DNA from: Chromohalobacter nigrandesensis
GTDB taxonomy: Bacteria; Pseudomonadota; Gammaproteobacteria; Pseudomonadales; Halomonadaceae
Length of the DNA: 64,000 nucleotides
Assembly: GCF_023061285.1 (NCBI RefSeq)
Contig: NZ_JAKGAM010000014.1
Coordinates: 1 to 64,000 of the forward strand
Reading direction: 5' to 3'
Positions 1-64,000 of the stretch are shown here, in pieces. The notes beneath the pieces are model-generated. The model was not told the DNA's origin, did not search any database, and saw only the letters and a list, made by a program, of their open reading frames with translations. The position numbers and the translations under genes are program-made. How positions within the stretch are numbered: position 1 is the first letter of the stretch; every line of letters starts with the position of its first letter.

Positions 1-144
1 GAGCGTATAGCTGAAGGGGTCACTGACCCGCTCCTCGCCCACCAGCCGATGCGGCAGCAGCGACGCCCCGGCAATGTCCAGTGTCAGCAGCCGCTGCGAC
101 GGCGACAGATCGATATCGAAGGTGTCGAAGAGCGCATCAGACAT
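1..144 (-). CDS. VgrG-like type VI secretion tip protein, N-terminus only (partial)
   Basis: The reverse strand encodes 48 residues from an ATG at 144 and runs off the window edge. The peptide begins MSDALFDTFDIDLSPSQ and continues with RLLTLDIAG, LLPHRLVGEE and VSDPFSYTL. That layout, a short beta strand, then a hydrophobic strand, then H/R-L-x-G-E-E and an S-x-PF-x-Y-x-L segment, is what VgrG/Rhs spike proteins show at their N-terminus. An AGGA lies 7 bases before this ATG; a second in-frame ATG at 168 has no clear ribosome site. VgrG would form the puncturing tip of a T6SS or carry an effector. Only the first 48 residues are visible, so this is a family guess from a short match. Confidence 0.55.
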   Translation of the reverse strand, partial: MSDALFDTFDIDLSPSQRLLTLDIAGASLLPHRLVGEERVSDPFSYTL

Positions 145-528
145 GGCATCGTCCTGAAGGTCATGCATGGCACGAACGCGCATTCAAACGATCGTCGCTT
201 GCCAGACGCGTGCCACGCTTATGTGGAAGAGACCTAATTTAACATGGATAAAAGTGAAACGTACCCCAGCGACACTGCCGTTCTGTGAGGATTTGTTTCT
301 GGCGAAGGGATAGACTTCGAGTGACCGCTGGAAACACGCTGGCGAATGCCAGGCTGGGGTTTATGGCACTGCGATGCCAATAGGTACACATGCGGCTACA
401 TTACCCGCATTAAACCAATCGATTGGAAGAAGGTGACGCCGTCATTGCTAAGGCTTGCTGATGCAGCACACCTTTTTTCAATACGGCGTCTTGTCTATTC
501 CTCGATTGTTTAGGCTACTGATCCAGGT
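145..528. other. Intergenic region, no gene recognised
   Basis: About 380 bases lie between the divergent VgrG-like start and the 3' end of the zinc-ribbon gene. The stretch around 235-260 is AT-richer than its surroundings and could hold the promoter for the leftward gene. I found no convincing coding frame, RNA or terminator. Confidence 0.5.
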
Positions 529-1038
529 TTATCCACTGGTCCGCGCGAAGTAACGATGCCCGCACTGATGGCAGGGTTCGAGTAGGGTGATCGATTCGAG
601 CACCACTTCTGTGTCGCAGTGCACGCAACGCATGCGCCCGGGCACGGCCATTTCGCCTTCGACATAATCGGCGCGTGCGGCTTCGAGATCGTCCTCGAAG
701 CGGACCTGATCGACGGTGGTGCGATCAGCGATGGAGAACAGCGCTTCGGTGACGCGCCGCGAGATGATCCCCAGATCGATTCCCAGCCAGGTGGCGATGC
801 CCTCGCCGCCTCGGGCCAGAAACCCCCGCAAGTCGCGCATGTCACGCTCGACCCAGGCACGCAGCAAGGACAACTCATCCTTGGTGTAATTCTCGAACTC
901 CGCTTCGAACTCGATAGCGTCGTCCATTTCGCGCTGCAATGATTCCCACGACAGGTCACCAGCGCCTTTTTCGAGACGTTCGAGAACCCGCTCATAGGCA
1001 CGGCTCAGGCGATGCTCTTGATCGTGACGTTCGCTCAT
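529..1038 (-). CDS. Zinc-ribbon protein of the DUF1451 / YbeL family
   Basis: A 169-residue protein whose C-terminus carries a four-cysteine zinc ribbon (MRCVHCDTEV, then EPCHQCGHRYFAR). The N-terminal two thirds is highly charged and probably helical (SERHDQEHRLSRAYERVLE). The ATG at 1038 is chosen over the longer frame because an AGGAG stands just upstream. E. coli YbeL, a protein of unknown function, has the same architecture and lies upstream of leuS in that genome. The divergent neighbour here is also leuS, so the placement is conserved. Function is unknown; the ribbon predicts zinc binding. Confidence 0.8.
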   Translation of the reverse strand: MSERHDQEHRLSRAYERVLERLEKGAGDLSWESLQREMDDAIEFEAEFENYTKDELSLLRAWVERDMRDLRGFLARGGEGIATWLGIDLGIISRRVTEALFSIADRTTVDQVRFEDDLEAARADYVEGEMAVPGRMRCVHCDTEVVLESITLLEPCHQCGHRYFARTSG

Positions 1039-1117
1039 AACGTTTCTCCTGCCTGTCGTCGAGGTCATGCCCCTACCTGTAGGCGCACGACTGGGGTATC
1101 CTGACGGCCTGTCATAA

Positions 1118-3799
<2,682 letters not shown>

Positions 3800-3855
3800 C
3801 TCGGCCCATACGCCCGCTCCCCGAGGAGCGGGTCCCAGCCCGCAAGGAGGCCTGC

Positions 3856-4350
3856 GTGAAGCGCCGTTCGCTCATCATCCAATCTCTGCTCCTGCTGACC
3901 CTGACGACGCTGCTCGCCGGGTGCGGCTTTCAACTGCGTGGACTCGACGCCACCGCGCTCGATGTTCCCTCACTGACGCTGTCGTCCCCCGATGGACGCT
4001 TCGAAGATGCCGTGGAACAAGCGCTGAAAGGCACTGGCACCACGCTCGAAGACGACGCTCCGTTACGCGTCAACCTGAGCGAGGAGCAAATCCGCGAGAC
4101 ACGCCTGACGCAGGGTGCCGGTGGCAATCAGGAACGCCGCCTGACCCTCAGCGTGCCGTTCTCGGTGCAGCGCAGCGAGGACAATGCCTACCTGCTCGAC
4201 CAGCAGACCCTCGAGGCCAGCACCACGCTGAGCGTCGACAATAACAACCTGCTGTCGCAAGACGAACTGCGCGACGAAGCGCTCGATTCATTGCGTCAGC
4301 AGGCGGCACGTCAACTCGTCGACCGTCTGCGCGCCCTCGAGACGCCATGA
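3856..4350 (+). CDS. lptE: LPS-assembly lipoprotein LptE
   Basis: A 164-residue outer-membrane lipoprotein that plugs the LptD barrel and takes part in LPS delivery to the cell surface. The GTG start at 3856 follows a perfect AAGGAGG. The signal peptide ends in the lipobox LAGC, so acylation is on Cys23, followed by the family hallmark GFQLRG. It lies 56 bases after leuS; a GC hairpin (3813-3832) without a T tract sits in the gap, so some read-through is expected. The last bases overlap the start of holA (ATGA), indicating translational coupling. It is shorter than E. coli LptE but complete. Confidence 0.93.
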   Translation: MKRRSLIIQSLLLLTLTTLLAGCGFQLRGLDATALDVPSLTLSSPDGRFEDAVEQALKGTGTTLEDDAPLRVNLSEEQIRETRLTQGAGGNQERRLTLSVPFSVQRSEDNAYLLDQQTLEASTTLSVDNNNLLSQDELRDEALDSLRQQAARQLVDRLRALETP

Positions 4351-5405
4351 AGGTTTTTCCTGACAAACTCGACGAGGCGCTCGGTAAGCGCCTCCAGCCG
4401 GTCTACATCGTCGCCGGCGACGAGCCGTTGATCCATATGGAGGCTTGCGACGCCATCCGCGCCGCGGCACGCCAGCGAGGCGTCGAGGAACGCGAAGTAC
4501 TCCACGTGGAAAATGGCTTTCAGTGGGGACGGCTCACGGAGTCGGCAGCGAGCATGTCGCTGTTTGCCTCGAGCAAGCTCATCGAGCTACGCCTGGGCGG
4601 TCAGTCGCCGGGCCAGGAAGGCGCCAAGGCACTCGATGCCTACGCCCGCCAGGCCAAGGACAGCGACGACATTCTCCTGATCAGCAGCGCGCGCCTCGAC
4701 CGGCGCGCGCAGTCCAGCGCCTGGTTCAAGGCGCTGGACAAGATCGGCGTGTTCGTTCCGGTGTGGCCGGTGGATCACCAGCGCCTGCACTTCTGGGTGC
4801 GGGATCGCGCGTCGCGCCATGGCCTGTCACTGGACATGGACGCCGCCCGCCTGCTCGGCGAGCGCACCGAGGGCAACCTGCTGGCCGCCGACCAGGAACT
4901 GCAGAAGCTGGCGCTGATCAATCCACCCAACGCGCGGCTCGACACCCAGGCCATTGCCGGCGGCGTGGAGGACAATGCACGTTATGATGTCTTCACGCTG
5001 ATCGACGCCTGTCTGCGCGGCGACCGCGTGCGCGTCTCGCGCATCGTCAGTGGATTGCGCGGCGAAGGCATCGAAGCCCCGGTGGTGCTGTGGGCATTGA
5101 CGCGTGAGCTGCGCATCTTCCTGTCGCTGGCGCAGCACCTCGATCAGGGGCAAAGCCTCGATCACGCCTGCAAGGCACAGCGTCCGCCGATTCCCGACAA
5201 GCGTCGTCCGCTCTATCAGCAGGCCTTGAAGCGGATGCCGCTCAAGCGGTTACACAAGCTATTATTGTTCGCACAGCGCTTGGACCTGGCCATCAAGGGC
5301 GCTGCGGCATTGCCCGTCTGGGAAGGGCTTCACGATCTCTCGCTCACCCTGGCCGGCGGGCGCGGTCCTCTGGCCGAGATGGCATATTCCTATCGTATCG
5401 CCTAG
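4347..5405 (+). CDS. holA: DNA polymerase III delta subunit
   Basis: 352 residues, near the family length. HolA is the wrench of the clamp loader that opens the beta ring during replication. The N-terminus MKVFPDKLDEAL and the YIVAGDEPLI segment are typical, followed by the AAA+-like middle domain (ISSARLDRRAQSSAWFKALD) and the C-terminal helical collar domain (EGIEAPVVLWALTRELR). It overlaps lptE by four bases, as in other gammaproteobacteria, so it is probably translated from the same message. Confidence 0.95.
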   Translation: MKVFPDKLDEALGKRLQPVYIVAGDEPLIHMEACDAIRAAARQRGVEEREVLHVENGFQWGRLTESAASMSLFASSKLIELRLGGQSPGQEGAKALDAYARQAKDSDDILLISSARLDRRAQSSAWFKALDKIGVFVPVWPVDHQRLHFWVRDRASRHGLSLDMDAARLLGERTEGNLLAADQELQKLALINPPNARLDTQAIAGGVEDNARYDVFTLIDACLRGDRVRVSRIVSGLRGEGIEAPVVLWALTRELRIFLSLAQHLDQGQSLDHACKAQRPPIPDKRRPLYQQALKRMPLKRLHKLLLFAQRLDLAIKGAAALPVWEGLHDLSLTLAGGRGPLAEMAYSYRIA

Positions 5406-5459
5406 CCCGAGAGAGCGAGACACTTGCGACATGACAAGTGACTGGCGGAGGAGAACCGG

Positions 5460-5942
5460 ATGTCTTATACGATCGCACTCAAACGTATCTATCAGGCCGC
5501 CGAAGAAGGCGATGGTGCACGCGTTCTCGTCGACCGCCTATGGCCGCGCGGCAAGCGCCGCGAGTCGCTGCAACTGACCGACTGGTACCGCGACGCCTCG
5601 CCCTCCAACGCCTTGCGCCGTGGCTGGCATCAGGGCGAGTTCAACGACACCGTGTTCAGCCATCGCTACCGCTGGGAGGTCGAGGACGATCCCGACGTCT
5701 TGCTGCCCCTCATGCGCTGGGCGCGCGAAGGCACGCTCACCTTGCTGACCGCCTCCCGGGAGCCACAGCGCTCGCACTTGCCGTATTTACGCGACATGCT
5801 GCTCAAGGCCTTGGAAGACGAAGACCGCGAGACAGGCGATCAAACACCCGCCTCCTCGCCGTGCTATGCCGATCAGGTCAAGCAGCCCGACGCAGACGAC
5901 GCGTCTTCGACGGATCCCCCTTCCCCTTCCCCTCACCACTGA
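5460..5942 (+). CDS. DUF488 family protein
   Basis: 160 residues. The core matches DUF488: IALKRIYQ at the start, then VLVDRLWPRGKRRESL, and the conserved LTLLTASREP near residue 100. Family members are small cytosolic proteins of unknown activity, and E. coli YeaO is one. The C-terminal tail from about residue 125 is rich in Asp, Pro and Ser and probably disordered. A GGAGGAG precedes the ATG. The next gene starts 159 bases later; in that gap I see no terminator. Confidence 0.85.
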   Translation: MSYTIALKRIYQAAEEGDGARVLVDRLWPRGKRRESLQLTDWYRDASPSNALRRGWHQGEFNDTVFSHRYRWEVEDDPDVLLPLMRWAREGTLTLLTASREPQRSHLPYLRDMLLKALEDEDRETGDQTPASSPCYADQVKQPDADDASSTDPPSPSPHH

Positions 5943-6101
5943 CCATTGCCCAGCCATGGCGCTTGCTTTGTCATCTGTTGGCGTCCGAAATCGCAGGCAT
6001 TATGGATTCTCATCAATCCCGGCAGCGGGGTGCGTTACTCTGGGTAACGACGAAAGTCGCAACCCGATAACGCTCTATAACAACAGAGGTATGTCGCTGC
6101 C

Positions 6102-7001
6102 ATGAAACACCCCATCACGACACTACTAGCCACCCTGGGACTGAGCCTTTCCGCGGCGGCCACCACGGCCCACGCACAAGATGACGATCCCATCGTCGTC
6201 GGCGGTCTCAACTACACCGAGCACCTGATTCTCACCTCGGCTACCTTCCAATTGCTGAAAGCCAACGGCTACAACGTCGACAAGCGCGACGGCCTGGGCA
6301 CCTCGGTGCTACGTCAGGCGCAGGAGAACGGCCAGGTCGACCTCTATTGGGAATACACCGGCAACTCGGTGATCCTGTTCAATGACCAGCCGCAACCCGA
6401 CAACGCCGCCGAGACCTACGCCACCGCCAAGCGCCTGGATGCCGAGAAAGGACTGATCTGGCTGGATCCCTCGGACACCAACAATACCTATGCACTCGCC
6501 ATGCGCGAGGCCGACGCCGAGAAACGCGACATCCACACCCTTTCGGATCTAGCCACGGCGATGAACGATGGCGCCGATCTGACGCTCGCCTCCAATGCCG
6601 AGTTCTATGCCCGCGACGACGGCCTGCGACCACTGCAAGAGGCCTATGGATTCGAGTTCCCGCGCTCGCGCGTCAAGCGCATGGATACGGGGCTGACCTA
6701 CAATGCGCTACGTGAAGATGAAGTCGACGTGGCACTGGTCTTCGCTACCGATGGCCGCAACGGCGCCTTCGACTTCCAAGTGCTCGACGACGACCAGCAA
6801 TTCTTTCCGGTTTACCAACTCGCACCGGTGGTACGCGAGGAAACCCTCGATGCGCATCCCGACCTCGAGCCCCTGCTCAACGACATGTCCGCCGCGTTGA
6901 ACGACGAGACATTGATCGATCTCAACCGCCGTGTGGATATCGACGATCAGAACATCGAAAAGGTCGCGAAGGACTTCCTGACCGAAAACGACCTGCTCTA
7001 A
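6102..7001 (+). CDS. Osmoprotectant/quaternary-amine ABC transporter substrate-binding protein (orphan)
   Basis: A 299-residue periplasmic binding protein with a cleavable signal peptide (cut probably after AHA, before QDDDP). The family motifs of ProX/OpuC-type (OpuAC domain) receptors are clear: IVVGGLNYTEHLILT, LRQAQENGQVDLYWEYTG and DPSDTNNTYALAMRE. The aromatic residues in these proteins form the cage for trimethylammonium groups. It has no permease or ATPase beside it. Its closest relative in the window is the binding protein at 23224, which shares most of these motifs, so it may dock with the transporter encoded at 20.5-23.2 kb. The downstream neighbour is a serine hydrolase. The ligand is unknown. 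Confidence 0.9.
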   Translation: MKHPITTLLATLGLSLSAAATTAHAQDDDPIVVGGLNYTEHLILTSATFQLLKANGYNVDKRDGLGTSVLRQAQENGQVDLYWEYTGNSVILFNDQPQPDNAAETYATAKRLDAEKGLIWLDPSDTNNTYALAMREADAEKRDIHTLSDLATAMNDGADLTLASNAEFYARDDGLRPLQEAYGFEFPRSRVKRMDTGLTYNALREDEVDVALVFATDGRNGAFDFQVLDDDQQFFPVYQLAPVVREETLDAHPDLEPLLNDMSAALNDETLIDLNRRVDIDDQNIEKVAKDFLTENDLL

Positions 7002-7078
7002 CGCCTCGCTCACTTCTTTTCCTTTCTTCCTTCCCTGGGGCGATGCCGACATCGCCCCTGCTGACGACAGGACGCCCC

Positions 7079-9118
7079 ATGTTTCCGAGTGGAAGCCAAC
7101 CCGATGCCCGGGAAGTGCGTGACTTCCCGCACCCGATCGTCGAGGAACCGGCAGTGTTCATTCCGCTGCCCGACGGTAGCCGACTCGCGGCACGAATGTG
7201 GCGACCGGCAGATGCCGAGCCCCATCCCGTGCCCACGATCATCGAGTGCATCCCGTATCGCAAGCGAGATGCCACCAGTGCCGACGATGAACGTATGCAT
7301 CCCTACTTCGCTGGCCACGGCTATGCCGCGCTGCGTATCGATCTGCGCGGCAGCGGCGACTCGGACGGCGTGCTTGAGGACGAATACCTGGCCAGCGAGC
7401 AGGACGATATCGTCGCGGCGATCGCCTGGATTGCTGAGCAACCCTGGTGCAGCGGTCGCGTGGGCATGATGGGCATTTCCTGGGGCGGCTTCAATTCACT
7501 GCAGGTGGCCTCGCGCCAACCGCCGGCACTCGGCGCAATCATCGCCGTCGGCGCCACCGTCGACCGCTATCACGACGACGTCCACTACAAGGGCGGCTGC
7601 GTGCTCAACGAGAATTTCGGTTGGGCGGCCTCGTCGCTTTCCTTCATGTCGCGGCCACCTGATCCCGTCTTGCGCGACGACTGGCGCGAACTCTGGCGGC
7701 ATCGGCTCGCCCAGCAACCCTTCGTCGCCGAGAACTGGTTCGATCACCAGACGCGCGATGCCTACTGGCGCCATGGCTCGGTGTGCGAGGACTATGCGCG
7801 CCTGACGACGCCGACGCTGGCCGTCACCGGCTGGGCCGATGCCTATGTCAATTTCGTCGCCGAGATTCTCGAGCACGCGCCTTGCCCGCGGCGCGGCATC
7901 ATCGGCCCCTGGCCGCACGCCTATCCGCACCTGGCGATGCCGGGGCCGACCATCGGCTTTCTTCAGGAAGCGCTACGCTGGTGGGATTACTGGCTGAAGG
8001 ATCGCGACACCGGCATCATGGAAGAACCGCTGTATCGCGTGTTCTGTCCGTCCTTTTCCGAGGCCGATCCGCACCGGCTCGAGGTTCCCGGCGAATGGCT
8101 CGCCGAAACCCAGTGGCCAAGTCCGCACATATCTTCACGGGTCTTGGCACTCGGCAACGGCGAACTACACGCCCCGAACGACGGCGCCGCCCGCCCCGGC
8201 GTGGTCAAACTGCGTGCGCCCGCCGACAACGGCCTGCAATGCGGCGAGTACATCCCCCACAGCAGCGGCCCCGAGATCGCCGGCGACCAGCGTGGCGACG
8301 ACGCCCACTCGCTGACCTACGACACCGATCCGCTGGATGCCGACACGCTGATTCTGGGACGCCCCACGCTAGCGCTGCGGGTCAGCGTCGACCAGCCGCG
8401 CGCCAATCTGATCGTTCGCGTGTGTGACGTCTCGCCCGAGGGCGTCTCGCAACGCGTCTCCTACGGTGTGCTCAACCTCTGCCACCGCGAAAGCCACGTC
8501 ACGCCGTCCGACGTACCATGCGATACACCGCTCGACGTGACCGTGTCACTGAACCAGACCTGCTATCGCTTCATTGCCGGGCATCGGTTGCGCGTCTCGG
8601 TGACCACCGCCTACTGGCCGCTGGTCTGGCCGAGCCCTTATCCGGTCACGCTGACCCTGCACGAAGCTGACTCGCGGCTCACCCTGCCCCAACGCACCTC
8701 GCACGAGGCGCCGCCGGTGGCGTTCGAGCCGGCGGTCTTTTCCGGCCCCATGCAGCATCGGATCAAACGTGCGGGCACGCAGTCCCGAGATGTCACCCAC
8801 TCGCTGACTGATGGCTGGACGCGGCATGCCATCATCGACGACTTCGGCGAGATCGCCTACGACCATGGCCTGACCAACATTGCCTGGGCTGACGAGCGTT
8901 ATGCTATCCATCCCGATGCGCCAGCCACCGCGACCATGAGCAAGAGCTGGCACCAGACCTTCCAGCGCGGCGATTGGCAGGTGCATACCGAGACCTGGGC
9001 AGAACTGAGCTGCGACGCCGAATGGTTCTATCTCGAAGCGCGCCTGCAAGCCTTCGAGAACGGCGAACGCTTCATCGACCGGCACTGGAAAACGCGCCGC
9101 CAGCGACGCTGGGTGTAA
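7079..9118 (+). CDS. CocE/NonD family alpha/beta hydrolase (S15-like)
   Basis: About 679 residues. The N-terminal alpha/beta-hydrolase domain has the nucleophile elbow GISWGG (Ser about 120 residues in), preceded by the oxyanion-type segment ECIPYRKRD. The C-terminal half is the jelly-roll domain found in cocaine esterase and X-Pro dipeptidyl peptidase relatives. Such enzymes cut esters, amides or acylated amino acids; the substrate cannot be read from sequence. I chose the ATG at 7079 because AGGA is 6 bases upstream; an ATG at 7043 is possible. It lies 77 bases after the orphan binding protein on the same strand, so uptake and hydrolysis of one compound is a reasonable guess. A strong terminator follows. 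Confidence 0.85.
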   Translation: MFPSGSQPDAREVRDFPHPIVEEPAVFIPLPDGSRLAARMWRPADAEPHPVPTIIECIPYRKRDATSADDERMHPYFAGHGYAALRIDLRGSGDSDGVLEDEYLASEQDDIVAAIAWIAEQPWCSGRVGMMGISWGGFNSLQVASRQPPALGAIIAVGATVDRYHDDVHYKGGCVLNENFGWAASSLSFMSRPPDPVLRDDWRELWRHRLAQQPFVAENWFDHQTRDAYWRHGSVCEDYARLTTPTLAVTGWADAYVNFVAEILEHAPCPRRGIIGPWPHAYPHLAMPGPTIGFLQEALRWWDYWLKDRDTGIMEEPLYRVFCPSFSEADPHRLEVPGEWLAETQWPSPHISSRVLALGNGELHAPNDGAARPGVVKLRAPADNGLQCGEYIPHSSGPEIAGDQRGDDAHSLTYDTDPLDADTLILGRPTLALRVSVDQPRANLIVRVCDVSPEGVSQRVSYGVLNLCHRESHVTPSDVPCDTPLDVTVSLNQTCYRFIAGHRLRVSVTTAYWPLVWPSPYPVTLTLHEADSRLTLPQRTSHEAPPVAFEPAVFSGPMQHRIKRAGTQSRDVTHSLTDGWTRHAIIDDFGEIAYDHGLTNIAWADERYAIHPDAPATATMSKSWHQTFQRGDWQVHTETWAELSCDAEWFYLEARLQAFENGERFIDRHWKTRRQRRWV

Positions 9119-9170
9119 TACCACTGGGATGCCCACTCTCTGAAACAGGATGCCACCTGTTGGCTTCAGA

Positions 9171-9199
9171 ATGCCCGAGGCAACGCCTCGGGCATTTTT
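9171..9199 (+). terminator. Rho-independent terminator after the CocE-type hydrolase
   Basis: A perfect GC-rich hairpin (ATGCCCGAGG, loop CAACG, CCTCGGGCAT) is followed by TTTTT. It separates the hydrolase from the nucleobase locus downstream. Confidence 0.9.
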
Positions 9200-9294
9200 G
9201 TACCATGCGTTAGCCCATGATGCGCCCTTCATGAACCATGGTGGTGCAAGGATCACGCGTTACGACAGCCCGCGGCCGCGTATCAAGGATCTTA

Positions 9295-9311
9295 TTGTGC
9301 ACATTGCACAG
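9295..9311 (+). promoter_or_regulatory. 17-bp dyad TTGTGCA-CAT-TGCACAG, candidate PucR-type operator
   Basis: Two 7-base half-sites, TTGTGCA and TGCACAG, are separated by 3 bases, 143 bases before the permease start. A matching dyad (TTGGGCA-ACG-TGCACAA) is at 13380-13396 upstream of the dioxygenase. Seeing the same symmetric site ahead of two transcription units of one cluster that encodes its own PucR regulator points to an operator. The link to that regulator is inference. The rest of 9200-9454 contains nothing else I can name. Confidence 0.55.
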
Positions 9312-9454
9312 CTTACTGACTCTCCGGTAAGCGAAAATCGACAACTCCCCCACCGTCGTTGCCATCTCTCCCAATAGTGGAACACCTCTTGCTTCATGAG
9401 TGGTATAGAAAGACCACCTGCCGCTATTCATGCGAACTCCCTGCGGAGCATACG

Positions 9455-10711
9455 ATGGAAAACTCGGACTACCCATTGAGCGAGGTGCCCAACAGCGAAC
9501 GTAAAGGGCTGCTCTCCACCTCGGTTGTACTGCTCGGTTTTACCTTTTTTACCGCCACCATGTGGGCGGGCGGATCACTCGGTGTCGCCTTCCCGTTCGG
9601 CGAGCTGTTGGGGGTGATTCTTATCGGCAATTTGCTGCTGGGCGCCTACGCAGCGGCCCTGGCTTATATTGCCTGTAAAAGCGGCCTCAACTCCGTGCTG
9701 ATGGGACGTTTCTGCTTTGGCGAGGTGGGCAGCAAACTGTCTGACTTCGTGCTCGGCTTTACCCAGATCGGCTGGTACGCCTGGGGCACCGCCACTATCG
9801 CCGTGGTGCTGGTAAAGACCACCGGCCTGCCGGCATCGCTCGAGACCCCGCTGATGGTACTGTTCGGCCTTGCCTTCTGCGTCACCGCGATGATCGGCTT
9901 TCGCGGACTGGATCTGCTTTCCCGCTTTGCCGTACCGGCGATGATGCTATTCATTCTGATCAGCCTCTACACCGGCATGGTGGATGTTGGAGGGCTTTCC
10001 GGCCTTGCAGGCCAGACGCCCTCCGAGAGCATGAGCCTTGCCGCCGCCATCACCGTGGTGATCGGGACCTTCATCAGCGGCGGCACTCAAGCCACCAACT
10101 GGAGCCGTTTCGCCCGCACACCTAAGATCGCCGTGATCGCGACGCTGGCCGCCTTCTTCATCGGTAACGGCCTGATGGTGCTAACCGGCGCGCTGGGGGC
10201 AATGATCTACCAGCAGGCGGACATCGTCGATGTGATGCTGGCTCAGGGCTTCGTGGTGCTTGCCGTACTGATGCTGTTCCTCAACATCTGGACCACCCAG
10301 GACAACACCATCTACAACTTTGCAGTAGCCGGCTGCAACCTGTTGCGCACCGATAAGCGCAAGGTGGTCACCGTGGCCGGTGCCGCCATCGGAACAGTGC
10401 TGGCCGTAGGAGGTATGTACAATCTGCTGATTCCGTTCCTGGTGCTGCTCGGCACCTTCATCCCACCGATCGGCGGCGTGATCATGGCGGACTTTTGGCT
10501 CAACCATAAGGGCCGGTATCCGAAGTTGGCCGACGTCAATCTACCTGCCTTCAACTGGATCGGTCTGGCCTCCTATGCGATCGCCTCCGGAGTGGCTTAC
10601 TTCTCCCCGGTACTCCCGCCGCTGGTGGGCGTCATCGCCGCAGCCTTGTGCTACGCCATCCTGCTGAAACTGTCGATTCCCCGCCCAGCGATGGACCCGA
10701 CCAAGGACTGA
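9455..10711 (+). CDS. codB: CodB-like cytosine/nucleobase permease (NCS1 family)
   Basis: About 418 residues and roughly 12 hydrophobic segments, the size and layout of E. coli CodB. It imports a nucleobase through the inner membrane with cation coupling. Recognisable parts are the N-terminal SEVPNSERKGLLS, TMWAGGSLGVAFPFGELL, and the late IWTTQDNTIYNFAVAG and IPPIGGVIMADFWL motifs, all typical of cytosine permeases. The ATG at 9455 follows GGAG. The PucR gene begins two bases after its stop, so the two are cotranscribed. Because the deaminase in this operon looks like a 5-methylcytosine enzyme, the permease may carry 5-methylcytosine as well as cytosine. Confidence 0.88.
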   Translation: MENSDYPLSEVPNSERKGLLSTSVVLLGFTFFTATMWAGGSLGVAFPFGELLGVILIGNLLLGAYAAALAYIACKSGLNSVLMGRFCFGEVGSKLSDFVLGFTQIGWYAWGTATIAVVLVKTTGLPASLETPLMVLFGLAFCVTAMIGFRGLDLLSRFAVPAMMLFILISLYTGMVDVGGLSGLAGQTPSESMSLAAAITVVIGTFISGGTQATNWSRFARTPKIAVIATLAAFFIGNGLMVLTGALGAMIYQQADIVDVMLAQGFVVLAVLMLFLNIWTTQDNTIYNFAVAGCNLLRTDKRKVVTVAGAAIGTVLAVGGMYNLLIPFLVLLGTFIPPIGGVIMADFWLNHKGRYPKLADVNLPAFNWIGLASYAIASGVAYFSPVLPPLVGVIAAALCYAILLKLSIPRPAMDPTKD

Positions 10712-10712
10712 C

Positions 10713-11966
10713 ATGGCGATAACCTGCGCCGAGATACCGCGGCTGCCCGGCCTGGAGGAAATCCGTTTCCGAGCCGGCCTGCAGGGCGGCAACCGCCCCG
10801 TTCGCTGGCCCTATGTAGCGGAGAACGACACCATCGCCCCTTGGGTGCGCGGCGGCGAGCTGGTGTTCGTCACCGGTATCAACCTGCATCGCAGCGAAGC
10901 CAACCTGAAGCAACTGGTGCACGAGGCAGTGGAAAATCAGGTTGCGGGACTGGTGATACTCACCGGCCCCGAGTATATCCATGAGATCCCCTCCGGTGTT
11001 CTGGAGCTGGCCAACTCACTGAGTTTTCCAATCCTCGAGCAGCCCTACTCGTTGAAGATGGTGCTGGTCACCGAGGTGATCAGTAACGCCATCGTTCAGG
11101 ACAATCTGCTCGGTCAGTCCATCAGACTGTTCCTGACCCGACTGATCAACGGCTTTGCCGACGCACCTGAACTCATCCATCTGCGCGCCGCCGAGCTGGG
11201 CCTGAACGATGACCGCCCTTATGCGGTAGTGGCTGTACGCCTTCCTCCCTTTCATGAGCGTCTATTCAGCGAGGATCTCGACCAGCACTGGCAACTGGTC
11301 CACCAGCGCAACCAACTGGAACAACAGTTCGGCGAGCTACTAAAGCGACGCGGCATCGACTGGCCCGTACTGGTGCTGGAGCGCGACCTGATCGCCATCT
11401 GGCCCGCAGACAAGGACCACGCCAGCGCATTGTCCGACGATCTTGACGCTGCGCTGAGCCAGCTGCAGAGCCGGATGCCGGAGCTGACGCTCTACGCCGG
11501 TGCCAGCGACCTGCAACCCGGACTCAGCCAGCTCTGCTCGGCCGTGGAGCAAGCCCGGCAGGCGGTACAGTTCGCCGTACAGCACGGTGGCCAACGGCTG
11601 TTTTTCTACGACCAGTTGGGCATTGCCCGTCTGTTTTCGGCAATCCCTCAACGCAACCTGCTGGCCCAGTTCTGCCAGCAGCAGCTAGGCAGTCTCTGCT
11701 TCGCCCGGGATGACCAGTCACTGCAGCTAAAAAACACACTGACCCAGTACCTGAATCTGTTCGGCAACCAGCAGCAGACTGCCGAAAGCCTGGGCATTCA
11801 CCGCAACACGCTACGACATCGCCTGAAACGGATCGAGCAACTGATCGGCCATCGCCTCGGTGACGCTTTCGTGCGGCTCAACCTGCAGAACGCCCTGCTG
11901 ATCGAGCAGATTCTATTTCAGCACCACAATATCGATAGCCAGCTTCCCGCGTCGGAAGATCTGTGA
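10713..11966 (+). CDS. PucR-family transcriptional regulator
   Basis: 417 residues. The N-terminus is the purine-catabolism-regulator-like domain (GNRPVRWPYVAEND, then GELVFVTGI and AGLVILTGPEYIHEIP). The C-terminal 60 residues form the PucR helix-turn-helix (LTQYLNLFGNQQQTAES, LGIHRNTLRHRLKRIEQL). Bacillus PucR controls purine catabolism; family members respond to metabolites of the pathway they govern. It is placed between the permease and the deaminase and separated by only 2 and 10 bases, so it is part of the operon it most likely controls. The candidate operators are at 9295-9311 and 13380-13396. Confidence 0.9.
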   Translation: MAITCAEIPRLPGLEEIRFRAGLQGGNRPVRWPYVAENDTIAPWVRGGELVFVTGINLHRSEANLKQLVHEAVENQVAGLVILTGPEYIHEIPSGVLELANSLSFPILEQPYSLKMVLVTEVISNAIVQDNLLGQSIRLFLTRLINGFADAPELIHLRAAELGLNDDRPYAVVAVRLPPFHERLFSEDLDQHWQLVHQRNQLEQQFGELLKRRGIDWPVLVLERDLIAIWPADKDHASALSDDLDAALSQLQSRMPELTLYAGASDLQPGLSQLCSAVEQARQAVQFAVQHGGQRLFFYDQLGIARLFSAIPQRNLLAQFCQQQLGSLCFARDDQSLQLKNTLTQYLNLFGNQQQTAESLGIHRNTLRHRLKRIEQLIGHRLGDAFVRLNLQNALLIEQILFQHHNIDSQLPASEDL

Positions 11967-11976
11967 AGAGGTCCCT

Positions 11977-13227
11977 ATGCACATAGTCAATGCCCGTCTG
12001 CGAAACACCCCCAAGCTCCACACCCTGGAGATCAGTGCTGGGCGGTTCAGCCGGATCAGCGAACAAGACGGCGTGATCGCTTGCCCCGCCGGCGCCATCG
12101 ATGCCGGCGGCAAACTGCTGTGCGCACCGCTGGTGGAGCCACACATTCACCTGGATGCGGCACTGACCGCCGGTGAACCCCACTGGAACCAGAGCGGCAC
12201 TCTGTTTGAAGGCATAGAGCGCTGGAGCGAGCGCAAGCCGATGCTGGACGAGGCCGATATCCGCCGCCGAGTGCTGGACACCATCGAGCTTCTGGTGCAG
12301 AACGGCGTGCAGCATATTCGCACCCACGCGGATATATCCGACCCCAGCCTGGTGGGCCTGAAAACCCTCTGCACCCTGCGTGACGAGCTGAAAGAGAAGA
12401 TCGATCTGCAGGTGGTCGCCTTCCCCCAGAACGGTCTGCTCTCTTTCCCCAACGGCCTGCATCTGATGGAAGAAGCACTGGAGTTCGGCGCCGATGTGGT
12501 CGGCGGCATTCCGCACTTCGAGTACACCCGCGAACTAGGCGTGGAGTCGATGAAGACGGTCATCGCGCTGGCGAAGAAGTACCACCGTCTGGTGGATGTA
12601 CACTGTGACGAGATCGACGACCCCAACTCCCGCTTTCTCGAAGTCTTGGCTTGCGAGGCGCTATTCAACGAGCTGGGCCCGCGCGTCACCGCCAGCCACA
12701 CCACGGCGATGCACTCCTACGATAACGCTTATTGCGCCAAGTTGTTCCGCCTGCTAAAGAACTCCGGCATCAACTTCATTTCCTGCCCTACGGAGAGCAT
12801 CCACCTACAGGGCAGGTTCGATACCTACCCAAAACGTCGCGGCCTGACGCGAGTCAAAGAGCTGCGCGAAGCCGGTATCAACGTCTGCTTCGCGGAGGAT
12901 TCGATCTTCGACCCCTGGTACTCTCTCGGCAACGGCAAACTGCTGCGCAGCCTGGATTTCGGCCTGCATATCTGCCAGATGATGGGCTATCACGACTTCG
13001 CCAGTGCACTCGATCTGATCACCACAAACAGCGCCCAGACCCTGAACATTCAGGACCGCTACGGCATCGAGACCGGCAAGCCCGGCAATTTCATCCTGCT
13101 CGACGGAGAAGACGACTACAGCGTACTGCGCAAGCAAGGCGACGTACTGCTCTCGGTTCGTCAAGGTGACGTCATCATGCAGCGTGAGCCGTCTCGGGTA
13201 ACCAGCGAACGCTATGTCTCGGCTTGA
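11977..13227 (+). CDS. codA: CodA-family deaminase, predicted to act on 5-methylcytosine
   Basis: 416 residues, amidohydrolase superfamily, alignable with E. coli CodA at a constant offset of five positions. Metal and catalytic residues are all there: His56 and His58 (HIHLD), Gln151, His209 and Glu212 (HCDEID), His241 (SHTTAMHSY) and Asp308. The exception is the next position: E. coli has FGHDDVFDPW, this protein FAEDSIFDPW, so CodA Asp314 is Ser309. From memory, published work identified bacterial 5-methylcytosine deaminases by loss of exactly that Asp, which in CodA blocks a 5-substituent. The product would be thymine. The pocket segment before LQGRFDTYPKRRG also differs (ISCPTESIH instead of VANPLVNIH). 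Plain cytosine deaminase remains possible. Confidence 0.85.
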   Translation: MHIVNARLRNTPKLHTLEISAGRFSRISEQDGVIACPAGAIDAGGKLLCAPLVEPHIHLDAALTAGEPHWNQSGTLFEGIERWSERKPMLDEADIRRRVLDTIELLVQNGVQHIRTHADISDPSLVGLKTLCTLRDELKEKIDLQVVAFPQNGLLSFPNGLHLMEEALEFGADVVGGIPHFEYTRELGVESMKTVIALAKKYHRLVDVHCDEIDDPNSRFLEVLACEALFNELGPRVTASHTTAMHSYDNAYCAKLFRLLKNSGINFISCPTESIHLQGRFDTYPKRRGLTRVKELREAGINVCFAEDSIFDPWYSLGNGKLLRSLDFGLHICQMMGYHDFASALDLITTNSAQTLNIQDRYGIETGKPGNFILLDGEDDYSVLRKQGDVLLSVRQGDVIMQREPSRVTSERYVSA

Positions 13228-13577
13228 CTCACACCGGGCCGGACGCACGATGTCGGCCCATTCTTGACACCCAACGCCCCGATCTCGTGCACCCACTTCT
13301 CATCGAGCATGACCGTGCTTTCCAAGCCGAGACGCGACCCGACCGAACCGGCCGAATTCTGCATGCTGCCAAGCTCTTATTGGGCAACGTGCACAATCCT
13401 ACCAGTGGCTGACTGTTCAATTCCCACTATCGACTTTTTCATTCCAGGCCTTCCCTCAATTGGCATACGCCTTGCTAAGACTTGCTAAGAGAAGTTGACA
13501 GTAATCCGACAGGCCGGACTCCAGACGAACAACGTGCACAGTCATTGGACCGACCGGAACCAAAGCAGGAATCCATA
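13228..13577. other. 350-base intergenic region before the dioxygenase
   Basis: This stretch contains the second 17-bp dyad (13380-13396) and a tandem duplication of the 10-mer CTTGCTAAGA at 13471-13490. A TTGACA at 13495-13500 could be a -35 box, but I see no good -10 at the right distance. An open frame of about 50 codons on the reverse strand (13220s-13370s) has no ribosome site and no recognised relative. Confidence 0.5.
13380..13396 (+). promoter_or_regulatory. 17-bp dyad TTGGGCA-ACG-TGCACAA, candidate PucR-type operator
   Basis: The partner of the dyad at 9295-9311: same half-site sequence (one mismatch in the left arm), same 3-base spacer. It lies 181 bases before the dioxygenase start and 152 bases after the deaminase stop, suggesting that the dioxygenase and the ABC transporter genes form a second, co-regulated transcription unit. 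Confidence 0.55.
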
Positions 13578-14618
13578 ATGACTACAGTGATCACCGGCAA
13601 CGGCCCACGCGCCGTCAACAGCAACGACCTCGACAGCCTCGTCGTCCCGTTCTCCTCCATACCGGTCATCGATTTTTCCGCCATGCACACCGATGACGTG
13701 GACGCTCGTCGGGCTGTCGGCGAAGCGGTGCGCAAGGCGTGCACCGAGGTAGGCTTTTTCTACGCCAAGGGCCACGGTGTCCCGCAGCAGGTGATCGACC
13801 GAACATTCAGCGCCGCACACCAGTTTTTCGATCTGCCGCTGGAGGAGAAACTGAAGGTCGATATTTCCAAGTCTCCCAACCTCCGCGGCTATACCGGACT
13901 ACTGGAAGAAAACACCAATGTCGAAGGCCTGGGCGATCTTCACGAGGGCTTCGATATCGCGCTGGACCTCCCGGAAGACGATCCCGACGTCATGGCCGGC
14001 AAGTTCGGTTACGGCCCTAACCAGTGGCCGAATGCTCTGCCCGGTTTCAAGGAGGCGTTGCTGGATTATCAGAGCGCAGTACTGGATTTCGGCCAGAATA
14101 TCTTTTCCGCCTTCGCGTTGGCGCTGGATCTGGAAGAGGAGTTCTTCGCGCCGCTGAGCACCAAACCGATGGCGCAGATGCGGGTACTATCTTACCCGAA
14201 CCAGGACGGCCCCATCGATGAGCACCAGATCGGCATCGGCCCACACTCCGATTACGAATGTTTCACCATCCTGTGTACCGATGACATCCCCTCACTGCAG
14301 GTACTGAACTGTGCCGGCGAGTGGATTCAGGCACCACCGATCCCCGGCGCATTCATCGTCAACGTGGGTGATCTGATGGCGCGCTGGACCAACGGCTACT
14401 TCGCCTCCACCCTGCACCGCGCCATCAATAGATCCGGCAAGCAGCGCTACTCCATCCCATTTTTCTACGGCCCCAACTCCGACGCCATGATCGAGGTCCT
14501 GCCCTCGTGCCAGAACGAGGACTGGCCCGCGCAGTTCGAACCGATCAAGGCCAGCGACTACATCCAGTCGCGCTTTAACGAAACCTATGCCCACCGCAGC
14601 GCGGACCAGCAGCCCTGA
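13578..14618 (+). CDS. 2-oxoglutarate/Fe(II) dioxygenase, isopenicillin N synthase type
   Basis: 346 residues from the ATG at 13578, which has AGGA seven bases upstream; the frame extends further 5' without a better start. The N-terminal DIOX_N domain begins IPVIDFSAM. Iron ligands are His223 and Asp225 (GPHSDYECFT) and His280 (TLHRAINR), and the 2-oxoglutarate binder is the RYSIPFF motif (Arg290, Ser292). All catalytic residues are present. Fungal thymine-7-hydroxylase belongs to this same superfamily and oxidises the methyl group of thymine. Since the deaminase next door probably makes thymine, oxidation of the thymine methyl group is the attractive reading; this is inference from context. 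It is followed 45 bases later by the binding protein of a nucleoside transporter. Confidence 0.88.
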   Translation: MTTVITGNGPRAVNSNDLDSLVVPFSSIPVIDFSAMHTDDVDARRAVGEAVRKACTEVGFFYAKGHGVPQQVIDRTFSAAHQFFDLPLEEKLKVDISKSPNLRGYTGLLEENTNVEGLGDLHEGFDIALDLPEDDPDVMAGKFGYGPNQWPNALPGFKEALLDYQSAVLDFGQNIFSAFALALDLEEEFFAPLSTKPMAQMRVLSYPNQDGPIDEHQIGIGPHSDYECFTILCTDDIPSLQVLNCAGEWIQAPPIPGAFIVNVGDLMARWTNGYFASTLHRAINRSGKQRYSIPFFYGPNSDAMIEVLPSCQNEDWPAQFEPIKASDYIQSRFNETYAHRSADQQP

Positions 14619-14663
14619 AGAACTACTGCCGTCGAGTCCGCCCCCTACCCGGAGACCCCACCG

Positions 14664-15764
14664 ATGCGTAACCCCATCTCGACCTCTGTCCTCTCCCTTG
14701 CCGCTATCGCCGGCAGCCTGCTGCTTGCCAACCCGACCCGGGCCGCGCCTTTCCAGTTGGAAGGCGACCCCAAGATCGCCTTCATCTATGCCACCACCGC
14801 CCGCGATGGCGGCTGGAACGAGGCGATAGACAATGCCCGCCAAGAGGTTGCCGATGAGCTGGGTTACCCGGTTGCCGTGGCGGAAAGTATTCCTGAAGAC
14901 GCCAGCGCCCTGAAAAACGCCATCGATCTGTATGTACAGCGCGGCTTCAACATCATTGTCGGCACCACCTATGGCTATTCCGACGGCATTGCCGACGCGG
15001 CCGAGAAATACCCGAATGTGGCCTTCGTGAACGCTTCCGGCACGACCAATTCCGATAACCTGGAAAGCTTCTACGCCCGCACTTACGAGGGCTGGTATCT
15101 GGCGGGCATCGCGGCCGGCGCCGTGGCCGACAACGACAAGCTGGGCATGCTGGCAGGTTTTCCGGTCAGCGTGGTCAACTGGGATATCAACGGCTTCGCT
15201 CGTGGCGTACAGGTAAGCAACCCGGATGCAAACGTCTCGGTGCTATACACCAACTCCTGGTGGGACCCGGTGAAGGAGGGTCAGGCCACCAAGTCGCTGC
15301 TCGAGCAGGACACGTCAGTCATTGCCAACAACCTGTCCTCCGCATCCCCCTTCACCGAAGCGGAGAAAGCGGATGCCTACAGCGTCGGTTTCCAGCTCGA
15401 CATGAGCGCGCAGGCTCCCAAGCGGCATCTCACCTCCGTAGTGTTTCACTGGGATAAGTACCTGATCCCCACCATCAAGGCAATCGCCGCAGGCACCTGG
15501 GAACCCAACCGCAACGGCGCCTTCCCCGGCATCGCTCAGGGTGTCGTGGATATCACCCCGCTGCCGGACAGCGTACCCGCCGAGGTCAAACAGATCATCG
15601 CCGACAAACGCGCCGCCATCATTGCCGGAGAGCTGACCCCGTTCGATGGGCCGCTCATCGCCCAGGACGACACCGAGAAACTCCCCAGCGGCGAATCCCT
15701 CAGCGATGAGCAGCTCTGGGCGATGGATTACCTGATTCAGGGAACGGTCGGGGGCGGCCAATGA
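14664..15764 (+). CDS. BMP-family nucleoside ABC transporter, substrate-binding protein
   Basis: 366 residues with an N-terminal signal sequence (SVLSLAAIAGSLLLA, probable cut after TRA). The Bmp/PnrA fold is recognised by KIAFIYATTARDGGWNEA, GTTYGYSDGIADAAEKYP, FVNASGT, and GWYLAGIAAG followed by VNWDINGFARG. PnrA-type proteins bind purine or pyrimidine nucleosides in the periplasm. Its stop overlaps the start of the ATPase gene by four bases (ATGA), so the four transporter genes form an operon with the dioxygenase. Confidence 0.92.
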   Translation: MRNPISTSVLSLAAIAGSLLLANPTRAAPFQLEGDPKIAFIYATTARDGGWNEAIDNARQEVADELGYPVAVAESIPEDASALKNAIDLYVQRGFNIIVGTTYGYSDGIADAAEKYPNVAFVNASGTTNSDNLESFYARTYEGWYLAGIAAGAVADNDKLGMLAGFPVSVVNWDINGFARGVQVSNPDANVSVLYTNSWWDPVKEGQATKSLLEQDTSVIANNLSSASPFTEAEKADAYSVGFQLDMSAQAPKRHLTSVVFHWDKYLIPTIKAIAAGTWEPNRNGAFPGIAQGVVDITPLPDSVPAEVKQIIADKRAAIIAGELTPFDGPLIAQDDTEKLPSGESLSDEQLWAMDYLIQGTVGGGQ

Positions 15765-17281
15765 GTCAGGGTTCCGCCCTGCTGACACTGAGCGCCATCG
15801 ACAAGAGCTTCGATGTTCACAGGGTTCTCGACTCGGTCTCCTTCGAACTTGCCAACGGCGAGGTTCACGCCCTACTCGGTGAAAACGGAGCAGGCAAGTC
15901 GACCCTGATGAATATCCTCATCGGCGTGTACAGTGCCGATGCCGGTACACTGAAACTGGAAGGCAAACTGCTGAAAATCGCCAAGCCCTCCGACAGTGCG
16001 CGCCATGGCATCGGCATGGTCCATCAGCATTTCCGCCTCGTGAACCGTTTGACGTTGACGGAAAACCTGCTGCTCGCCGCCGATGGTCACCCGTCTCTAA
16101 AAAGTCGCTCCACCGCCCGCGACACACTGCTGGCTACCGCCAGGGAGATTGGCTTTACGCTCGATCCCGATTGCCCGGTGGGCGAGCTATCCGTGGCGGA
16201 GAAGCAACGCGCCGAGATTTGCAAGGTCCTGGCACTGGGCGCACGCATCCTGATCCTGGATGAGCCCACCGCCGTGCTGACCGACTCCGAAGCCTCCTCC
16301 ATGCTCGGCGCTATCCGCCGCATGGCGGAATCGGGTCGCAGTATCATTCTGATCACCCACAAGTTGCGCGAGGTGGTCGGCTTCAGCCATCGCGTGACGA
16401 TCATGCGTCGTGGTGAAACCGTGGCTGCCGGGCTGGATACCGGCGACCTGTCCATCGAGAAGATCTCCAGCCTCATGATGGGCGCCTCCACTTCCAGCGT
16501 CAGTTCGGACAAGCCCCCTGGCAGTGTTCGGCCCCATGGGCCGGATCTTCTCGCCATCTCCCATCTGCATGCGCAACGGGATGACGGCGCCCCCGCGCTA
16601 ACCGATGTGAGCCTGCGCGTGCGCGCCGGTGAAATTCTGGGTCTGGCCGGTGTGGGCGGTAACGGCCAGCATGAACTGGTGGAAACACTCTGCGGCATCC
16701 GCTCGGCCAGCGCTGGCAGTGTCATGGTCGACGGCGCCGATGCGCTGGGGCTGTCGCCCCGACAGCGACGCAAGCAGGGCCTGCGTGTCATCCCCGCCGA
16801 CCGCATGGCGGCAGCGCTGGTCTCGGAGCTCGATATCGCCTCCAACCTGGCGCTGACCTCGGTAGTCAGCGGCCGCTTCGGGTGGCTCTGGCTCAACCGT
16901 CGCCGCATGGAGCGCGACGCCAACGCCAGTATCGAACAGCACGAGATCGCCGGTGCCCGGCCTCAGGGGCGAATGGGGCTGCTTTCCGGCGGTAACGCAC
17001 AGAAAGTCTTGCTAGCCCGGGAGATCGACAGCGGCATGAAACTGCTACTGGCTCACTCACCGACACGCGGGCTGGACATACGCGCAGCCGCAGCCGTCCA
17101 TCAGCGTCTGCGCGAGGCCGCCGCCGGCGGTGCCGCCTGCCTGCTGGTAAGCGAAGACGTGGAAGAAATCATGGCGCTGTCCGACCGCATCTGTGTCATC
17201 AGCGCCGGTAGAATCACCGGCGAATTGCCCGGGGATGCCAATGCCGCTGATATCGGGAGGCTGATACTAGGCCATGAGTAA
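15761..17281 (+). CDS. Nucleoside ABC transporter ATP-binding protein (two nucleotide-binding domains)
   Basis: 506 residues with two fused ABC domains, as in RbsA/NupA-type importers. Domain 1 has a normal Walker A (GENGAGKST), a degenerate signature (LSVAEKQRAEI) and Walker B ILILDEPTAVL. Domain 2 has a weak Walker A (GVGGNGQHE) and a good signature (LSGGNAQKVLLARE). This asymmetry is the family norm: the transporter has one productive ATP site. It overlaps the upstream binding protein by four bases and the downstream permease by eight. Confidence 0.93.
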   Translation: MSQGSALLTLSAIDKSFDVHRVLDSVSFELANGEVHALLGENGAGKSTLMNILIGVYSADAGTLKLEGKLLKIAKPSDSARHGIGMVHQHFRLVNRLTLTENLLLAADGHPSLKSRSTARDTLLATAREIGFTLDPDCPVGELSVAEKQRAEICKVLALGARILILDEPTAVLTDSEASSMLGAIRRMAESGRSIILITHKLREVVGFSHRVTIMRRGETVAAGLDTGDLSIEKISSLMMGASTSSVSSDKPPGSVRPHGPDLLAISHLHAQRDDGAPALTDVSLRVRAGEILGLAGVGGNGQHELVETLCGIRSASAGSVMVDGADALGLSPRQRRKQGLRVIPADRMAAALVSELDIASNLALTSVVSGRFGWLWLNRRRMERDANASIEQHEIAGARPQGRMGLLSGGNAQKVLLAREIDSGMKLLLAHSPTRGLDIRAAAAVHQRLREAAAGGAACLLVSEDVEEIMALSDRICVISAGRITGELPGDANAADIGRLILGHE

Positions 17282-18353
17282 CGTCAGATTGACTCTCGAG
17301 CGGCGCCAGCGAATCAGCACGCTGCGCTCGACCACCACCTATACCCTTGGTCTGCTTATTGGCCTGGCCTGCGGCCTGCTGGTACTACTTGCTGCCGGTG
17401 CGCCCGCATCGACCCTCCTGAACGACCTGGTGATCCAGGTCTTTTTCAGCGCGATGGGACTGGCACAGACCTTGACGCTGGCGGTGCCACTGATCCTGGT
17501 GGGGCTGTCCGCCACCGCCGCCATGCGCCTGCGCTTCTGGAACGTGGGGATCGAAGGACAGCTTTGGCTCGGTGCCATCGGCGCAACGCTGGTAGCCATC
17601 AATGATGTCGGCAGCGATTCCCTGCGTCTGCCCACCATGCTGATCATGTCCGCCATCGCGGGAGCGGCGTGGATCGCCGTACCACTGATATTGAAGCTGA
17701 AAGCCGGCGTGAACGAACTGGTGGTCACCCTGCTTCTATCCAACGTGGCCTACCTGCTGTTGCAGCATCTTCTCTTCGGCGCCTGGAAGGATCCGGTGAA
17801 CAGCTTTCCGGTCTCGCCCCGTTACGGCGACAACGAGCAACTCGCCAGCCTAGGGTTCGGCAACCTCCATTCGGGCATCTATATCGCCCTGGGTATCACG
17901 CTGCTGATGGCGATTCTGGTGCAGAAGAGCCGAACCGGTTTCTACATCGATGTCATCGGCCACAACCGCCCCACGGCGCTGGCCACCGGCATCCCGGTGA
18001 CCGCCACCATCACGCTGATGATCCTCCTCTCCGGCGCGCTGGCCGGACTGGCGGGCGGGTTGATCGTGACCGGCGTCGAACATCGCCTGACCCAGACCAT
18101 CGGCATCAATACCACCTTCAGCGGCATCGTGATCGCCTTCATCGCGCGCTTCAATCCGCTGGCGGTATTGCCCACGGCCATCGTGCTGGCGGGCATCTAC
18201 AACGCCGGGGGCACGCTGAAGGTGTTCTACGGCATCCCGGACGCCATCGTGGTGCTGATCCAGGGCATCGTGCTACTGACACTGCTGATGATTCAGTTCT
18301 TCCGCAGCTACCGCGTCTCACTGCTGCGTCCGTCAATAAAACAGCCCACTTGA
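17274..18353 (+). CDS. Nucleoside ABC transporter permease 1 (BPD_transp_2)
   Basis: 359 residues, about ten membrane segments, of the branched-chain/ribose-type permease family. Motifs are FWNVGIEGQLWLGAIGAT near residue 85 and GFYIDVIGHNRPTALATGIP in the cytosolic coupling region. It pairs with the next gene as the heterodimeric channel of the BMP-type importer. The start overlaps the ATPase gene by eight bases. Confidence 0.92.
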   Translation: MSNVRLTLERRQRISTLRSTTTYTLGLLIGLACGLLVLLAAGAPASTLLNDLVIQVFFSAMGLAQTLTLAVPLILVGLSATAAMRLRFWNVGIEGQLWLGAIGATLVAINDVGSDSLRLPTMLIMSAIAGAAWIAVPLILKLKAGVNELVVTLLLSNVAYLLLQHLLFGAWKDPVNSFPVSPRYGDNEQLASLGFGNLHSGIYIALGITLLMAILVQKSRTGFYIDVIGHNRPTALATGIPVTATITLMILLSGALAGLAGGLIVTGVEHRLTQTIGINTTFSGIVIAFIARFNPLAVLPTAIVLAGIYNAGGTLKVFYGIPDAIVVLIQGIVLLTLLMIQFFRSYRVSLLRPSIKQPT

Positions 18354-18368
18354 GAGCACCGAGGTCAT

Positions 18369-19295
18369 ATGGAACAGTTCATCACGAGTTGGCTGGGCAG
18401 CACACCGGCATTCGCCATCCCCCTCGCGCTGGCGAGCATGGGCCTGGTGCTCTGTGAGCGCGCCGGTGTCCTCAACATGGGCGCCGAGGGCTATATGGCG
18501 TTGGGCGCCATGACCGCCGCAGTATTGACACTGACACTGGGCAACCCGGCCATCGGCATCATCTGCGCCGTACTGGCCGGCGCGGCACTGGCCTTGTTAT
18601 TCGGCTTTGCCGTGGTGATCATGCGCTGCGAACAGATATTGGCCGGCCTGGCCACCATGGCCGTGGGACTAGGGATCGCCGGCGTGGTCGGGCGGCCTTA
18701 CGTGCACAAGAGTTTCGCAGGGCTGCAGCCGCTGGATCTACCGGTACTGGATCGGATTCCATTGATCGGCCGGCTGGTGTTCAACCAGGACATCCTGGTC
18801 TATCTCACGGTTCTGATAGGCGTCGCACTCTGGTTGCTGCTGGAGAGAACTCGTGCCGGCCTGAAAATCCGCGCCGTGGGCGAAGACCCCGCCAGTGCCG
18901 ACGTGGCAGGCGTCCAGGTGCAGGTTCAGCAGTTGGTGGCGATCACTGCCAGCGGCGCGCTATGCGGCCTGGCCGGCGCTTACCTGTCGGTGGCAAGCAG
19001 CAGCATCTGGGTGGAAAACATGGTCGCCGGGCGCGGCTGGATCGCGCTCGCACTGGTGGTATTTGCTCGATGGGATCCCCTCAAGGCCCTGGCCGGCGCT
19101 TTCCTGTTCGGCGCCATCGAGGCCCTGTTGCCACGCCTTCAGGCGATCGGCGTGCCCGCTCCGACCTACCTGATGAACATGCTGCCCTACCTGTTCACCA
19201 TCGCCGTGCTGCTGGTAGCCGCCTGGTCCGGTTCGAAAAAAGGCATGGCCCCCGCCGCACTCGGCAAACCTTATGTGCGCCAGGACCGGCATTGA
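18369..19295 (+). CDS. Nucleoside ABC transporter permease 2 (BPD_transp_2)
   Basis: 308 residues, about eight to ten membrane segments. It has the family motif RAGVLNMGAEGYMALGAM near the N-terminus and the coupling-helix segment GLKIRAVGEDPASADVAGV. It is the last gene of the transporter unit. The 104 bases to the convergent amidase gene show no clear hairpin with a T run. Confidence 0.92.
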   Translation: MEQFITSWLGSTPAFAIPLALASMGLVLCERAGVLNMGAEGYMALGAMTAAVLTLTLGNPAIGIICAVLAGAALALLFGFAVVIMRCEQILAGLATMAVGLGIAGVVGRPYVHKSFAGLQPLDLPVLDRIPLIGRLVFNQDILVYLTVLIGVALWLLLERTRAGLKIRAVGEDPASADVAGVQVQVQQLVAITASGALCGLAGAYLSVASSSIWVENMVAGRGWIALALVVFARWDPLKALAGAFLFGAIEALLPRLQAIGVPAPTYLMNMLPYLFTIAVLLVAAWSGSKKGMAPAALGKPYVRQDRH

Positions 19296-19399
19296 CGGGA
19301 AGATCAGATGCCGCTGGCCCTGTTCCAGCAGCTCGCTGCTCACCGCAGCAGACGCGCCAACGGCTACCCCATCACCGACGGCATCAACGTGGGCCGGAC

Positions 19400-20260
19400 T
19401 CAACCGCGCCGCTCGCGCTCGACCCGCTGCGCCATCAGCGAGGCCACCAATGGCGTATCGGCGTCGCGGTGGGTGGGCATCGCGAAACGCGCGGCGGCAA
19501 TCTCGTCGGTGTCGATCTCGGCGCTGACGAGCGTCTCGCCGTCCTCGGCCCGTGCCAGCACCTTGCCATCGACGCCGACGATGCAACTGCCGCCCCAGAA
19601 CCAGGCGTCGCCTTCGGCGCCGTAACGATGCGCCATGACCATCGGCGTGGCGTACATCATGGCGTAGAACTTCAGGCAGATCAGCCAATTGCCTTCGTCA
19701 TCGAAATCGCCGTCGACCATTCCCGTCGCTGCATTGACCGGGGCCAGCATCACGTCAGGCCGCTCCAGCATGGCCGCGTGGGCGAGGCCCGGATTCCAGA
19801 GATCGGCGCAGATCATCACACCACAGGTGAGGCCGTCGGCATCGGCGACGGTGAGTGCCTGCCCTTTACCGAAATGCTTGCCTTCCTCGTGCCCGCCGTA
19901 GGTGCAGAGATTGACCTTGCGATGCACGGCGACGATGCGGCCCTCGCACAGGCACGCCATGGCGTTGGCATATTCGCCGCGACCGCAGCGCTCGACGAAG
20001 CCCACCACGGTGAGCATGTCACCGGCGGCATCCGCCAGTTGGAGCAGGCGCGGGTCGTCGCGGTCCATCGCGACCTCGGGGACGCGCGTTCCCAGGTCGT
20101 AACCCGTCAGGGAAAGTTCAGGGAAAACCAGCACATCGACCTCCCGATGACGGGCTTCCTCGATGACACGATGATGCGTCTCGAAATTGCACGCGACATC
20201 CGCCAAGGCGCATTGAATCTGGGCGGCGGCTAGTCGGTAATGCGTCTTGCGAGTGCTCAA
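19400..20260 (-). CDS. Nitrilase-superfamily carbon-nitrogen hydrolase (amidase) 1
   Basis: 286 residues from a TTG start at 20260, chosen because AGGAGG stands eight bases upstream; the ATG at 20314 lacks one. The Glu-Lys-Cys triad of the nitrilase superfamily is intact: Glu in FPELSLTGYDLG, Lys in HRKVNLCTYGG, Cys in ICADLWNPG. Such enzymes hydrolyse amides, carbamoyl groups or, less often, nitriles in the cytosol. It is a paralogue of the amidase at 25556 (same motifs, similar length) and is transcribed divergently from the OpuC-type transporter. The substrate is unknown. Confidence 0.9.
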   Translation of the reverse strand: MSTRKTHYRLAAAQIQCALADVACNFETHHRVIEEARHREVDVLVFPELSLTGYDLGTRVPEVAMDRDDPRLLQLADAAGDMLTVVGFVERCGRGEYANAMACLCEGRIVAVHRKVNLCTYGGHEEGKHFGKGQALTVADADGLTCGVMICADLWNPGLAHAAMLERPDVMLAPVNAATGMVDGDFDDEGNWLICLKFYAMMYATPMVMAHRYGAEGDAWFWGGSCIVGVDGKVLARAEDGETLVSAEIDTDEIAAARFAMPTHRDADTPLVASLMAQRVERERRG

Positions 20261-20518
20261 AATGCAGGCCTCCTGCAAGGAAAAACAAAACACTGGATTA
20301 TCGCCAATGAGCATACGGCGAAGTCGATGAGTTTCCTACCGAATACCCATTGCCACTGAAAATGAATCATATGACACATCCTAATGCCCAAAACGGCGGG
20401 CACTCGCGAAGAGCGTGTTATGCTCTTTACATAATACGAACTTATAAAACTCCTTACATATAAGAAATTTCTAAGCGCTCAAACAAAACACTCGTTCGCG
20501 AATGCGAGGTCCGTGCCC
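20261..20518. promoter_or_regulatory. AT-rich divergent promoter region between amidase 1 and the OpuC-type operon
   Basis: The 258 bases are markedly AT-richer than either flank, especially 20420-20490, where TTTACA, TTATAA and TACATATAA elements stand close together. It must carry promoters for both directions. No clear operator palindrome is seen. Confidence 0.5.
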
Positions 20519-21184
20519 GTGGAATTACTGCAATACTTTCTCGATAATCTCGAGTTGCTGGGGACCCTTACCCTCGAACACATCAGTCTGGTGGGTGTTG
20601 CGGTGGGTATCGCCACACTAACCGGCGTCCCCATCGGCATTGCCATCACCAAGAACGAGCGCGTCGCCAAGAGCGTGCTGTATATCGCCTCGATCATCGT
20701 GACGATTCCCTCCATCGCGCTGTTCGGGATCATGATTCCGATCCTCTCGATCATTGGCCAAGGCATCGGTTACCTGCCGGCGGTCATCGCGGTCTTGCTC
20801 TACTCGCAGTTGCCGATCATCCGCAACACCTACACCGCCATCAACAATGTCGACCCGGCCCTGCGCGAGGCCGCGCGCGGCGTCGGCATGAGCCAGAATC
20901 AGCGCCTGCGCATGGTCGAGATTCCGCTCGCCGTGCCGGTGATCATGGCCGGTGTACGTACCGCCGTGGTGCTCAACATCGGCGTCATGGCGATCGCCGC
21001 CTATATCGGCGCCGGCGGGCTCGGCACGCTCATCAGCCGCGGTATCTCCCAGTCCGATCCGCGTCAACTGATCCTCGGCGCCGTGGCCGTCAGTGTGCTG
21101 GCGATCATCGTCGACTATGCGCTGCTGGCCCTGCAGAAACGCCTGACCCCCAAGGGCATGGAACGCGAAGCCGCTGCGACCTGA
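20519..21184 (+). CDS. Osmoprotectant-type ABC transporter permease 1 (OpuC/YehW-like)
   Basis: 221 residues with five to six membrane spans. The coupling segment of binding-protein-dependent permeases is visible (NNVDPALREAARGVGMSQNQ), as is VMAIAAYIGAGGLGTLISRG. The GTG at 20519 is preferred to the one at 20513 because GAGGT lies eight bases before it. It is the first gene of a permease-ATPase-permease-receptor operon, the OpuC arrangement used for betaine, choline or related zwitterions. Confidence 0.9.
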   Translation: MELLQYFLDNLELLGTLTLEHISLVGVAVGIATLTGVPIGIAITKNERVAKSVLYIASIIVTIPSIALFGIMIPILSIIGQGIGYLPAVIAVLLYSQLPIIRNTYTAINNVDPALREAARGVGMSQNQRLRMVEIPLAVPVIMAGVRTAVVLNIGVMAIAAYIGAGGLGTLISRGISQSDPRQLILGAVAVSVLAIIVDYALLALQKRLTPKGMEREAAAT

Positions 21185-21246
21185 GCCGTTACCCACGGCA
21201 TTCTCTGTCGACTTGCAAAGGCTGCCGACCCGACAAGGATAACTTC

Positions 21247-22428
21247 ATGATTCGACTCGACAACTTGACCAAGGTCTTCGATACGCCCAAGGGCGCAGTG
21301 ACCGCCGCCGACCACATCAGCATGGAAGTCCCCAGCGGCGAGATCTGCATCCTGCTCGGCCCCTCGGGCTGCGGCAAGACCACCACGCTGAAGATGATCA
21401 ACCGCATCGTCCGGCCGACCTCGGGCAAGGTATTCATCAATGGCGAGGACACCTCCAGCCTCGACACTCAGGATCTACGCCGCAACATCGGCTACGTGAT
21501 CCAGCAGATCGGTCTGTTCCCCAACATGACCATCGAGGAAAACATCACCGTGGTGCCCAAACTCCTGGGCTGGGACAAGGCCAAGTACCGCGAGCGTGCC
21601 CGGGAAATGATGCGCATGATCGCCATGGAGCCGGATGCCTTTCTCAAGCGCTATCCCAGCGAGCTCTCCGGCGGACAGCAACAGCGCATCGGCGTGGCGC
21701 GGGCACTGGCCGCCGACCCACCGGTGATGTTGATGGACGAGCCCTTCGGTGCCATCGACCCGATCAACCGCGCGGTGATTCAGGACGAGTTCCTGAAAAT
21801 GCAGCAGGAACTGAACAAGACCATCATGTTCGTCAGTCACGACATCGACGAGGCGATCAAAATGGGCGACCGCATCGCCATCTTTCGTGAGGGCAAGCTG
21901 GTCCAGTATTCGGAACCCGATGAGCTGCTCGCCGCGCCCAAGAACGACTTCGTCGAGTCTTTCCTCGGCGAGGACCGCGCACTGAAGCGCCTCAATCTGG
22001 TCAAGATCCGCGATCTGGCCAGCGAAGAAATCGGCCTGGTCCGCCCGGACGACACGCTGGCCACCGCCCTCCAGCGCATCGAGTCTTACGGCTACGTGAA
22101 CAGCATCGTGATGGTCAACGACAAGCGCCAGCCGGTGGGTATCATCAACGCCGCCGTAGCCCGCACCACCCATGGGCACTGCCGCGACCATTACCAAAGC
22201 GTGCCGGTGGTGGTCACCCTCGACGACGACCTGCGCAAGGTCGCCTCGCTGATGTTCGCCCATGACATGACGTGGGTGCCCTGCGTCGACGACGACGGGC
22301 GAATCGTCGGTCAGATCACCCAGCGGGCGATCACCCATCATCTGGGCTCGCGCTATCGTGCCCACTCCAAGGGCGAGGATAACGCCAAAGCCGCCGAGGC
22401 TTCTCCCTCACCGGCCATCAAGGAGTAA
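21247..22428 (+). CDS. Osmoprotectant-type ABC transporter ATPase with CBS domains
   Basis: 393 residues. Residues 1-250 form an ABC ATPase: Walker A GPSGCGKTT, signature LSGGQQQRIGVARAL, Walker B VMLMDEPFGAID and the H-loop VSHDIDEA. The remainder contains paired CBS domains, which in OpuA-type transporters sense ionic strength and switch transport on. Spacing to the next permease is three bases. This is the motor of the importer. Confidence 0.94.
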   Translation: MIRLDNLTKVFDTPKGAVTAADHISMEVPSGEICILLGPSGCGKTTTLKMINRIVRPTSGKVFINGEDTSSLDTQDLRRNIGYVIQQIGLFPNMTIEENITVVPKLLGWDKAKYRERAREMMRMIAMEPDAFLKRYPSELSGGQQQRIGVARALAADPPVMLMDEPFGAIDPINRAVIQDEFLKMQQELNKTIMFVSHDIDEAIKMGDRIAIFREGKLVQYSEPDELLAAPKNDFVESFLGEDRALKRLNLVKIRDLASEEIGLVRPDDTLATALQRIESYGYVNSIVMVNDKRQPVGIINAAVARTTHGHCRDHYQSVPVVVTLDDDLRKVASLMFAHDMTWVPCVDDDGRIVGQITQRAITHHLGSRYRAHSKGEDNAKAAEASPSPAIKE

Positions 22429-22431
22429 ACC

Positions 22432-23163
22432 ATGCCGACGCTGAACCTCGCTGGCGCCGGTCGTTTGCTGGTGCTGGTGGCCGTCTTTCTAGCCGGCATC
22501 TGGAGCCAGTCCAGCGGCATGATCGACGACTTCATCTTTTATCTGCCCGACGTCCACTATCTCGTCGTGCAGCACCTGTGGCTAACGCTAATGTCCGGGG
22601 GCCTGGCGATTGTCGTCGCCATTCCACTGGGAATTCTATTGTCGCGCCCCAGCATGGCGCGCGTCGCCGAATCCATGATGCAGGTGCTCAACGTCGGCAC
22701 CACCATTCCCACGCTGGCCGTGCTGGCGCTGTCGATGAGCTTTCTCGGCATCGGCACCGTGCCGGCGGTGTTCGGGCTGTTCGTCGCCACACTGCTGCCC
22801 ATTGCCCGCAATACCTACACGGGACTCAAGGGCGTCAACCCGGCGCTGAAGGAAGCGGCAGCGGGTATCGGCATGTCACCCACTCAGCGGCTATTGCGCG
22901 TCGAACTGCCCAACGCCCTGTACGTGATCTTCGCCGGCATCCGCACCGCGCTGGCGATCAATATCGGCACCGTGCCGCTGGCCTTTCTGATCGGCGCAGG
23001 CGGCTTGGGCGAACTGATATTCACCGGCATCGACCTCTACGACCCGGTGATGATGCTCTCCGGCGCCATTCCCACAGCCTTGCTGGCGGTCGTGGTCGAT
23101 ATGCTCATCGCCATCACCGCTTTTCTGCTGGTACCGCGCGGGGTCAACCCATCCCGCGCCTGA
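22432..23163 (+). CDS. Osmoprotectant-type ABC transporter permease 2
   Basis: 243 residues with about six membrane spans; the coupling segment is KGVNPALKEAAAGIGMSPTQ, and the second conserved stretch is LAFLIGAGGLGELIFTGID. It pairs with the permease at 20519. An N-terminal extension of about 45 residues adds one hydrophobic segment not present in its partner. Confidence 0.9.
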   Translation: MPTLNLAGAGRLLVLVAVFLAGIWSQSSGMIDDFIFYLPDVHYLVVQHLWLTLMSGGLAIVVAIPLGILLSRPSMARVAESMMQVLNVGTTIPTLAVLALSMSFLGIGTVPAVFGLFVATLLPIARNTYTGLKGVNPALKEAAAGIGMSPTQRLLRVELPNALYVIFAGIRTALAINIGTVPLAFLIGAGGLGELIFTGIDLYDPVMMLSGAIPTALLAVVVDMLIAITAFLLVPRGVNPSRA

Positions 23164-23223
23164 CGACGCAGCAACATTCAGAACACACGACAAGATCCTT
23201 CACAACAAATCAGGAGTGACGCT

Positions 23224-24108
23224 ATGAAAACCTTGATGACCCTACTCACCGGCGCGGCACTGGCCGGCAGCCTGGCCACTGCCCAAGCCGAGGAGATCGT
23301 GGTCGGCGGCAAGAACTTCACCGAGCAACAGATCCTTTCCAGCATGACCACTCAGTACCTGGAAGGACTCGGCTATGACGTCGAAAAACGCGCCGGGATG
23401 GGCTCCGCCGTACTGCGCCAGGCGCAGGAAAACGGCCAGATCGACCTCTACTGGGAGTACACCGGAACCTCGCTGATCAACTACAACGACGAATCCGCCC
23501 AAGGATTGACCATCGACGAGACCTACCAGAAGGTCAAAGAGCTGGACGCCGAAAAAGGCTTGGTATGGCTCGAGCCCTCCGACGCCAACAACACCTACTC
23601 CTTGGCCATGCGGGAGGAAAGCGTCGAGAAGACCGGCATCACCTCGCTCAGCGACTTGGCCGAAGCGGTCAACGACGAGCAAGGGCTGACCTTCGCCATG
23701 AATGCCGAATTCTATGCCCGCGAGGATGGCTGGCGCCCGCTGCAACAGGCTTATGACTTCCGTGCCAGCCGTGGCGACGTCAAGCGCATGGATTCCGGCC
23801 TCGTCTATCAGGCACTGCGCGACGAGCAGGTCGACGTGGGGCTGGTGTTCGCCACCGATGGCCGCATCCCCGCTTTCGACTTCCAGGTTCTCGAGGACGA
23901 TCAGAACTTCTTCCCGGCCTACGCGCTAACCCCCGTCGTTCGCGAAGACACCCTGGAAGCCAACCCGAAGTTGGACGACCAGATGAACAAGCTCTCCGCG
24001 CTACTCGATAACGACACCATGTCTACCCTCAACGCCCAAGTCGATGTCGACAAGACGTCCATCGAGCGGGTCGCCGAAAACTTCCTCAAGGAACACGACC
24101 TGCTGTGA
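23224..24108 (+). CDS. Osmoprotectant-type ABC transporter substrate-binding protein
   Basis: 294 residues with a signal peptide (LMTLLTGAALAGSLATAQA). The family motifs VGGKNFTEQQILSS, LRQAQENGQIDLYWEYTG and EPSDANNTYSLAMREE match those of the orphan receptor at 6102 almost word for word, so the two are recent paralogues within this genome. It is the receptor of the operon starting at 20519. A terminator follows, then two enzymes. Confidence 0.93.
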   Translation: MKTLMTLLTGAALAGSLATAQAEEIVVGGKNFTEQQILSSMTTQYLEGLGYDVEKRAGMGSAVLRQAQENGQIDLYWEYTGTSLINYNDESAQGLTIDETYQKVKELDAEKGLVWLEPSDANNTYSLAMREESVEKTGITSLSDLAEAVNDEQGLTFAMNAEFYAREDGWRPLQQAYDFRASRGDVKRMDSGLVYQALRDEQVDVGLVFATDGRIPAFDFQVLEDDQNFFPAYALTPVVREDTLEANPKLDDQMNKLSALLDNDTMSTLNAQVDVDKTSIERVAENFLKEHDLL

Positions 24109-24150
24109 TCGGCGCCTGAGAGGCCACGCCCCACCGTGCTAGATCACCAC

Positions 24151-24178
24151 GAAGGCCGCTCCGCGCGGCCTTCTTTTA
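24151..24178 (+). terminator. Terminator after the binding-protein gene
   Basis: A hairpin GAAGGCCGC / GCGGCCTTC is followed by a short T run. It would separate or attenuate expression of the two enzyme genes downstream from the transporter. Confidence 0.75.
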
Positions 24179-24223
24179 CGCCCCTCGTGTCTTCATCAAC
24201 CATCTGCCTTTGAGGCCACCGCC

Positions 24224-25543
24224 ATGCACGACCACACTCCCCTCGACTGGATGCATGGGTTCGATCTTTCGAGCCTCGACGATGAAGCGCTTCATCAGGC
24301 CAAGCGCTGCCTGCTGGATTTGTTGGGCGTGGCGGCCGGCGCCACCCGCACGCCGCTTGCCGACAAAGCCGCGCGTTTCGCGATCTCCCAACACGGAGGT
24401 GAGTGCCCGTTGCTGTTCGCCGCCGGCCAGGCCTCGCCCACCGGCGTCGCCCTGCACGGGGCCTGGCTGATCGATGCGCTCGACGCCCACGACGGCCAGG
24501 TGCTGACCAAGGGGCATGCCGGCGTGGCCCTGCTGCCCGGCTTGCTGGCGCTGCCCGAGGTCAACGGACTTTCAGGGCGCGACTTCCTTGCCCTGCTCGC
24601 TTATGGCTACGAAATCGCCACCCGCGCGGGGATCGCCGTGCACGCTACCAGCCCGGATTATCACACCTCCGGCGCCTGGAACGCCCTGGGCGTCGCCGCC
24701 GTGGCCGCGCGCCTGCGCGGGGCGGATGTCGAGACGCTGCATCATGCCCTCGGCATCGCCGAATTCTACGGCCCACGCAGCCAGATGATGCGCTGCATCG
24801 ATCATCCCACGATGCTCAAGGACGGCTCCGGCTGGGGCGCGATGACCGGTATCTCGGCGGCGCTGCTGGCCGAAGACGGCTTCACCGGCGCCCCGGCGTT
24901 GACTGTCACCGCCCCGAACGTAGCCGCTATCTGGCAGGACCTGGGCCAGCGCTGGTATCTCCACGAGCAGTACTTCAAGGCCTACCCGGTCTGCCGCTGG
25001 GCCCAGCCCGCGGTGGAAGCCGTGCTGTCACTGCCCGCCGAGAAACGCGACCCTGCTGCCATCGCGCGCATCGAGATCGTCACCTTCCACGAAGGCAAAC
25101 GCCTGCACGTGACGCACCCGACGACCACCGAGCAGGCCCAGTACAGCCTGCCCTGGCCCGTCGCCTGCGCCCTGGGCCGAGGCACCGTGGATGTCGCGGG
25201 CGTCAGCGATGAACTCGACGCCCCGGACCTCAAGGCCCTGGCCAGCAAGGTGGAAATCCACGAGGATGACACCTTCAATGCGCGCTTTCCCGCCGAGCGC
25301 TGGGCGCGCGCCCGGCTTCATCTCGACAGCGGCGAGATCATCGAAAGTGTCGACTTCGAGGCGCGCGGCAACCCCGATCGCCCGCTTTCGGACGCCGAGA
25401 TATTCGCCAAGTACTGGGCGCTGGCCGAGCCCGTATTGGGCGAGCGCGCGGCCCGGCTGCACGACGTGGTGATGAGCCTCGAGACACGCCCCGCGAGCGA
25501 TCTTCTCGCCCTACTCGGCGCCCCCACATTTTCCAGACAATAG
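24224..25543 (+). CDS. MmgE/PrpD family protein
   Basis: 439 residues. The family N-terminal segment (RCLLDLLGVAAGA), the internal GAWLIDALDAHDG, the YHTSGAWNALGVAAVAARL motif and the SQMMRCIDHPTMLKDG segment place it in MmgE/PrpD. Members include 2-methylcitrate dehydratase and immune-responsive gene 1 (cis-aconitate decarboxylase), but many are of unknown activity, and neither methylcitrate-cycle gene is nearby. It is followed 12 bases later by amidase 2, so the two are likely translated from one message. It probably dehydrates or decarboxylates an acid released from the imported compound; that is a guess. Confidence 0.88.
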   Translation: MHDHTPLDWMHGFDLSSLDDEALHQAKRCLLDLLGVAAGATRTPLADKAARFAISQHGGECPLLFAAGQASPTGVALHGAWLIDALDAHDGQVLTKGHAGVALLPGLLALPEVNGLSGRDFLALLAYGYEIATRAGIAVHATSPDYHTSGAWNALGVAAVAARLRGADVETLHHALGIAEFYGPRSQMMRCIDHPTMLKDGSGWGAMTGISAALLAEDGFTGAPALTVTAPNVAAIWQDLGQRWYLHEQYFKAYPVCRWAQPAVEAVLSLPAEKRDPAAIARIEIVTFHEGKRLHVTHPTTTEQAQYSLPWPVACALGRGTVDVAGVSDELDAPDLKALASKVEIHEDDTFNARFPAERWARARLHLDSGEIIESVDFEARGNPDRPLSDAEIFAKYWALAEPVLGERAARLHDVVMSLETRPASDLLALLGAPTFSRQ

Positions 25544-25555
25544 CGAGACGCCACC

Positions 25556-26398
25556 ATGCACTACCAGGATCACCTTCGCGTCGGCGCCGCGCAGATCAAC
25601 GCCACCCTCGGCGATGTCGACGCCAACCTTGAGCGCCACCGCGAACGGATCGCCGAGGCCCACCAACGCGGGCTCGAGCTGCTGGCCTTTCCCGAGCTTT
25701 CGCTGAGCGGCTACGGCCTAGGCAACCGGGTGATCGACGTGGCCTGCCCCGCCCATGACCCGCGCCTGGCCGACCTCGCCCAAGAAGCCGGTGAGATGCA
25801 AGTGGTGGTCGGTTTCGTCGAGGAAGCGAGCCCCGGCGAGTACTACAACGCCCTGGCGATTCTCCAGCACGGCAAGCTCCAGGCCGTGCACCGCAAGCTC
25901 AACCTGCCCACCTACGGCGGCCTGGAAGAAGGCAAGCTGTTCACGCATGGCAACAAGCTGACGCACCTCGCGGTGCGCCCCGGCTGGTCGGCGACCTCGC
26001 TGATCTGCGCCGACCTGTGGAACCCCGGGCTGGTACACGCCGCCCTGCTGGACCGGCCCACGGTGCTGTGCGCGCCGATCAACTCGGCCTCGGGCATCGT
26101 CAGCGACGACTTCTCCAACGAGCGCAACTGGCCCCTCAACCTGCAGTTCTACGCCATGACCTACGGCACGCCCGTGATCATGGCCAACCGCTTCGGCCCC
26201 GAAGACGACAGCCACTTCTGGGGCGGCTCGCGCATTCTCGGCCCACAAGGCGACACCCTAGCCGTGGCCGACGATCGCGAGACGCTGATCGACGCGACCC
26301 TGTCACGCAATGACATCGCCCGCGCCCGCTTCGAACTGCCCACCCACCGCAACGCCGACACGCCGCTGGTGCGCGAATTGATGGAAGGCTACCGCTGA
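25556..26398 (+). CDS. Nitrilase-superfamily carbon-nitrogen hydrolase (amidase) 2
   Basis: 280 residues with the full catalytic triad Glu47 (FPELSLSGYGLG), Lys114 (HRKLNLPTYGG) and Cys151 (ICADLWNPG). It is clearly a paralogue of the amidase at 19400-20260: the regions around all three catalytic residues are nearly identical. The two copies bracket the OpuC-type transporter, implying that the imported zwitterion carries an amide or similar C-N bond, or that two related substrates are processed. Confidence 0.9.
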   Translation: MHYQDHLRVGAAQINATLGDVDANLERHRERIAEAHQRGLELLAFPELSLSGYGLGNRVIDVACPAHDPRLADLAQEAGEMQVVVGFVEEASPGEYYNALAILQHGKLQAVHRKLNLPTYGGLEEGKLFTHGNKLTHLAVRPGWSATSLICADLWNPGLVHAALLDRPTVLCAPINSASGIVSDDFSNERNWPLNLQFYAMTYGTPVIMANRFGPEDDSHFWGGSRILGPQGDTLAVADDRETLIDATLSRNDIARARFELPTHRNADTPLVRELMEGYR

Positions 26399-26415
26399 AC
26401 CAGGCCCCAAACGAC

Positions 26416-26447
26416 ACTCGGCGCCTCCCAAGGGAAGGCGCCGAGTT
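26416..26447. terminator. Bidirectional terminator between convergent genes
   Basis: A long inverted repeat (ACTCGGCGCCT and AGGCGCCGAGT arms) sits between amidase 2 and the convergent PEBP gene. T runs are weak on both sides. Confidence 0.65.
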
Positions 26448-26482
26448 CAGAGTGCAGCAATTTTCAATCTGTCGAGAGCTGC

Positions 26483-26959
26483 TTAGTCGCGGCGATACGT
26501 CCCCACCAACCGGCTCATGCCGAGAATATGCGGCTCCAGCTCGTTGAGAAGCTCCGGCTGCGTCAGCCCCTCAGGCAACTCGGTGAGGGTATCCAGCGCC
26601 AGCACCCAGAAATAATACTGATGCGGCCCGTGGCCCTGCGGCGGCATGGGGCCACCGTAACCGACGGCGCCGCCATCGTTTAGACCGGCGGAGCCCACCC
26701 TCGTGCTCTCTTCCAGCGACGTGACATCCGCCGGCAGGTTGTAAAGCAGCCAATGGACGTAACCATAGCTGCCATCCTTGACCAACGGCGCATCCGGATC
26801 GTGGCAGATCACCGCAAAGCCTTTGGTCCCCTCCGGCGCATCCTTCCAGCTCAAGGCCGGCGAGACATCATCACCCTCCGCCGAATGCCGCGTGGGAATC
26901 GCGCCATTCGGCGTAAAGGCGGGGCTTTCGACGTGCATGCTGGACGGTGCAAAAGGCAT
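26483..26959 (-). CDS. YbhB/YbcL family PEBP-like protein
   Basis: 158 residues from the ATG at 26959 (GGGAGG upstream). The phosphatidylethanolamine-binding-protein fold of bacteria is marked by FTPNGAIPTRHSAEGDD, PALSWKDAPEGTKGFAVICH, DPDAP and the later YGGPMPPQGHGPHQYYFWVLALD. The E. coli homologues have no settled function. A truncated second copy of the 5' half of this gene and its leader lies at 29168-29473. Confidence 0.92.
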   Translation of the reverse strand: MPFAPSSMHVESPAFTPNGAIPTRHSAEGDDVSPALSWKDAPEGTKGFAVICHDPDAPLVKDGSYGYVHWLLYNLPADVTSLEESTRVGSAGLNDGGAVGYGGPMPPQGHGPHQYYFWVLALDTLTELPEGLTQPELLNELEPHILGMSRLVGTYRRD

Positions 26960-27060
26960 GGAGGCCTCCCTGAAAGCGAGATGAATCAATAAACGGACCG
27001 GCGCCGTAACGACGCCGACTACCTAGAAGGTGATGGCGACAGTGGAGGATTCAACCCTCC
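26755..27060 (-). repeat. Imperfect direct repeat A, copy 1 (5' half of the PEBP gene and its leader)
   Basis: These 306 bases recur at 29168-29473 with scattered differences. They cover about 70 codons of the PEBP gene and about 100 bases upstream, ending in GTGGAGGA...CAACCCTCC. The two copies flank the LysR/EamA pair. Confidence 0.85.
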
Positions 27061-27081
27061 GCGTGACTGGTTGCCAAGGCA

Positions 27082-27981
27082 TTACGCCTGCGACTCGCCC
27101 AGATGAAATCCGCTATTAGCCACTGCCAGCTTGGCTATCCGCTCGACCGATGGAGAGAAAGCAGGAGATAGATAGGTAGCGACGAAAGGCAGAGAAGCAA
27201 ATGCTGGCGAAACTTCCAATGCCTGTAACTGACTGTCGCCAGAAAACAGATCCGGAGGTAGCAATGCAACACCGGCGCCTTCACATGCCAACCTCGCCGT
27301 GACACTCATCGTATTGCAGTAGGTTAGGCGGTCTGGACGAATGTTCTGCATATCAAGCCAGCGAAATTGGTCGGCATACAAACGCGATCCGGGTGAAAGG
27401 CTCAGGATCGACCGCCGAATTAAATTCATGGTTTCCAATGTCGACATTCGTTGCACCAATTCGGAAGATCCCATCCAGGCAATAGACGCATGGCCAAGGC
27501 TGTGCTTAATAACCCGTTCTTGAAGTTGATCATCGGGGACCAAAGCCAGATCTATTGTGCCGTTGCACAACTTATCCCAAGTCTTCTCTGTAATATCGAC
27601 ATCAATATCAAGCTCAATATTCGGCATGGCGCGTTGCACATCTAACGTAAAATCAGCGAGCCACCAGAGCGCTATAGTCTCAGTACATCCTACTCGAATT
27701 CGGCCGGTGGCCTCTTCACCACCCTCGAAAAACAATGACAGTTCGTCGCGCAAGGCGAGAATACGCTCTGCGTATCCGATCAGTTCGCGACCAGCAGCAG
27801 TAAGAGTAACCGGTCGCTTTCCGCGCTGGAACACAACGCTGCCAATACGTTCCTCCATGTCGGCGATACGCATGGAAATATTGGGTTGTGTCGTATTGAG
27901 CCTTTCCGCAGCTGCACCGTAAGAACCAAGCCTATAGATCCAATAGGCCGTCTCAAGATGCCGGAATTCGAGTCGCATCAT
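27082..27981 (-). CDS. LysR-family transcriptional regulator
   Basis: About 299 residues. The winged helix-turn-helix spans residues 1-65 (FRHLETAYWIYRLGSYGAAAE and NTTQPNISMRIADMEERIG), followed by the LysR effector domain with the MPNIELDIDVDI strand. Several in-frame starts (GTG 27987, ATG 27981, ATG 27978) follow GGAG; ATG 27981 is the compromise. It is transcribed divergently from an EamA exporter, the usual LysR-target arrangement. The pair is AT-richer than the chromosome on either side. Confidence 0.9.
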   Translation of the reverse strand: MMRLEFRHLETAYWIYRLGSYGAAAERLNTTQPNISMRIADMEERIGSVVFQRGKRPVTLTAAGRELIGYAERILALRDELSLFFEGGEEATGRIRVGCTETIALWWLADFTLDVQRAMPNIELDIDVDITEKTWDKLCNGTIDLALVPDDQLQERVIKHSLGHASIAWMGSSELVQRMSTLETMNLIRRSILSLSPGSRLYADQFRWLDMQNIRPDRLTYCNTMSVTARLACEGAGVALLPPDLFSGDSQLQALEVSPAFASLPFVATYLSPAFSPSVERIAKLAVANSGFHLGESQA

Positions 27982-28209
27982 TATCACTTATCTCCGCGTA
28001 TCAAAAAGCCTGATTTCCATATGCTCCAACGAGAGTATATAATTAGATATAATTAATACGATGATAGCAATATACATATCTCAGTTAAAGCTGATGCCGT
28101 GATCGTAAAAACTGGATTCGAGCGACCTGAACGCGGGATTCACTTGCCCACCGCTCCGCAGCGATCATTTCGAGCCTGATAGAGTAACTAAAGGACCAGA
28201 AAGGAATAA
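27982..28209. promoter_or_regulatory. AT-rich divergent promoter region, LysR / EamA
   Basis: The 228 bases contain a run of A/T around 28025-28075 (TATAATTAGATATAATTAAT) that could hold -10 elements for both genes. LysR-type sites (T-N11-A) can be found but not uniquely placed by eye. Confidence 0.45.
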
Positions 28210-29133
28210 ATGATGAATCATCGTAAACTGCTAGCGAGCTCATTTTATCGCTTGATTGGTCGTGGGACTGGTTTCATCTTCGCAGGAGTTATCATCGGAG
28301 GTGGACTATCGTGGCCACTCATGAAAATAGCCCTTGAAAACACCTCCCCTCAAGTGTTTTTGATATGGCGTCTCGTCTTTGCCACTATCAGTGCTTTCGT
28401 ATTGGTAATAATGACTCGTCAGTTTCGTATCCCCGGACGCGAGGTCTGGTTTTCAATCATTTCGGTGGCCTGTCTGCAAATGGGGGCATTCCTCTGGTTG
28501 ATCACAATCGGCGTCACCATGGTTCCGGCCGGACGCGCAGCACTGCTGGCTTATACCAGTCCGATTTGGATGATACCTCTGGCAGTTGTATGGCTGGATG
28601 AAAAACTTGATCGTTCCGTCATTGCAAGTCTAGTTTTCGGGCTTGCCGGTTTGGCGTTTCTTTTTCTCCCGTCCACTCATGTTTTATCTAATACACAAGC
28701 CCTAGTTGGTAACGGCCTACTGTTGCTTGCGGCCGTTGTTTGGGCCTTCCAAATAGCACTTCTGCGACGCTACCCTTCCGGGTGGTCGACATTACAGCTT
28801 CTACCATGGCAACTCTTGGTTGCGACCCTCGGACTGTCATCACTGACAATCGCTTTCAGTGACGTCTCTTTGCTGCAAGGTCTAGATATTCGAAGCCTGT
28901 TGGTGACAACCTACGTCGGTATCGTTTCCACGACCTTCGTCTTTTGGGGTATGTTGCATATTGCCCGAACCATGCCCGCAATTTCTAGTACAATCAGCTT
29001 TCTCGGAATACCGGTGGTTGGCCTATTAAGCTCCGTGTTGCTGTTGTCGGAGAGGCTGGATGTCGGGCTTGTGGTCGGATTTTTACTGATTGCCGTAGCC
29101 GTTCTCATGCAGTCCAAGAGTTCGCGACTTTGA
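28210..29133 (+). CDS. EamA/DMT-family transporter
   Basis: 307 residues with ten predicted membrane helices in two EamA repeats (GGGLSWPLMKIALE, then VVWAFQIALLRRYPSG in the second half). Drug/metabolite exporters of this type move amino acids or small metabolites out of the cell. The start follows AAGGAATAA. Its regulator is the divergent LysR gene; the substrate is not predictable. Confidence 0.9.
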   Translation: MMNHRKLLASSFYRLIGRGTGFIFAGVIIGGGLSWPLMKIALENTSPQVFLIWRLVFATISAFVLVIMTRQFRIPGREVWFSIISVACLQMGAFLWLITIGVTMVPAGRAALLAYTSPIWMIPLAVVWLDEKLDRSVIASLVFGLAGLAFLFLPSTHVLSNTQALVGNGLLLLAAVVWAFQIALLRRYPSGWSTLQLLPWQLLVATLGLSSLTIAFSDVSLLQGLDIRSLLVTTYVGIVSTTFVFWGMLHIARTMPAISSTISFLGIPVVGLLSSVLLLSERLDVGLVVGFLLIAVAVLMQSKSSRL

Positions 29134-29146
29134 TTCCCTTTGCGGC

Positions 29147-29374
29147 TTATAGCGACGGCGTCGACAAATGCATGTAACCGTAGCAGCCATCCTTCACCGG
29201 CTGCATATCCGGATCGTGGCAGATCACCACGAAGCCCTTGGCCTTCGCCGACGCATCCTTCCAGCTCAGGGCCGGGGATACATCATCACCTTCCGCCGAA
29301 TGACGCTTCGGAATCGCCCCATTCGGCGTGAAGGCGGTGCTTTCGACTTGCATGCTGGGCGGTGCAAAAGGCAT
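29147..29374 (-). pseudogene. Truncated YbhB/YbcL PEBP gene (second copy)
   Basis: From the ATG at 29374 the frame reads like the PEBP protein at 26483 for about 70 residues (MPFAPPSMQVESTAFTPNG to VKDGCYGYMH) and then diverges into a short unrelated tail, so the C-terminal half is lost. Identity with the intact copy is high but not perfect, so the duplication is not fresh. The break lies just after the end of the EamA gene. Confidence 0.8.
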
Positions 29375-29473
29375 GAAGGCCTCCCTGAAAGCGAGATGGA
29401 TCAAAAACGGACCGGCGCCGCAACGACGCCGCCTACCTAAAAGGTGATGGCACCGTGGAGGACTCAACCCTCC
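29168..29473 (-). repeat. Imperfect direct repeat A, copy 2
   Basis: The second copy of the 306-base stretch described at 26755-27060, in the same orientation. The segment between the copies is the LysR/EamA pair. Confidence 0.85.
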
Positions 29474-29542
29474 TCAATATTGATAGCGACAGAATTTGAC
29501 TCTTTTATCCAGCAGAGAAAGCGACTATCCCCACCCCATCGA

Positions 29543-29655
29543 TCAACTCAGGCTCGGCACTTTTCCAGCCTTGTATTGCTCAACTGACTTATTCAGCTGT
29601 TCGGCATTGGCAGGGAAACGCAGCAGAAAGACCGTTTCCATCAGGCCATCTACTT
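29543..29655 (-). pseudogene. Remnant of a Phd/YefM-type antitoxin gene (3' end)
   Basis: On the reverse strand a short frame reads LMETVFLLRFPANAEQL followed by NKSVEQYKAGKVPS and a stop at 29543. The pattern METxxLLRxPANAxxLxxSIxQ is the C-terminal signature of YefM/Phd antitoxins. No N-terminal DNA-binding part and no partner toxin is found, so it appears to be a decayed fragment next to the VOC gene. Confidence 0.45.
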
Positions 29656-30036
29656 TTACCAAATATTAGCCTTTTCATCGAAATCAGGGCGCTGCACTGG
29701 AACGACACAGAAACGATGGCCGCTAGGTGCTTCCAGTATAGAAAAATCACGTACTTGCCCTACCTTCTTCGCGCCTAATCGCTCTAACCGCGCCACCTCT
29801 GCGTCAATGTCATCGGTTTCTATATCGAGATGGACACGACTGGGGTGACTCACCTTCTGAACGAGCATTAACGGTTGTGACGGGTCGACCTCGAGTCCCC
29901 GATAGTTTTCGTCCTCCGGCTCCGCATTGTAGCTGAAGACCTTGCAGCCCAGTGCCGCACCCCAGAATGCCGCATCACCGTCTAACTGATCAGCCTCACA
30001 ATCTATTACAAGTGCCTGCAATCTACTCTTATGCAT
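29656..30036 (-). CDS. VOC-family (glyoxalase/dioxygenase-fold) protein
   Basis: 126 residues from ATG 30036, which follows GAGGAG; the longer upstream frame has no support. The fold is recognised by ALVIDCEADQLDGDAAFWGAALG at the N-terminus, VHLDIETDDIDAEVARLERLGA in the middle and FSILEAPSGHRFCVVPVQ at the end. These give the two beta-alpha-beta-beta-beta modules and a potential metal site (His, Glu). It resembles proteins of the resistance/lyase part of the superfamily, but no substrate can be assigned. An imperfect inverted repeat just upstream (about 30056-30096) is faintly attC-like. Confidence 0.85.
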   Translation of the reverse strand: MHKSRLQALVIDCEADQLDGDAAFWGAALGCKVFSYNAEPEDENYRGLEVDPSQPLMLVQKVSHPSRVHLDIETDDIDAEVARLERLGAKKVGQVRDFSILEAPSGHRFCVVPVQRPDFDEKANIW

Positions 30037-30163
30037 AAAAAACTCCTCTAGACTCTTAACGAACCCGTAGAAATCCCAACTACGAGTTACCTCTACTGCA
30101 TCTCGCCTTAATTTTACCAACCATCAAACCTGATCGTTTTTCGTTATATCGTCGCTCACCAAC

Positions 30164-30337
30164 TCAAGCCCCTTGACGCCGATTAAAGGCGGTACTTAAA
30201 ATAAAAGATCGACAGGCCAGCTTGTGCTCAATCAGGTAATGCACGGCGTGCTCAAAGGTGCCAGGCTGCAGTTGGTCCTGATAGTTGATCACCACCATGG
30301 CGTTCTGATCATGGTTGTAGGGCTTGAAGCGAAGCAT
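30164..30337 (-). pseudogene. IS1182-family transposase, N-terminal remnant
   Basis: A frame of 57 codons from ATG 30337 (GGAG upstream) reads MLRFKPYNHDQNAMVVINYQ, then QLQPGTFEHAVHYLIEHKL. IS1182-type transposases begin this way, with a Y-DQ motif and a PGTFE-x3-H-LI-H segment. After HKL the original continuation (LSIFYFKY) is in another frame, so a one-base indel is followed by early termination. The rest of the element is missing. Confidence 0.7.
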
Positions 30338-30403
30338 GCCGACCACTCCTCATCTGTTTACCCGATCCTACCAAAACCAAGGTGTCAGCGGAGTTTTCCT
30401 ATA

Positions 30404-30484
30404 GCCTCAACGCTGGGCACAGCGGCGCCACGACAGTGGCGTCCGGCGGCCGAAGGCCGCGTATTGATGCACCTGGTTATGTGC
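30404..30484 (-). repeat. attC-like site (cassette recombination site) 1
   Basis: On the reverse strand it runs from CATAACCAGGTGCA to TGTGCCCAGCGTTGAGG, with two internal GC hairpins. The outer arms pair imperfectly and the ends carry AAC and GTT cores. The stop codon of the membrane-protein gene overlaps its first core, as is common in cassettes. It contains the motif GTATTGATGC (plus strand), repeated in the site at 36790. Confidence 0.55.
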
Positions 30485-30800
30485 CTTTTTCGTTGATTTC
30501 ATGCATAGCCTTGGAATAAGCAATCAAACCACCGACAAAAAAACCGGTTGCCACAGCTGGCAGAAGCTCAGTAATGAAAGCTACAGCATACACATCTCTC
30601 TCCGGCAATCCTTTCAAGTATGGGACCGGTATCAGAAGCACGAACCCCATCTTAATGAGGTATTGATTGAACGACCCTATTGTTAGCCAAGCCTGCCTAA
30701 TTTTCGGAGAAGACTGCTTTAACTTAAACAATGCCCAGGAAAAATAGGTCACAGGGATTGCTAGAAAAAGTGTGATAACACCGATTTTAACCAACGACAT
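30477..30800 (-). CDS. Small membrane protein, integron-cassette-like
   Basis: 107 residues with a hydrophobic N-terminal span (IGVITLFLAIPVTYFSWALF), a middle span (YLIKMGFVLLIPVPYL) and a C-terminal span (ELLPAVATGFFVGGLIAYS). No family is recognised. It is framed by attC-like sites at 30404 and 30825 and points the same way as the other cassette genes. The ribosome site (GAGAGGAA) is further than usual from the ATG, so the start is uncertain. Confidence 0.65.
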   Translation of the reverse strand: MSLVKIGVITLFLAIPVTYFSWALFKLKQSSPKIRQAWLTIGSFNQYLIKMGFVLLIPVPYLKGLPERDVYAVAFITELLPAVATGFFVGGLIAYSKAMHEINEKGT

Positions 30801-30824
30801 AGATTGGACGATTCCTCTCTTTTA

Positions 30825-30887
30825 CACATAACGCCAGCCATCAGCCGTGCGACGTCAGGAGCATCGCCTGGATGGCCTTGTTAGATG
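30825..30887 (-). repeat. attC site 2
   Basis: The plus strand reads ACATAACGCCAGCCATC on the left and GATGGCCTTGTTAGATG on the right; the ends are complementary (TAAC...GTTA, GCCATC...GATGGC) with an extra-helical mismatch, the classic folded attC of about 60 bases. It lies directly after the stop of the GIY-YIG-like gene. Confidence 0.75.
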
Positions 30888-30893
30888 GCAAAC

Positions 30894-31202
30894 TTACCGG
30901 TCGCCACAGGGGAAGTTATACTGATTCCTGATCTCTTGTTCAATCTGTACTCGTCCAGCGGACTGGAGATGCGGTATGTAGTAAACCGTGACCATCAACG
31001 TGCCGCTACAATTCCGTTTCCAACAATCGGCTCGATCATGATCCGCAACTCGCGATTTAACGGTAGCCGACTCACCACAATCAACCGGCTGGAATTGATC
31101 GCCTGACGAACAAACAATCACGTAAACGCCAGACTTATCCTGAAGCTCATCGGTAGAGCCATAAGGCCCATCAAACTCGTAGTTTGCAACATTTAAGGAC
31201 AT
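30894..31202 (-). CDS. GIY-YIG-like small protein in a cassette
   Basis: 102 residues. A GIY-YIG-type layout can be seen: SGVYVIVCSSGD (GIY strand), VDCGES (YIG strand), the helix VKSRVADHDRADCW, and a downstream QIEQEIRNQYNFPCG with the expected Glu. GIY-YIG domains cut DNA, but short cassette-borne versions have no known role and the two signature tripeptides are degenerate here. AAGGAGGAACT before the ATG is a strong ribosome site. It is flanked by attC sites at 30825 and 31222. Confidence 0.65.
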   Translation of the reverse strand: MSLNVANYEFDGPYGSTDELQDKSGVYVIVCSSGDQFQPVDCGESATVKSRVADHDRADCWKRNCSGTLMVTVYYIPHLQSAGRVQIEQEIRNQYNFPCGDR

Positions 31203-31221
31203 AGTTCCTCCTTCATTTTGC

Positions 31222-31296
31222 CACCCAACGCCGCGCTCTGCGGCAAATTTGGAGCGCAGCGGAAAATTTGTCCGGCAGCAGCGCTTTGTTATGCAT
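31222..31296 (-). repeat. attC site 3
   Basis: About 75 bases. It runs from CACCCAACGCCGCGC to GCGCTTTGTTATGCAT on the plus strand, with an internal pair CTCTGCGGCAAATTT / AAATTTGTCCGGCAG. The end cores are CCCAAC and GTTATGC. It follows the stop of the PIN-like gene by a few bases. Confidence 0.75.
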
Positions 31297-32332
31297 TACT
31301 GACCGTAACCAGCCTTACTTCTGTTTGCACTCTAAGATACTCATAAACCGCCCGAACCTTTTTTACAAAGTTCTCATCTCTTGATAATAATAAGTTACAG
31401 AATGAGGCCATTGATGCGTGACTATTATCACTCATAGCGGCAACAAATCGTCTTTCCTTATGTACTTTGGAGTCGGGGAAGTAGCCAAGAGTATTAAGCA
31501 TGTTATACATACCGTTTACCTTCTGGTGTAGATGGTAAGGTCTGTCAGGGTAAATAGGGTTTATGCGGATCTGGAAAAAGTCTTCTAAGCTGTTGATGTG
31601 ATCGTTTTTTGGAAGCTTAACTTTGAAAGCATCCCATATTTTTTCGATAACATTCGGTGACTCTATGTTATTTAATTCCTTTGGGCCTATACCCACTGAC
31701 TCTCTGTAGGACTTTATTCCATTCCACTCCTTCGTATCAGGAATGTCTTTTGACATCGTATTTTCAAGCTCATGAAGCGTAGATTTATATTGCTCCATCA
31801 TTAGTTCGGAATACTCTCTAATCTGCGCCCTCATTTCAACAGGAAGTTCATCAGAGTTTTCGAGCATACCGCCCATAAGCTGTGCAAAAGCAGCCAACTG
31901 TTCCTCATGAATATCGGAAATGCTATCACCCGATCTTCCGCCCGAAAACTTGAACAGCCACTGGTGCATTGAATTTTCAATGCTTCCATATTCATTATCA
32001 TTGCTACAGTGTTCTTCGAATGCTTCAAATACGTCCCTGCTAGTGATAGTCGCTTTGTCAGTTACAATGAAGCCAGGCTGCTCAACAACGATTTTTAAAT
32101 GATATGAATCAAGGTCTTTTAGAACATTAAGAAAGTCGTTTTCATAGCCAGCAGATCGTCTTATCTCTTTGAGAGTTTCGTCAGAATAAACAATCTGAAA
32201 CTTGTCCATAAGCTCTCGCCCAAAACTACCCACGCTATTTTTAACGAAAAGATCGAGTATGTTTTGATCTAAGTATAGTGTCGGCTTTCCTGAATAATTC
32301 GGTGTAGAATCCATGCTCATCTCAGCTTGCAT
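31289..32332 (-). CDS. PIN-like domain protein in a cassette
   Basis: 347 residues. Four spaced acidic positions fit a PIN-type nuclease: LYLDQNILDLF at the N-terminus, YSDETLKEI about 25 residues later, and MSDNSHASM plus LSRDENFVKK near the C-terminus. The middle is a long helical insertion. Larger PIN-like proteins of this kind are often found in defence islands and cassette arrays; activity is not shown. The first ATG overlaps the attC core (GTTATGC); ATGs at 32320 and 32314 are possible starts. It is strongly AT-rich compared with the chromosome. Confidence 0.65.
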   Translation of the reverse strand: MQAEMSMDSTPNYSGKPTLYLDQNILDLFVKNSVGSFGRELMDKFQIVYSDETLKEIRRSAGYENDFLNVLKDLDSYHLKIVVEQPGFIVTDKATITSRDVFEAFEEHCSNDNEYGSIENSMHQWLFKFSGGRSGDSISDIHEEQLAAFAQLMGGMLENSDELPVEMRAQIREYSELMMEQYKSTLHELENTMSKDIPDTKEWNGIKSYRESVGIGPKELNNIESPNVIEKIWDAFKVKLPKNDHINSLEDFFQIRINPIYPDRPYHLHQKVNGMYNMLNTLGYFPDSKVHKERRFVAAMSDNSHASMASFCNLLLSRDENFVKKVRAVYEYLRVQTEVRLVTVSNA

Positions 32333-32399
32333 AACGCCTAGCTCACCGGGAAAGTGCGAGCGTAGCGAGTATTTTGTCCGGTGGAGCTACTTGTTAGCA
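32329..32399 (-). repeat. attC site 4 (best preserved)
   Basis: The left end GCATAACGCCTAGCTCACCGG and the right end CCGGTGGAGCTACTTGTTAG fold together: TAGCTC pairs with GAGCTA and ACCGG with CCGGT, with an extra-helical base. AAC and GTT cores are at the ends. It is about 71 bases long, bridging the PIN-like and the endonuclease-like genes. Confidence 0.8.
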
Positions 32400-32400
32400 C

Positions 32401-33312
32401 TTAATCTATTAACTCCACGAAGATATCGATTGCTCTTTCAGGGTCTTCTTCGGCATCAACCAATTCATCGACTATAGAATCATACAACTTCCAAAGCCTG
32501 TGAGCATGACCGTCAAGGGAAAGCCCGGATTCATCAAAGTCCATGTAGCCTAAATCACTTAGATGACGAAATTCCTCACTGTGGTATTCCTCCGTTTTTC
32601 CAAGCTCCATTAATAGATCAGCCAGCGGCACCGAACATCCACCGTTTTTAATCATAATGTCTAGGACTTCACGAATAATATTCCATTCAACGGAATTAAC
32701 TGTAGCCCTCATTTTCTGACACTTTTCTACGAGATCAGAGTAGTTTTCTTCGATGTACTCAACATCAATTACCGACTCTTCATGGGAAGCCTCCTCTTCG
32801 CCTTCATCCGAAACGCCAAAGTATTCGGAAAATTCATTCAACCAATAGTCTTGGATGTATTCGGCGAGGCGATCACCCGTCCAGTAGTCAATTCTTCGGT
32901 CATTTCCCTTTTGTCTAGCCTTGCCAATAAACGCTCTTGCCTTTTCGTTGATGTCACCGGTCGTAGCGACTACAAAACGTGAAATGAAATAAGTGGCATG
33001 ATCCTTAATATCATGAATTTCCTTATCAAAAGCTTCTTCAGCTTGATTCTTAACCTCCTTTACGGAGTTCTTAGAGCCACCACTACTGTAGACCAAGCTT
33101 CCTTTTTTGAACTGAACCCCAACATAACTTTTAAGATTTTCTGGCTGAGTCAGCTCATAGTATTCGATATCGATGCCAACTTCGTCTGGCCCTCCCGTGA
33201 ACTTCACCCCCTTGCATCCCATCTTCTTCAATACTGGCACAAAGATGTCTTTGGCCATCTTATGTTCATGCAAGCCATTGAGGAGTTCGAGTATCTGTTC
33301 CTTATTTAACAT
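32401..33312 (-). CDS. Restriction-endonuclease-like (PD-(D/E)XK) protein in a cassette
   Basis: 303 residues from ATG 33312 (AGAGAGG upstream). The N-terminal domain looks like an Mrr/PD-(D/E)XK nuclease: FVPVLKKMGCKGVKFTGGPD, EVGIDIEYYEL with the catalytic Asp, then YVGVQFKKG carrying the Q-x-K. The segment from about residue 165 is very acidic (EGEEEASHEE) and leads to a C-terminal helical domain, probably for recognition or protein contacts. It could act in phage or plasmid restriction. It has attC sites on both sides, so it moves as a cassette. Confidence 0.65.
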   Translation of the reverse strand: MLNKEQILELLNGLHEHKMAKDIFVPVLKKMGCKGVKFTGGPDEVGIDIEYYELTQPENLKSYVGVQFKKGSLVYSSGGSKNSVKEVKNQAEEAFDKEIHDIKDHATYFISRFVVATTGDINEKARAFIGKARQKGNDRRIDYWTGDRLAEYIQDYWLNEFSEYFGVSDEGEEEASHEESVIDVEYIEENYSDLVEKCQKMRATVNSVEWNIIREVLDIMIKNGGCSVPLADLLMELGKTEEYHSEEFRHLSDLGYMDFDESGLSLDGHAHRLWKLYDSIVDELVDAEEDPERAIDIFVELID

Positions 33313-33330
33313 CCACACCCTCTCTCTGTA

Positions 33331-33392
33331 GTGCTAACTGTTAAGCATTTATTCGCCGTGCGCAGCATGGCGAATAAATGCCTGTTGGACTA
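33331..33392 (-). repeat. attC site 5
   Basis: Left arm GCTAACTGTTAAGCATTTAT and right arm ATAAATGCCTGTTGGAC pair over GCATTTATTCGCC / GGCGAATAAATGC. The right core GTTGGAC fits the GTTRRRY consensus exactly. It is the site closest to the nested insertion sequences. Confidence 0.78.
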
Positions 33393-33551
33393 AGCCGCCT
33401 CTCAGGCGGCTATACAAGCTTCTATAGGATATTGTATTGATCGACGTGCGGTCTGACGGCGTCAGGCCGCGTGCTGAGGGTCCTGTAGTGACACGTTCGG
33501 GCCATGGTGTGGACCATGATGACGCACTCTTCCGGACCTAGTTGCCCCCAA
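33393..33551. other. Short spacer between attC 5 and the IS5-type element
   Basis: A small GC hairpin (GCCGCCT-CTC-AGGCGGC, about 33395-33411) starts this stretch. Nothing else is recognised. A 61-codon reverse frame crosses it into the IS and has no relatives that I know. Confidence 0.4.
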
Positions 33552-33552
33552 C

Positions 33553-34406
33553 CTAGGTTTTGTACGAAAAGTCGGCGCGCAGACAGCGATTTATGCAAGC
33601 TAGGCATACCATGGCGCGAAAGCTACGGACCAACTTCTCGTAGCGTGTGGCGATTCGCCGGAGTTCCTTGAGCCAGCTAAAGCTACGTTTGACGGCATTG
33701 CGCTCCCGGTATCAGGGTTTGTCGAATCCCCGAGGCAGTCCAGGGCGCGGTTTTCGAAGCATCTTGCGCTGCGCAATGACCGGCTTCATCCGGTGCCGGT
33801 CGCAGTAGTGACGTAGCGCATCACTATCGTAGCCTTTGTCTGCCACGATATAGCGACAACGCTTGCGGGGCCGGCCCACGCGTCCTGGCAGATGGATGGT
33901 TTCCATCGTGGCCATAAAATGATGCGTGTCGGCGTCTTGACCCGGTGACAAGGTGAAAGTGAGTGGCCACCCATGTCGGTCGCAAACAAGATGGATCTTG
34001 GTGGTCAAACCGCCGCGACTTTGGCCCAGGGCATGGCCTATCGGTTCGTTCGAGCCCCTTTTTTACCGCCTCCCGAGGCAGCCCGCGTCGCACGAACGGC
34101 GGTGGAGTCGATCATCCAGGTATCCAGGTCCATCAAGCCATCTTCGCGAAGCTTGAGCTGGAGACGGGCCAGCACGGCCTCGAAAGTGCCGTCGTCACGC
34201 CACTGACGAAATCGGGCATACACCGTGCTCCAAGGGCCATAGCGTTCTGGCATGTCACGCCATTTGGCCCCAGAGCACAGCACCCAGAAGATGCCGTTCA
34301 ATATCTGACGGTCATCCCGCCTTGGCCGGCCCATCGGCTGATGCGGTGAAACGATGTCCTTGATCAGCGACCAGCTGTGCTCGGAAAGCTCGTAGCGTCC
34401 TGTCAT
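33553..34406 (-). pseudogene. IS427-group transposase, frameshift-fused and interrupted by a stop
   Basis: The first frame starts at ATG 34406 (MTGRYELSEHSWSLIKDI) and holds GRPRRDDRQILNGIFWVLCS and WMIDSTAVRA with the first catalytic Asp. At GGTAAAAAAGG a slippery A run permits a -1 shift into the second frame (NEPIGHALGQSRGGLTTKIH, then YIVADKGYDSD). After GFDKP a TGA at 33712-33714 replaces a sense codon; beyond it the C-terminal DDE part continues in frame (YRERNAVKRSFSWLKEL with the Glu region). So the element carries both a programmed shift and an inactivating nonsense mutation. Confidence 0.78.
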
Positions 34407-34467
34407 AACGCACCTATGCGGCTGCAACATGGGCAAAATTAACAGAACGGACTTTTCGTACAAACCC
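33556..34467 (-). mobile_element. IS5-family (IS427-group) insertion sequence
   Basis: The terminal inverted repeats are GGTTTTGTACGAAAAGTC at the left and, read inward from the right, GGGTTTGTACGAAAAGTC. Each end abuts CTAG/CTA, suggesting that CTAG is the duplicated target. Length is about 0.91 kb with two overlapping transposase frames, as in the IS427 group. It is inserted in an older IS3-type remnant (34471-34585). Confidence 0.82.
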
Positions 34468-34470
34468 TAG

Positions 34471-34585
34471 GCCGACATCTCCATTCAGGTAGTGCTGCAC
34501 CACTTACAGCTTAAACTGGTCGCTGTACTGGTTCTTCATAGAAACACCCCGAAGATTAGATTGGGTGTCCAACTTTCGGGGTGCA
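34471..34585 (-). mobile_element. IS3-family 5' end remnant, split by the IS5-type insertion
   Basis: The reverse strand starts with the end-like TGCACCCCGAAAGTTGGACA, followed by an ATG at 34539 and MKNQYSDQFKL, a TAA stop, then VVQHYLNGDVG. This is the helix-turn-helix start of an IS150/IS3-type OrfA (K-Q-Y-x-x-F-K-L-x-VVQHYL). The frame is broken by the stop and then by the IS5-type element; the rest of the IS3 element is not visible on the other side. Confidence 0.65.
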
Positions 34586-34682
34586 GTTCAGCACCCGAAG
34601 GGCGTGGAGGTATTTGTCGGGTTCACGTACTCGTTAGAGAAGAGCTGGACTATTATCCGTGCCATTGACTGAGTCCGTTACA

Positions 34683-35555
34683 TTACGCCGAAAACCTGCC
34701 CAGAAGATCGGCCAACGGCCTAGTTTTACGACCACCCTGAGAGAGAGTAGAGCCCTGCTCCCAACTTTCAATATCAACGCCACTTTGAATCAAAAAAGAT
34801 CTCTGCTCCGAAGTCAAGTTTATTTGCTCACTATTGTAAACGGAGAAGTCCCACTCGGGAAATACATTTAATCGCTTATACCTAATAACAGACCCATTGT
34901 ATGAAATAACGTTCTTCCTATTAAGCGACTGCCTTTCCATCATGTTATTTATAGCAGTATCATACGACATGATATCAATATTCATACTCTTTGCCGTAGC
35001 TGCTATATTTAATTTCCTCTCCCTTGTTTTGTTTTTATCTTCTGAGCGCCCATAAATCAGCTCAAATGCAAATTCAGTTGGATTGTCCCGCATATTGATT
35101 GGCTGATACAGAAGCTCGAAAAATCGCAGAATCTCACCTTTATTTTCTTTGACATATATCTGCCACTGCTGCATCTGCTGAAGTGCATGATTAAACTTTG
35201 CCGTATAATCTAGGCTTCCAACTTTAAAGAACTTATCTTCGGGAAGCTCAAACTCACCAAAAACAACCCTCCATCCATCCGATTTCTTAGATAGGTAAGC
35301 ATAGTCCGTCTTCAAGCTACCAATTGGGCACTTACTAAGGACCATGTTCTGGTGAAAAAAATTTTTGTACGTGTTGTGAACAGAGAAAAGCTCCGTATTT
35401 GCCTCAAAATACGATTGAATTCTTTGCTCTTTCTGGGAACCAGCCTCTTGCTTGCTATCGATAACAGCCAGAAGGCCATCTCTAATCCTATGCTTTTCCT
35501 CCACGGAGGGAGTGTATTCTCTCTTAAAAGTAATCATTGGTTCCTCTGTTGCCAC
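34683..35555 (-). CDS. DUF4263 protein, Shedu-like antiphage nuclease
   Basis: 290 residues from a GTG at 35555 with GAGGAGG eight bases upstream. The C-terminal half shows the DUF4263/SduA nuclease core: PIGSLKTDYAYLSKK (Asp), WRVVFGEFELPEDKFFK (E-x-E-x-P and Lys) and the helix TAKFNHALQQMQQWQIYV. Shedu is a single-gene defence system in which DUF4263 is a PD-(D/E)XK nuclease. The coding sequence is AT-rich and located among cassettes and IS fragments, a typical defence-gene setting. Antiphage activity is inferred from the family only. Confidence 0.75.
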   Translation of the reverse strand: MATEEPMITFKREYTPSVEEKHRIRDGLLAVIDSKQEAGSQKEQRIQSYFEANTELFSVHNTYKNFFHQNMVLSKCPIGSLKTDYAYLSKKSDGWRVVFGEFELPEDKFFKVGSLDYTAKFNHALQQMQQWQIYVKENKGEILRFFELLYQPINMRDNPTEFAFELIYGRSEDKNKTRERKLNIAATAKSMNIDIMSYDTAINNMMERQSLNRKNVISYNGSVIRYKRLNVFPEWDFSVYNSEQINLTSEQRSFLIQSGVDIESWEQGSTLSQGGRKTRPLADLLGRFSA

Positions 35556-36001
35556 TTAAACAACCTCCTCAAAACGATCAAATCGTCAACTCCAACTCTA
35601 ACAGGTATTAGACAGCGCGCTCGTTTTCCCTCTTGAACGAGCAGGCGCGTTCAATAATCTTATCTAGCCCGACCTTTATTTTTTAACTCATTGATTTTAA
35701 ATAAAACAAAGAACAACTCGGCGCGTTATGCAGAATTCGCGTGCCTGCTGCCTTTGCCGGCTCGGTCACCCTGGAACCGACACCAACCCTGCCTCGTTAC
35801 CTCTTCACCCACGCTACCGCCAAGCAAAGCACTGAACGCTTCACCACCCGGTTCATTAGGTTGTATCGGCAACATCAAACAATACTTAACCTAGCGTAAT
35901 TTAACGTCGATTAACATACCGCTACACGAAAGGCGTACACACAAAAACGCCCACGCCGGTGTGTGAGCGGCACGGGCGTGGGGTTCAGCGGTGCGTGTGG
36001 C
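35556..36001. other. Gene-free stretch: 5' side of Shedu-like gene and repeat B spacer
   Basis: No gene is seen. From 35621 on this is the first copy of repeat B (downstream region of mmsA). It includes the duplicated terminator 35943-35979 and the shared intergenic motif around 35855-35920. Confidence 0.6.
35943..35979 (-). terminator. Terminator, duplicated with the mmsA remnant
   Basis: Hairpin CGCCCGTGCCG...CGGCGTGGGCG followed on the reverse strand by TTTTT. It is equivalent to the mmsA terminator at 38128-38161. Confidence 0.75.
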
Positions 36002-36245
36002 TTAGGAGGGGAAGCTGAACTGGGCGGTTTCCTGGTCGCTGCGCTTCGGCCAGCGTTGGGAGATCGCCTTGCGGCGGGTGTAGAAGCGCACGGCGTCGGG
36101 GCCATAGGCGTGCAGGTCGCCAAACAGCGAGTCCTTCCAGCCGCCGAGGCTGTGGAAGGCGACCGGCAGCGGCAGTGGAACGTTGATGCCGAACATACCG
36201 ACTTCGATGGCGTCGGCAAAGCGGCGCCTGTCTTCTCCGCTACGA
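36002..36245 (-). pseudogene. mmsA 3' fragment (second copy)
   Basis: On the reverse strand the frame reads [20 protein letters not shown], then [20 protein letters not shown], ending [10 protein letters not shown] and a stop, matching the last 75 residues of the intact MmsA at 38185. Upstream of about 36245 the similarity stops abruptly. Amino-acid identity is about 95 percent by eye, so the copy was maintained or acquired from a close relative rather than being an old paralogue. Confidence 0.88.
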
Positions 36246-36448
36246 GAGCTTTCTTATATAACATTTGAATTCAGGTATGACCGTTAGAGGCACTACTCAA
36301 TTCTCGTAAGGCGGAGGCTTCCATCCTAATCTTTTTTCAGCCATCTTTATGATGATGCCTAACACACAAGTCAAGAATATTTTTAAAAATAGCGAGCAGC
36401 CCTTCTGCCTAATAATTTATTGTACCCGACGAGCGACACCATCAAGAA
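36246..36448. other. AT-rich spacer with cassette-like cores
   Basis: On the reverse strand GTTAGGC (36364 area) is a perfect GTTRRRY core, and a 15-codon frame (MAEKRLGWKPPPYEN) follows it with no supported ribosome site. A second core pair (CTCTAAC near 36280) stands before the mmsA fragment. No complete attC can be drawn by eye. Confidence 0.35.
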
Positions 36449-36778
36449 TCAACTTCTCCAAAGTGCCATTTGAATAAGCTTGTTGCCATCGATACTGGCA
36501 CGGAAACATTTGAGACCCATTGCCAGAAAGAAATTGCATTTTGAAGTTACTATTAACTGAATACGCGTTGTTTTTGAGCCATCTTTTGTAGCCAAAATAT
36601 TAAAGTTAACCACTCTTTGCATGACCTGATTTTTCATGCCCATGACGCTTTCTCTAGCACCCTCATTCGCCCAGCGTGCCTCATAAGTCTCATCAGAGAT
36701 AGCAATTATTCCACTATCTCGCTCAAGAGTAGTAATACTAAGATTTGATTCGGCTATCCCAGCAATTATTGCGGGCAT
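36449..36778 (-). CDS. Hypothetical protein, cassette-like
   Basis: 109 residues, start supported by GGAGGAG. No family is recognised. The sequence contains IIAGIAESNLSITTLERDSG and a DGSKTTRIQL segment, giving an alternating beta-rich look similar to small secreted or lipoprotein domains, but without a signal peptide. It lies left of the attC-like site at 36790 and points the same way as the other cassette genes. Confidence 0.6.
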   Translation of the reverse strand: MPAIIAGIAESNLSITTLERDSGIIAISDETYEARWANEGARESVMGMKNQVMQRVVNFNILATKDGSKTTRIQLIVTSKCNFFLAMGLKCFRASIDGNKLIQMALWRS

Positions 36779-36789
36779 CGGTTTTCTCC

Positions 36790-36864
36790 TCCGTGGGAGT
36801 TATCGATGCGTGTCCACTAAACCGGGGGAAGTCCACCACGTATTGATGCGCATTGTTAGAACCT
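36790..36864 (-). repeat. attC-like site 6 (degenerate)
   Basis: The plus-strand right end is GTATTGATGCGCATTGTTAGAAC; the left end GTTATCGATGCGTG pairs with it imperfectly (CGATGCG / CGCATTG), and inner TCCACT / AGTCCACC strengthens the fold. One core has GAT in place of GTT (reverse strand). The GTATTGATGC motif is shared with attC-like site 1. Confidence 0.5.
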
Positions 36865-37114
36865 ACACCTCAACGTCCCATCGTGGTGTGAATGGCTTCT
36901 GCGTCTCTTCCACCGAAATTACCTTGTGTACGTGGAAATTCCTGGTACCGCCCTTGCCTATGTCGTAGCAGAAAAACTTTTCAGTCCCTGCGGTAATACG
37001 ATAACTATATGGTTCCGCTTCACGTGTCTCAATACTGCCGTCATCTTCACGCGCAGTGATGATGACCGTATGTAGATTCCGACCAGCTGATGCGATTGTT
37101 TCTTTAATGCTCAT
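36863..37114 (-). CDS. Small WYL-like domain protein, cassette-like
   Basis: 83 residues with AAGGAG before the ATG. The sequence REAEPYSYRITAGTEKFFCY followed by TRNFHVHKVISVEET and PRWDVEV resembles the WYL sensor fold (Y-x-Y, F-CYD, R-F-x-x-x-R/K-I) found in phage-defence regulators and as stand-alone cassette proteins. It lacks a DNA-binding domain. The attC-like sites at 36790 and 37132 share the same GTTAGAAC core on either side of this gene. Confidence 0.6.
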   Translation of the reverse strand: MSIKETIASAGRNLHTVIITAREDDGSIETREAEPYSYRITAGTEKFFCYDIGKGGTRNFHVHKVISVEETQKPFTPRWDVEV

Positions 37115-37131
37115 GTGATCTCCTTCTTGTA

Positions 37132-37173
37132 AGTTCTAACGTCCCAACCATGGGCGCCGTGGACGTTACCTGA
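37132..37173 (-). repeat. Short attC-like inverted repeat 7
   Basis: The plus strand reads TTCTAACGTCC at the left and GGACGTTACC at the right, an 8-base perfect inverted repeat with AAC and GTT at the ends. It is much shorter than a usual attC, so a simple terminator is the alternative. Confidence 0.45.
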
Positions 37174-37190
37174 TTTCACTTTTTTAGATT

Positions 37191-37730
37191 TTAGACTGGT
37201 TGCACTGTATGCGTACAATGTGGATGACTGGGGATTTTAACTTCTTTACTCCAGTTACCATCTCGGTACGCATTTGTTAAGCGATCCAACATGTCAGAAG
37301 CACTTTGCCTGCTACCTGCCAACAACTGTGAACAATTGGAGCCCGCACTTTCAGAAGAGCTATGGCCGATAAAGCACTCAGCGCCACCAGATTCAACAAT
37401 TTCAGTTAGTACTGCTTGATTATAGAAACGGCTAATGCTTGTTCTGACAAGTCTTTCAGACCATCCTTGAGGGAACACTCTGTTATTATTTTTGTATGGA
37501 CTGCCATGTCTAGGCAACCTACATTCCACATCAGTAATTGCTTGAGGGATACCGATTGTACCGTTGAAATATCTTGTTAGAATATCTTTTAGATTTTCAA
37601 GCCTGACCTCTCCCTCAGTTACTTTACCCGGAATCGGCTCATCTTTAATTAACTCAAGGACTCTGCTTTTAAGATTATCATTGTTATTTACACTTTGAGA
37701 AATTTCACTGAACTCAGTCGCATACAGCAT
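37191..37730 (-). CDS. Hypothetical protein, cassette-like
   Basis: 179 residues from ATG 37730; the in-frame GTG at 37739 overlaps the AGGAGG and is not used. No family is recognised. The C-terminal third is distinctive: ECFIGHSSSESAGSNCSQLL, then MLDRLTNAYRDGNWSKEV and a final HPHCTHTVQP with two His and one Cys, which could bind a metal. It is AT-rich and followed by the short attC-like repeat at 37132. Confidence 0.6.
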   Translation of the reverse strand: MLYATEFSEISQSVNNNDNLKSRVLELIKDEPIPGKVTEGEVRLENLKDILTRYFNGTIGIPQAITDVECRLPRHGSPYKNNNRVFPQGWSERLVRTSISRFYNQAVLTEIVESGGAECFIGHSSSESAGSNCSQLLAGSRQSASDMLDRLTNAYRDGNWSKEVKIPSHPHCTHTVQPV

Positions 37731-38127
37731 GAGCGTCACCTCCCTTATAGTATTTAATTATACTGATTAAAACAAAATGCATTAAATTGCCTGCTCGTTC
37801 GTTTTCCGACCTAAACGATCAGTCGCGTTCAACAATCTTATCGAGCCAACCTTTTCGCTCTTAAGCTTTTAATTTAAAAGGTCCTAAGAAGAAGTCGGCG
37901 CGTCATGCAGAATTTGAGTGCCTGCTGCGTTTGCTGGCACGTCAGCTTTGAGTCGATATCAGCCTTCCCTCACACACTTCACTACCGCTTCGCCCACGCT
38001 ACCGCCAAGCGAAGTACTGAACGCTCCACCACCCGGTTCATTAGGTTGTATCGGCAGCACCAAACAATACTTAACCTAGCGTAATTTAACGTCGATTAAA
38101 ATGTCGCTACACGAAAGGCGTAGACAC

Positions 38128-38161
38128 AAAAACGCCCGCGCCGGTGTGAGCGGCGCGGGCG
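38128..38161 (-). terminator. mmsA terminator
   Basis: Reverse-strand hairpin CGCCCGCGCCG / CGGCGCGGGCG followed by TTTTT, 24 bases after the mmsA stop. Confidence 0.88.
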
Positions 38162-38184
38162 TGGGGTTCAGCCGTGCGGGTGGC

Positions 38185-39672
<1,488 letters not shown>

Positions 39673-39727
39673 CTAGGGATGACTCCAACCTTGGGTCGTG
39701 TTCGCGGTATCGGGGTGTCGCGCCGGA

Positions 39728-41011
39728 TCAGAATTGGCGACCCAGCAAAGCCTCATCGAACGGATAGCGCGAGAGCTTTTCGATGCCGGTCTCGGTCACC
39801 AGCACTTCTTCCTCTAGCTTGACGCCGTCGGCAGCGTCGACCTCGCCGATGTAGCTTTCCACCGAGACGACCATGCCGGGCTCCAGGACGCCGTCCTTGG
39901 AGAAGCGGTCGAAATCCATGTGGTGGGCGACCAGTGGGGTCTCGCCGTGCATGCCCACGCCGTGGATGATCGACGGGTAGCGGCGGTCGAGGAAACGCTC
40001 GGGAATCTTCCAGGCGCTTTCGGCGATCTCGCGGTAGCTCATGCCCGGCTTGAGGATCGACATGTTGTGGTGCACCTGGTCATAGGCCATCTGGTAGAGG
40101 CTCTGCTGATAGGCGCTGGGACGGCCCGGCCCGACATGGAAGGTGCGCGAGAAGTCGGAGTAGTAGCCGTGGCAGCCGATGGTGTCGGTATCCAGCGCCA
40201 CCAGTTCGCCGGGACGCACCACCCGGTTACTGGCTTCGTTGAACCAGGGGTTGGTACGCGGACCGGAGGAAAGCAGCCGCGTCTCGATGAACTCGCCACC
40301 CTGACGGATGACATCGCCGTACATGATGGCGAACAGCTCGTTCTCGGTGACGCCGGGCTTGATGGCGGCTTCCACGGCGGACACGGCGGCCTCGCTGCCG
40401 GCCATCGACTGGGCCAGGCAGGCGATCTCTTCCGGCGTCTTGATGCGCCGGCAATGCAGGGTGTCCTGCATGCAGTCATAGACATCCAGCCCCTGAGCTT
40501 CCAGCGAGCGCGCCAGGTTCAGCGCACAGCGGTCCATGCCGATCTTCTTGTTGCCCTTGCCGTGTTCTTCCATCAGCTCGGCGATTTCGATGCCGAAGGG
40601 GTCGGAGGACATGTTGTCGCGCTGGTTGACCGCCGACCACACCACCTTGGAGGTGCGCGCTTCGTCAATGGTCTCGAGCCAAGTGGAGACATGCGCGCTG
40701 CCCGGATACTCGAAGAGGATGACCGGGCCTTCGAGCGGCACGTAGATATAGCGCGTGGAGTTACGCAGGAAATAGCCGAACATGTTGCGCGAGCCGGTGG
40801 CGTAACGCTGGTTGTAGGGATCGAACAATACCAGTGCGGCGTAGCCCTGCTCGGCCATCATCGCGCGTAGACGCTTGAGGCGCCCACCGCGCAGTTGTAC
40901 CGGGTCGAAGGCGGTGGGAATGCTGTCGCCGTTGGCCATGGGAGCGGAGGGCACGACCGGAATGGCGTTGGGTTCGTTGTCGGTCAGGTTTTCGAAGTCG
41001 ACGATGCTCAT
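39728..41011 (-). CDS. M24-fold metalloenzyme related to DMSP lyase DddP
   Basis: 427 residues from ATG 41011 (AAGGA upstream). The C-terminal half is a pita-bread M24 domain with metal ligands Asp274 and Asp276 (ALDTDTIG), Asp286 (YYSDFSR), His350 (IIHGVGM), Glu385 (SVESYIGE) and Glu400 (KLEEEVLV). Long segments agree with DddP, such as GGEFIETRLLSSGPRTNPWF and YPFDEALLG. As I recall DddP, a catalytic Asp lies six residues after the metal His; here that position is Gly356 (HGVGMHGETP). It may therefore be a peptidase or a lyase with another substrate. Ectoine hydrolase DoeA is a third relative. It is followed by mmsA and preceded by an oxygenase. Confidence 0.8.
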   Translation of the reverse strand: MSIVDFENLTDNEPNAIPVVPSAPMANGDSIPTAFDPVQLRGGRLKRLRAMMAEQGYAALVLFDPYNQRYATGSRNMFGYFLRNSTRYIYVPLEGPVILFEYPGSAHVSTWLETIDEARTSKVVWSAVNQRDNMSSDPFGIEIAELMEEHGKGNKKIGMDRCALNLARSLEAQGLDVYDCMQDTLHCRRIKTPEEIACLAQSMAGSEAAVSAVEAAIKPGVTENELFAIMYGDVIRQGGEFIETRLLSSGPRTNPWFNEASNRVVRPGELVALDTDTIGCHGYYSDFSRTFHVGPGRPSAYQQSLYQMAYDQVHHNMSILKPGMSYREIAESAWKIPERFLDRRYPSIIHGVGMHGETPLVAHHMDFDRFSKDGVLEPGMVVSVESYIGEVDAADGVKLEEEVLVTETGIEKLSRYPFDEALLGRQF

Positions 41012-41102
41012 GGTGTTTCCTTGGGAAAAACGGGGGGCATATGCGTAACGATGCGTCGCGAGCGCGGCCAGGCGGGTCGTGCTGCCTAGCCGTTCAAGCG
41101 CG

Positions 41103-41984
41103 TCAATCGGCGAGACTATCGCTGCGCTGCATGCCTTCTTCCAGCAAGCGCTCATGCACCGGCGCCATGCGTCCGAAGATGCGCTTGGCGCGCTCGGGGC
41201 GGCCGATGAAGCCCGGCTCCTTGGCATAGGCGAAGATCACAGTATGCCGCTCGCGGTCGCCTTCCACCGGTGTCACACGGTGCAGCGAGTAACGGCCGAA
41301 GAATATCTGCAGATCGCCCGGCTGGAGCTCCAGCGACTTGATTTGTGAGCGGTCGCCGTCGATGACCTTTTCCACCCCCTCGAAATTCTCGCCCTTGGGG
41401 CTACGGATGCCCGGCGCGTATTCGAAGCGGCCACCGCCCTGGGACTGACGCGTCATCATGGTGACGATGAACTCGTTGGTGTCGTAGTGCCACGGATGCT
41501 GACAGCCCTCGCGCAGCACGTTGACGACCAGGTCGGCCAACGGGTCGGCGTACTGATGGATCTCCTCCATGTCCACTACGCGGGCGATGAAGCGCTGGAA
41601 GCCGGCATGCGAGTAGACTTGGCGGATGATGGTGTCGGCGCCGATGCGATCCCCGGCGACGAAGCCGTTGGTGCGGTCACCGAAGCGGTTCTTGGGATGC
41701 GAGGCCGGCAGGCTGGGGTCGCCGTCGCTGTTGTAGGGATTGGTCTCGGTCTGGTTGTAATGCGCCTCCGGTGAGAGTCGCTCGGTCTCGCGCTCGAGCC
41801 GTGTCAGCGCCTCGTCGGGCACGAAGCCCTTGAGCACCACGCAGCCGTCCTCGCCGAGCTGTTCGCGGCATTGTTCGATGAGGGCGCGTCCGCGCTCGCC
41901 ATCGAGTTGATCGATGGGATAGCGCTCGAGATCGATCAGGCCGTTAAGTGCGGTGTCGTCTGCCTGCATGGTGTTGGCTGACAT
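41103..41984 (-). CDS. 2OG-Fe(II) oxygenase
   Basis: 293 residues. The iron motif is H-x-D in CQHPWHYDTNEFIVTMM, the distal His is in FFGRYSLHRVTPVEG, and the Arg for 2-oxoglutarate is in RERHTVIFAYAKEP. The N-terminal portion contains EDGCVVLKGFVPDEALTRLE, typical of phytanoyl-CoA-hydroxylase-like enzymes. The stop is 92 bases before the M24 gene start and the direction is the same, so the three leftward genes may be one operon. It could hydroxylate and destabilise an N- or S-methylated substrate; that is inferred from context. Confidence 0.85.
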   Translation of the reverse strand: MSANTMQADDTALNGLIDLERYPIDQLDGERGRALIEQCREQLGEDGCVVLKGFVPDEALTRLERETERLSPEAHYNQTETNPYNSDGDPSLPASHPKNRFGDRTNGFVAGDRIGADTIIRQVYSHAGFQRFIARVVDMEEIHQYADPLADLVVNVLREGCQHPWHYDTNEFIVTMMTRQSQGGGRFEYAPGIRSPKGENFEGVEKVIDGDRSQIKSLELQPGDLQIFFGRYSLHRVTPVEGDRERHTVIFAYAKEPGFIGRPERAKRIFGRMAPVHERLLEEGMQRSDSLAD

Positions 41985-42092
41985 GCGAATCTGCTCCTGA
42001 CGTGTCCAATTACATATGGACAGGGTAGAGAGGCAGGTTCAATAATAGAAATGAATGGTTAAGATCAAAAAGATTGCAAGGGCTCATAGATC

Positions 42093-42977
42093 ATGGATAC
42101 CGACCTGCTTCGCGCCTTCGTCACGGTCGCCGAGTGCGAGGGTTTCAGCGCCGCCGGCAAGGTGCTGCATCGCACGCAATCGGCGGTCAGTCTGCAGATC
42201 AAGCGGCTCGAGGATCAGATGGGCGAGTCGCTGTTCGAGCGCACCAGCCGCAGCGTGATGCTGACCCCGGCGGGTGGCCGCTTGCTGCCCTATGCCCGAC
42301 ACATCCTCAAGCTTCAGGACGAGGCGCGCCGGGTCATGGGCGTGGATCGCCAGGGCGAGCTGATCCGCCTGGGTACCTCGGAAGAGCAAGCCAGCACCTA
42401 CCTGCCCGAGCTGCTGCCGCGTTTCGCCGCTCGCTTTCCCGAGGTGCGCCTGGAAGTGAACTGCAACATCAGCGGCTCGCTGGTGCATGACTTTCAGGAG
42501 GGCTTGCTGGATGTCGCGCTGGTGGTGCGCCACGGCCCTACCCAGACCGGTCGACTGCTGGGCCGCGAGCCCATGGTGTGGGTGGTCGCCGAGAACCGCT
42601 CGATCACCGATTGGGAGATCCTGCCGTTGGCCTTGAACCCCGAGGGCTGCACCTTCCGCGCCCACGCGTTCGCCGCTCTGGGCCCCACGGACCGGCCCTG
42701 GGACGTACGCTATTCCAGCCAGTCGCCCACCGGCATCAATCTACCGGTGCAGGCGGGACTGGCGGCCACGGTCAAGACACCGCGCAGCGTCCCCGAAGGC
42801 TGCCGCATCGTCGGCGAGGACGAAGGCCTGCCGCCGCTGGGGCATGTCGAAATCGAAATGCATCGCACGCCGGGCCACTCCAGCGACGCCTTCACCGCCT
42901 TCTGCGACGAGTTGGAAAGCATCGTCACCGCCACCGAGTCCCTGCAATCGGTCGAGTACGTAAGCGGCGAGGCCTGA
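42093..42977 (+). CDS. LysR-family transcriptional regulator (divergent to the oxygenase)
   Basis: 294 residues. The HTH occupies residues 1-60 (LLRAFVTVAECEGFSAAGKV, LHRTQSAVSLQIKRLE). The effector domain has the LysR GTSEEQASTYLPELLPRF strand. Divergent placement (108 bases to the oxygenase start) implies it controls the oxygenase-M24-mmsA unit. Confidence 0.9.
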   Translation: MDTDLLRAFVTVAECEGFSAAGKVLHRTQSAVSLQIKRLEDQMGESLFERTSRSVMLTPAGGRLLPYARHILKLQDEARRVMGVDRQGELIRLGTSEEQASTYLPELLPRFAARFPEVRLEVNCNISGSLVHDFQEGLLDVALVVRHGPTQTGRLLGREPMVWVVAENRSITDWEILPLALNPEGCTFRAHAFAALGPTDRPWDVRYSSQSPTGINLPVQAGLAATVKTPRSVPEGCRIVGEDEGLPPLGHVEIEMHRTPGHSSDAFTAFCDELESIVTATESLQSVEYVSGEA

Positions 42978-42981
42978 ACGA

Positions 42982-43009
42982 CCAACGGCGCCTCGAAAGG
43001 CGCCGTTGG
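42982..43009. terminator. Terminator between LysR and madM, copy 1 of a repeated sequence
   Basis: Hairpin CCAACGGCGCCT / AGGCGCCGTTGG. With its left flank (CTGAACGA) it is nearly identical to the terminator at 48091-48118. Confidence 0.8.
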
Positions 43010-43015
43010 CTAAGA

Positions 43016-43777
43016 CTAGGCCAACCCGCGTACGGCGAGGAACAGAACCGTAGGTGCCAGCAGGATGCCGAGCCCTGTATAGAAAGTCGCGGTCATTGCG
43101 CCGTAGGGCACCAAGCGAGCATCGGTGGCGGCTAGCCCCGCCGCAACGCCGCTGGTGGTGCCGATCATGCCACCGAAGATCATCGCCGAGCGCGGATTGT
43201 CCAGCCCAATGAGTCGCGCCGTCATCGGTGTGGCGATCATAGTGAGGATCGATTTGACCAATCCGGCAGCGATCGATAACGCGACCACTTCGGAGCTCGC
43301 ACCCAATGTCGCCCCAGTGACGGGACCGACGATGTAGGTCACCGCCCCGGCACCGATAGTGGTAATCGCCACCGGATCGGTATAGCCGAATCCGACCGCC
43401 ACCAAACCTCCGGCGATGAAAGACACCACTACCCCCGCGAACAGCGCCACCACGCCACGCACGCCGGCCTCGCGCACCTCCTCGAAGCTCACGCCGTAAG
43501 CGGTGGCAATAATGGCCAAATCTCGCAGCATCCCTCCCCCCATCAGCCCCAGGCCGGAGAAAAGGGTGATATCGGCGAGACCATCGGCTCCCCCGGTGAC
43601 CTTACCCCCCACATAGGCCAGCGCCAGGCCGAGCATGATAGCGATAGCCGAACCATGTAGCTTGCCCCGGGTAAAACGATCACTGATCCAGTAGGCGAAA
43701 TACATGGTAAGGCCAATCACAGCGAAAGCCGCCACCAGATGATACTTGTCGACTAAGTCGTAAAGTGACTGAAGCAT
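43016..43777 (-). CDS. madM: Malonate transporter subunit MadM
   Basis: 253 residues, seven or eight membrane spans. MadM features visible are HGSAIAIMLGLALAYVGGKV and the glycine-rich GGMIGTTSGVAAGLAATDARL. MadL and MadM together import malonate with a sodium ion. The gene starts 12 bases after the end of madL. Confidence 0.9.
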   Translation of the reverse strand: MLQSLYDLVDKYHLVAAFAVIGLTMYFAYWISDRFTRGKLHGSAIAIMLGLALAYVGGKVTGGADGLADITLFSGLGLMGGGMLRDLAIIATAYGVSFEEVREAGVRGVVALFAGVVVSFIAGGLVAVGFGYTDPVAITTIGAGAVTYIVGPVTGATLGASSEVVALSIAAGLVKSILTMIATPMTARLIGLDNPRSAMIFGGMIGTTSGVAAGLAATDARLVPYGAMTATFYTGLGILLAPTVLFLAVRGLA

Positions 43778-43789
43778 GGGGCACCCTCC

Positions 43790-44212
43790 TCAGCGGCCGG
43801 CAGTATGGGTTTTCAAGGACTCGGGGCGCGATTCATCGGCGTCCGTGGTAACGCTAGAGCTCGAACGTCGACCTGCGAACACCGGCACCATCGCCAGCCC
43901 CAGCACCACTGCCAGCGCGCCGCCAAACAACGCCACTAGCCCACCACCGAAGGCCGCAGCCACGTTCTGACTGGCGGCCATGGCCACTACGATAGGGATA
44001 TACATGGCATTCCAGAAATTAATGCCGCTGACGGTAGCCTCAGGCAGTTTGCCGCGCACCTTGAGATACCCCGTCACGAAGATCAGTAGCAGCATGGCGA
44101 TGCCCACACCGCCGAGATTGGCATTGATCCCCAGTAACTGACCCAGCAGGTCTCCGATTACCAGGCCTATCATCATGCAGCCGGCCAGTAAGGCCACTCC
44201 GTAGATCACCAT
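43790..44212 (-). CDS. madL: Malonate transporter subunit MadL
   Basis: 140 residues from ATG 44212, which has AAGGA at a proper distance; upstream in-frame starts do not. Four membrane segments, with the MadL segments LAGCMMIGLVIGDLLGQLLG and NFWNAMYIPIVVAMAASQNV. It pairs with MadM. Confidence 0.9.
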   Translation of the reverse strand: MVIYGVALLAGCMMIGLVIGDLLGQLLGINANLGGVGIAMLLLIFVTGYLKVRGKLPEATVSGINFWNAMYIPIVVAMAASQNVAAAFGGGLVALFGGALAVVLGLAMVPVFAGRRSSSSVTTDADESRPESLKTHTAGR

Positions 44213-44329
44213 GATCATTTCCTTCTTGTCGTTGTAATCGATCCTCGGGAGCTCCCGAGCATTAGCGTGCTCCTTGTCGTATCTCCGCACGACTAGGAAG
44301 CCCGGCCGCCAGCCAGGCCCTGGGCCGTA

Positions 44330-45877
44330 TCACACGGCTGTTTCGTCCGCCTCCTTCACGGCATAGAGATCGGCATAAATGTTACGTAGTTCGTTCTTCT
44401 GCACCTTGCCCATCACGTTGCGTGGTAGCGCCTCGATCGTGAATATCCGCTTGGGCTGTTTGTAGCGCGCCAGACGATTGCTCAGAGCCGCCTGGACACT
44501 GGCCTCGTCCGGAGCCGTCTCACTTTCGCGAGCCACGATCACCGCGGTGACGCCTTCACCCAAGTCAGGATGCTTGACGCCGAACACCGCCGACTCGGAG
44601 ACGCCCGGCAACTCGTCAATCAGTTGCTCGACCTCTTTCGGGTAAACGTTGTAGCCGCCCGAGATCACCAGGTCCTTGTCACGCCCCACGATATGCAGAT
44701 AGCCGTCGTCGTCGATCAGCCCCAGGTCGCCGGTAATGAAAAAGCCGTCGTCGCGAAACTCGCTGCGGGTCTTCTCTGGCATCTGCCAGTAGCCCTGGAA
44801 GACGTTGTCGCCCCGTACCTCGACCAGTCCGGTCTCGCCCCGAGGCAACTCGGCGCCGCTTTCACGGTCGGTGATGCGCACTTCGCTACCCGGCAGCGGG
44901 AAACCGACCGTGCCGGGGCGTCGCTCACCCTCGTAGGGGTTGGACGTGTTCATGTTGGTTTCGGTCATGCCATAACGCTCGAGAATGACATGGCCCGTCC
45001 GCTCGCGGAATTGATCATGCGTCTCGGCCATTAGTGGCGCTGAGCCGGAGACGAACAGCCGCATGCTGGCCACGGCATCACGATCCAGCCGCGGGGACTG
45101 CAGCAGCCGGGTATAGAAAGTAGGTACTCCCATCAGCACCGTGGCTCGAGGCATCAGGTCGAGCAGCTGCTCGACGTCGAGCTTGGGCAGAAAGGTCATC
45201 GAGGCGCCCACTGTCAGCACAATATTGCAGGCCACGAACAACCCGTGCGTGTGGAAAATCGGCAGCGCGTGCAACAGGTGATCGTTGGCGGTGAAGCGCC
45301 AGGCCTCAGCCAGCGCCCGGCTGTTGGAGGCCAGATTTGCGTGGCTGAGCATGGCGCCCTTTGAGCGCCCGGTGGTGCCGGAAGTGTAGAGGATCGCCGC
45401 CAGATCGGAGGCTTCTAGGTAAGCGATATCGGTCATCGGCTCGGCGACGGCAGCGCGCTCCATCAGGCTGCCGTCTCCGGTCGTGCCCAGACTTTCCACG
45501 TGAACTACCAGCCCCTCTTGATAGAAGCGTTTGGCATCCGCTTCCCACTCCGTGGGGCACACATAGAGCTGTGGCGCGGCATCGCCGAGAAAGTACTCGA
45601 TCTCGGCACCGGTGTAGCCGGTGTTGAGCGGCAGATAGACCGCCCCGGCTTGCAGGCAGGCTAGATAAAGCATGATTGCCTCGGGGCTCTTGTCGACCTG
45701 CACCGCCACTCGATCGCCGGGCTGGACATCGAGAGACTGCAGCACGCCGGCCAGACGCTGCGAGGTGGCCAACACCTCACCATAAGAATAGCGACGCCCC
45801 TCGGGAGTATCGATAAGCGTCTTGTCTGGCGTCGCACGGAAGTGGGTCTCGAACTGCAGTAACAGGTTATGATTCAT
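44330..45877 (-). CDS. matB: Malonyl-CoA synthetase (malonate-CoA ligase)
   Basis: 515 residues, ANL (acyl-activating) superfamily. It makes malonyl-CoA from malonate, ATP and CoA. The AMP motif is ILYTSGTTGRSKGAM, the A5 region is ERYGMTETNMNTSNPYEG and the final motif with the adenylating Lys is LPRNVMGKVQKNEL. MatB-type specificity is supported by the neighbours: malonyl-CoA decarboxylase upstream and a malonate importer downstream. Confidence 0.92.
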   Translation of the reverse strand: MNHNLLLQFETHFRATPDKTLIDTPEGRRYSYGEVLATSQRLAGVLQSLDVQPGDRVAVQVDKSPEAIMLYLACLQAGAVYLPLNTGYTGAEIEYFLGDAAPQLYVCPTEWEADAKRFYQEGLVVHVESLGTTGDGSLMERAAVAEPMTDIAYLEASDLAAILYTSGTTGRSKGAMLSHANLASNSRALAEAWRFTANDHLLHALPIFHTHGLFVACNIVLTVGASMTFLPKLDVEQLLDLMPRATVLMGVPTFYTRLLQSPRLDRDAVASMRLFVSGSAPLMAETHDQFRERTGHVILERYGMTETNMNTSNPYEGERRPGTVGFPLPGSEVRITDRESGAELPRGETGLVEVRGDNVFQGYWQMPEKTRSEFRDDGFFITGDLGLIDDDGYLHIVGRDKDLVISGGYNVYPKEVEQLIDELPGVSESAVFGVKHPDLGEGVTAVIVARESETAPDEASVQAALSNRLARYKQPKRIFTIEALPRNVMGKVQKNELRNIYADLYAVKEADETAV

Positions 45878-45905
45878 ATGGCGTCTCCTGGGAATCGTCG
45901 GAGTA

Positions 45906-47279
45906 TCAGACGTCGACTGGGGTTTCCAGCAATGGCTGGGCTCGCTTTATCTGGCGCTGTATCTCGCCGCTGCAAATCACGCTGCCCTCGCGGCTGTAGG
46001 CCTCGTGGTTCTGCTCGATGCGGTCCGGCTCGTAGCGATAATTGACCATCAAGCCATGGGCCTGGCGGCAGCCCTTGGTGGAGATGTCAGCGGGCCAGTT
46101 GAGACGATGCAGGCTCGCCCCGTTGCCCAAGTGGAAGCGCGCCACAGGGTCGCGTGGCAAGCCGTGGCGCTGCTTGGCCTGGGTGAGATAGTGAGCTGCC
46201 AAAGGCAAGAGTTCCGACTCGAGCACCTCCCGGGCCTGCGAGTCGTCACGCCAGCGGGTCTCATCAAGGGCAGTGGCGGCGTCAGGCGACAGCCGGCACT
46301 CGCCAGCCTCGCGCCGCTCCGCCAGCCATTTAGCGAAGCCCGGCACCGGCGATAAGGTCACGAAGTTGTCGAGTTCGGGCAGCTCTCGGCGTAACTCATG
46401 CACTACCTGTTTGATTAGGAAGTTACCGAAGGAGATGCCTTTCAGCCCCGCCTGGCAATTGCTGATACTGTAGAAAACCGCAGTGTCGGCATCTTGGGGG
46501 GCCACTTCGTCGCCGCCAGCCAGTAGTTCCTGGATATTGCCGGGAATCCCGTGGCACAACGCCACCTCAACGAAGATCAGCGGCTCATCACCGATGGCCG
46601 GGTGGAAGAAGGCATAGCAACGCCGATCCTCCGGATCGAGGCGCCGTCGCAGGTCGTTCCAGTCTTGAATCTCGTGCACCGCTTCGTAACGGATCAGCTT
46701 CTCGAGCACCGCCGCCGGGGTGTTCCAGTCGATGCTCTTGAGTATCAGGAAGCCACGGTTGAACCAGGACGCGAACAGGTGTGCGAAATCTTTGTCGAGA
46801 CCGTCCAGCTCTGGAGACTCGCCGAGATGTGCCTGTAGGTCGGTGCGCATCTTTACTAGCTCGTAGGTACCGCCCGGACAAAGGTTGAGACGGCGCAGCA
46901 ATTCTTGACGCGGTGGTTCGCAGGCCTCGATCAGTGCCCGCAGCTCGGTTTCACTTTCACCCTTGTGATAGGCCGCGTAGGCGGCGTGGATCGCCTCGGG
47001 ACTAGCGCTGTGGCGCTCGGCGAGCCTGATCAGGAAAGTACGACGCTCTTCGGCATCCAACCCGGTATAGCCAGCAAGCAACCGTTGGGCGACCAGTATC
47101 TGCGATGCCTCACCGCCACCACTGGTCAGGAGGACATCACACGCCGAGATAAGGCCATCGACGCCGGATGCCACGGTTTCTCTTCCACGATGAGAGGCCC
47201 GCTCGCTCCCTGGGCGCTGACGTGCCCGCCGAGCCACACTCGACAGCAGATTTTCCAAAAAATCCATGTTCATCTTCAT
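45906..47279 (-). CDS. matA: Malonyl-CoA decarboxylase
   Basis: 457 residues, the size of bacterial MCD. It converts malonyl-CoA to acetyl-CoA and CO2. The N-terminal domain is helical; the C-terminal GNAT-like catalytic domain includes FVTLSPVPGFAKWL, and HLGNGASLHRLNWPADIS and the final SRGLMVNY-like region (QAHGLMVNYRYEPD). It starts with GGAGGG upstream and is divergent from the GntR regulator, with the palindrome at 47350 in between. Confidence 0.93.
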   Translation of the reverse strand: MKMNMDFLENLLSSVARRARQRPGSERASHRGRETVASGVDGLISACDVLLTSGGGEASQILVAQRLLAGYTGLDAEERRTFLIRLAERHSASPEAIHAAYAAYHKGESETELRALIEACEPPRQELLRRLNLCPGGTYELVKMRTDLQAHLGESPELDGLDKDFAHLFASWFNRGFLILKSIDWNTPAAVLEKLIRYEAVHEIQDWNDLRRRLDPEDRRCYAFFHPAIGDEPLIFVEVALCHGIPGNIQELLAGGDEVAPQDADTAVFYSISNCQAGLKGISFGNFLIKQVVHELRRELPELDNFVTLSPVPGFAKWLAERREAGECRLSPDAATALDETRWRDDSQAREVLESELLPLAAHYLTQAKQRHGLPRDPVARFHLGNGASLHRLNWPADISTKGCRQAHGLMVNYRYEPDRIEQNHEAYSREGSVICSGEIQRQIKRAQPLLETPVDV

Positions 47280-47349
47280 GTTGCGCCCTCCAGAGGCCCG
47301 AGCCGTCTCTGACGATGACGTTGATTTGGGACATAGATATATGATATCG

Positions 47350-47369
47350 AGTTGTTATATATAACAACT
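47350..47369. promoter_or_regulatory. Perfect 20-bp palindrome, probable GntR (MatR-type) operator
   Basis: The sequence AGTTGTTATATATAACAACT is its own reverse complement. It is centred between the divergent GntR gene (start 47409) and malonyl-CoA decarboxylase (start 47279). GntR dimers bind such dyads, and one site would serve both directions. Confidence 0.7.
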
Positions 47370-47408
47370 AGGCGCAAAATATAGCCATGTCAAGCAAGAG
47401 GAAAGTCA

Positions 47409-48080
47409 ATGAGCAAGGTTTCCCAGGCGCAGCGGCTGCGCGACCTGCTAGAAGACGCCATCATCAAGGGACATTACCCGCCCGGGGCACGCCTCGACCC
47501 GGAGGCGCTTGAGCGAGAGTACAACTGTTCGCGTACGCCAGTCCGAGAGGCGATCCAGCAGCTAGCGACGTCGGGGATGGTGAAAGTAGTACCGAAGCGC
47601 GGCACCTTCGTAACACAGCTCAGCGTGGCAGAGTTGGTAGAGCGCTTCGAAGTGATGGCCGAGCTAGAGGGGATGTGCGCTCGACTGGCGGCGCGGCGCA
47701 TCCGCTCAGAAGAGCTGGAAGGGCTGCACAAGGCACACGAGGCGTGCCAGAGCATGGTCGAAGCTGGCGACGCCAATGGCTACTACTATGAAAATAGTAT
47801 CTTCCATCAGCGCATCTACGAGGCCAGCCATAATGCCTTTCTGGCTCAGGAGGCAACGCGCCTGCATGCAGTGCTGCAACCCTACCGCCGCATGCAGCTG
47901 CATCTGCGACACCGACCGGAGCGTTCCCTAGCAGAACACGAAGCGGTGCTTGCCGCTATTGCTGCCGGCGACGAGCGACGCGCCGAGGCCGAGATTGAGG
48001 CTCACGTTCAGATCCAAGGCGAACGCTTCAACGACCTGGTCGCCTCGGTACAGCAACTTCAGCAGACCGGAAGCGACTGA
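47409..48080 (+). CDS. GntR-family regulator of the malonate module (MatR-like)
   Basis: 223 residues. The winged helix (LEDAIIKGHYPPGARLDPEA, then CSRTPVREAIQQLATSGMV) is followed by an FCD all-helical ligand domain (ELVERFEVMAELEGMCARLAA) with the metal/ligand His positions (HQRIYEASHNAFL, LAEHEAVLAAI). It is divergent from the mat/mad genes, as in other malonate clusters, and likely represses them until malonate or malonyl-CoA accumulates. Confidence 0.9.
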   Translation: MSKVSQAQRLRDLLEDAIIKGHYPPGARLDPEALEREYNCSRTPVREAIQQLATSGMVKVVPKRGTFVTQLSVAELVERFEVMAELEGMCARLAARRIRSEELEGLHKAHEACQSMVEAGDANGYYYENSIFHQRIYEASHNAFLAQEATRLHAVLQPYRRMQLHLRHRPERSLAEHEAVLAAIAAGDERRAEAEIEAHVQIQGERFNDLVASVQQLQQTGSD

Positions 48081-48090
48081 GCCTGAACGA

Positions 48091-48118
48091 CCAACGGCGC
48101 CTCAAGGGGCGCCGTTGG
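48091..48118. terminator. Terminator after the GntR gene, copy 2 of a repeated sequence
   Basis: Hairpin CCAACGGCGCC / GGCGCCGTTGG after CTGAACGA, as at 42982-43009. It separates the GntR gene from the convergent Yip1-type gene. Confidence 0.8.
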
Positions 48119-48144
48119 CCTTTGCTTCATTTTCATTGAAGAGA

Positions 48145-48747
48145 CTACAAGTCGATGCCCAGCAGCTTGGCGCCGTAGCCCCACAGCAACACCGTTACGC
48201 CGAGAAGCACCTCGAGCACCAGCACGCCGATACCGAGCGTCGAACCGGTGACGATGAAGCCTTCTTCAGAGCTGATGTCGAGGAAGTTGGGAATCCCCAG
48301 ATACAGTAGATAGGCGCTGTAACAGAGCCCGACGATGGTCGCCAGCATGCACAGCCAGACCAATGGGTAGAGCGCGACGACGCCACCGACGAACATCGGC
48401 GTAGCGACGTAGCCGGCGAAGATGATGCAGCGCCGACGACTCGGGGGCTTGGAATAACGCTGTGCCATCCAGTGGATCACCGTCCCCATGAAGCCCACCG
48501 CTATCAAAATCGCCACATAGAAGGCGACCCCGGCGAAGAAGGCATCCAGGTAATTGAGCTGTATAGTGTGCCCGCCACCGAAATCCCAACCGACCTGGGT
48601 GGTGCCGATGAAGGCACACACCACCGGGATCAACGCCATTTCCAGGACATGATGACTGTAGAGGTGGGTAATGGTCTCTCTTTCGTCGTGGATCTGCTTC
48701 CATTCACGGTTCGGGTGTACCAAGAGTCCCCAGACATGCGTGAGCAT
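48145..48747 (-). CDS. Yip1-domain membrane protein
   Basis: 200 residues; ATG 48747 chosen because GGAGG lies eight bases ahead, rather than ATG 48783. Five membrane segments with the Yip1 features HVWGLLVHPNREWKQIHDER near the start and FAGYVATPMFVGGVVALYP in the middle. Bacterial Yip1 proteins have no assigned role. Confidence 0.85.
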   Translation of the reverse strand: MLTHVWGLLVHPNREWKQIHDERETITHLYSHHVLEMALIPVVCAFIGTTQVGWDFGGGHTIQLNYLDAFFAGVAFYVAILIAVGFMGTVIHWMAQRYSKPPSRRRCIIFAGYVATPMFVGGVVALYPLVWLCMLATIVGLCYSAYLLYLGIPNFLDISSEEGFIVTGSTLGIGVLVLEVLLGVTVLLWGYGAKLLGIDL

Positions 48748-48886
48748 AGAAAACACCTCCTCCATCGCCGATAGTCGCATCACGTCGCGGCGCGCTTCAG
48801 GATTCGCTGCGCCCCGACGTTTTTATCAGTGTAGTCAGTATTTTGCTCAGCAATATCAGATTGACCGCTTGAAACGGCAGCCACGT

Positions 48887-48919
48887 AAAAAAAGCGACAC
48901 CCTCGGCGGGTGTCGCTTT
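48887..48919 (-). terminator. fadBA terminator
   Basis: Hairpin AAAGCGACACCC / GGGTGTCGCTTT with seven T residues on the reverse strand, 38 bases after the fadA stop. Confidence 0.9.
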
Positions 48920-48956
48920 GCTATCGCTGTACTGCAAGCGAGAAGCGGGTAGCGCG

Positions 48957-52345
<3,389 letters not shown>

Positions 52346-52683
52346 TCAGGGCTCTCCCTGCTGTTGGCCTGGACCTTACGATTCACGAAGGAGACAGGCG
52401 CCGGGCTCGGGCGTGGCGCTGTTCCTCGCACACTTTCATACAGTCGTTTGAATGCAAATCAGCTTGCGCCAGCCAAGCGGTGGCGTCAAGTCTCCCCCCA
52501 TTAGCAGATAGTCGCGAACAGATAGTCGCGTTGAAACACGCTCTATCGAGACACATACCGATGAGACAACTCCCGGAGGCGATGGACTCCTGATAGGATA
52601 GGCGCCTTTGCGGTTTTCCAACCATCGCGTCTTAATACGCGCTGCCTCTTACTACTTGCTGCATCGGAACTTCCACACACCTC
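52346..52683. promoter_or_regulatory. Divergent promoter region, fadBA / DUF5924 gene, with a 12-bp direct repeat
   Basis: Two copies of CAGATAGTCGCG start at 52505 and 52519, with a 14-base period. I see no FadR or PsrA consensus that I could place safely. No gene is recognised in this stretch. Confidence 0.45.
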
Positions 52684-53814
52684 ATGTCCTTACCCTCTAG
52701 CGCGACACTGCTCGCTCGCATCACGCCCCTCGTCGAACGCTTCAAGCACTATGCCTGGCTGTGGCCGCCCACCGCCTTTGTCATCGGTTTACTGGGGTTT
52801 TTCCTGGTCAACCGCCAGCAATGGCTCGGCGCCGTGCTGGCCTTGGGGCTGCTGGTCGCCTGGTGCCTGCTGTTGGCCGAAAGCTTGCTGACACGGTTGC
52901 TCAAATTTCGTGGGCAGCCCGGCCTGCCACGCATGGTGACGACCTTCATTGCGCAGCTCATTCATCAGGAAACATTATTCTTCACGCTGCCGTTCTTTCT
53001 TGCCACCACGGTATGGGCAAGCGGCCAGGCCGTCTTCACGTTGTTGCTGATCGGCTGCGGCTTGCTGGCGATTCTCGATCCCCTTTATTTCGGTCTCGCG
53101 CAACGCCATCGCTGGCTGTATTTCATGTTCCACGCGATGTGCGTATTCGTGGTGGTGCTGGTGACATTGCCGATCATGCTGCAGCTAACCACCGGTCAAA
53201 GCCTGATACTGGCGATCGTCGCCATGGCCATCTTCAGCGTGCCTAGCCTGATCAACCTGATACAGCCTCAAGGCGTCTGGCGGTGGCTGGCGATGATCGG
53301 GCTGATCGTGGTGTTGGCCTCGGCGGCCTGGATGGGTCGGGTATGGATTCCCCCGGCGACATTATGGATCTCCGGCAGCGCCCTCTCGCCAGGGTTCGAT
53401 GTCGGGGACCGCGAGCCGCGCGGCGAAAGCGTGCTGACCCCATCGACACTCTCGGGGCAAGGCTTGTACGCTTACACCGCAATTCGCGCACCACGCGGTC
53501 TACGCGAGAAGATCTATCACGTGTGGCGGCACGATGGCGAAGTGGTCGATCGCATACCGTTGGTCATCCGCGGGGGACGCGAGCAGGGCTACCGCGCCTG
53601 GACGCACAAGCAAAACTTCCCCACGGGGTCGCAGGGACGTTGGCAGGTCGACGTCATGACTGCCGCCGGACAACGCATCGGGACATTGCGTTTTCGTGTC
53701 GACGAAGACGCCTCGAAGGCCACGCATGCCGATGGCGACATCCATTTACCCCCGGGTTTGCCTGGCTGGAACATCCGTCACTTGGTTGCCGGTTCGGCCC
53801 AGGACGATGAATGA
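52684..53814 (+). CDS. DUF5924/DUF2914 membrane protein
   Basis: 376 residues. The first 240 form seven or eight hydrophobic segments (AFVIGLLGFFLVNRQQWLG, FTLPFFLATTVWASGQAVFT). The last 130 are a soluble beta-rich domain of the DUF2914 type: LYAYTAIRAPRGLREKIYHV, WRHDGEVVDRIPL, and QGRWQVDVMTAAGQRIGTLR. The domain probably faces the periplasm. Common in Halomonadaceae and Pseudomonas; role unknown. Confidence 0.85.
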   Translation: MSLPSSATLLARITPLVERFKHYAWLWPPTAFVIGLLGFFLVNRQQWLGAVLALGLLVAWCLLLAESLLTRLLKFRGQPGLPRMVTTFIAQLIHQETLFFTLPFFLATTVWASGQAVFTLLLIGCGLLAILDPLYFGLAQRHRWLYFMFHAMCVFVVVLVTLPIMLQLTTGQSLILAIVAMAIFSVPSLINLIQPQGVWRWLAMIGLIVVLASAAWMGRVWIPPATLWISGSALSPGFDVGDREPRGESVLTPSTLSGQGLYAYTAIRAPRGLREKIYHVWRHDGEVVDRIPLVIRGGREQGYRAWTHKQNFPTGSQGRWQVDVMTAAGQRIGTLRFRVDEDASKATHADGDIHLPPGLPGWNIRHLVAGSAQDDE

Positions 53815-53826
53815 AAGGTCGACGAT

Positions 53827-53854
53827 AGTGTGACTTGCAATAGCACGTCACACT
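53827..53854. promoter_or_regulatory. Inverted repeat AGTGTGAC-N12-GTCACACT upstream of the MarR/SlyA-type gene
   Basis: Two perfect 8-base arms, 13 bases after the stop of the DUF2914 gene. With no T run it is more likely an operator than a terminator, although a weak terminator cannot be ruled out. Confidence 0.45.
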
Positions 53855-53866
53855 CGGGACAATCCC

Positions 53867-53880
53867 GTTAGGTTCCTAAC
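53867..53880. promoter_or_regulatory. Palindrome GTTAGG-TT-CCTAAC, candidate SlyA/MarR autoregulatory site
   Basis: A 14-base dyad ending 14 bases before the regulator's ATG. MarR-family proteins usually bind short AT-containing dyads over their own promoters, so autoregulation is likely. Confidence 0.55.
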
Positions 53881-53894
53881 CAAATACAAGGCCC

Positions 53895-54341
53895 ATGCAT
53901 CAGGATATCGGACTCAAACTGTCACGCGTACCACGCCTGTGGCGCGCCATCCTCGACGAACGCCTGGCTCCCCTGGAGCTGACGCAGACGCGTTGGGTAA
54001 CGCTCTACCACCTGTCGAAAATGGGTGATGGTCAGCCGCAATGCGATCTGGCTCGCTCGATCGGCGTGGAAGCTCCGTCCTTGGTCAGGACGCTCGACCA
54101 ACTAACCGAGCAAGGGCTCATCGAGCGCCGCCCGAGTGACGAGGATCGCCGCACCAAGCGCGTCTATCTCACCGACAAGGCGACGCCACTGCTCAAGAAA
54201 ATCGAGACAGTCGTCGAACAGGCGCGTGTCGAAATGATCGAAGGGCTGAGCGATGCAGACGTCGATCAGTTGGACGCCATTCTGACGCGCATTGAGCAGA
54301 ACGGACAACAGCTACTGTCACGCTCGCCGTGCGAGGAATGA
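53895..54341 (+). CDS. MarR-family regulator, SlyA-like
   Basis: 148 residues. The winged helix is in QCDLARSIGVEAPSLVRTLD and LTEQGLIERRPSDEDRRTKR. The N-terminal helix with WRAILDERLAPLELTQTRWV matches SlyA. SlyA counteracts H-NS at many promoters in enterics; the regulon here is unknown. The SD is weak (CAAGGCCC). Two inverted repeats precede it. Confidence 0.9.
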   Translation: MHQDIGLKLSRVPRLWRAILDERLAPLELTQTRWVTLYHLSKMGDGQPQCDLARSIGVEAPSLVRTLDQLTEQGLIERRPSDEDRRTKRVYLTDKATPLLKKIETVVEQARVEMIEGLSDADVDQLDAILTRIEQNGQQLLSRSPCEE

Positions 54342-54422
54342 GCGAGCGCTGTGTATCGCCATGAGCACCGCGTGAGCCATCACGCGGTGCTCATGTGCGA
54401 CGCTGCTCATTTGCAACGATGC

Positions 54423-54959
54423 TTATTTACGATGGCGGCCACTTCCACCCAACTGGTCGACGAGAGCGACCAATGCACGCTGTGATGGCTCGAACGCCGC
54501 AGCCTCGGGGGATTCCTCCCACCACAGCGTCAAACCTTGCGGTCCCGACGCCACCACCAGCGCGTCTTCGGGCAAGGTGAGCAGCACCTCTTTCAAGCGG
54601 CGGTCATTGTCAGCGCTCAACGGCGGCAGTGGCGCCTGACGCCAACGCCATCCTGCCACGGCTTCTTGCAACCGATCGCTGGCATGGCCATCGCGCACCA
54701 GCGTGAAGTCACTCCCCGGCGCGGCTTGCGGATAACGCCAACGATACCCCACCAGACCCTCCACCGCCTGCAACGGCGGTTTGTCGACCCGTATTGCCGC
54801 GCCCGACTCGCGCGCCGCCATTCGCAACGCATCGCGGCGTTTCTCATGAAGCCCGGGCCTGAGCCACAAGGCTGGCGAGAGCACGAGAAACACCGCCAAC
54901 CCCAAGAATAGAAAGATCTCCAAGCCTGCCTCCCATGGGCGCTGATTGATCTGAAGCAT
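54423..54959 (-). CDS. Hypothetical protein with one N-terminal membrane segment
   Basis: 178 residues. One hydrophobic segment (GLEIFLFLGLAVFLVLSPAL) near the N-terminus, then a soluble domain with LRMAARESGAAIRVDKPPLQ, LVGYRWRYPQ and a WWEESPEAAAF motif near the end. No named family is recognised. Convergent with the MarR-type gene. Confidence 0.75.
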   Translation of the reverse strand: MLQINQRPWEAGLEIFLFLGLAVFLVLSPALWLRPGLHEKRRDALRMAARESGAAIRVDKPPLQAVEGLVGYRWRYPQAAPGSDFTLVRDGHASDRLQEAVAGWRWRQAPLPPLSADNDRRLKEVLLTLPEDALVVASGPQGLTLWWEESPEAAAFEPSQRALVALVDQLGGSGRHRK

Positions 54960-55020
54960 TGTCTCGTCGATTCGGCGAGCCTAAAGTGGAAGCGTTCATC
55001 GACAAGGTGGGAGATGCCCC

Positions 55021-55476
55021 ATGAGTAACGAATACACGCACGTCTTAGTCGCCGTCGATCTGACCAAGGATTCCTATAAGGTCCTCGAGCGTGCGATTCC
55101 CATCGCCGAACGTAACCATGCCAAGCTGTCGATCATGCATACGCTCGAGCCACTGGGGTTCGCCTATGGTGGCGATATTCCCATGGACTTGACCAGCATC
55201 CAGGACCAGCTCGACGATCATGCCAAGCAGCGGCTCGCGGAAATCGCCGATCCCCATGGGGTATCACCGGAAAATCAACACGTTCTGGTCGGCATGCCGG
55301 ATACCGAGATCCACCGTTTCTCCGCAGAGCACGATGTCGACCTGATCGTCGTAGGCTCGCACGGGCGCCACGGGTTTGCCTTGCTGCTCGGCTCGACGTC
55401 CACCGGCGTTTTGCATGGCGCACGCTGCGACGTGCTGGCGGTGCGCGTCGGTCAGGATGGCGACGTCGAGGAGTAA
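55021..55476 (+). CDS. Universal stress protein, UspA family
   Basis: 151 residues. It starts YTHVLVAVDLTKDSYKVLER and has the nucleotide-binding motif VGSHGRHGFALLLGSTSTGV (G-x2-G-x9-G-S/T) close to the end, then CDVLAVRVG. The GGGAG precedes the ATG at seven bases. Role: stress survival; partner unknown. Confidence 0.93.
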   Translation: MSNEYTHVLVAVDLTKDSYKVLERAIPIAERNHAKLSIMHTLEPLGFAYGGDIPMDLTSIQDQLDDHAKQRLAEIADPHGVSPENQHVLVGMPDTEIHRFSAEHDVDLIVVGSHGRHGFALLLGSTSTGVLHGARCDVLAVRVGQDGDVEE

Positions 55477-55526
55477 CCTTTCCCTCGACGGGGCATGGCG
55501 GTTAGCGCCCTGCCCCGTCGTCGTCC

Positions 55527-57476
55527 TTATTCGCCTTCGGTCATCGCTTCCAGTTCCATCCAGCGCGACATCGCCGCATCCAGCTCGGCTTGTTTCGCCT
55601 CCAGCGCGTCCAAGCGCTGGGTGACGGTATCGTTGTCCTGCTGGTAGAACTCAGGAGCGCCCACTTCCGCCTCGAAGTCGGCGATTTCGGCTTCCAGCGT
55701 CTCGATGGTCGCCGGCAACTGATCCAGCTCGCGCTGTAATTTGTAGGAAAGCTTGACCCGCTTGGACGTCGCCGATGCCGCAGAACCCTTGGTCTTGGCG
55801 GTGTCAGGGCTGGCGGGCGCGGGCGTCGCAGGCTCGGCCTCACGGGCCGGCAGCACGTTCGCCGTAGTGCCGAACTCGCCCGGTGCCGGAGGCAACTTGC
55901 CGCCCTGACGCACCCAGTCGCTATACCCGCCGACATACTCCTGAACGCGCCCCTCGCCCTCGAAGGCCAGCACGCTCGTCACCACGTTGTCCATGAAGGC
56001 ACGGTCGTGCGAGACCAACAGCAGGGTGCCGTCGAAATCCAGCAGCAACTCCTCGAGCAGCTCGAGGGTCTCGACGTCCAGATCGTTGGTCGGTTCGTCG
56101 AGCACCAGAACGTTGGCCGGCTGGGTGAACAGCTTGGCCAGCAGCAAGCGGTTGGATTCCCCGCCCGAGAGCGCCTTGACCGGCTGGCGCACGCGATCCG
56201 GCGAGAACAGGAAGTCTTGCAGGTAGCTCATGACATGCCTGTCCTTGCCTCCCACTTCCACGCGGTCGCTGCCCTGGGCCACGTTGTCGTAGACCGTCTT
56301 CTCGAGTTCGAGCCCGGCGCGCAGCTGATCGAAGTAGGCCACGCTGAGGTTGGTCCCCATCCGGACCTTCCCTTCGGTAGGCTCGAGCTCTCCCAGCAGG
56401 ATCTTCAGCAACGTGGTCTTGCCGGCGCCGTTACGGCCGATGAAGCCGATACGGTCACCGCGCTGAATTTCCAGCGACAGGTCGCGCACCACCCAGTCGT
56501 CGCCGAAACGCTGGCTGACATCGGAGAGTTCGACGACGCGTTTACCGGTACGCTCACCGCTGTCGACGCTGAGCTGCGCACGGCCCACGCGCTCACGGCG
56601 CTCGGCACGCTCACCACGCATCTTCTCGAGCGCGCGCACGCGGCCTTCGTTGCGCGTGCGGCGTGCCTTGATGCCCTGGCGGATCCAGGCTTCTTCCCTG
56701 GCGAGCTTCTTGTCGAATTCGGCGCGCTCGCGCGCTTCGACCTCGAGCTCGTGCTGCTTTTGCTCCTGGTACGTCGTGTAGTTACCGGAATAACGCCCCA
56801 GCAAGCCCCGGTCGAGCTCGAGGATATTGGTCGCCAGCCGCGACAGGAAAGCCCTGTCGTGGGTGATGAACAGCACCGAGCCATTGAAGGCGAGCAACTG
56901 TTCTTCCAGCCAGCCGATGGTATCCAGATCGAGATGGTTGGTGGGCTCGTCGAGCAATAGCACATCGGGATCGGCCACCAGGGCACGCGCCAGTGCCACA
57001 CGCCGCCGCCAGCCCCCGGAGAGGCTTGCCATCTCGGTGTCTTCCGGCAGCCCCAGACGCGAAAGAATGGTGTCGATGCGTTGATGAAACGACCAGCCAT
57101 CCACCGATTCGAGCTGGGTCTGCAAGCGTGACAACTCATCCATGTCGGGCGCATCGCTCATCACCAGATGGTGATAAGCGCTCAGCAAGGCGCCCGCCTC
57201 GGGAAGGCCCTGGGCGACCACATCGAAAATGGTGTTACCGCTGGCATCCGGCAGTTCCTGTGCCAGCACGCCCACCTTCAATCCCGGCGCACGCCAGATG
57301 TGCCCTCCATCGGGCAACGTCTCACCGGAAATCAACTTGAGCAGCGTCGATTTGCCCGTGCCATTGCGCCCTACCAGCGCCAGGCGCTCCCCTTTTTCCA
57401 GCGTCAGCTCGGCGTTATCCAGTAGAACCTGGGTGCCGTAAGCCAATTGCAACTGTTCCAGACGTAACAGCGTCAC
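55527..57476 (-). CDS. uup: ABC-F family ATPase Uup
   Basis: 649 residues, a GTG start at 57476. Two ABC domains: Walker A GRNGTGKST and GRNGAGKTT, signatures LSGGWRRRVALARAL and LSGGESNRLLLAKL, Walker B LLLDEPTNHLD and LVLDEPTNDLD. No membrane part. The final 90 residues form the coiled-coil DNA-binding region typical of Uup (YKLQRELDQLPATIETLEAE). Uup influences precise excision of transposons and ribosome function in E. coli. Confidence 0.94.
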   Translation of the reverse strand: MTLLRLEQLQLAYGTQVLLDNAELTLEKGERLALVGRNGTGKSTLLKLISGETLPDGGHIWRAPGLKVGVLAQELPDASGNTIFDVVAQGLPEAGALLSAYHHLVMSDAPDMDELSRLQTQLESVDGWSFHQRIDTILSRLGLPEDTEMASLSGGWRRRVALARALVADPDVLLLDEPTNHLDLDTIGWLEEQLLAFNGSVLFITHDRAFLSRLATNILELDRGLLGRYSGNYTTYQEQKQHELEVEARERAEFDKKLAREEAWIRQGIKARRTRNEGRVRALEKMRGERAERRERVGRAQLSVDSGERTGKRVVELSDVSQRFGDDWVVRDLSLEIQRGDRIGFIGRNGAGKTTLLKILLGELEPTEGKVRMGTNLSVAYFDQLRAGLELEKTVYDNVAQGSDRVEVGGKDRHVMSYLQDFLFSPDRVRQPVKALSGGESNRLLLAKLFTQPANVLVLDEPTNDLDVETLELLEELLLDFDGTLLLVSHDRAFMDNVVTSVLAFEGEGRVQEYVGGYSDWVRQGGKLPPAPGEFGTTANVLPAREAEPATPAPASPDTAKTKGSAASATSKRVKLSYKLQRELDQLPATIETLEAEIADFEAEVGAPEFYQQDNDTVTQRLDALEAKQAELDAAMSRWMELEAMTEGE

Positions 57477-57596
57477 GCGTCACCACCTCGTTGACAGACA
57501 TTCGTAGTAAAGACACTAGTGTAACGCATGGTCGCCTCCTAGGTCCGGGGGTAGAATGGTGGGTTTTCGCGACTCATTGGGCTGGAGTGATATCCC

Positions 57597-58445
57597 GTGA
57601 CACAAGACGACGCCAACCCACTACCTGACGCGCTGCGCCTGACGTCGCCCGCGCCCCTGGTCGACATCGGCGCGAACCTGACGCACGAAAGCTTCGCCAA
57701 GGATCTCGACGCCGTGCTCGAGCGTGCTCACGCGGCCCAGGTGGCGACCTTGATTCTCACCGGCACCGACATGGCGCACAGTGAGCAGGCCGTCGCTCTG
57801 GCGCATCGCCATGACGGCCTCTACGCCACCGCAGGGCTGCACCCGCATATGGCCAGCCACTGGGATTCCTCGATGGAAACCGCCATGCGCGCGCTGCACA
57901 ACGATCCCAAGGTCGTGGCCGTGGGCGAATGCGGGCTGGATTTCAATCGCAACTTTTCCACCCGCGCCGAGCAGGAGCGCGCCTTGGAAGCCCAGCTCGG
58001 CCTGGCGGCCGATAGCGACCTGCCGCTGTTTCTGCATGAGCGCGACGCCGGCCCGCGGATGCGCGAGATCCTGCATCACTGGCGCGACGAGATCGGCGCT
58101 GTCGTGATTCATTGCTTTACCGCCGATCGCGAGACCCTGCATGGCTACCTGGATCTCGATGTGCATATCGGCCTGACGGGCTGGCTATGCGATGAGCGCC
58201 GCGGCCATCACCTGCGCGAGATCGTCGGCGACATTCCCGCCGAGCGCTTGATGGTCGAAACCGACTGCCCGTACTTGTTGCCGCGCAATCTGCCGGCCAA
58301 GCTCAAGGGACGCCGCCACGAACCGGCGCTGCTGCCGTGGATCGTCCGCGAGATCGCCCACTGGCGAGGTGAAAGCGAGACGACGCTGGCCGCCGCGACG
58401 ACGGCCACGGCACGCCGATTCTTCCAACTCGACGAGGAGCAATGA
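57597..58445 (+). CDS. TatD-family metal-dependent hydrolase
   Basis: 282 residues from GTG 57597 (GGAG nine bases before). The N-terminal metal site in TatD proteins is DIGANLTHESF here with Asn-Leu-Thr in place of the usual His pair, a known variant pattern; then GLHPHMASHWD, VGECGLDFNRNFS, LFLHERDAG, VIHCFTADRE and METDCPYLLPRN. A 3'-5' exonuclease role in DNA repair is known for E. coli TatD. The gene for the next protein starts one base after its stop. Confidence 0.92.
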   Translation: MTQDDANPLPDALRLTSPAPLVDIGANLTHESFAKDLDAVLERAHAAQVATLILTGTDMAHSEQAVALAHRHDGLYATAGLHPHMASHWDSSMETAMRALHNDPKVVAVGECGLDFNRNFSTRAEQERALEAQLGLAADSDLPLFLHERDAGPRMREILHHWRDEIGAVVIHCFTADRETLHGYLDLDVHIGLTGWLCDERRGHHLREIVGDIPAERLMVETDCPYLLPRNLPAKLKGRRHEPALLPWIVREIAHWRGESETTLAAATTATARRFFQLDEEQ

Positions 58446-58446
58446 C

Positions 58447-58923
58447 ATGGACTTTCCCGGTTTCATTACCATCGAAACCGGCGACGAGGACGCGCTTCCC
58501 GTCGCCATCGCCTGGGCCCTGCCCGATGGTCAGGTCAAGCATAGCCTGATCCAGCCGGACGACGACTGGCTCGACGAGGACCTCCTCAAGCTTGGCGATT
58601 ACAGCCTGGACGAACTGCGCAGCCTGGGCCTCAGCCCCCTGGACGTATTGCGCGAGCTGGAAGGCGATCACTTCAACGTTACGCTCTATACGGCAGGCAT
58701 TGGCGATGACGAGGCCGCGCTGTCACGCCTGTTCGACGACTTCGCGGTGACGCCTTTCGTTGAACTGGCGCCGGCGGAAACGCTCTACCCCGACCTCGAT
58801 CCCGGCGAGTGGGCACGCGCCCGAGGCGAACTGTTCGGCGATTTAGGACTCGAGCCCATGCGCGCCGACCACGAAGTGCAAGTCATGCTGTATCTGCACC
58901 AGCGCCTGCGCGGCGAAGAATAA
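58447..58923 (+). CDS. Hypothetical protein, coupled to tatD
   Basis: 158 residues from ATG 58447, one base after the TatD stop. It begins MDFPGFITIETGDEDALPVA and has LIQPDDDWLDEDLLKLGDYS, then YTAGIGDDEAALSRLFDDF. The first Glu and the later acidic residues are reminiscent of the RNase H-like DEDD exonuclease core (E at ITIETG, D in LIQPDDD, D in LYTAGIGDDE), but I cannot confirm this. Very acidic, as is typical for halophiles. Confidence 0.75.
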   Translation: MDFPGFITIETGDEDALPVAIAWALPDGQVKHSLIQPDDDWLDEDLLKLGDYSLDELRSLGLSPLDVLRELEGDHFNVTLYTAGIGDDEAALSRLFDDFAVTPFVELAPAETLYPDLDPGEWARARGELFGDLGLEPMRADHEVQVMLYLHQRLRGEE

Positions 58924-58949
58924 CGCCGGTGGCGATAACGGTAACAACG

Positions 58950-59495
58950 CTACCGATTAAGGCACGCCCGACCCTCGGCGATTGCTCCCTCGCGCGAAAG
59001 CCCGCGACGGTAGAAGGCATGCAATGCCTCGCGAAACGCCGCCGCTCGGAGAGGTAGGCCGGTCTCGCGATAACGCGCCGCGCGGGCGGCGACGCGCTCA
59101 GCGAAGGCGTGCCGATCGACCTCGATGCCGCCCAGGTTATCGACACTGACGTTAAACCGCAGATCGCAAGCCTCGCTGAATAGCGATTCAAGCGCCTGCG
59201 GGGCGATCTCGACGCTTTCGAACTCGCGTTGCCGTGCCTCGTCGCGGCCGTCCGGCGCGTACCAGTAGCCATAGTCCTCGAGCTGACGGCGGCGTTCCCC
59301 GGCGATGCACCAATGGCTGACTTCATGCAGCGCACTGGCGAAGAAACCATGCGCGAAGATGATTCGATGCAGGGCGTGCTCACCATCGGCGGGACAGTAA
59401 AGCGGCTCGTCGTCACCACTGACCAGACAGGTTCCATATGGCGCGGCAAAGATGCCGTCGAACACGGCAATGACATCGTCGATACGGTGAATCAC
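58950..59495 (-). CDS. epmC: Elongation factor P hydroxylase
   Basis: 181 residues, the size of E. coli EpmC (YfcM). The metal motif is FASALHEVSHWCIAGERRR; YGYWYAPDGRDEARQREFES follows. EpmC hydroxylates the beta-lysylated Lys of EF-P. No epmA or epmB is in the window. Convergent with the TatD unit. Confidence 0.92.
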   Translation of the reverse strand: MIHRIDDVIAVFDGIFAAPYGTCLVSGDDEPLYCPADGEHALHRIIFAHGFFASALHEVSHWCIAGERRRQLEDYGYWYAPDGRDEARQREFESVEIAPQALESLFSEACDLRFNVSVDNLGGIEVDRHAFAERVAARAARYRETGLPLRAAAFREALHAFYRRGLSREGAIAEGRACLNR

Positions 59496-59631
59496 GCGGC
59501 CTCCTTCGAAAGCGGAGGCATATTATAGGCACTCTGCCAGACGATGAAAGGCATTCTCGGGCCGCTCGATGCAAGGCATCTCCGACGCACCCTTGCTAGA
59601 ATGCCGCTTTTGCCTATCCGGGAGGATCGGT

Positions 59632-61101
59632 TTGATCGCGCCACAGGCCTTGTTCGCCCACAGCCTTCGTGAATCGCGCCTGTTGATGCGCCTGACGTTG
59701 CCGATCTGCGGCGCGCAATTGGCGCAGTCGGGCATGAGCGCGGTCGACATCATCATGGCGGGACGCGCCAGCGCGACCGACCTGGCCGCCGTCTCGGTCG
59801 GTTCCAGCCTGTGGTTACCGTTGATGCTCTTCATGACCGGCGCCCTGATGGGGCTCACGCCCATCGTGGCACAGCTATTGGGGGGCCAGCGCCAGGCGGC
59901 GATTCGTCCTTACGTCCACCAGGCGCTGTGGATAGCCTTGTTGCTGGGTGTCCTGTCGGCGTTACTGCTGTGGTTCGGCGTGCGCCCGGTTTTCCGGCTC
60001 ATGGGGGTCCCAAGCCACGTGGCCGAGCTGTCCGCCGGGTATCTGGCTGCCGTGGCGTTCGGCATGCCGGGTATCGGGCTTTATCAAGCCTTGCGCGCCT
60101 TCTCCGATGGCATGAATCATACTCGCCCCGCCTTGTGGATCAGCCTCCTGGGGCTGGGCTTCAACATTCCTTGCAACTATGCGTTGATCTACGGTGGCCC
60201 GGGTATCGTCTCACTATTGGGCGATCTCACCCCGGACTGGGTCGCCGCATTGCCCGCCCTGGGCGCCGTGGGCTGCGGTATCGCCACGGCGATCTCCATG
60301 TGGGTGATGTGTCTGGCGATGATGGTCTATACGCGGCGAGCGCGCGCCTACGGCAGCGTCACCCTATGGCACTCGCCGGAGCCGCCTCGTCGACGCGATA
60401 TCCTCGAATTGTTGCATGTCGGCGTGCCCATCGGCGTGGCGATCTTCGTCGAGGTCACGCTATTCACCCTGATCGCCCTGTTCGTCGCACGCCTGGGGGA
60501 AGTCGTCGTCGCCGCCCACCAGATTGCGCTCAACTACACCTCGATCCTGTTCATGCTGCCGTTGTCGCTGAGCATGGCGCTGACGGTGCGAGTCGGTCAT
60601 ACCCTGGGGACAGGACAGCCGCAAGAAGCGCGTTTCGTAGCCTGGAACGGCATCGCCGTGTCCCTGCTCGTGGCACTGCTGAATGATGCGCTCCTGTGGG
60701 CCACGGCCAGGCCGATCCTGTCGCTTTACACCTCCAATGACGAGGTCCACGCACTGGCCATGTCGCTGGTGACCTTGGCGATGCTCTATCAGATTTCCGA
60801 CTCGCTGCAGGCCAATCTCGCCGGCGCGCTACGCGGCTACAAGGATACCCGCGTCATCATGCTGATCACGCTGTTGTCTTACTGGCTGATCGGGCTAGCA
60901 GGCGGCCATTGGCTCGGGCGCGGCTGGGAGGGCCATTTCGCGCCCTTCGGCATCCACGGCTATTGGCTGGGGCTGTGCGCCGGGCTGACGGTGGCTGCTC
61001 TATTGCTGGGCTGGCGCTTGCATCACCGTGCTCGGCGTAGCCTCTTGCGTGCCCTGGACGCACCGGCCGAAGCCGGGACCGCGACTGCTGCAAAAGACTA
61101 A
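59632..61101 (+). CDS. MATE-family multidrug efflux protein (NorM-like)
   Basis: 489 residues from a TTG at 59632 that follows GGGAGGATCGG; the earlier ATG (59569) lacks a site. Twelve membrane segments in two MatE repeats (LPICGAQLAQSGMSAVDIIM, and GVPIGVAIFVEVTLFTLIAL). NorM-type pumps export cationic drugs in exchange for Na+ or H+, which suits a sodium-using halophile. Confidence 0.9.
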   Translation: MIAPQALFAHSLRESRLLMRLTLPICGAQLAQSGMSAVDIIMAGRASATDLAAVSVGSSLWLPLMLFMTGALMGLTPIVAQLLGGQRQAAIRPYVHQALWIALLLGVLSALLLWFGVRPVFRLMGVPSHVAELSAGYLAAVAFGMPGIGLYQALRAFSDGMNHTRPALWISLLGLGFNIPCNYALIYGGPGIVSLLGDLTPDWVAALPALGAVGCGIATAISMWVMCLAMMVYTRRARAYGSVTLWHSPEPPRRRDILELLHVGVPIGVAIFVEVTLFTLIALFVARLGEVVVAAHQIALNYTSILFMLPLSLSMALTVRVGHTLGTGQPQEARFVAWNGIAVSLLVALLNDALLWATARPILSLYTSNDEVHALAMSLVTLAMLYQISDSLQANLAGALRGYKDTRVIMLITLLSYWLIGLAGGHWLGRGWEGHFAPFGIHGYWLGLCAGLTVAALLLGWRLHHRARRSLLRALDAPAEAGTATAAKD

Positions 61102-61208
61102 GCGCTGCAGGGCGCCTTCAAGTACAGATAACGTTGATCTCACCAACGCCAGCGGACCGTTCCATTATGGCATGCTGGGGTGTTTATTGAGCTGAATGGT
61201 GAGCTATC

Positions 61209-62288
61209 TTGCGACGATTCCGATCTATCGGCCGTACGTTCAAGGCATGCGCAGTGGCACTGACTTTGCTGGTGATCACAGCGGGCGCCGCTTCCGCTCA
61301 GGAAACGCGGGTGGAAACCCAGCGCGTCGAGGCAACCCCGCGTATAGAGATGCTTCGCTTGAACGGCAGTGTGAGTGCCCCACGTACGTCGCAGATCTCC
61401 AGCGCCGAGTCGGGCCTGGTAAGTACGCTGAACGTCGACCTGGGTTCACGCGTCCGTCAGGGTGAACGCTTATTGACCCTGGATAGTCGAGAAGCTGAGC
61501 TTGAGCGCCAACGAACCCAAGCCAATATCGATCAGGCCCGCGCCGAACGCGACGACGCCAGACGATTGCTTAACGAAGCCAACCAGTTGGCAGAGCAGGA
61601 GCACATCGCGGCCAGCGAGCAACGCCAACGGCAAAATGCCTTGGCAGCGGCTGAAGCGGCCCTGGCAGCTCAACGAGCCGAACAGGCGCTTTGGGAGCTA
61701 CGCGTGTCGCGCCACGAGGTGACCGCTCCGTTTGATGCGCTGATTACCCAGCGCGACACCCAACTCGGCGAATGGGTCACCCCCGGCGATACCTTGATGA
61801 CGCTGATCGATATCGACGCATTAACGATTGATTTCTCAGTGCCCTTCTCTGCCTACGCGCAAATGGATGACGCGACCCTCGAGGTACGCCAGAAGGGCGA
61901 TGACCAGTGGTATACCGCCCAACCCCAGGCGCAGGTTCCCCAAGACACCAGTAGCCGTCAATTCCTGCTGCGCGCCGATCCCAGCGAGGCGCGCACCCTG
62001 TTGCCGGGCATGGCCGTTGAGGGACGCCTACGAATTGAGGGAGAAACCGGCCCCAGCGTTCCCCGTGATGCGTTGATCCGCCGCCCGGATGGCAGCGTCA
62101 GCGTCTGGCTTGCCCGCCAGCAGGACGACGAGTGGCGCGCCGTTGAGCAACGCGTCGAGATCGGCAGCGGCTTCGAGGGCAATGTTGCTGTCCATGAAGG
62201 AGTCGAGGTCGGCGAGCGGGTGATCGTGGTGGGTAATGAACGCCTCGAACAGGATCAGACACTGACCCTGAACGACGACAAGGAGTAA
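61209..62288 (+). CDS. RND efflux periplasmic adaptor (membrane-fusion protein)
   Basis: 359 residues from a TTG at 61209 with a weak ribosome site. Signal peptide AVALTLLVITAGAASA. The order is the usual hemolysin-D type: lipoyl half-motif (LNGSVSAPRTSQISSAESGL), coiled coil from about 100 to 155 (IDQARAERDDARRLLNEANQ), second lipoyl half (VSRHEVTAPFDALITQRDTQ), then beta-barrel. It links the RND pump encoded next to an outer-membrane channel not seen here. Confidence 0.9.
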   Translation: MRRFRSIGRTFKACAVALTLLVITAGAASAQETRVETQRVEATPRIEMLRLNGSVSAPRTSQISSAESGLVSTLNVDLGSRVRQGERLLTLDSREAELERQRTQANIDQARAERDDARRLLNEANQLAEQEHIAASEQRQRQNALAAAEAALAAQRAEQALWELRVSRHEVTAPFDALITQRDTQLGEWVTPGDTLMTLIDIDALTIDFSVPFSAYAQMDDATLEVRQKGDDQWYTAQPQAQVPQDTSSRQFLLRADPSEARTLLPGMAVEGRLRIEGETGPSVPRDALIRRPDGSVSVWLARQQDDEWRAVEQRVEIGSGFEGNVAVHEGVEVGERVIVVGNERLEQDQTLTLNDDKE

Positions 62289-62297
62289 CGCCCACGC

Positions 62298-64000
62298 ATG
62301 TTTGCCGCCATTATTCGCCACGGCATTTTGGTCAGCGTGGTCACGCTGATTCTTTTGATTGTGGGCATTGCCGCCATCTGGCGGATTCCTGTACAGATGA
62401 TTCCCGACCTGGAAACCCGGGTGATTGGCGTCGAGACCCAGTGGGCCGGCGCCAACCCGCAGGACATCGAAAAAGATATCCTCATCGAGCAGGAGGAATA
62501 TCTACGTAACGTACCCAACCTGCAGCGCATGGAGTCCACCGCCAGCAGTGGCAGCGCGGAAGTCGAGCTGGAGTTTCCCTTCGGCGTCGACCTCACCGAA
62601 ACCCTGATCCGGGTCAATAACGCCCTCAGCCAGGTGCCTTCCTACCCCAGCAACGTCGACCAGCCGCGCATTGTCGCCAACTCGTTTTCGGCCAACGCGT
62701 TCATGTATTTCAACGTCGGTCCGAGCGAGGGCAACCCTCGCCAGCTCGATATGCCGGCGATGCGCGATTATCTGGAAGATAACGTGCGCCCACGCATGGA
62801 AAGCGTCACCGGAGTGTCGGAAGTCAGCGTCTCCGGCGGTGCCGAACGGCAGATGCAGCTGTTGCTCGACCCGGACGCCCTCGCCGCCCGCGATCTGAGC
62901 ATCAGCGATATTCAAAGCGCATTGGAAGATCGCAACCAGGACGTGTCGGGTGGCAACCTGGAAAGCGGCAAGCGTCGTTATTTACTGCGCACCGTGGGGC
63001 GTTTTGAAGATGTGCAAAGTCTTGAAGCACTGATCCTCCGGCGCCAGGGTGACGAGGTCGTGCGCCTCGGCGATGTCGCCAAGGTGCAGCAGTCCTATGC
63101 CGAGCTCACGTCGCGGTCGTATAACGCCGCTGGTGAGCCGGTGCTCAGCGTTCAGGTCCGCCGCGAACCGGGGGCCAACGTCATCGACATCAAACGTGCG
63201 ATGACCGAAGAAGTCGAGGCACTGAACGACGGCCTGCTCGCCGAACAAGGCATGCAGATGACCCTGTCGAATGACGACGTGCGCTATGTGGAATCCTCGA
63301 TTGCCAATGTCTGGGTCAACCTCGGGCTCGGGGCGCTATTCGCCACGCTGGTGATGTATGCCTTTTTACGTTCAGCGCGCGCCACCTTTGCCGGTGTCAT
63401 CGGCATCCCCATCTGTACGATTGCCGCTTTTCTGGGCCTGCTACTGGCCGGGCGCACCCTGAACGTGATTTCTCTGGCCGGGGTCGCCTTTGCCATCGGC
63501 ATGACCATCGACAACACCATTGTGGTGCTCGAAAGCATCGAAACCCAGCGCCGCCGTGGGCTGGCACGCTTCCAGGCGGCACTTGAGGGCGTCAAGCAAG
63601 TGTGGTCGGCGGTGCTGGCCTCGACGCTGACGACGATTCTAGTGTTTGTGCCGATTTTCTTTATCGAACAGGAGGCCGGGCAACTCTACTCCGATATCGC
63701 CGTGGCGATCTCCACCTCGATACTGATCTCGATGATCGTCGCGATTACGGTTATCCCCACCCTCGGCGCGCATATCGATTTTCGTGGGCGCGACAACGGC
63801 AACGCAAAGCGGCCACGCTGGATGAGCGCCTGCCTATGGGTGGTCGACGGCATGATCCAAAGTACCGGGCGACGCCTGGCTGCCATCGTACTCGGCGTTG
63901 TCGGCGGCGTGGCGATCTTTGTCTGGCTGACACCGCCCGCGGAGTACTTGCCCGAGGGTGAAGAACCCAAGACCTTTGCGAGGATGAATGCCCCTGCCAG
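62298..64000 (+). CDS. RND-family efflux pump, inner-membrane subunit (partial, runs off the end)
   Basis: 567 complete codons from ATG 62298 (AAGGAGT upstream, inside the end of the adaptor gene). Residues 1-30 make TM1 (VSVVTLILLIVGIAAIWRIP), the porter domain follows with ETQWAGANPQDIEKDILIEQ, and from about residue 335 the helices begin (VWVNLGLGALFATLVMYAFL). The proton-relay region includes LAGVAFAIGMTIDNTIVVLE. Homologues have about 1,030 residues, so roughly half is present. The export substrate is unknown; GSAEVELEFPFGVD suggests the HAE-1-type branch. Confidence 0.93.
   Translation, partial: MFAAIIRHGILVSVVTLILLIVGIAAIWRIPVQMIPDLETRVIGVETQWAGANPQDIEKDILIEQEEYLRNVPNLQRMESTASSGSAEVELEFPFGVDLTETLIRVNNALSQVPSYPSNVDQPRIVANSFSANAFMYFNVGPSEGNPRQLDMPAMRDYLEDNVRPRMESVTGVSEVSVSGGAERQMQLLLDPDALAARDLSISDIQSALEDRNQDVSGGNLESGKRRYLLRTVGRFEDVQSLEALILRRQGDEVVRLGDVAKVQQSYAELTSRSYNAAGEPVLSVQVRREPGANVIDIKRAMTEEVEALNDGLLAEQGMQMTLSNDDVRYVESSIANVWVNLGLGALFATLVMYAFLRSARATFAGVIGIPICTIAAFLGLLLAGRTLNVISLAGVAFAIGMTIDNTIVVLESIETQRRRGLARFQAALEGVKQVWSAVLASTLTTILVFVPIFFIEQEAGQLYSDIAVAISTSILISMIVAITVIPTLGAHIDFRGRDNGNAKRPRWMSACLWVVDGMIQSTGRRLAAIVLGVVGGVAIFVWLTPPAEYLPEGEEPKTFARMNAPA

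Follow-up and report, generated by a model that had tools for sequence, protein, structure and literature searches.

The locus examined here may form a two-unit regulon through which Chromohalobacter nigrandesensis obtains nitrogen from modified, most likely methylated, pyrimidine bases, an explanation that we propose tentatively and to which we give slightly less than an even chance. It comprises eight genes, all on the forward strand according to their ORF positions, at positions 9455-19295 of the window (the whole 64,000-nucleotide stretch of DNA that was analysed). The gene order is codB, pucR, codA and a 2OG dioxygenase gene, followed by a four-gene BMP-type ABC importer. An earlier note had described this set as running in one direction and as a self-contained unit fitting pyrimidine bases; ORF positions, curated models and Pfam bore out the set and its direction, and the fit to pyrimidine bases was supported. 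Among the matches listed in full-text searches of CC-licensed PMC articles, no title or abstract described the gene set.

Gene content and putative promoters

The first three genes encode a CodB-type NCS1 cytosine permease (9455-10711; NF008241, 598 bits against a cut-off of 326, and Pfam Transp_cyt_pur), a PucR-family regulator (10713-11966; Pfam PF07905 and PF13556) and a CodA-family, 5-methylcytosine-deaminase-like enzyme (11977-13227; NF006685, 593.6 bits against a cut-off of 483). A 350-nt intergenic region with a putative second promoter (13228-13577) separates them from the gene for an IPNS-type Fe(II)/2OG dioxygenase (13578-14618; Pfam PF14226, DIOX_N, and PF03171, 2OG-FeII_Oxy), which is followed by those for a BMP-family substrate-binding protein (14664-15764; Pfam Bmp), an importer ATPase with two ABC stretches (15761-17281; Pfam ABC_tran) and two importer permeases (17274-18353 and 18369-19295; both Pfam BPD_transp_2). 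A GC-rich hairpin, GGGCCG...CGGCCC, was seen by eye directly 3' of codA.

The palindrome expected before codB in a PucR-regulated codBA module, TGTGCA-N3-TGCACA, was found without mismatch upstream of codB (9296-9310), where it represents a putative PucR site, together with a -24/-12 (sigma-54-like) element (TGGAACACCTCTTGCT, 9378-9393, + strand). A second operator copy with one mismatch (TGGGCAACGTGCACA, 13381-13395) and a second -24/-12 element (TGGCATACGCCTTGCT, 13461-13476, + strand) lie before the dioxygenase gene. Both units thus open with the same palindrome about 80 nt ahead of a -24/-12 element (82 and 80 nt, start to start), the latter called with the sigma-54 consensus. Because the gap after codA has promoter-like elements of its own, the eight genes are probably organised in two transcription units; a single eight-gene operon was rejected on account of the two promoter architectures. 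Of the arrangement "in one direction without interruption" noted earlier, the common strand stood, and the 350-nt gap is a correction.

Among the fetched codA loci, a phylum sample mixed with plasmid matches chosen by similarity, the operator preceded the first gene in 12 of the 13 loci with PucR (not independent, since four of them are cassettes) and in none of the 18 without PucR; no operator was found in the PucR locus L160. It was repeated before the dioxygenase in all the cassettes (n = 5/5); in L165 it lay only before codB. At up to one mismatch it had no match in 480 kb of control loci (29 author-chosen dioxygenase loci without codA, which were also the controls for the -24/-12 elements), and stray one-mismatch matches away from codB and dioxygenase promoters occurred at L155:3513 and L047:2650. 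Since the palindrome tracks PucR among the fetched codA loci, the dioxygenase and the importer appear to belong to the deaminase's regulon, and we infer that PucR binds at the palindrome. NtrC was rejected as owner of the site, which tracks PucR and has a half-site order opposite to the NtrC consensus; plain sigma-70 promoters were also rejected (0 in 9100-19500 against 2.3 expected by shuffles). The -24/-12 pattern is weak by itself (9 matches in the window against 13 expected), and weight was given to the two elements because of their position and conservation. The elements suggest nitrogen control.

Ser-type codB-pucR-codA modules of Klebsiella, an Enterobacter plasmid and an Acinetobacter plasmid match the first three genes in content and order; they too have Ser at the Asp314 position, and their codB is preceded by the same operator and the same -24/-12 element. 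Unlike the present locus, these modules end at codA, and the fetched stretches contained neither a dioxygenase nor a BMP importer.

Deaminase, importer and dioxygenase

Residue 309 of CodA (DS motif), at the position of CodA Asp314, is Ser. The best solved relative was 4r7w (561 bits), which we take to be the Klebsiella 5-methylcytosine deaminase, and the next six chains (502-513 bits) are presumably E. coli CodA and its mutants. Deamination of 5-methylcytosine yields thymine. Ser at this position accompanies 5-methylcytosine deamination according to published work (PMC6186785), and by model and Ser position the enzyme fits a 5-methylcytosine deaminase of the Kpn00632 type. The variant residue claimed earlier is present, but it is common, not rare: Ser was found in 19 of the 29 non-window CodA matches examined out of 39 in the phylum sample, with 11/11 in family f21 and 3/3 in the host's own family (f1).

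Among solved structures, the BMP protein scored best against AtzT (6pi5, 198 bits) and 3s99 (195 bits), reported with guanine and adenine. Because these two nearest solved binding proteins were reported with free bases, nucleoside import was rejected, the label "nucleoside importer" in the earlier note is probably wrong, and the binding protein probably takes a free base. Its predicted pocket (W51, T102, Y103, W144, V170, N172, W173, D174, W199, W200, N223 and S225) keeps the aromatic clamp common to both relatives, with Trp51 and Trp199 at the AtzT positions Tyr45 and Trp194. It differs from AtzT in having Trp at 144, 173 and 200, and in replacing Glu165 and Asn220, which hydrogen-bond guanine, by Val170 and Ser225, a change seen in all 11 type-I proteins of the pocket table (which leaves out the L092 binding protein). 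Next to some dioxygenase relatives lie 8-oxoguanine-deaminase genes and importers that retain the Glu. The pockets of the L165 and Tistrella importers are different again, the Glu being replaced by Gln and Leu, and those pairs may therefore transport something else.

In the dioxygenase, the metal triad (H223, D225 and H280) and the 2OG motif (R290/S292), with roles assigned by homology, are invariant in alignment A1; they match the triad and Arg/Ser motif of the fungal thymine-7-hydroxylase NcT7H (T7H; 5c3p), also an IPNS-type 2OG dioxygenase, but are common to the wider family. The AF2 model (mean pLDDT 84) gave no answer at pocket level. The nearest solved relatives were the ancestral ethylene-forming enzyme Anc357 (9ovh, 210 bits) and 6jyv (189 bits), the P. 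aeruginosa PAO1 "isopenicillin N synthase" that we take to be PA4191; the two also occupied Foldseek ranks 1-2, and we know of no nucleobase context for either. The kinship with T7H assumed earlier holds at 117 bits, but T7H is not the nearest characterised relative, being the eighth sequence among the solved relatives and appearing first at Foldseek rank 12 (TM 0.76-0.80 by query length over the listed chains, 27-28% identity). Plant flavonoid or ACC oxidases were rejected as nearest kin on the solved-relative scores and Foldseek (the trees did not contain them). The window's dioxygenase falls in a clade of 12 rows with 100/99 support in two trees, the first with a bootstrap that had not settled and the second built minus the long-branch rows L100, L104, L105, L106 and L113 and plus L165; 6jyv and Anc357 lie outside it, in their own supported group.

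The metal, 2OG, Tyr217 and Phe292 positions of T7H appear to be kept. Phe292 corresponds to F296 in the printed alignment if the numbering is shifted by 2, as was assumed, whereas Arg190/Leu192/Tyr194, Tyr217 and Arg286/Ser288 correspond to R202/L204/Y206, Y226 and R290/S292 by motif spacing only. However, TropC, SpoC, 6jyv and 9ovh also retain the mappable residues apart from single changes at most, and the clamp positions Phe292 and Tyr217 are aromatic in other relatives as well, so these residues do not seem specific to T7H. Asn294 is Gly here, and the T7H paper states that activity was unaffected in N294A. The fragment alignments to T7H covered its C-terminal part, outside Asn87 and Glu122.

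Conservation of the cassette and host catabolism

Halomonas EAR18, Marinobacterium lutimaris and M. mangrovicola share all eight genes in this order, and Oceanobacter has seven of them, without codB; the cassette proteins are 81-96% identical across these four further genomes. Because the order is kept in further genomes, the cassette is not a chance juxtaposition, and in M. lutimaris, M. mangrovicola and Oceanobacter the window's flanks were unmatched beyond a weak generic ABC match. Within Halomonadaceae, dioxygenases of this grade have a patchy distribution (n = 2/275, window's genome included). Recent lateral transfer was rejected as an established fact, the four-fold-site identity of the cassette genes resembling that of PreA (74-88% and 79% versus EAR18; 54-67% and 55-56% versus Marinobacterium) and the G+C being ordinary (61.2%, against 62.5% before and 58.9% after).

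The 12 clade dioxygenases neighbour either a type-I importer (n = 11) or an NCS1 protein with a CodA-like deaminase (n = 1), and in G413 and Shinella CodA-like enzymes occur close to the clade members. Co-occurrence with Ser-type deaminases, a check proposed earlier, was limited: it was observed in the cassette and in L165 of G936, where a diverged dioxygenase-importer pair lies beside a Ser-type codB-pucR-codA and a RutB-like hydrolase, but the other 18 of the 19 sampled Ser-type codA loci (cassette aside) had no dioxygenase in the stretch fetched. No recognised nucleobase gene was found near 33 of the 44 non-clade dioxygenase loci.

The cassette host is a salt-loving bacterium. Its genome has reductive pyrimidine genes (PreT/PreA-like, dihydropyrimidinase, aminotransferase and methylmalonate-semialdehyde dehydrogenase), which could take thymine directly. 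PreA was found in 8/9 clade hosts searched versus 23/200 of the phylum sample, an enrichment confounded by two families that supply 16 of the 23 background positives; Oceanobacter had no PreA match. RutA had no match in the host, an empty result that shows nothing by itself. Rut and reductive (PreTA) catabolism serve the same end, nitrogen from uracil or thymine, and neither is known to include a 2OG dioxygenase. Amidohydro_2, the superfamily to which isoorotate decarboxylase presumably belongs, had 0 matches in the host and was present in the other 8 of the 9 genomes searched. Given the reductive genes and the missing Amidohydro_2 match, a complete thymine-to-uracil route, with the demethylation finished by a decarboxylase, is unsupported here.

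Proposed pathway and alternatives

In the proposed regulon, the AtzT-like ABC importer would bring in the modified base and CodB would bring in cytosine or 5-methylcytosine. The dioxygenase would oxidise a substituent, most likely a methyl group, turning the base into one accepted by the deaminase; CodA (Ser309) would release ammonia from the amino group of cytosine or 5-methylcytosine, and the uracil or thymine formed would be finished by the host's reductive genes. PucR would sense the base and act at the shared palindrome, and the -24/-12 elements would place both units under nitrogen control. We infer from pocket and context that the substrate of dioxygenase and importer is a base, and a methylated one; the dioxygenase reaction and the step order are proposals.

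A bacterial T7H route seems unlikely; CodA would make thymine from 5-methylcytosine, the dioxygenase would oxidise it at the C5-methyl group, by way of 5-hydroxymethyl- and formyluracil to carboxyuracil, which a decarboxylase encoded elsewhere would turn into uracil. The expected product of a Ser-type CodA, the relationship to T7H and the counterparts of its residues are consistent with this, but the more distant rank of T7H, the same positions in other enzymes, the Gly at Asn294 and the lack of Amidohydro_2 matches in the host speak against it, and the reductive genes make decarboxylation unnecessary. The window also differs from the fungal system in its deaminase and dedicated importer, and the pairing of importer with dioxygenase argues for an imported substrate over thymine made inside.

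Quite unlikely is that the dioxygenase and importer serve an unrelated nitrogen heterocycle, another planar compound (vitamin-like, triazine-like or a plant or algal metabolite), merely under the nitrogen and PucR control of codBA. In alphaproteobacteria the pair occurs without an adjoining deaminase (L005, L006, L046 and L068), and in Shinella it neighbours a LysR-type gene. A putative B6 transporter model belongs to the BMP family (the match here was far below its cut-off, 49.5 versus 400 bits), and 2-hydroxyatrazine is a further reported ligand of AtzT (PMC6834077); nevertheless, the shared operator tracks the codA regulator, and CodA-like enzymes lie near the clade and near the diverged pair. 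Ring hydroxylation of a deaminated (oxo) base, such as uracil or thymine to a barbiturate-type product, with purine-branch relatives acting on guanine, xanthine or urate, is very unlikely. Neighbours of relatives fit it, namely 8-oxoguanine deaminase, allantoinase PuuE and OHCU decarboxylase in L072, xdh-like genes (27-29% identity) and a UacT-like permease (46%) in L112, and a RutB-like hydrolase adjoining the L165 dioxygenase, but among the cassette genes neither barbiturase nor ureidomalonase was recognised, and the host already has reductive genes.

The regulon for methylated pyrimidine bases might be extended, more doubtfully, to a new bacterial family of 2OG dioxygenases on free nucleobases, each with its own ABC importer and base deaminase, with a pyrimidine branch (the window) and purine branches. 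The window's member would then be the first bacterial enzyme to demethylate free methylated pyrimidines by oxidation; it could, for instance, be the N4-methylcytosine demethylase feeding CodA, an enzyme described as unidentified in one paper (PMC11898903). The cassette offers, in strains known by name (M. lutimaris DSM 22012 and M. mangrovicola DSM 27697), a candidate enzyme, a binding protein with a readable ligand, a regulator and a defined operator, and the question is therefore directly testable. Little is known about the bacterial fate of free methylated bases from DNA and RNA, and if confirmed, the cassette would supply a missing route for them.

The cassette and its two modules

Eight genes, all on the forward strand at 9455-19295, encode in order CodB, PucR, CodA, an IPNS-type 2OG dioxygenase and a BMP-family importer (binding protein, ATPase and two permeases), upholding the coordinates and gene identities of the earlier note. 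This cassette, located on contig C6 of a 3.64 Mb genome (99.96% complete), is a real, conserved nucleobase-utilisation locus, in which the dioxygenase is unexplained. OpuC-like transporter genes, recognised by eye, flank it on both sides (6102-9118 and 19400-26398), where a CocE-like hydrolase, an MmgE/PrpD protein and two CN-hydrolase genes (19400-20314, reverse strand; 25556-26398, forward strand) were also observed. Elsewhere in the window, a Shedu-like SduA gene (34683-35555, reverse; PF14082, PADLOC SduA 5.6e-58) lies close to 31289-33318 (reverse), where a protein with an Mrr-type domain (22.4 bits, cut-off 21) and an ORF without matches are encoded, a region that is possibly a defence island, and a HalD-type halogenase-like gene (41103-41984, reverse; PF23169, 67 bits) adjoins M24 peptidase and aldehyde dehydrogenase genes.

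A genome-collection scan with the window dioxygenase as query yielded 11 loci, three of which (Halomonas EAR18, Marinobacterium lutimaris and M. mangrovicola) carried all eight genes in the same order; the Oceanobacter cassette had seven genes, without codB. The proteins of these four cassettes were 81-96% identical to those of the window. EAR18 belongs to the same family group as the window genome and its locus (L002) shares the flanks (OpuC-like genes by eye, CocE and the first CN-hydrolase), while the window flank genes had no match in the Marinobacterium and Oceanobacter loci, save a weak generic ABC hit. A dioxygenase was detected at E<=1e-95 in 2/275 Halomonadaceae genomes, the window's included. 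Recent lateral transfer of the cassette was not borne out by the sequence comparison.

The cassette is a codBA-type module in variant form, linked to a dioxygenase-importer pair. In sequence fetched from Klebsiella and from one Enterobacter and one Acinetobacter plasmid, Ser-type codB-pucR-codA genes stand without the dioxygenase; the dioxygenase and importer occur with no deaminase nearby in two Rhodobacteraceae, one Hyphomicrobiales plasmid and genome G945. All six plasmid records with the binding protein at E<=1e-60, four of them from Shinella, carried the dioxygenase within 2 kb. In two Shinella plasmids (L047 and L048) a second BMP importer and a CodA-like enzyme, with a DC motif in L047, adjoin the pair; in annotated L047 an amidase sits between them. 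In genome G413 the dioxygenase is flanked on one side by an NCS1 permease and on the other by a CodA-like enzyme with a DS motif, and there is no BMP protein. A full-text literature search returned no description of the dioxygenase-importer pair among the matches listed.

Putative operator and promoter elements shared by both modules

Alignment of the 350-nt codA-dioxygenase gap and of the region upstream of codB across the cassettes revealed the same two elements, a palindrome and GG-N10-GC, in both regions of each cassette. The palindrome TGTGCA-N3-TGCACA occurs at 9296-9310 (no mismatches) and 13381-13395 (one mismatch), and both copies were found with at most one mismatch in 5/5 cassettes. 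Of the 13 codA loci with PucR that were fetched, 12 have it before the first gene, the exception being L160 (window left out; the 13 include four cassettes and are not independent); of the 18 without PucR, none has it there. No copy with at most one mismatch was found in 480 kb of control loci; two stray one-mismatch copies lie elsewhere in the scanned loci (L155:3513 and L047:2650). Its weight comes from position and conservation, not from counts in the window alone, where five matches with at most two mismatches (3.2 expected) are unremarkable. From this co-occurrence we infer a putative PucR-binding site.

The GG-N10-GC element, which resembles the sigma-54 promoter consensus, starts at 9378 and 13461, which is 82 and 80 nt downstream of the first base of the respective operator. 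With at most two mismatches it was present in 13/14 promoter regions tested (control rate, 58 per 961 strand-kb); the remaining region, before the L004 dioxygenase, had three. Given these shared elements, the dioxygenase-importer unit apparently shares its control with codBA, and both probably respond to PucR and to nitrogen status.

Importer pocket and dioxygenase family

The nearest solved relatives of the window binding protein are AtzT (6pi5) and 3s99. Excerpts of PMC6834077 place guanine in AtzT between Tyr45 and Trp194, hydrogen-bonded to Glu165, Asn218, Asn220 and Ser97, report weak pyrimidine binding by AtzT, and mention adenine as the ligand modelled in 3s99. If the chain numbering is taken to differ from that of the paper by 5, an assumption with which all named residues checked agree, the aromatic clamp is kept in the window protein (W51, W199), whereas Glu165 is replaced by V170 and Asn220 by S225; Trp is also present at 144, 173 and 200. 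The 11 proteins of this type read (window and 10 loci) were identical at 11/12 pocket positions, position 102 being T, S or G. Five importers next to diverged dioxygenases all keep Glu, constituting a second pocket type, and a third kind has Leu (Tistrella) or Gln (L165) there. On these pocket differences, guanine or adenine is an unlikely ligand of the window importer.

In two trees (63 and 59 rows) the window dioxygenase fell in a 12-row clade (support 100/99), 11 rows of which, two being near-identical Shinella, have the window-type importer and one (G413) the NCS1 permease and CodA-like enzyme; pocket type and dioxygenase clade go together. Among 44 non-clade loci inspected, several of them ending at contig ends, a neighbour related to base metabolism was recognised at 11 but not at the other 33, and base metabolism is therefore not universal in the wider family. 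Among the 11, an importer and an 8-oxoguanine-deaminase-like gene accompany the dioxygenase at L051, L071 and L121, and 8-oxoguanine deaminase, PuuE and OHCU decarboxylase at L072; the L051 and L072 enzymes, the only two tested, exceeded the NCBIfam equivalog cut-off. Weak xdh-like genes (27-33%) lie near the dioxygenase at L070 and L112, and an adenosine-deaminase-family gene at L092. A UacT-like gene was also seen at L112, and Glu-keeping importers adjoin some dioxygenases of the L051, L071, L121, L072 and L112 set. These diverged enzymes possibly catalyse an undescribed purine-breakdown step, for example as a 2OG-dependent urate or guanine hydroxylase.

At L165 (genome G936), Ser-type codB-pucR-codA adjoins a diverged dioxygenase-importer pair (36% and 42%, respectively), and the locus also has a RutB-like hydrolase whose score of 109 bits falls short of the RutB cut-off (378). 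This dioxygenase groups with that of Tistrella, apart from the window's, so the association with codB-pucR-codA apparently originated two or more times. Second dioxygenase genes (39-40% to the window's) lie divergent to the clade member in the two Rhodobacteraceae (L005, 8833-9981; L006, 8843-9769; both reverse). The window's genome has a second, weakly similar gene (31%; contig C4:93740-94618), and the nine other genomes searched from its genus have one match each of comparable strength.

Fungal thymine-7-hydroxylase, which the earlier note had placed in the same superfamily as the dioxygenase, was not the nearest solved relative of the window enzyme, ranking eighth by sequence (sixth different enzyme by title) and first appearing at rank 12 by fold. 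Equivalents of the residues named in excerpts of PMC4787775 (Arg190, Tyr217, Phe292, Arg286 and others) appear present, most by motif spacing only; they are not specific to that enzyme and occur in other relatives too.

The deaminase and possible fate of the base

The best solved relative of the window CodA was 4r7w (561 bits), followed by chains at 502-513 bits, presumably E. coli CodA and mutants. The window enzyme has Ser where CodA has Asp, a residue that governs 5-methylcytosine use according to excerpts of PMC6186785. CodA was detected at E<=1e-130 in 40 genomes of a 398-genome phylum sample, the window's included; 19 of the 29 non-window hits read had Ser (11/11 from family f21 and 3/3 from the window's own family) and 10 had Asp. 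Ser by itself does not prove use of 5-methylcytosine by the window deaminase.

An 11-kb stretch of host contig C12 holds reductive-pathway genes for dihydropyrimidinase, PreA, methylmalonate-semialdehyde dehydrogenase and omega-aminotransferase, all four above NCBIfam cut-offs, and a PreT-like gene assigned by position only; no beta-ureidopropionase was identified. PreA was present in 8/9 clade hosts searched (Oceanobacter lacked it), about 30 kb from the dioxygenase in G413, and in 23/200 genomes of a phylum sample, the window's included, at a stricter threshold that the eight hosts also pass; this enrichment is confounded by taxonomy, because 16 of the 23 positives came from two families. 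A profile search of the window's host gave no match to Amidohydro_2, the family to which isoorotate decarboxylase belongs; the other eight genomes searched had matches, which were non-specific. The reading we favour is that the cassette dioxygenase would oxidise, and probably remove, a methyl group of an imported, putative modified pyrimidine, and that deamination would come after this oxidation.
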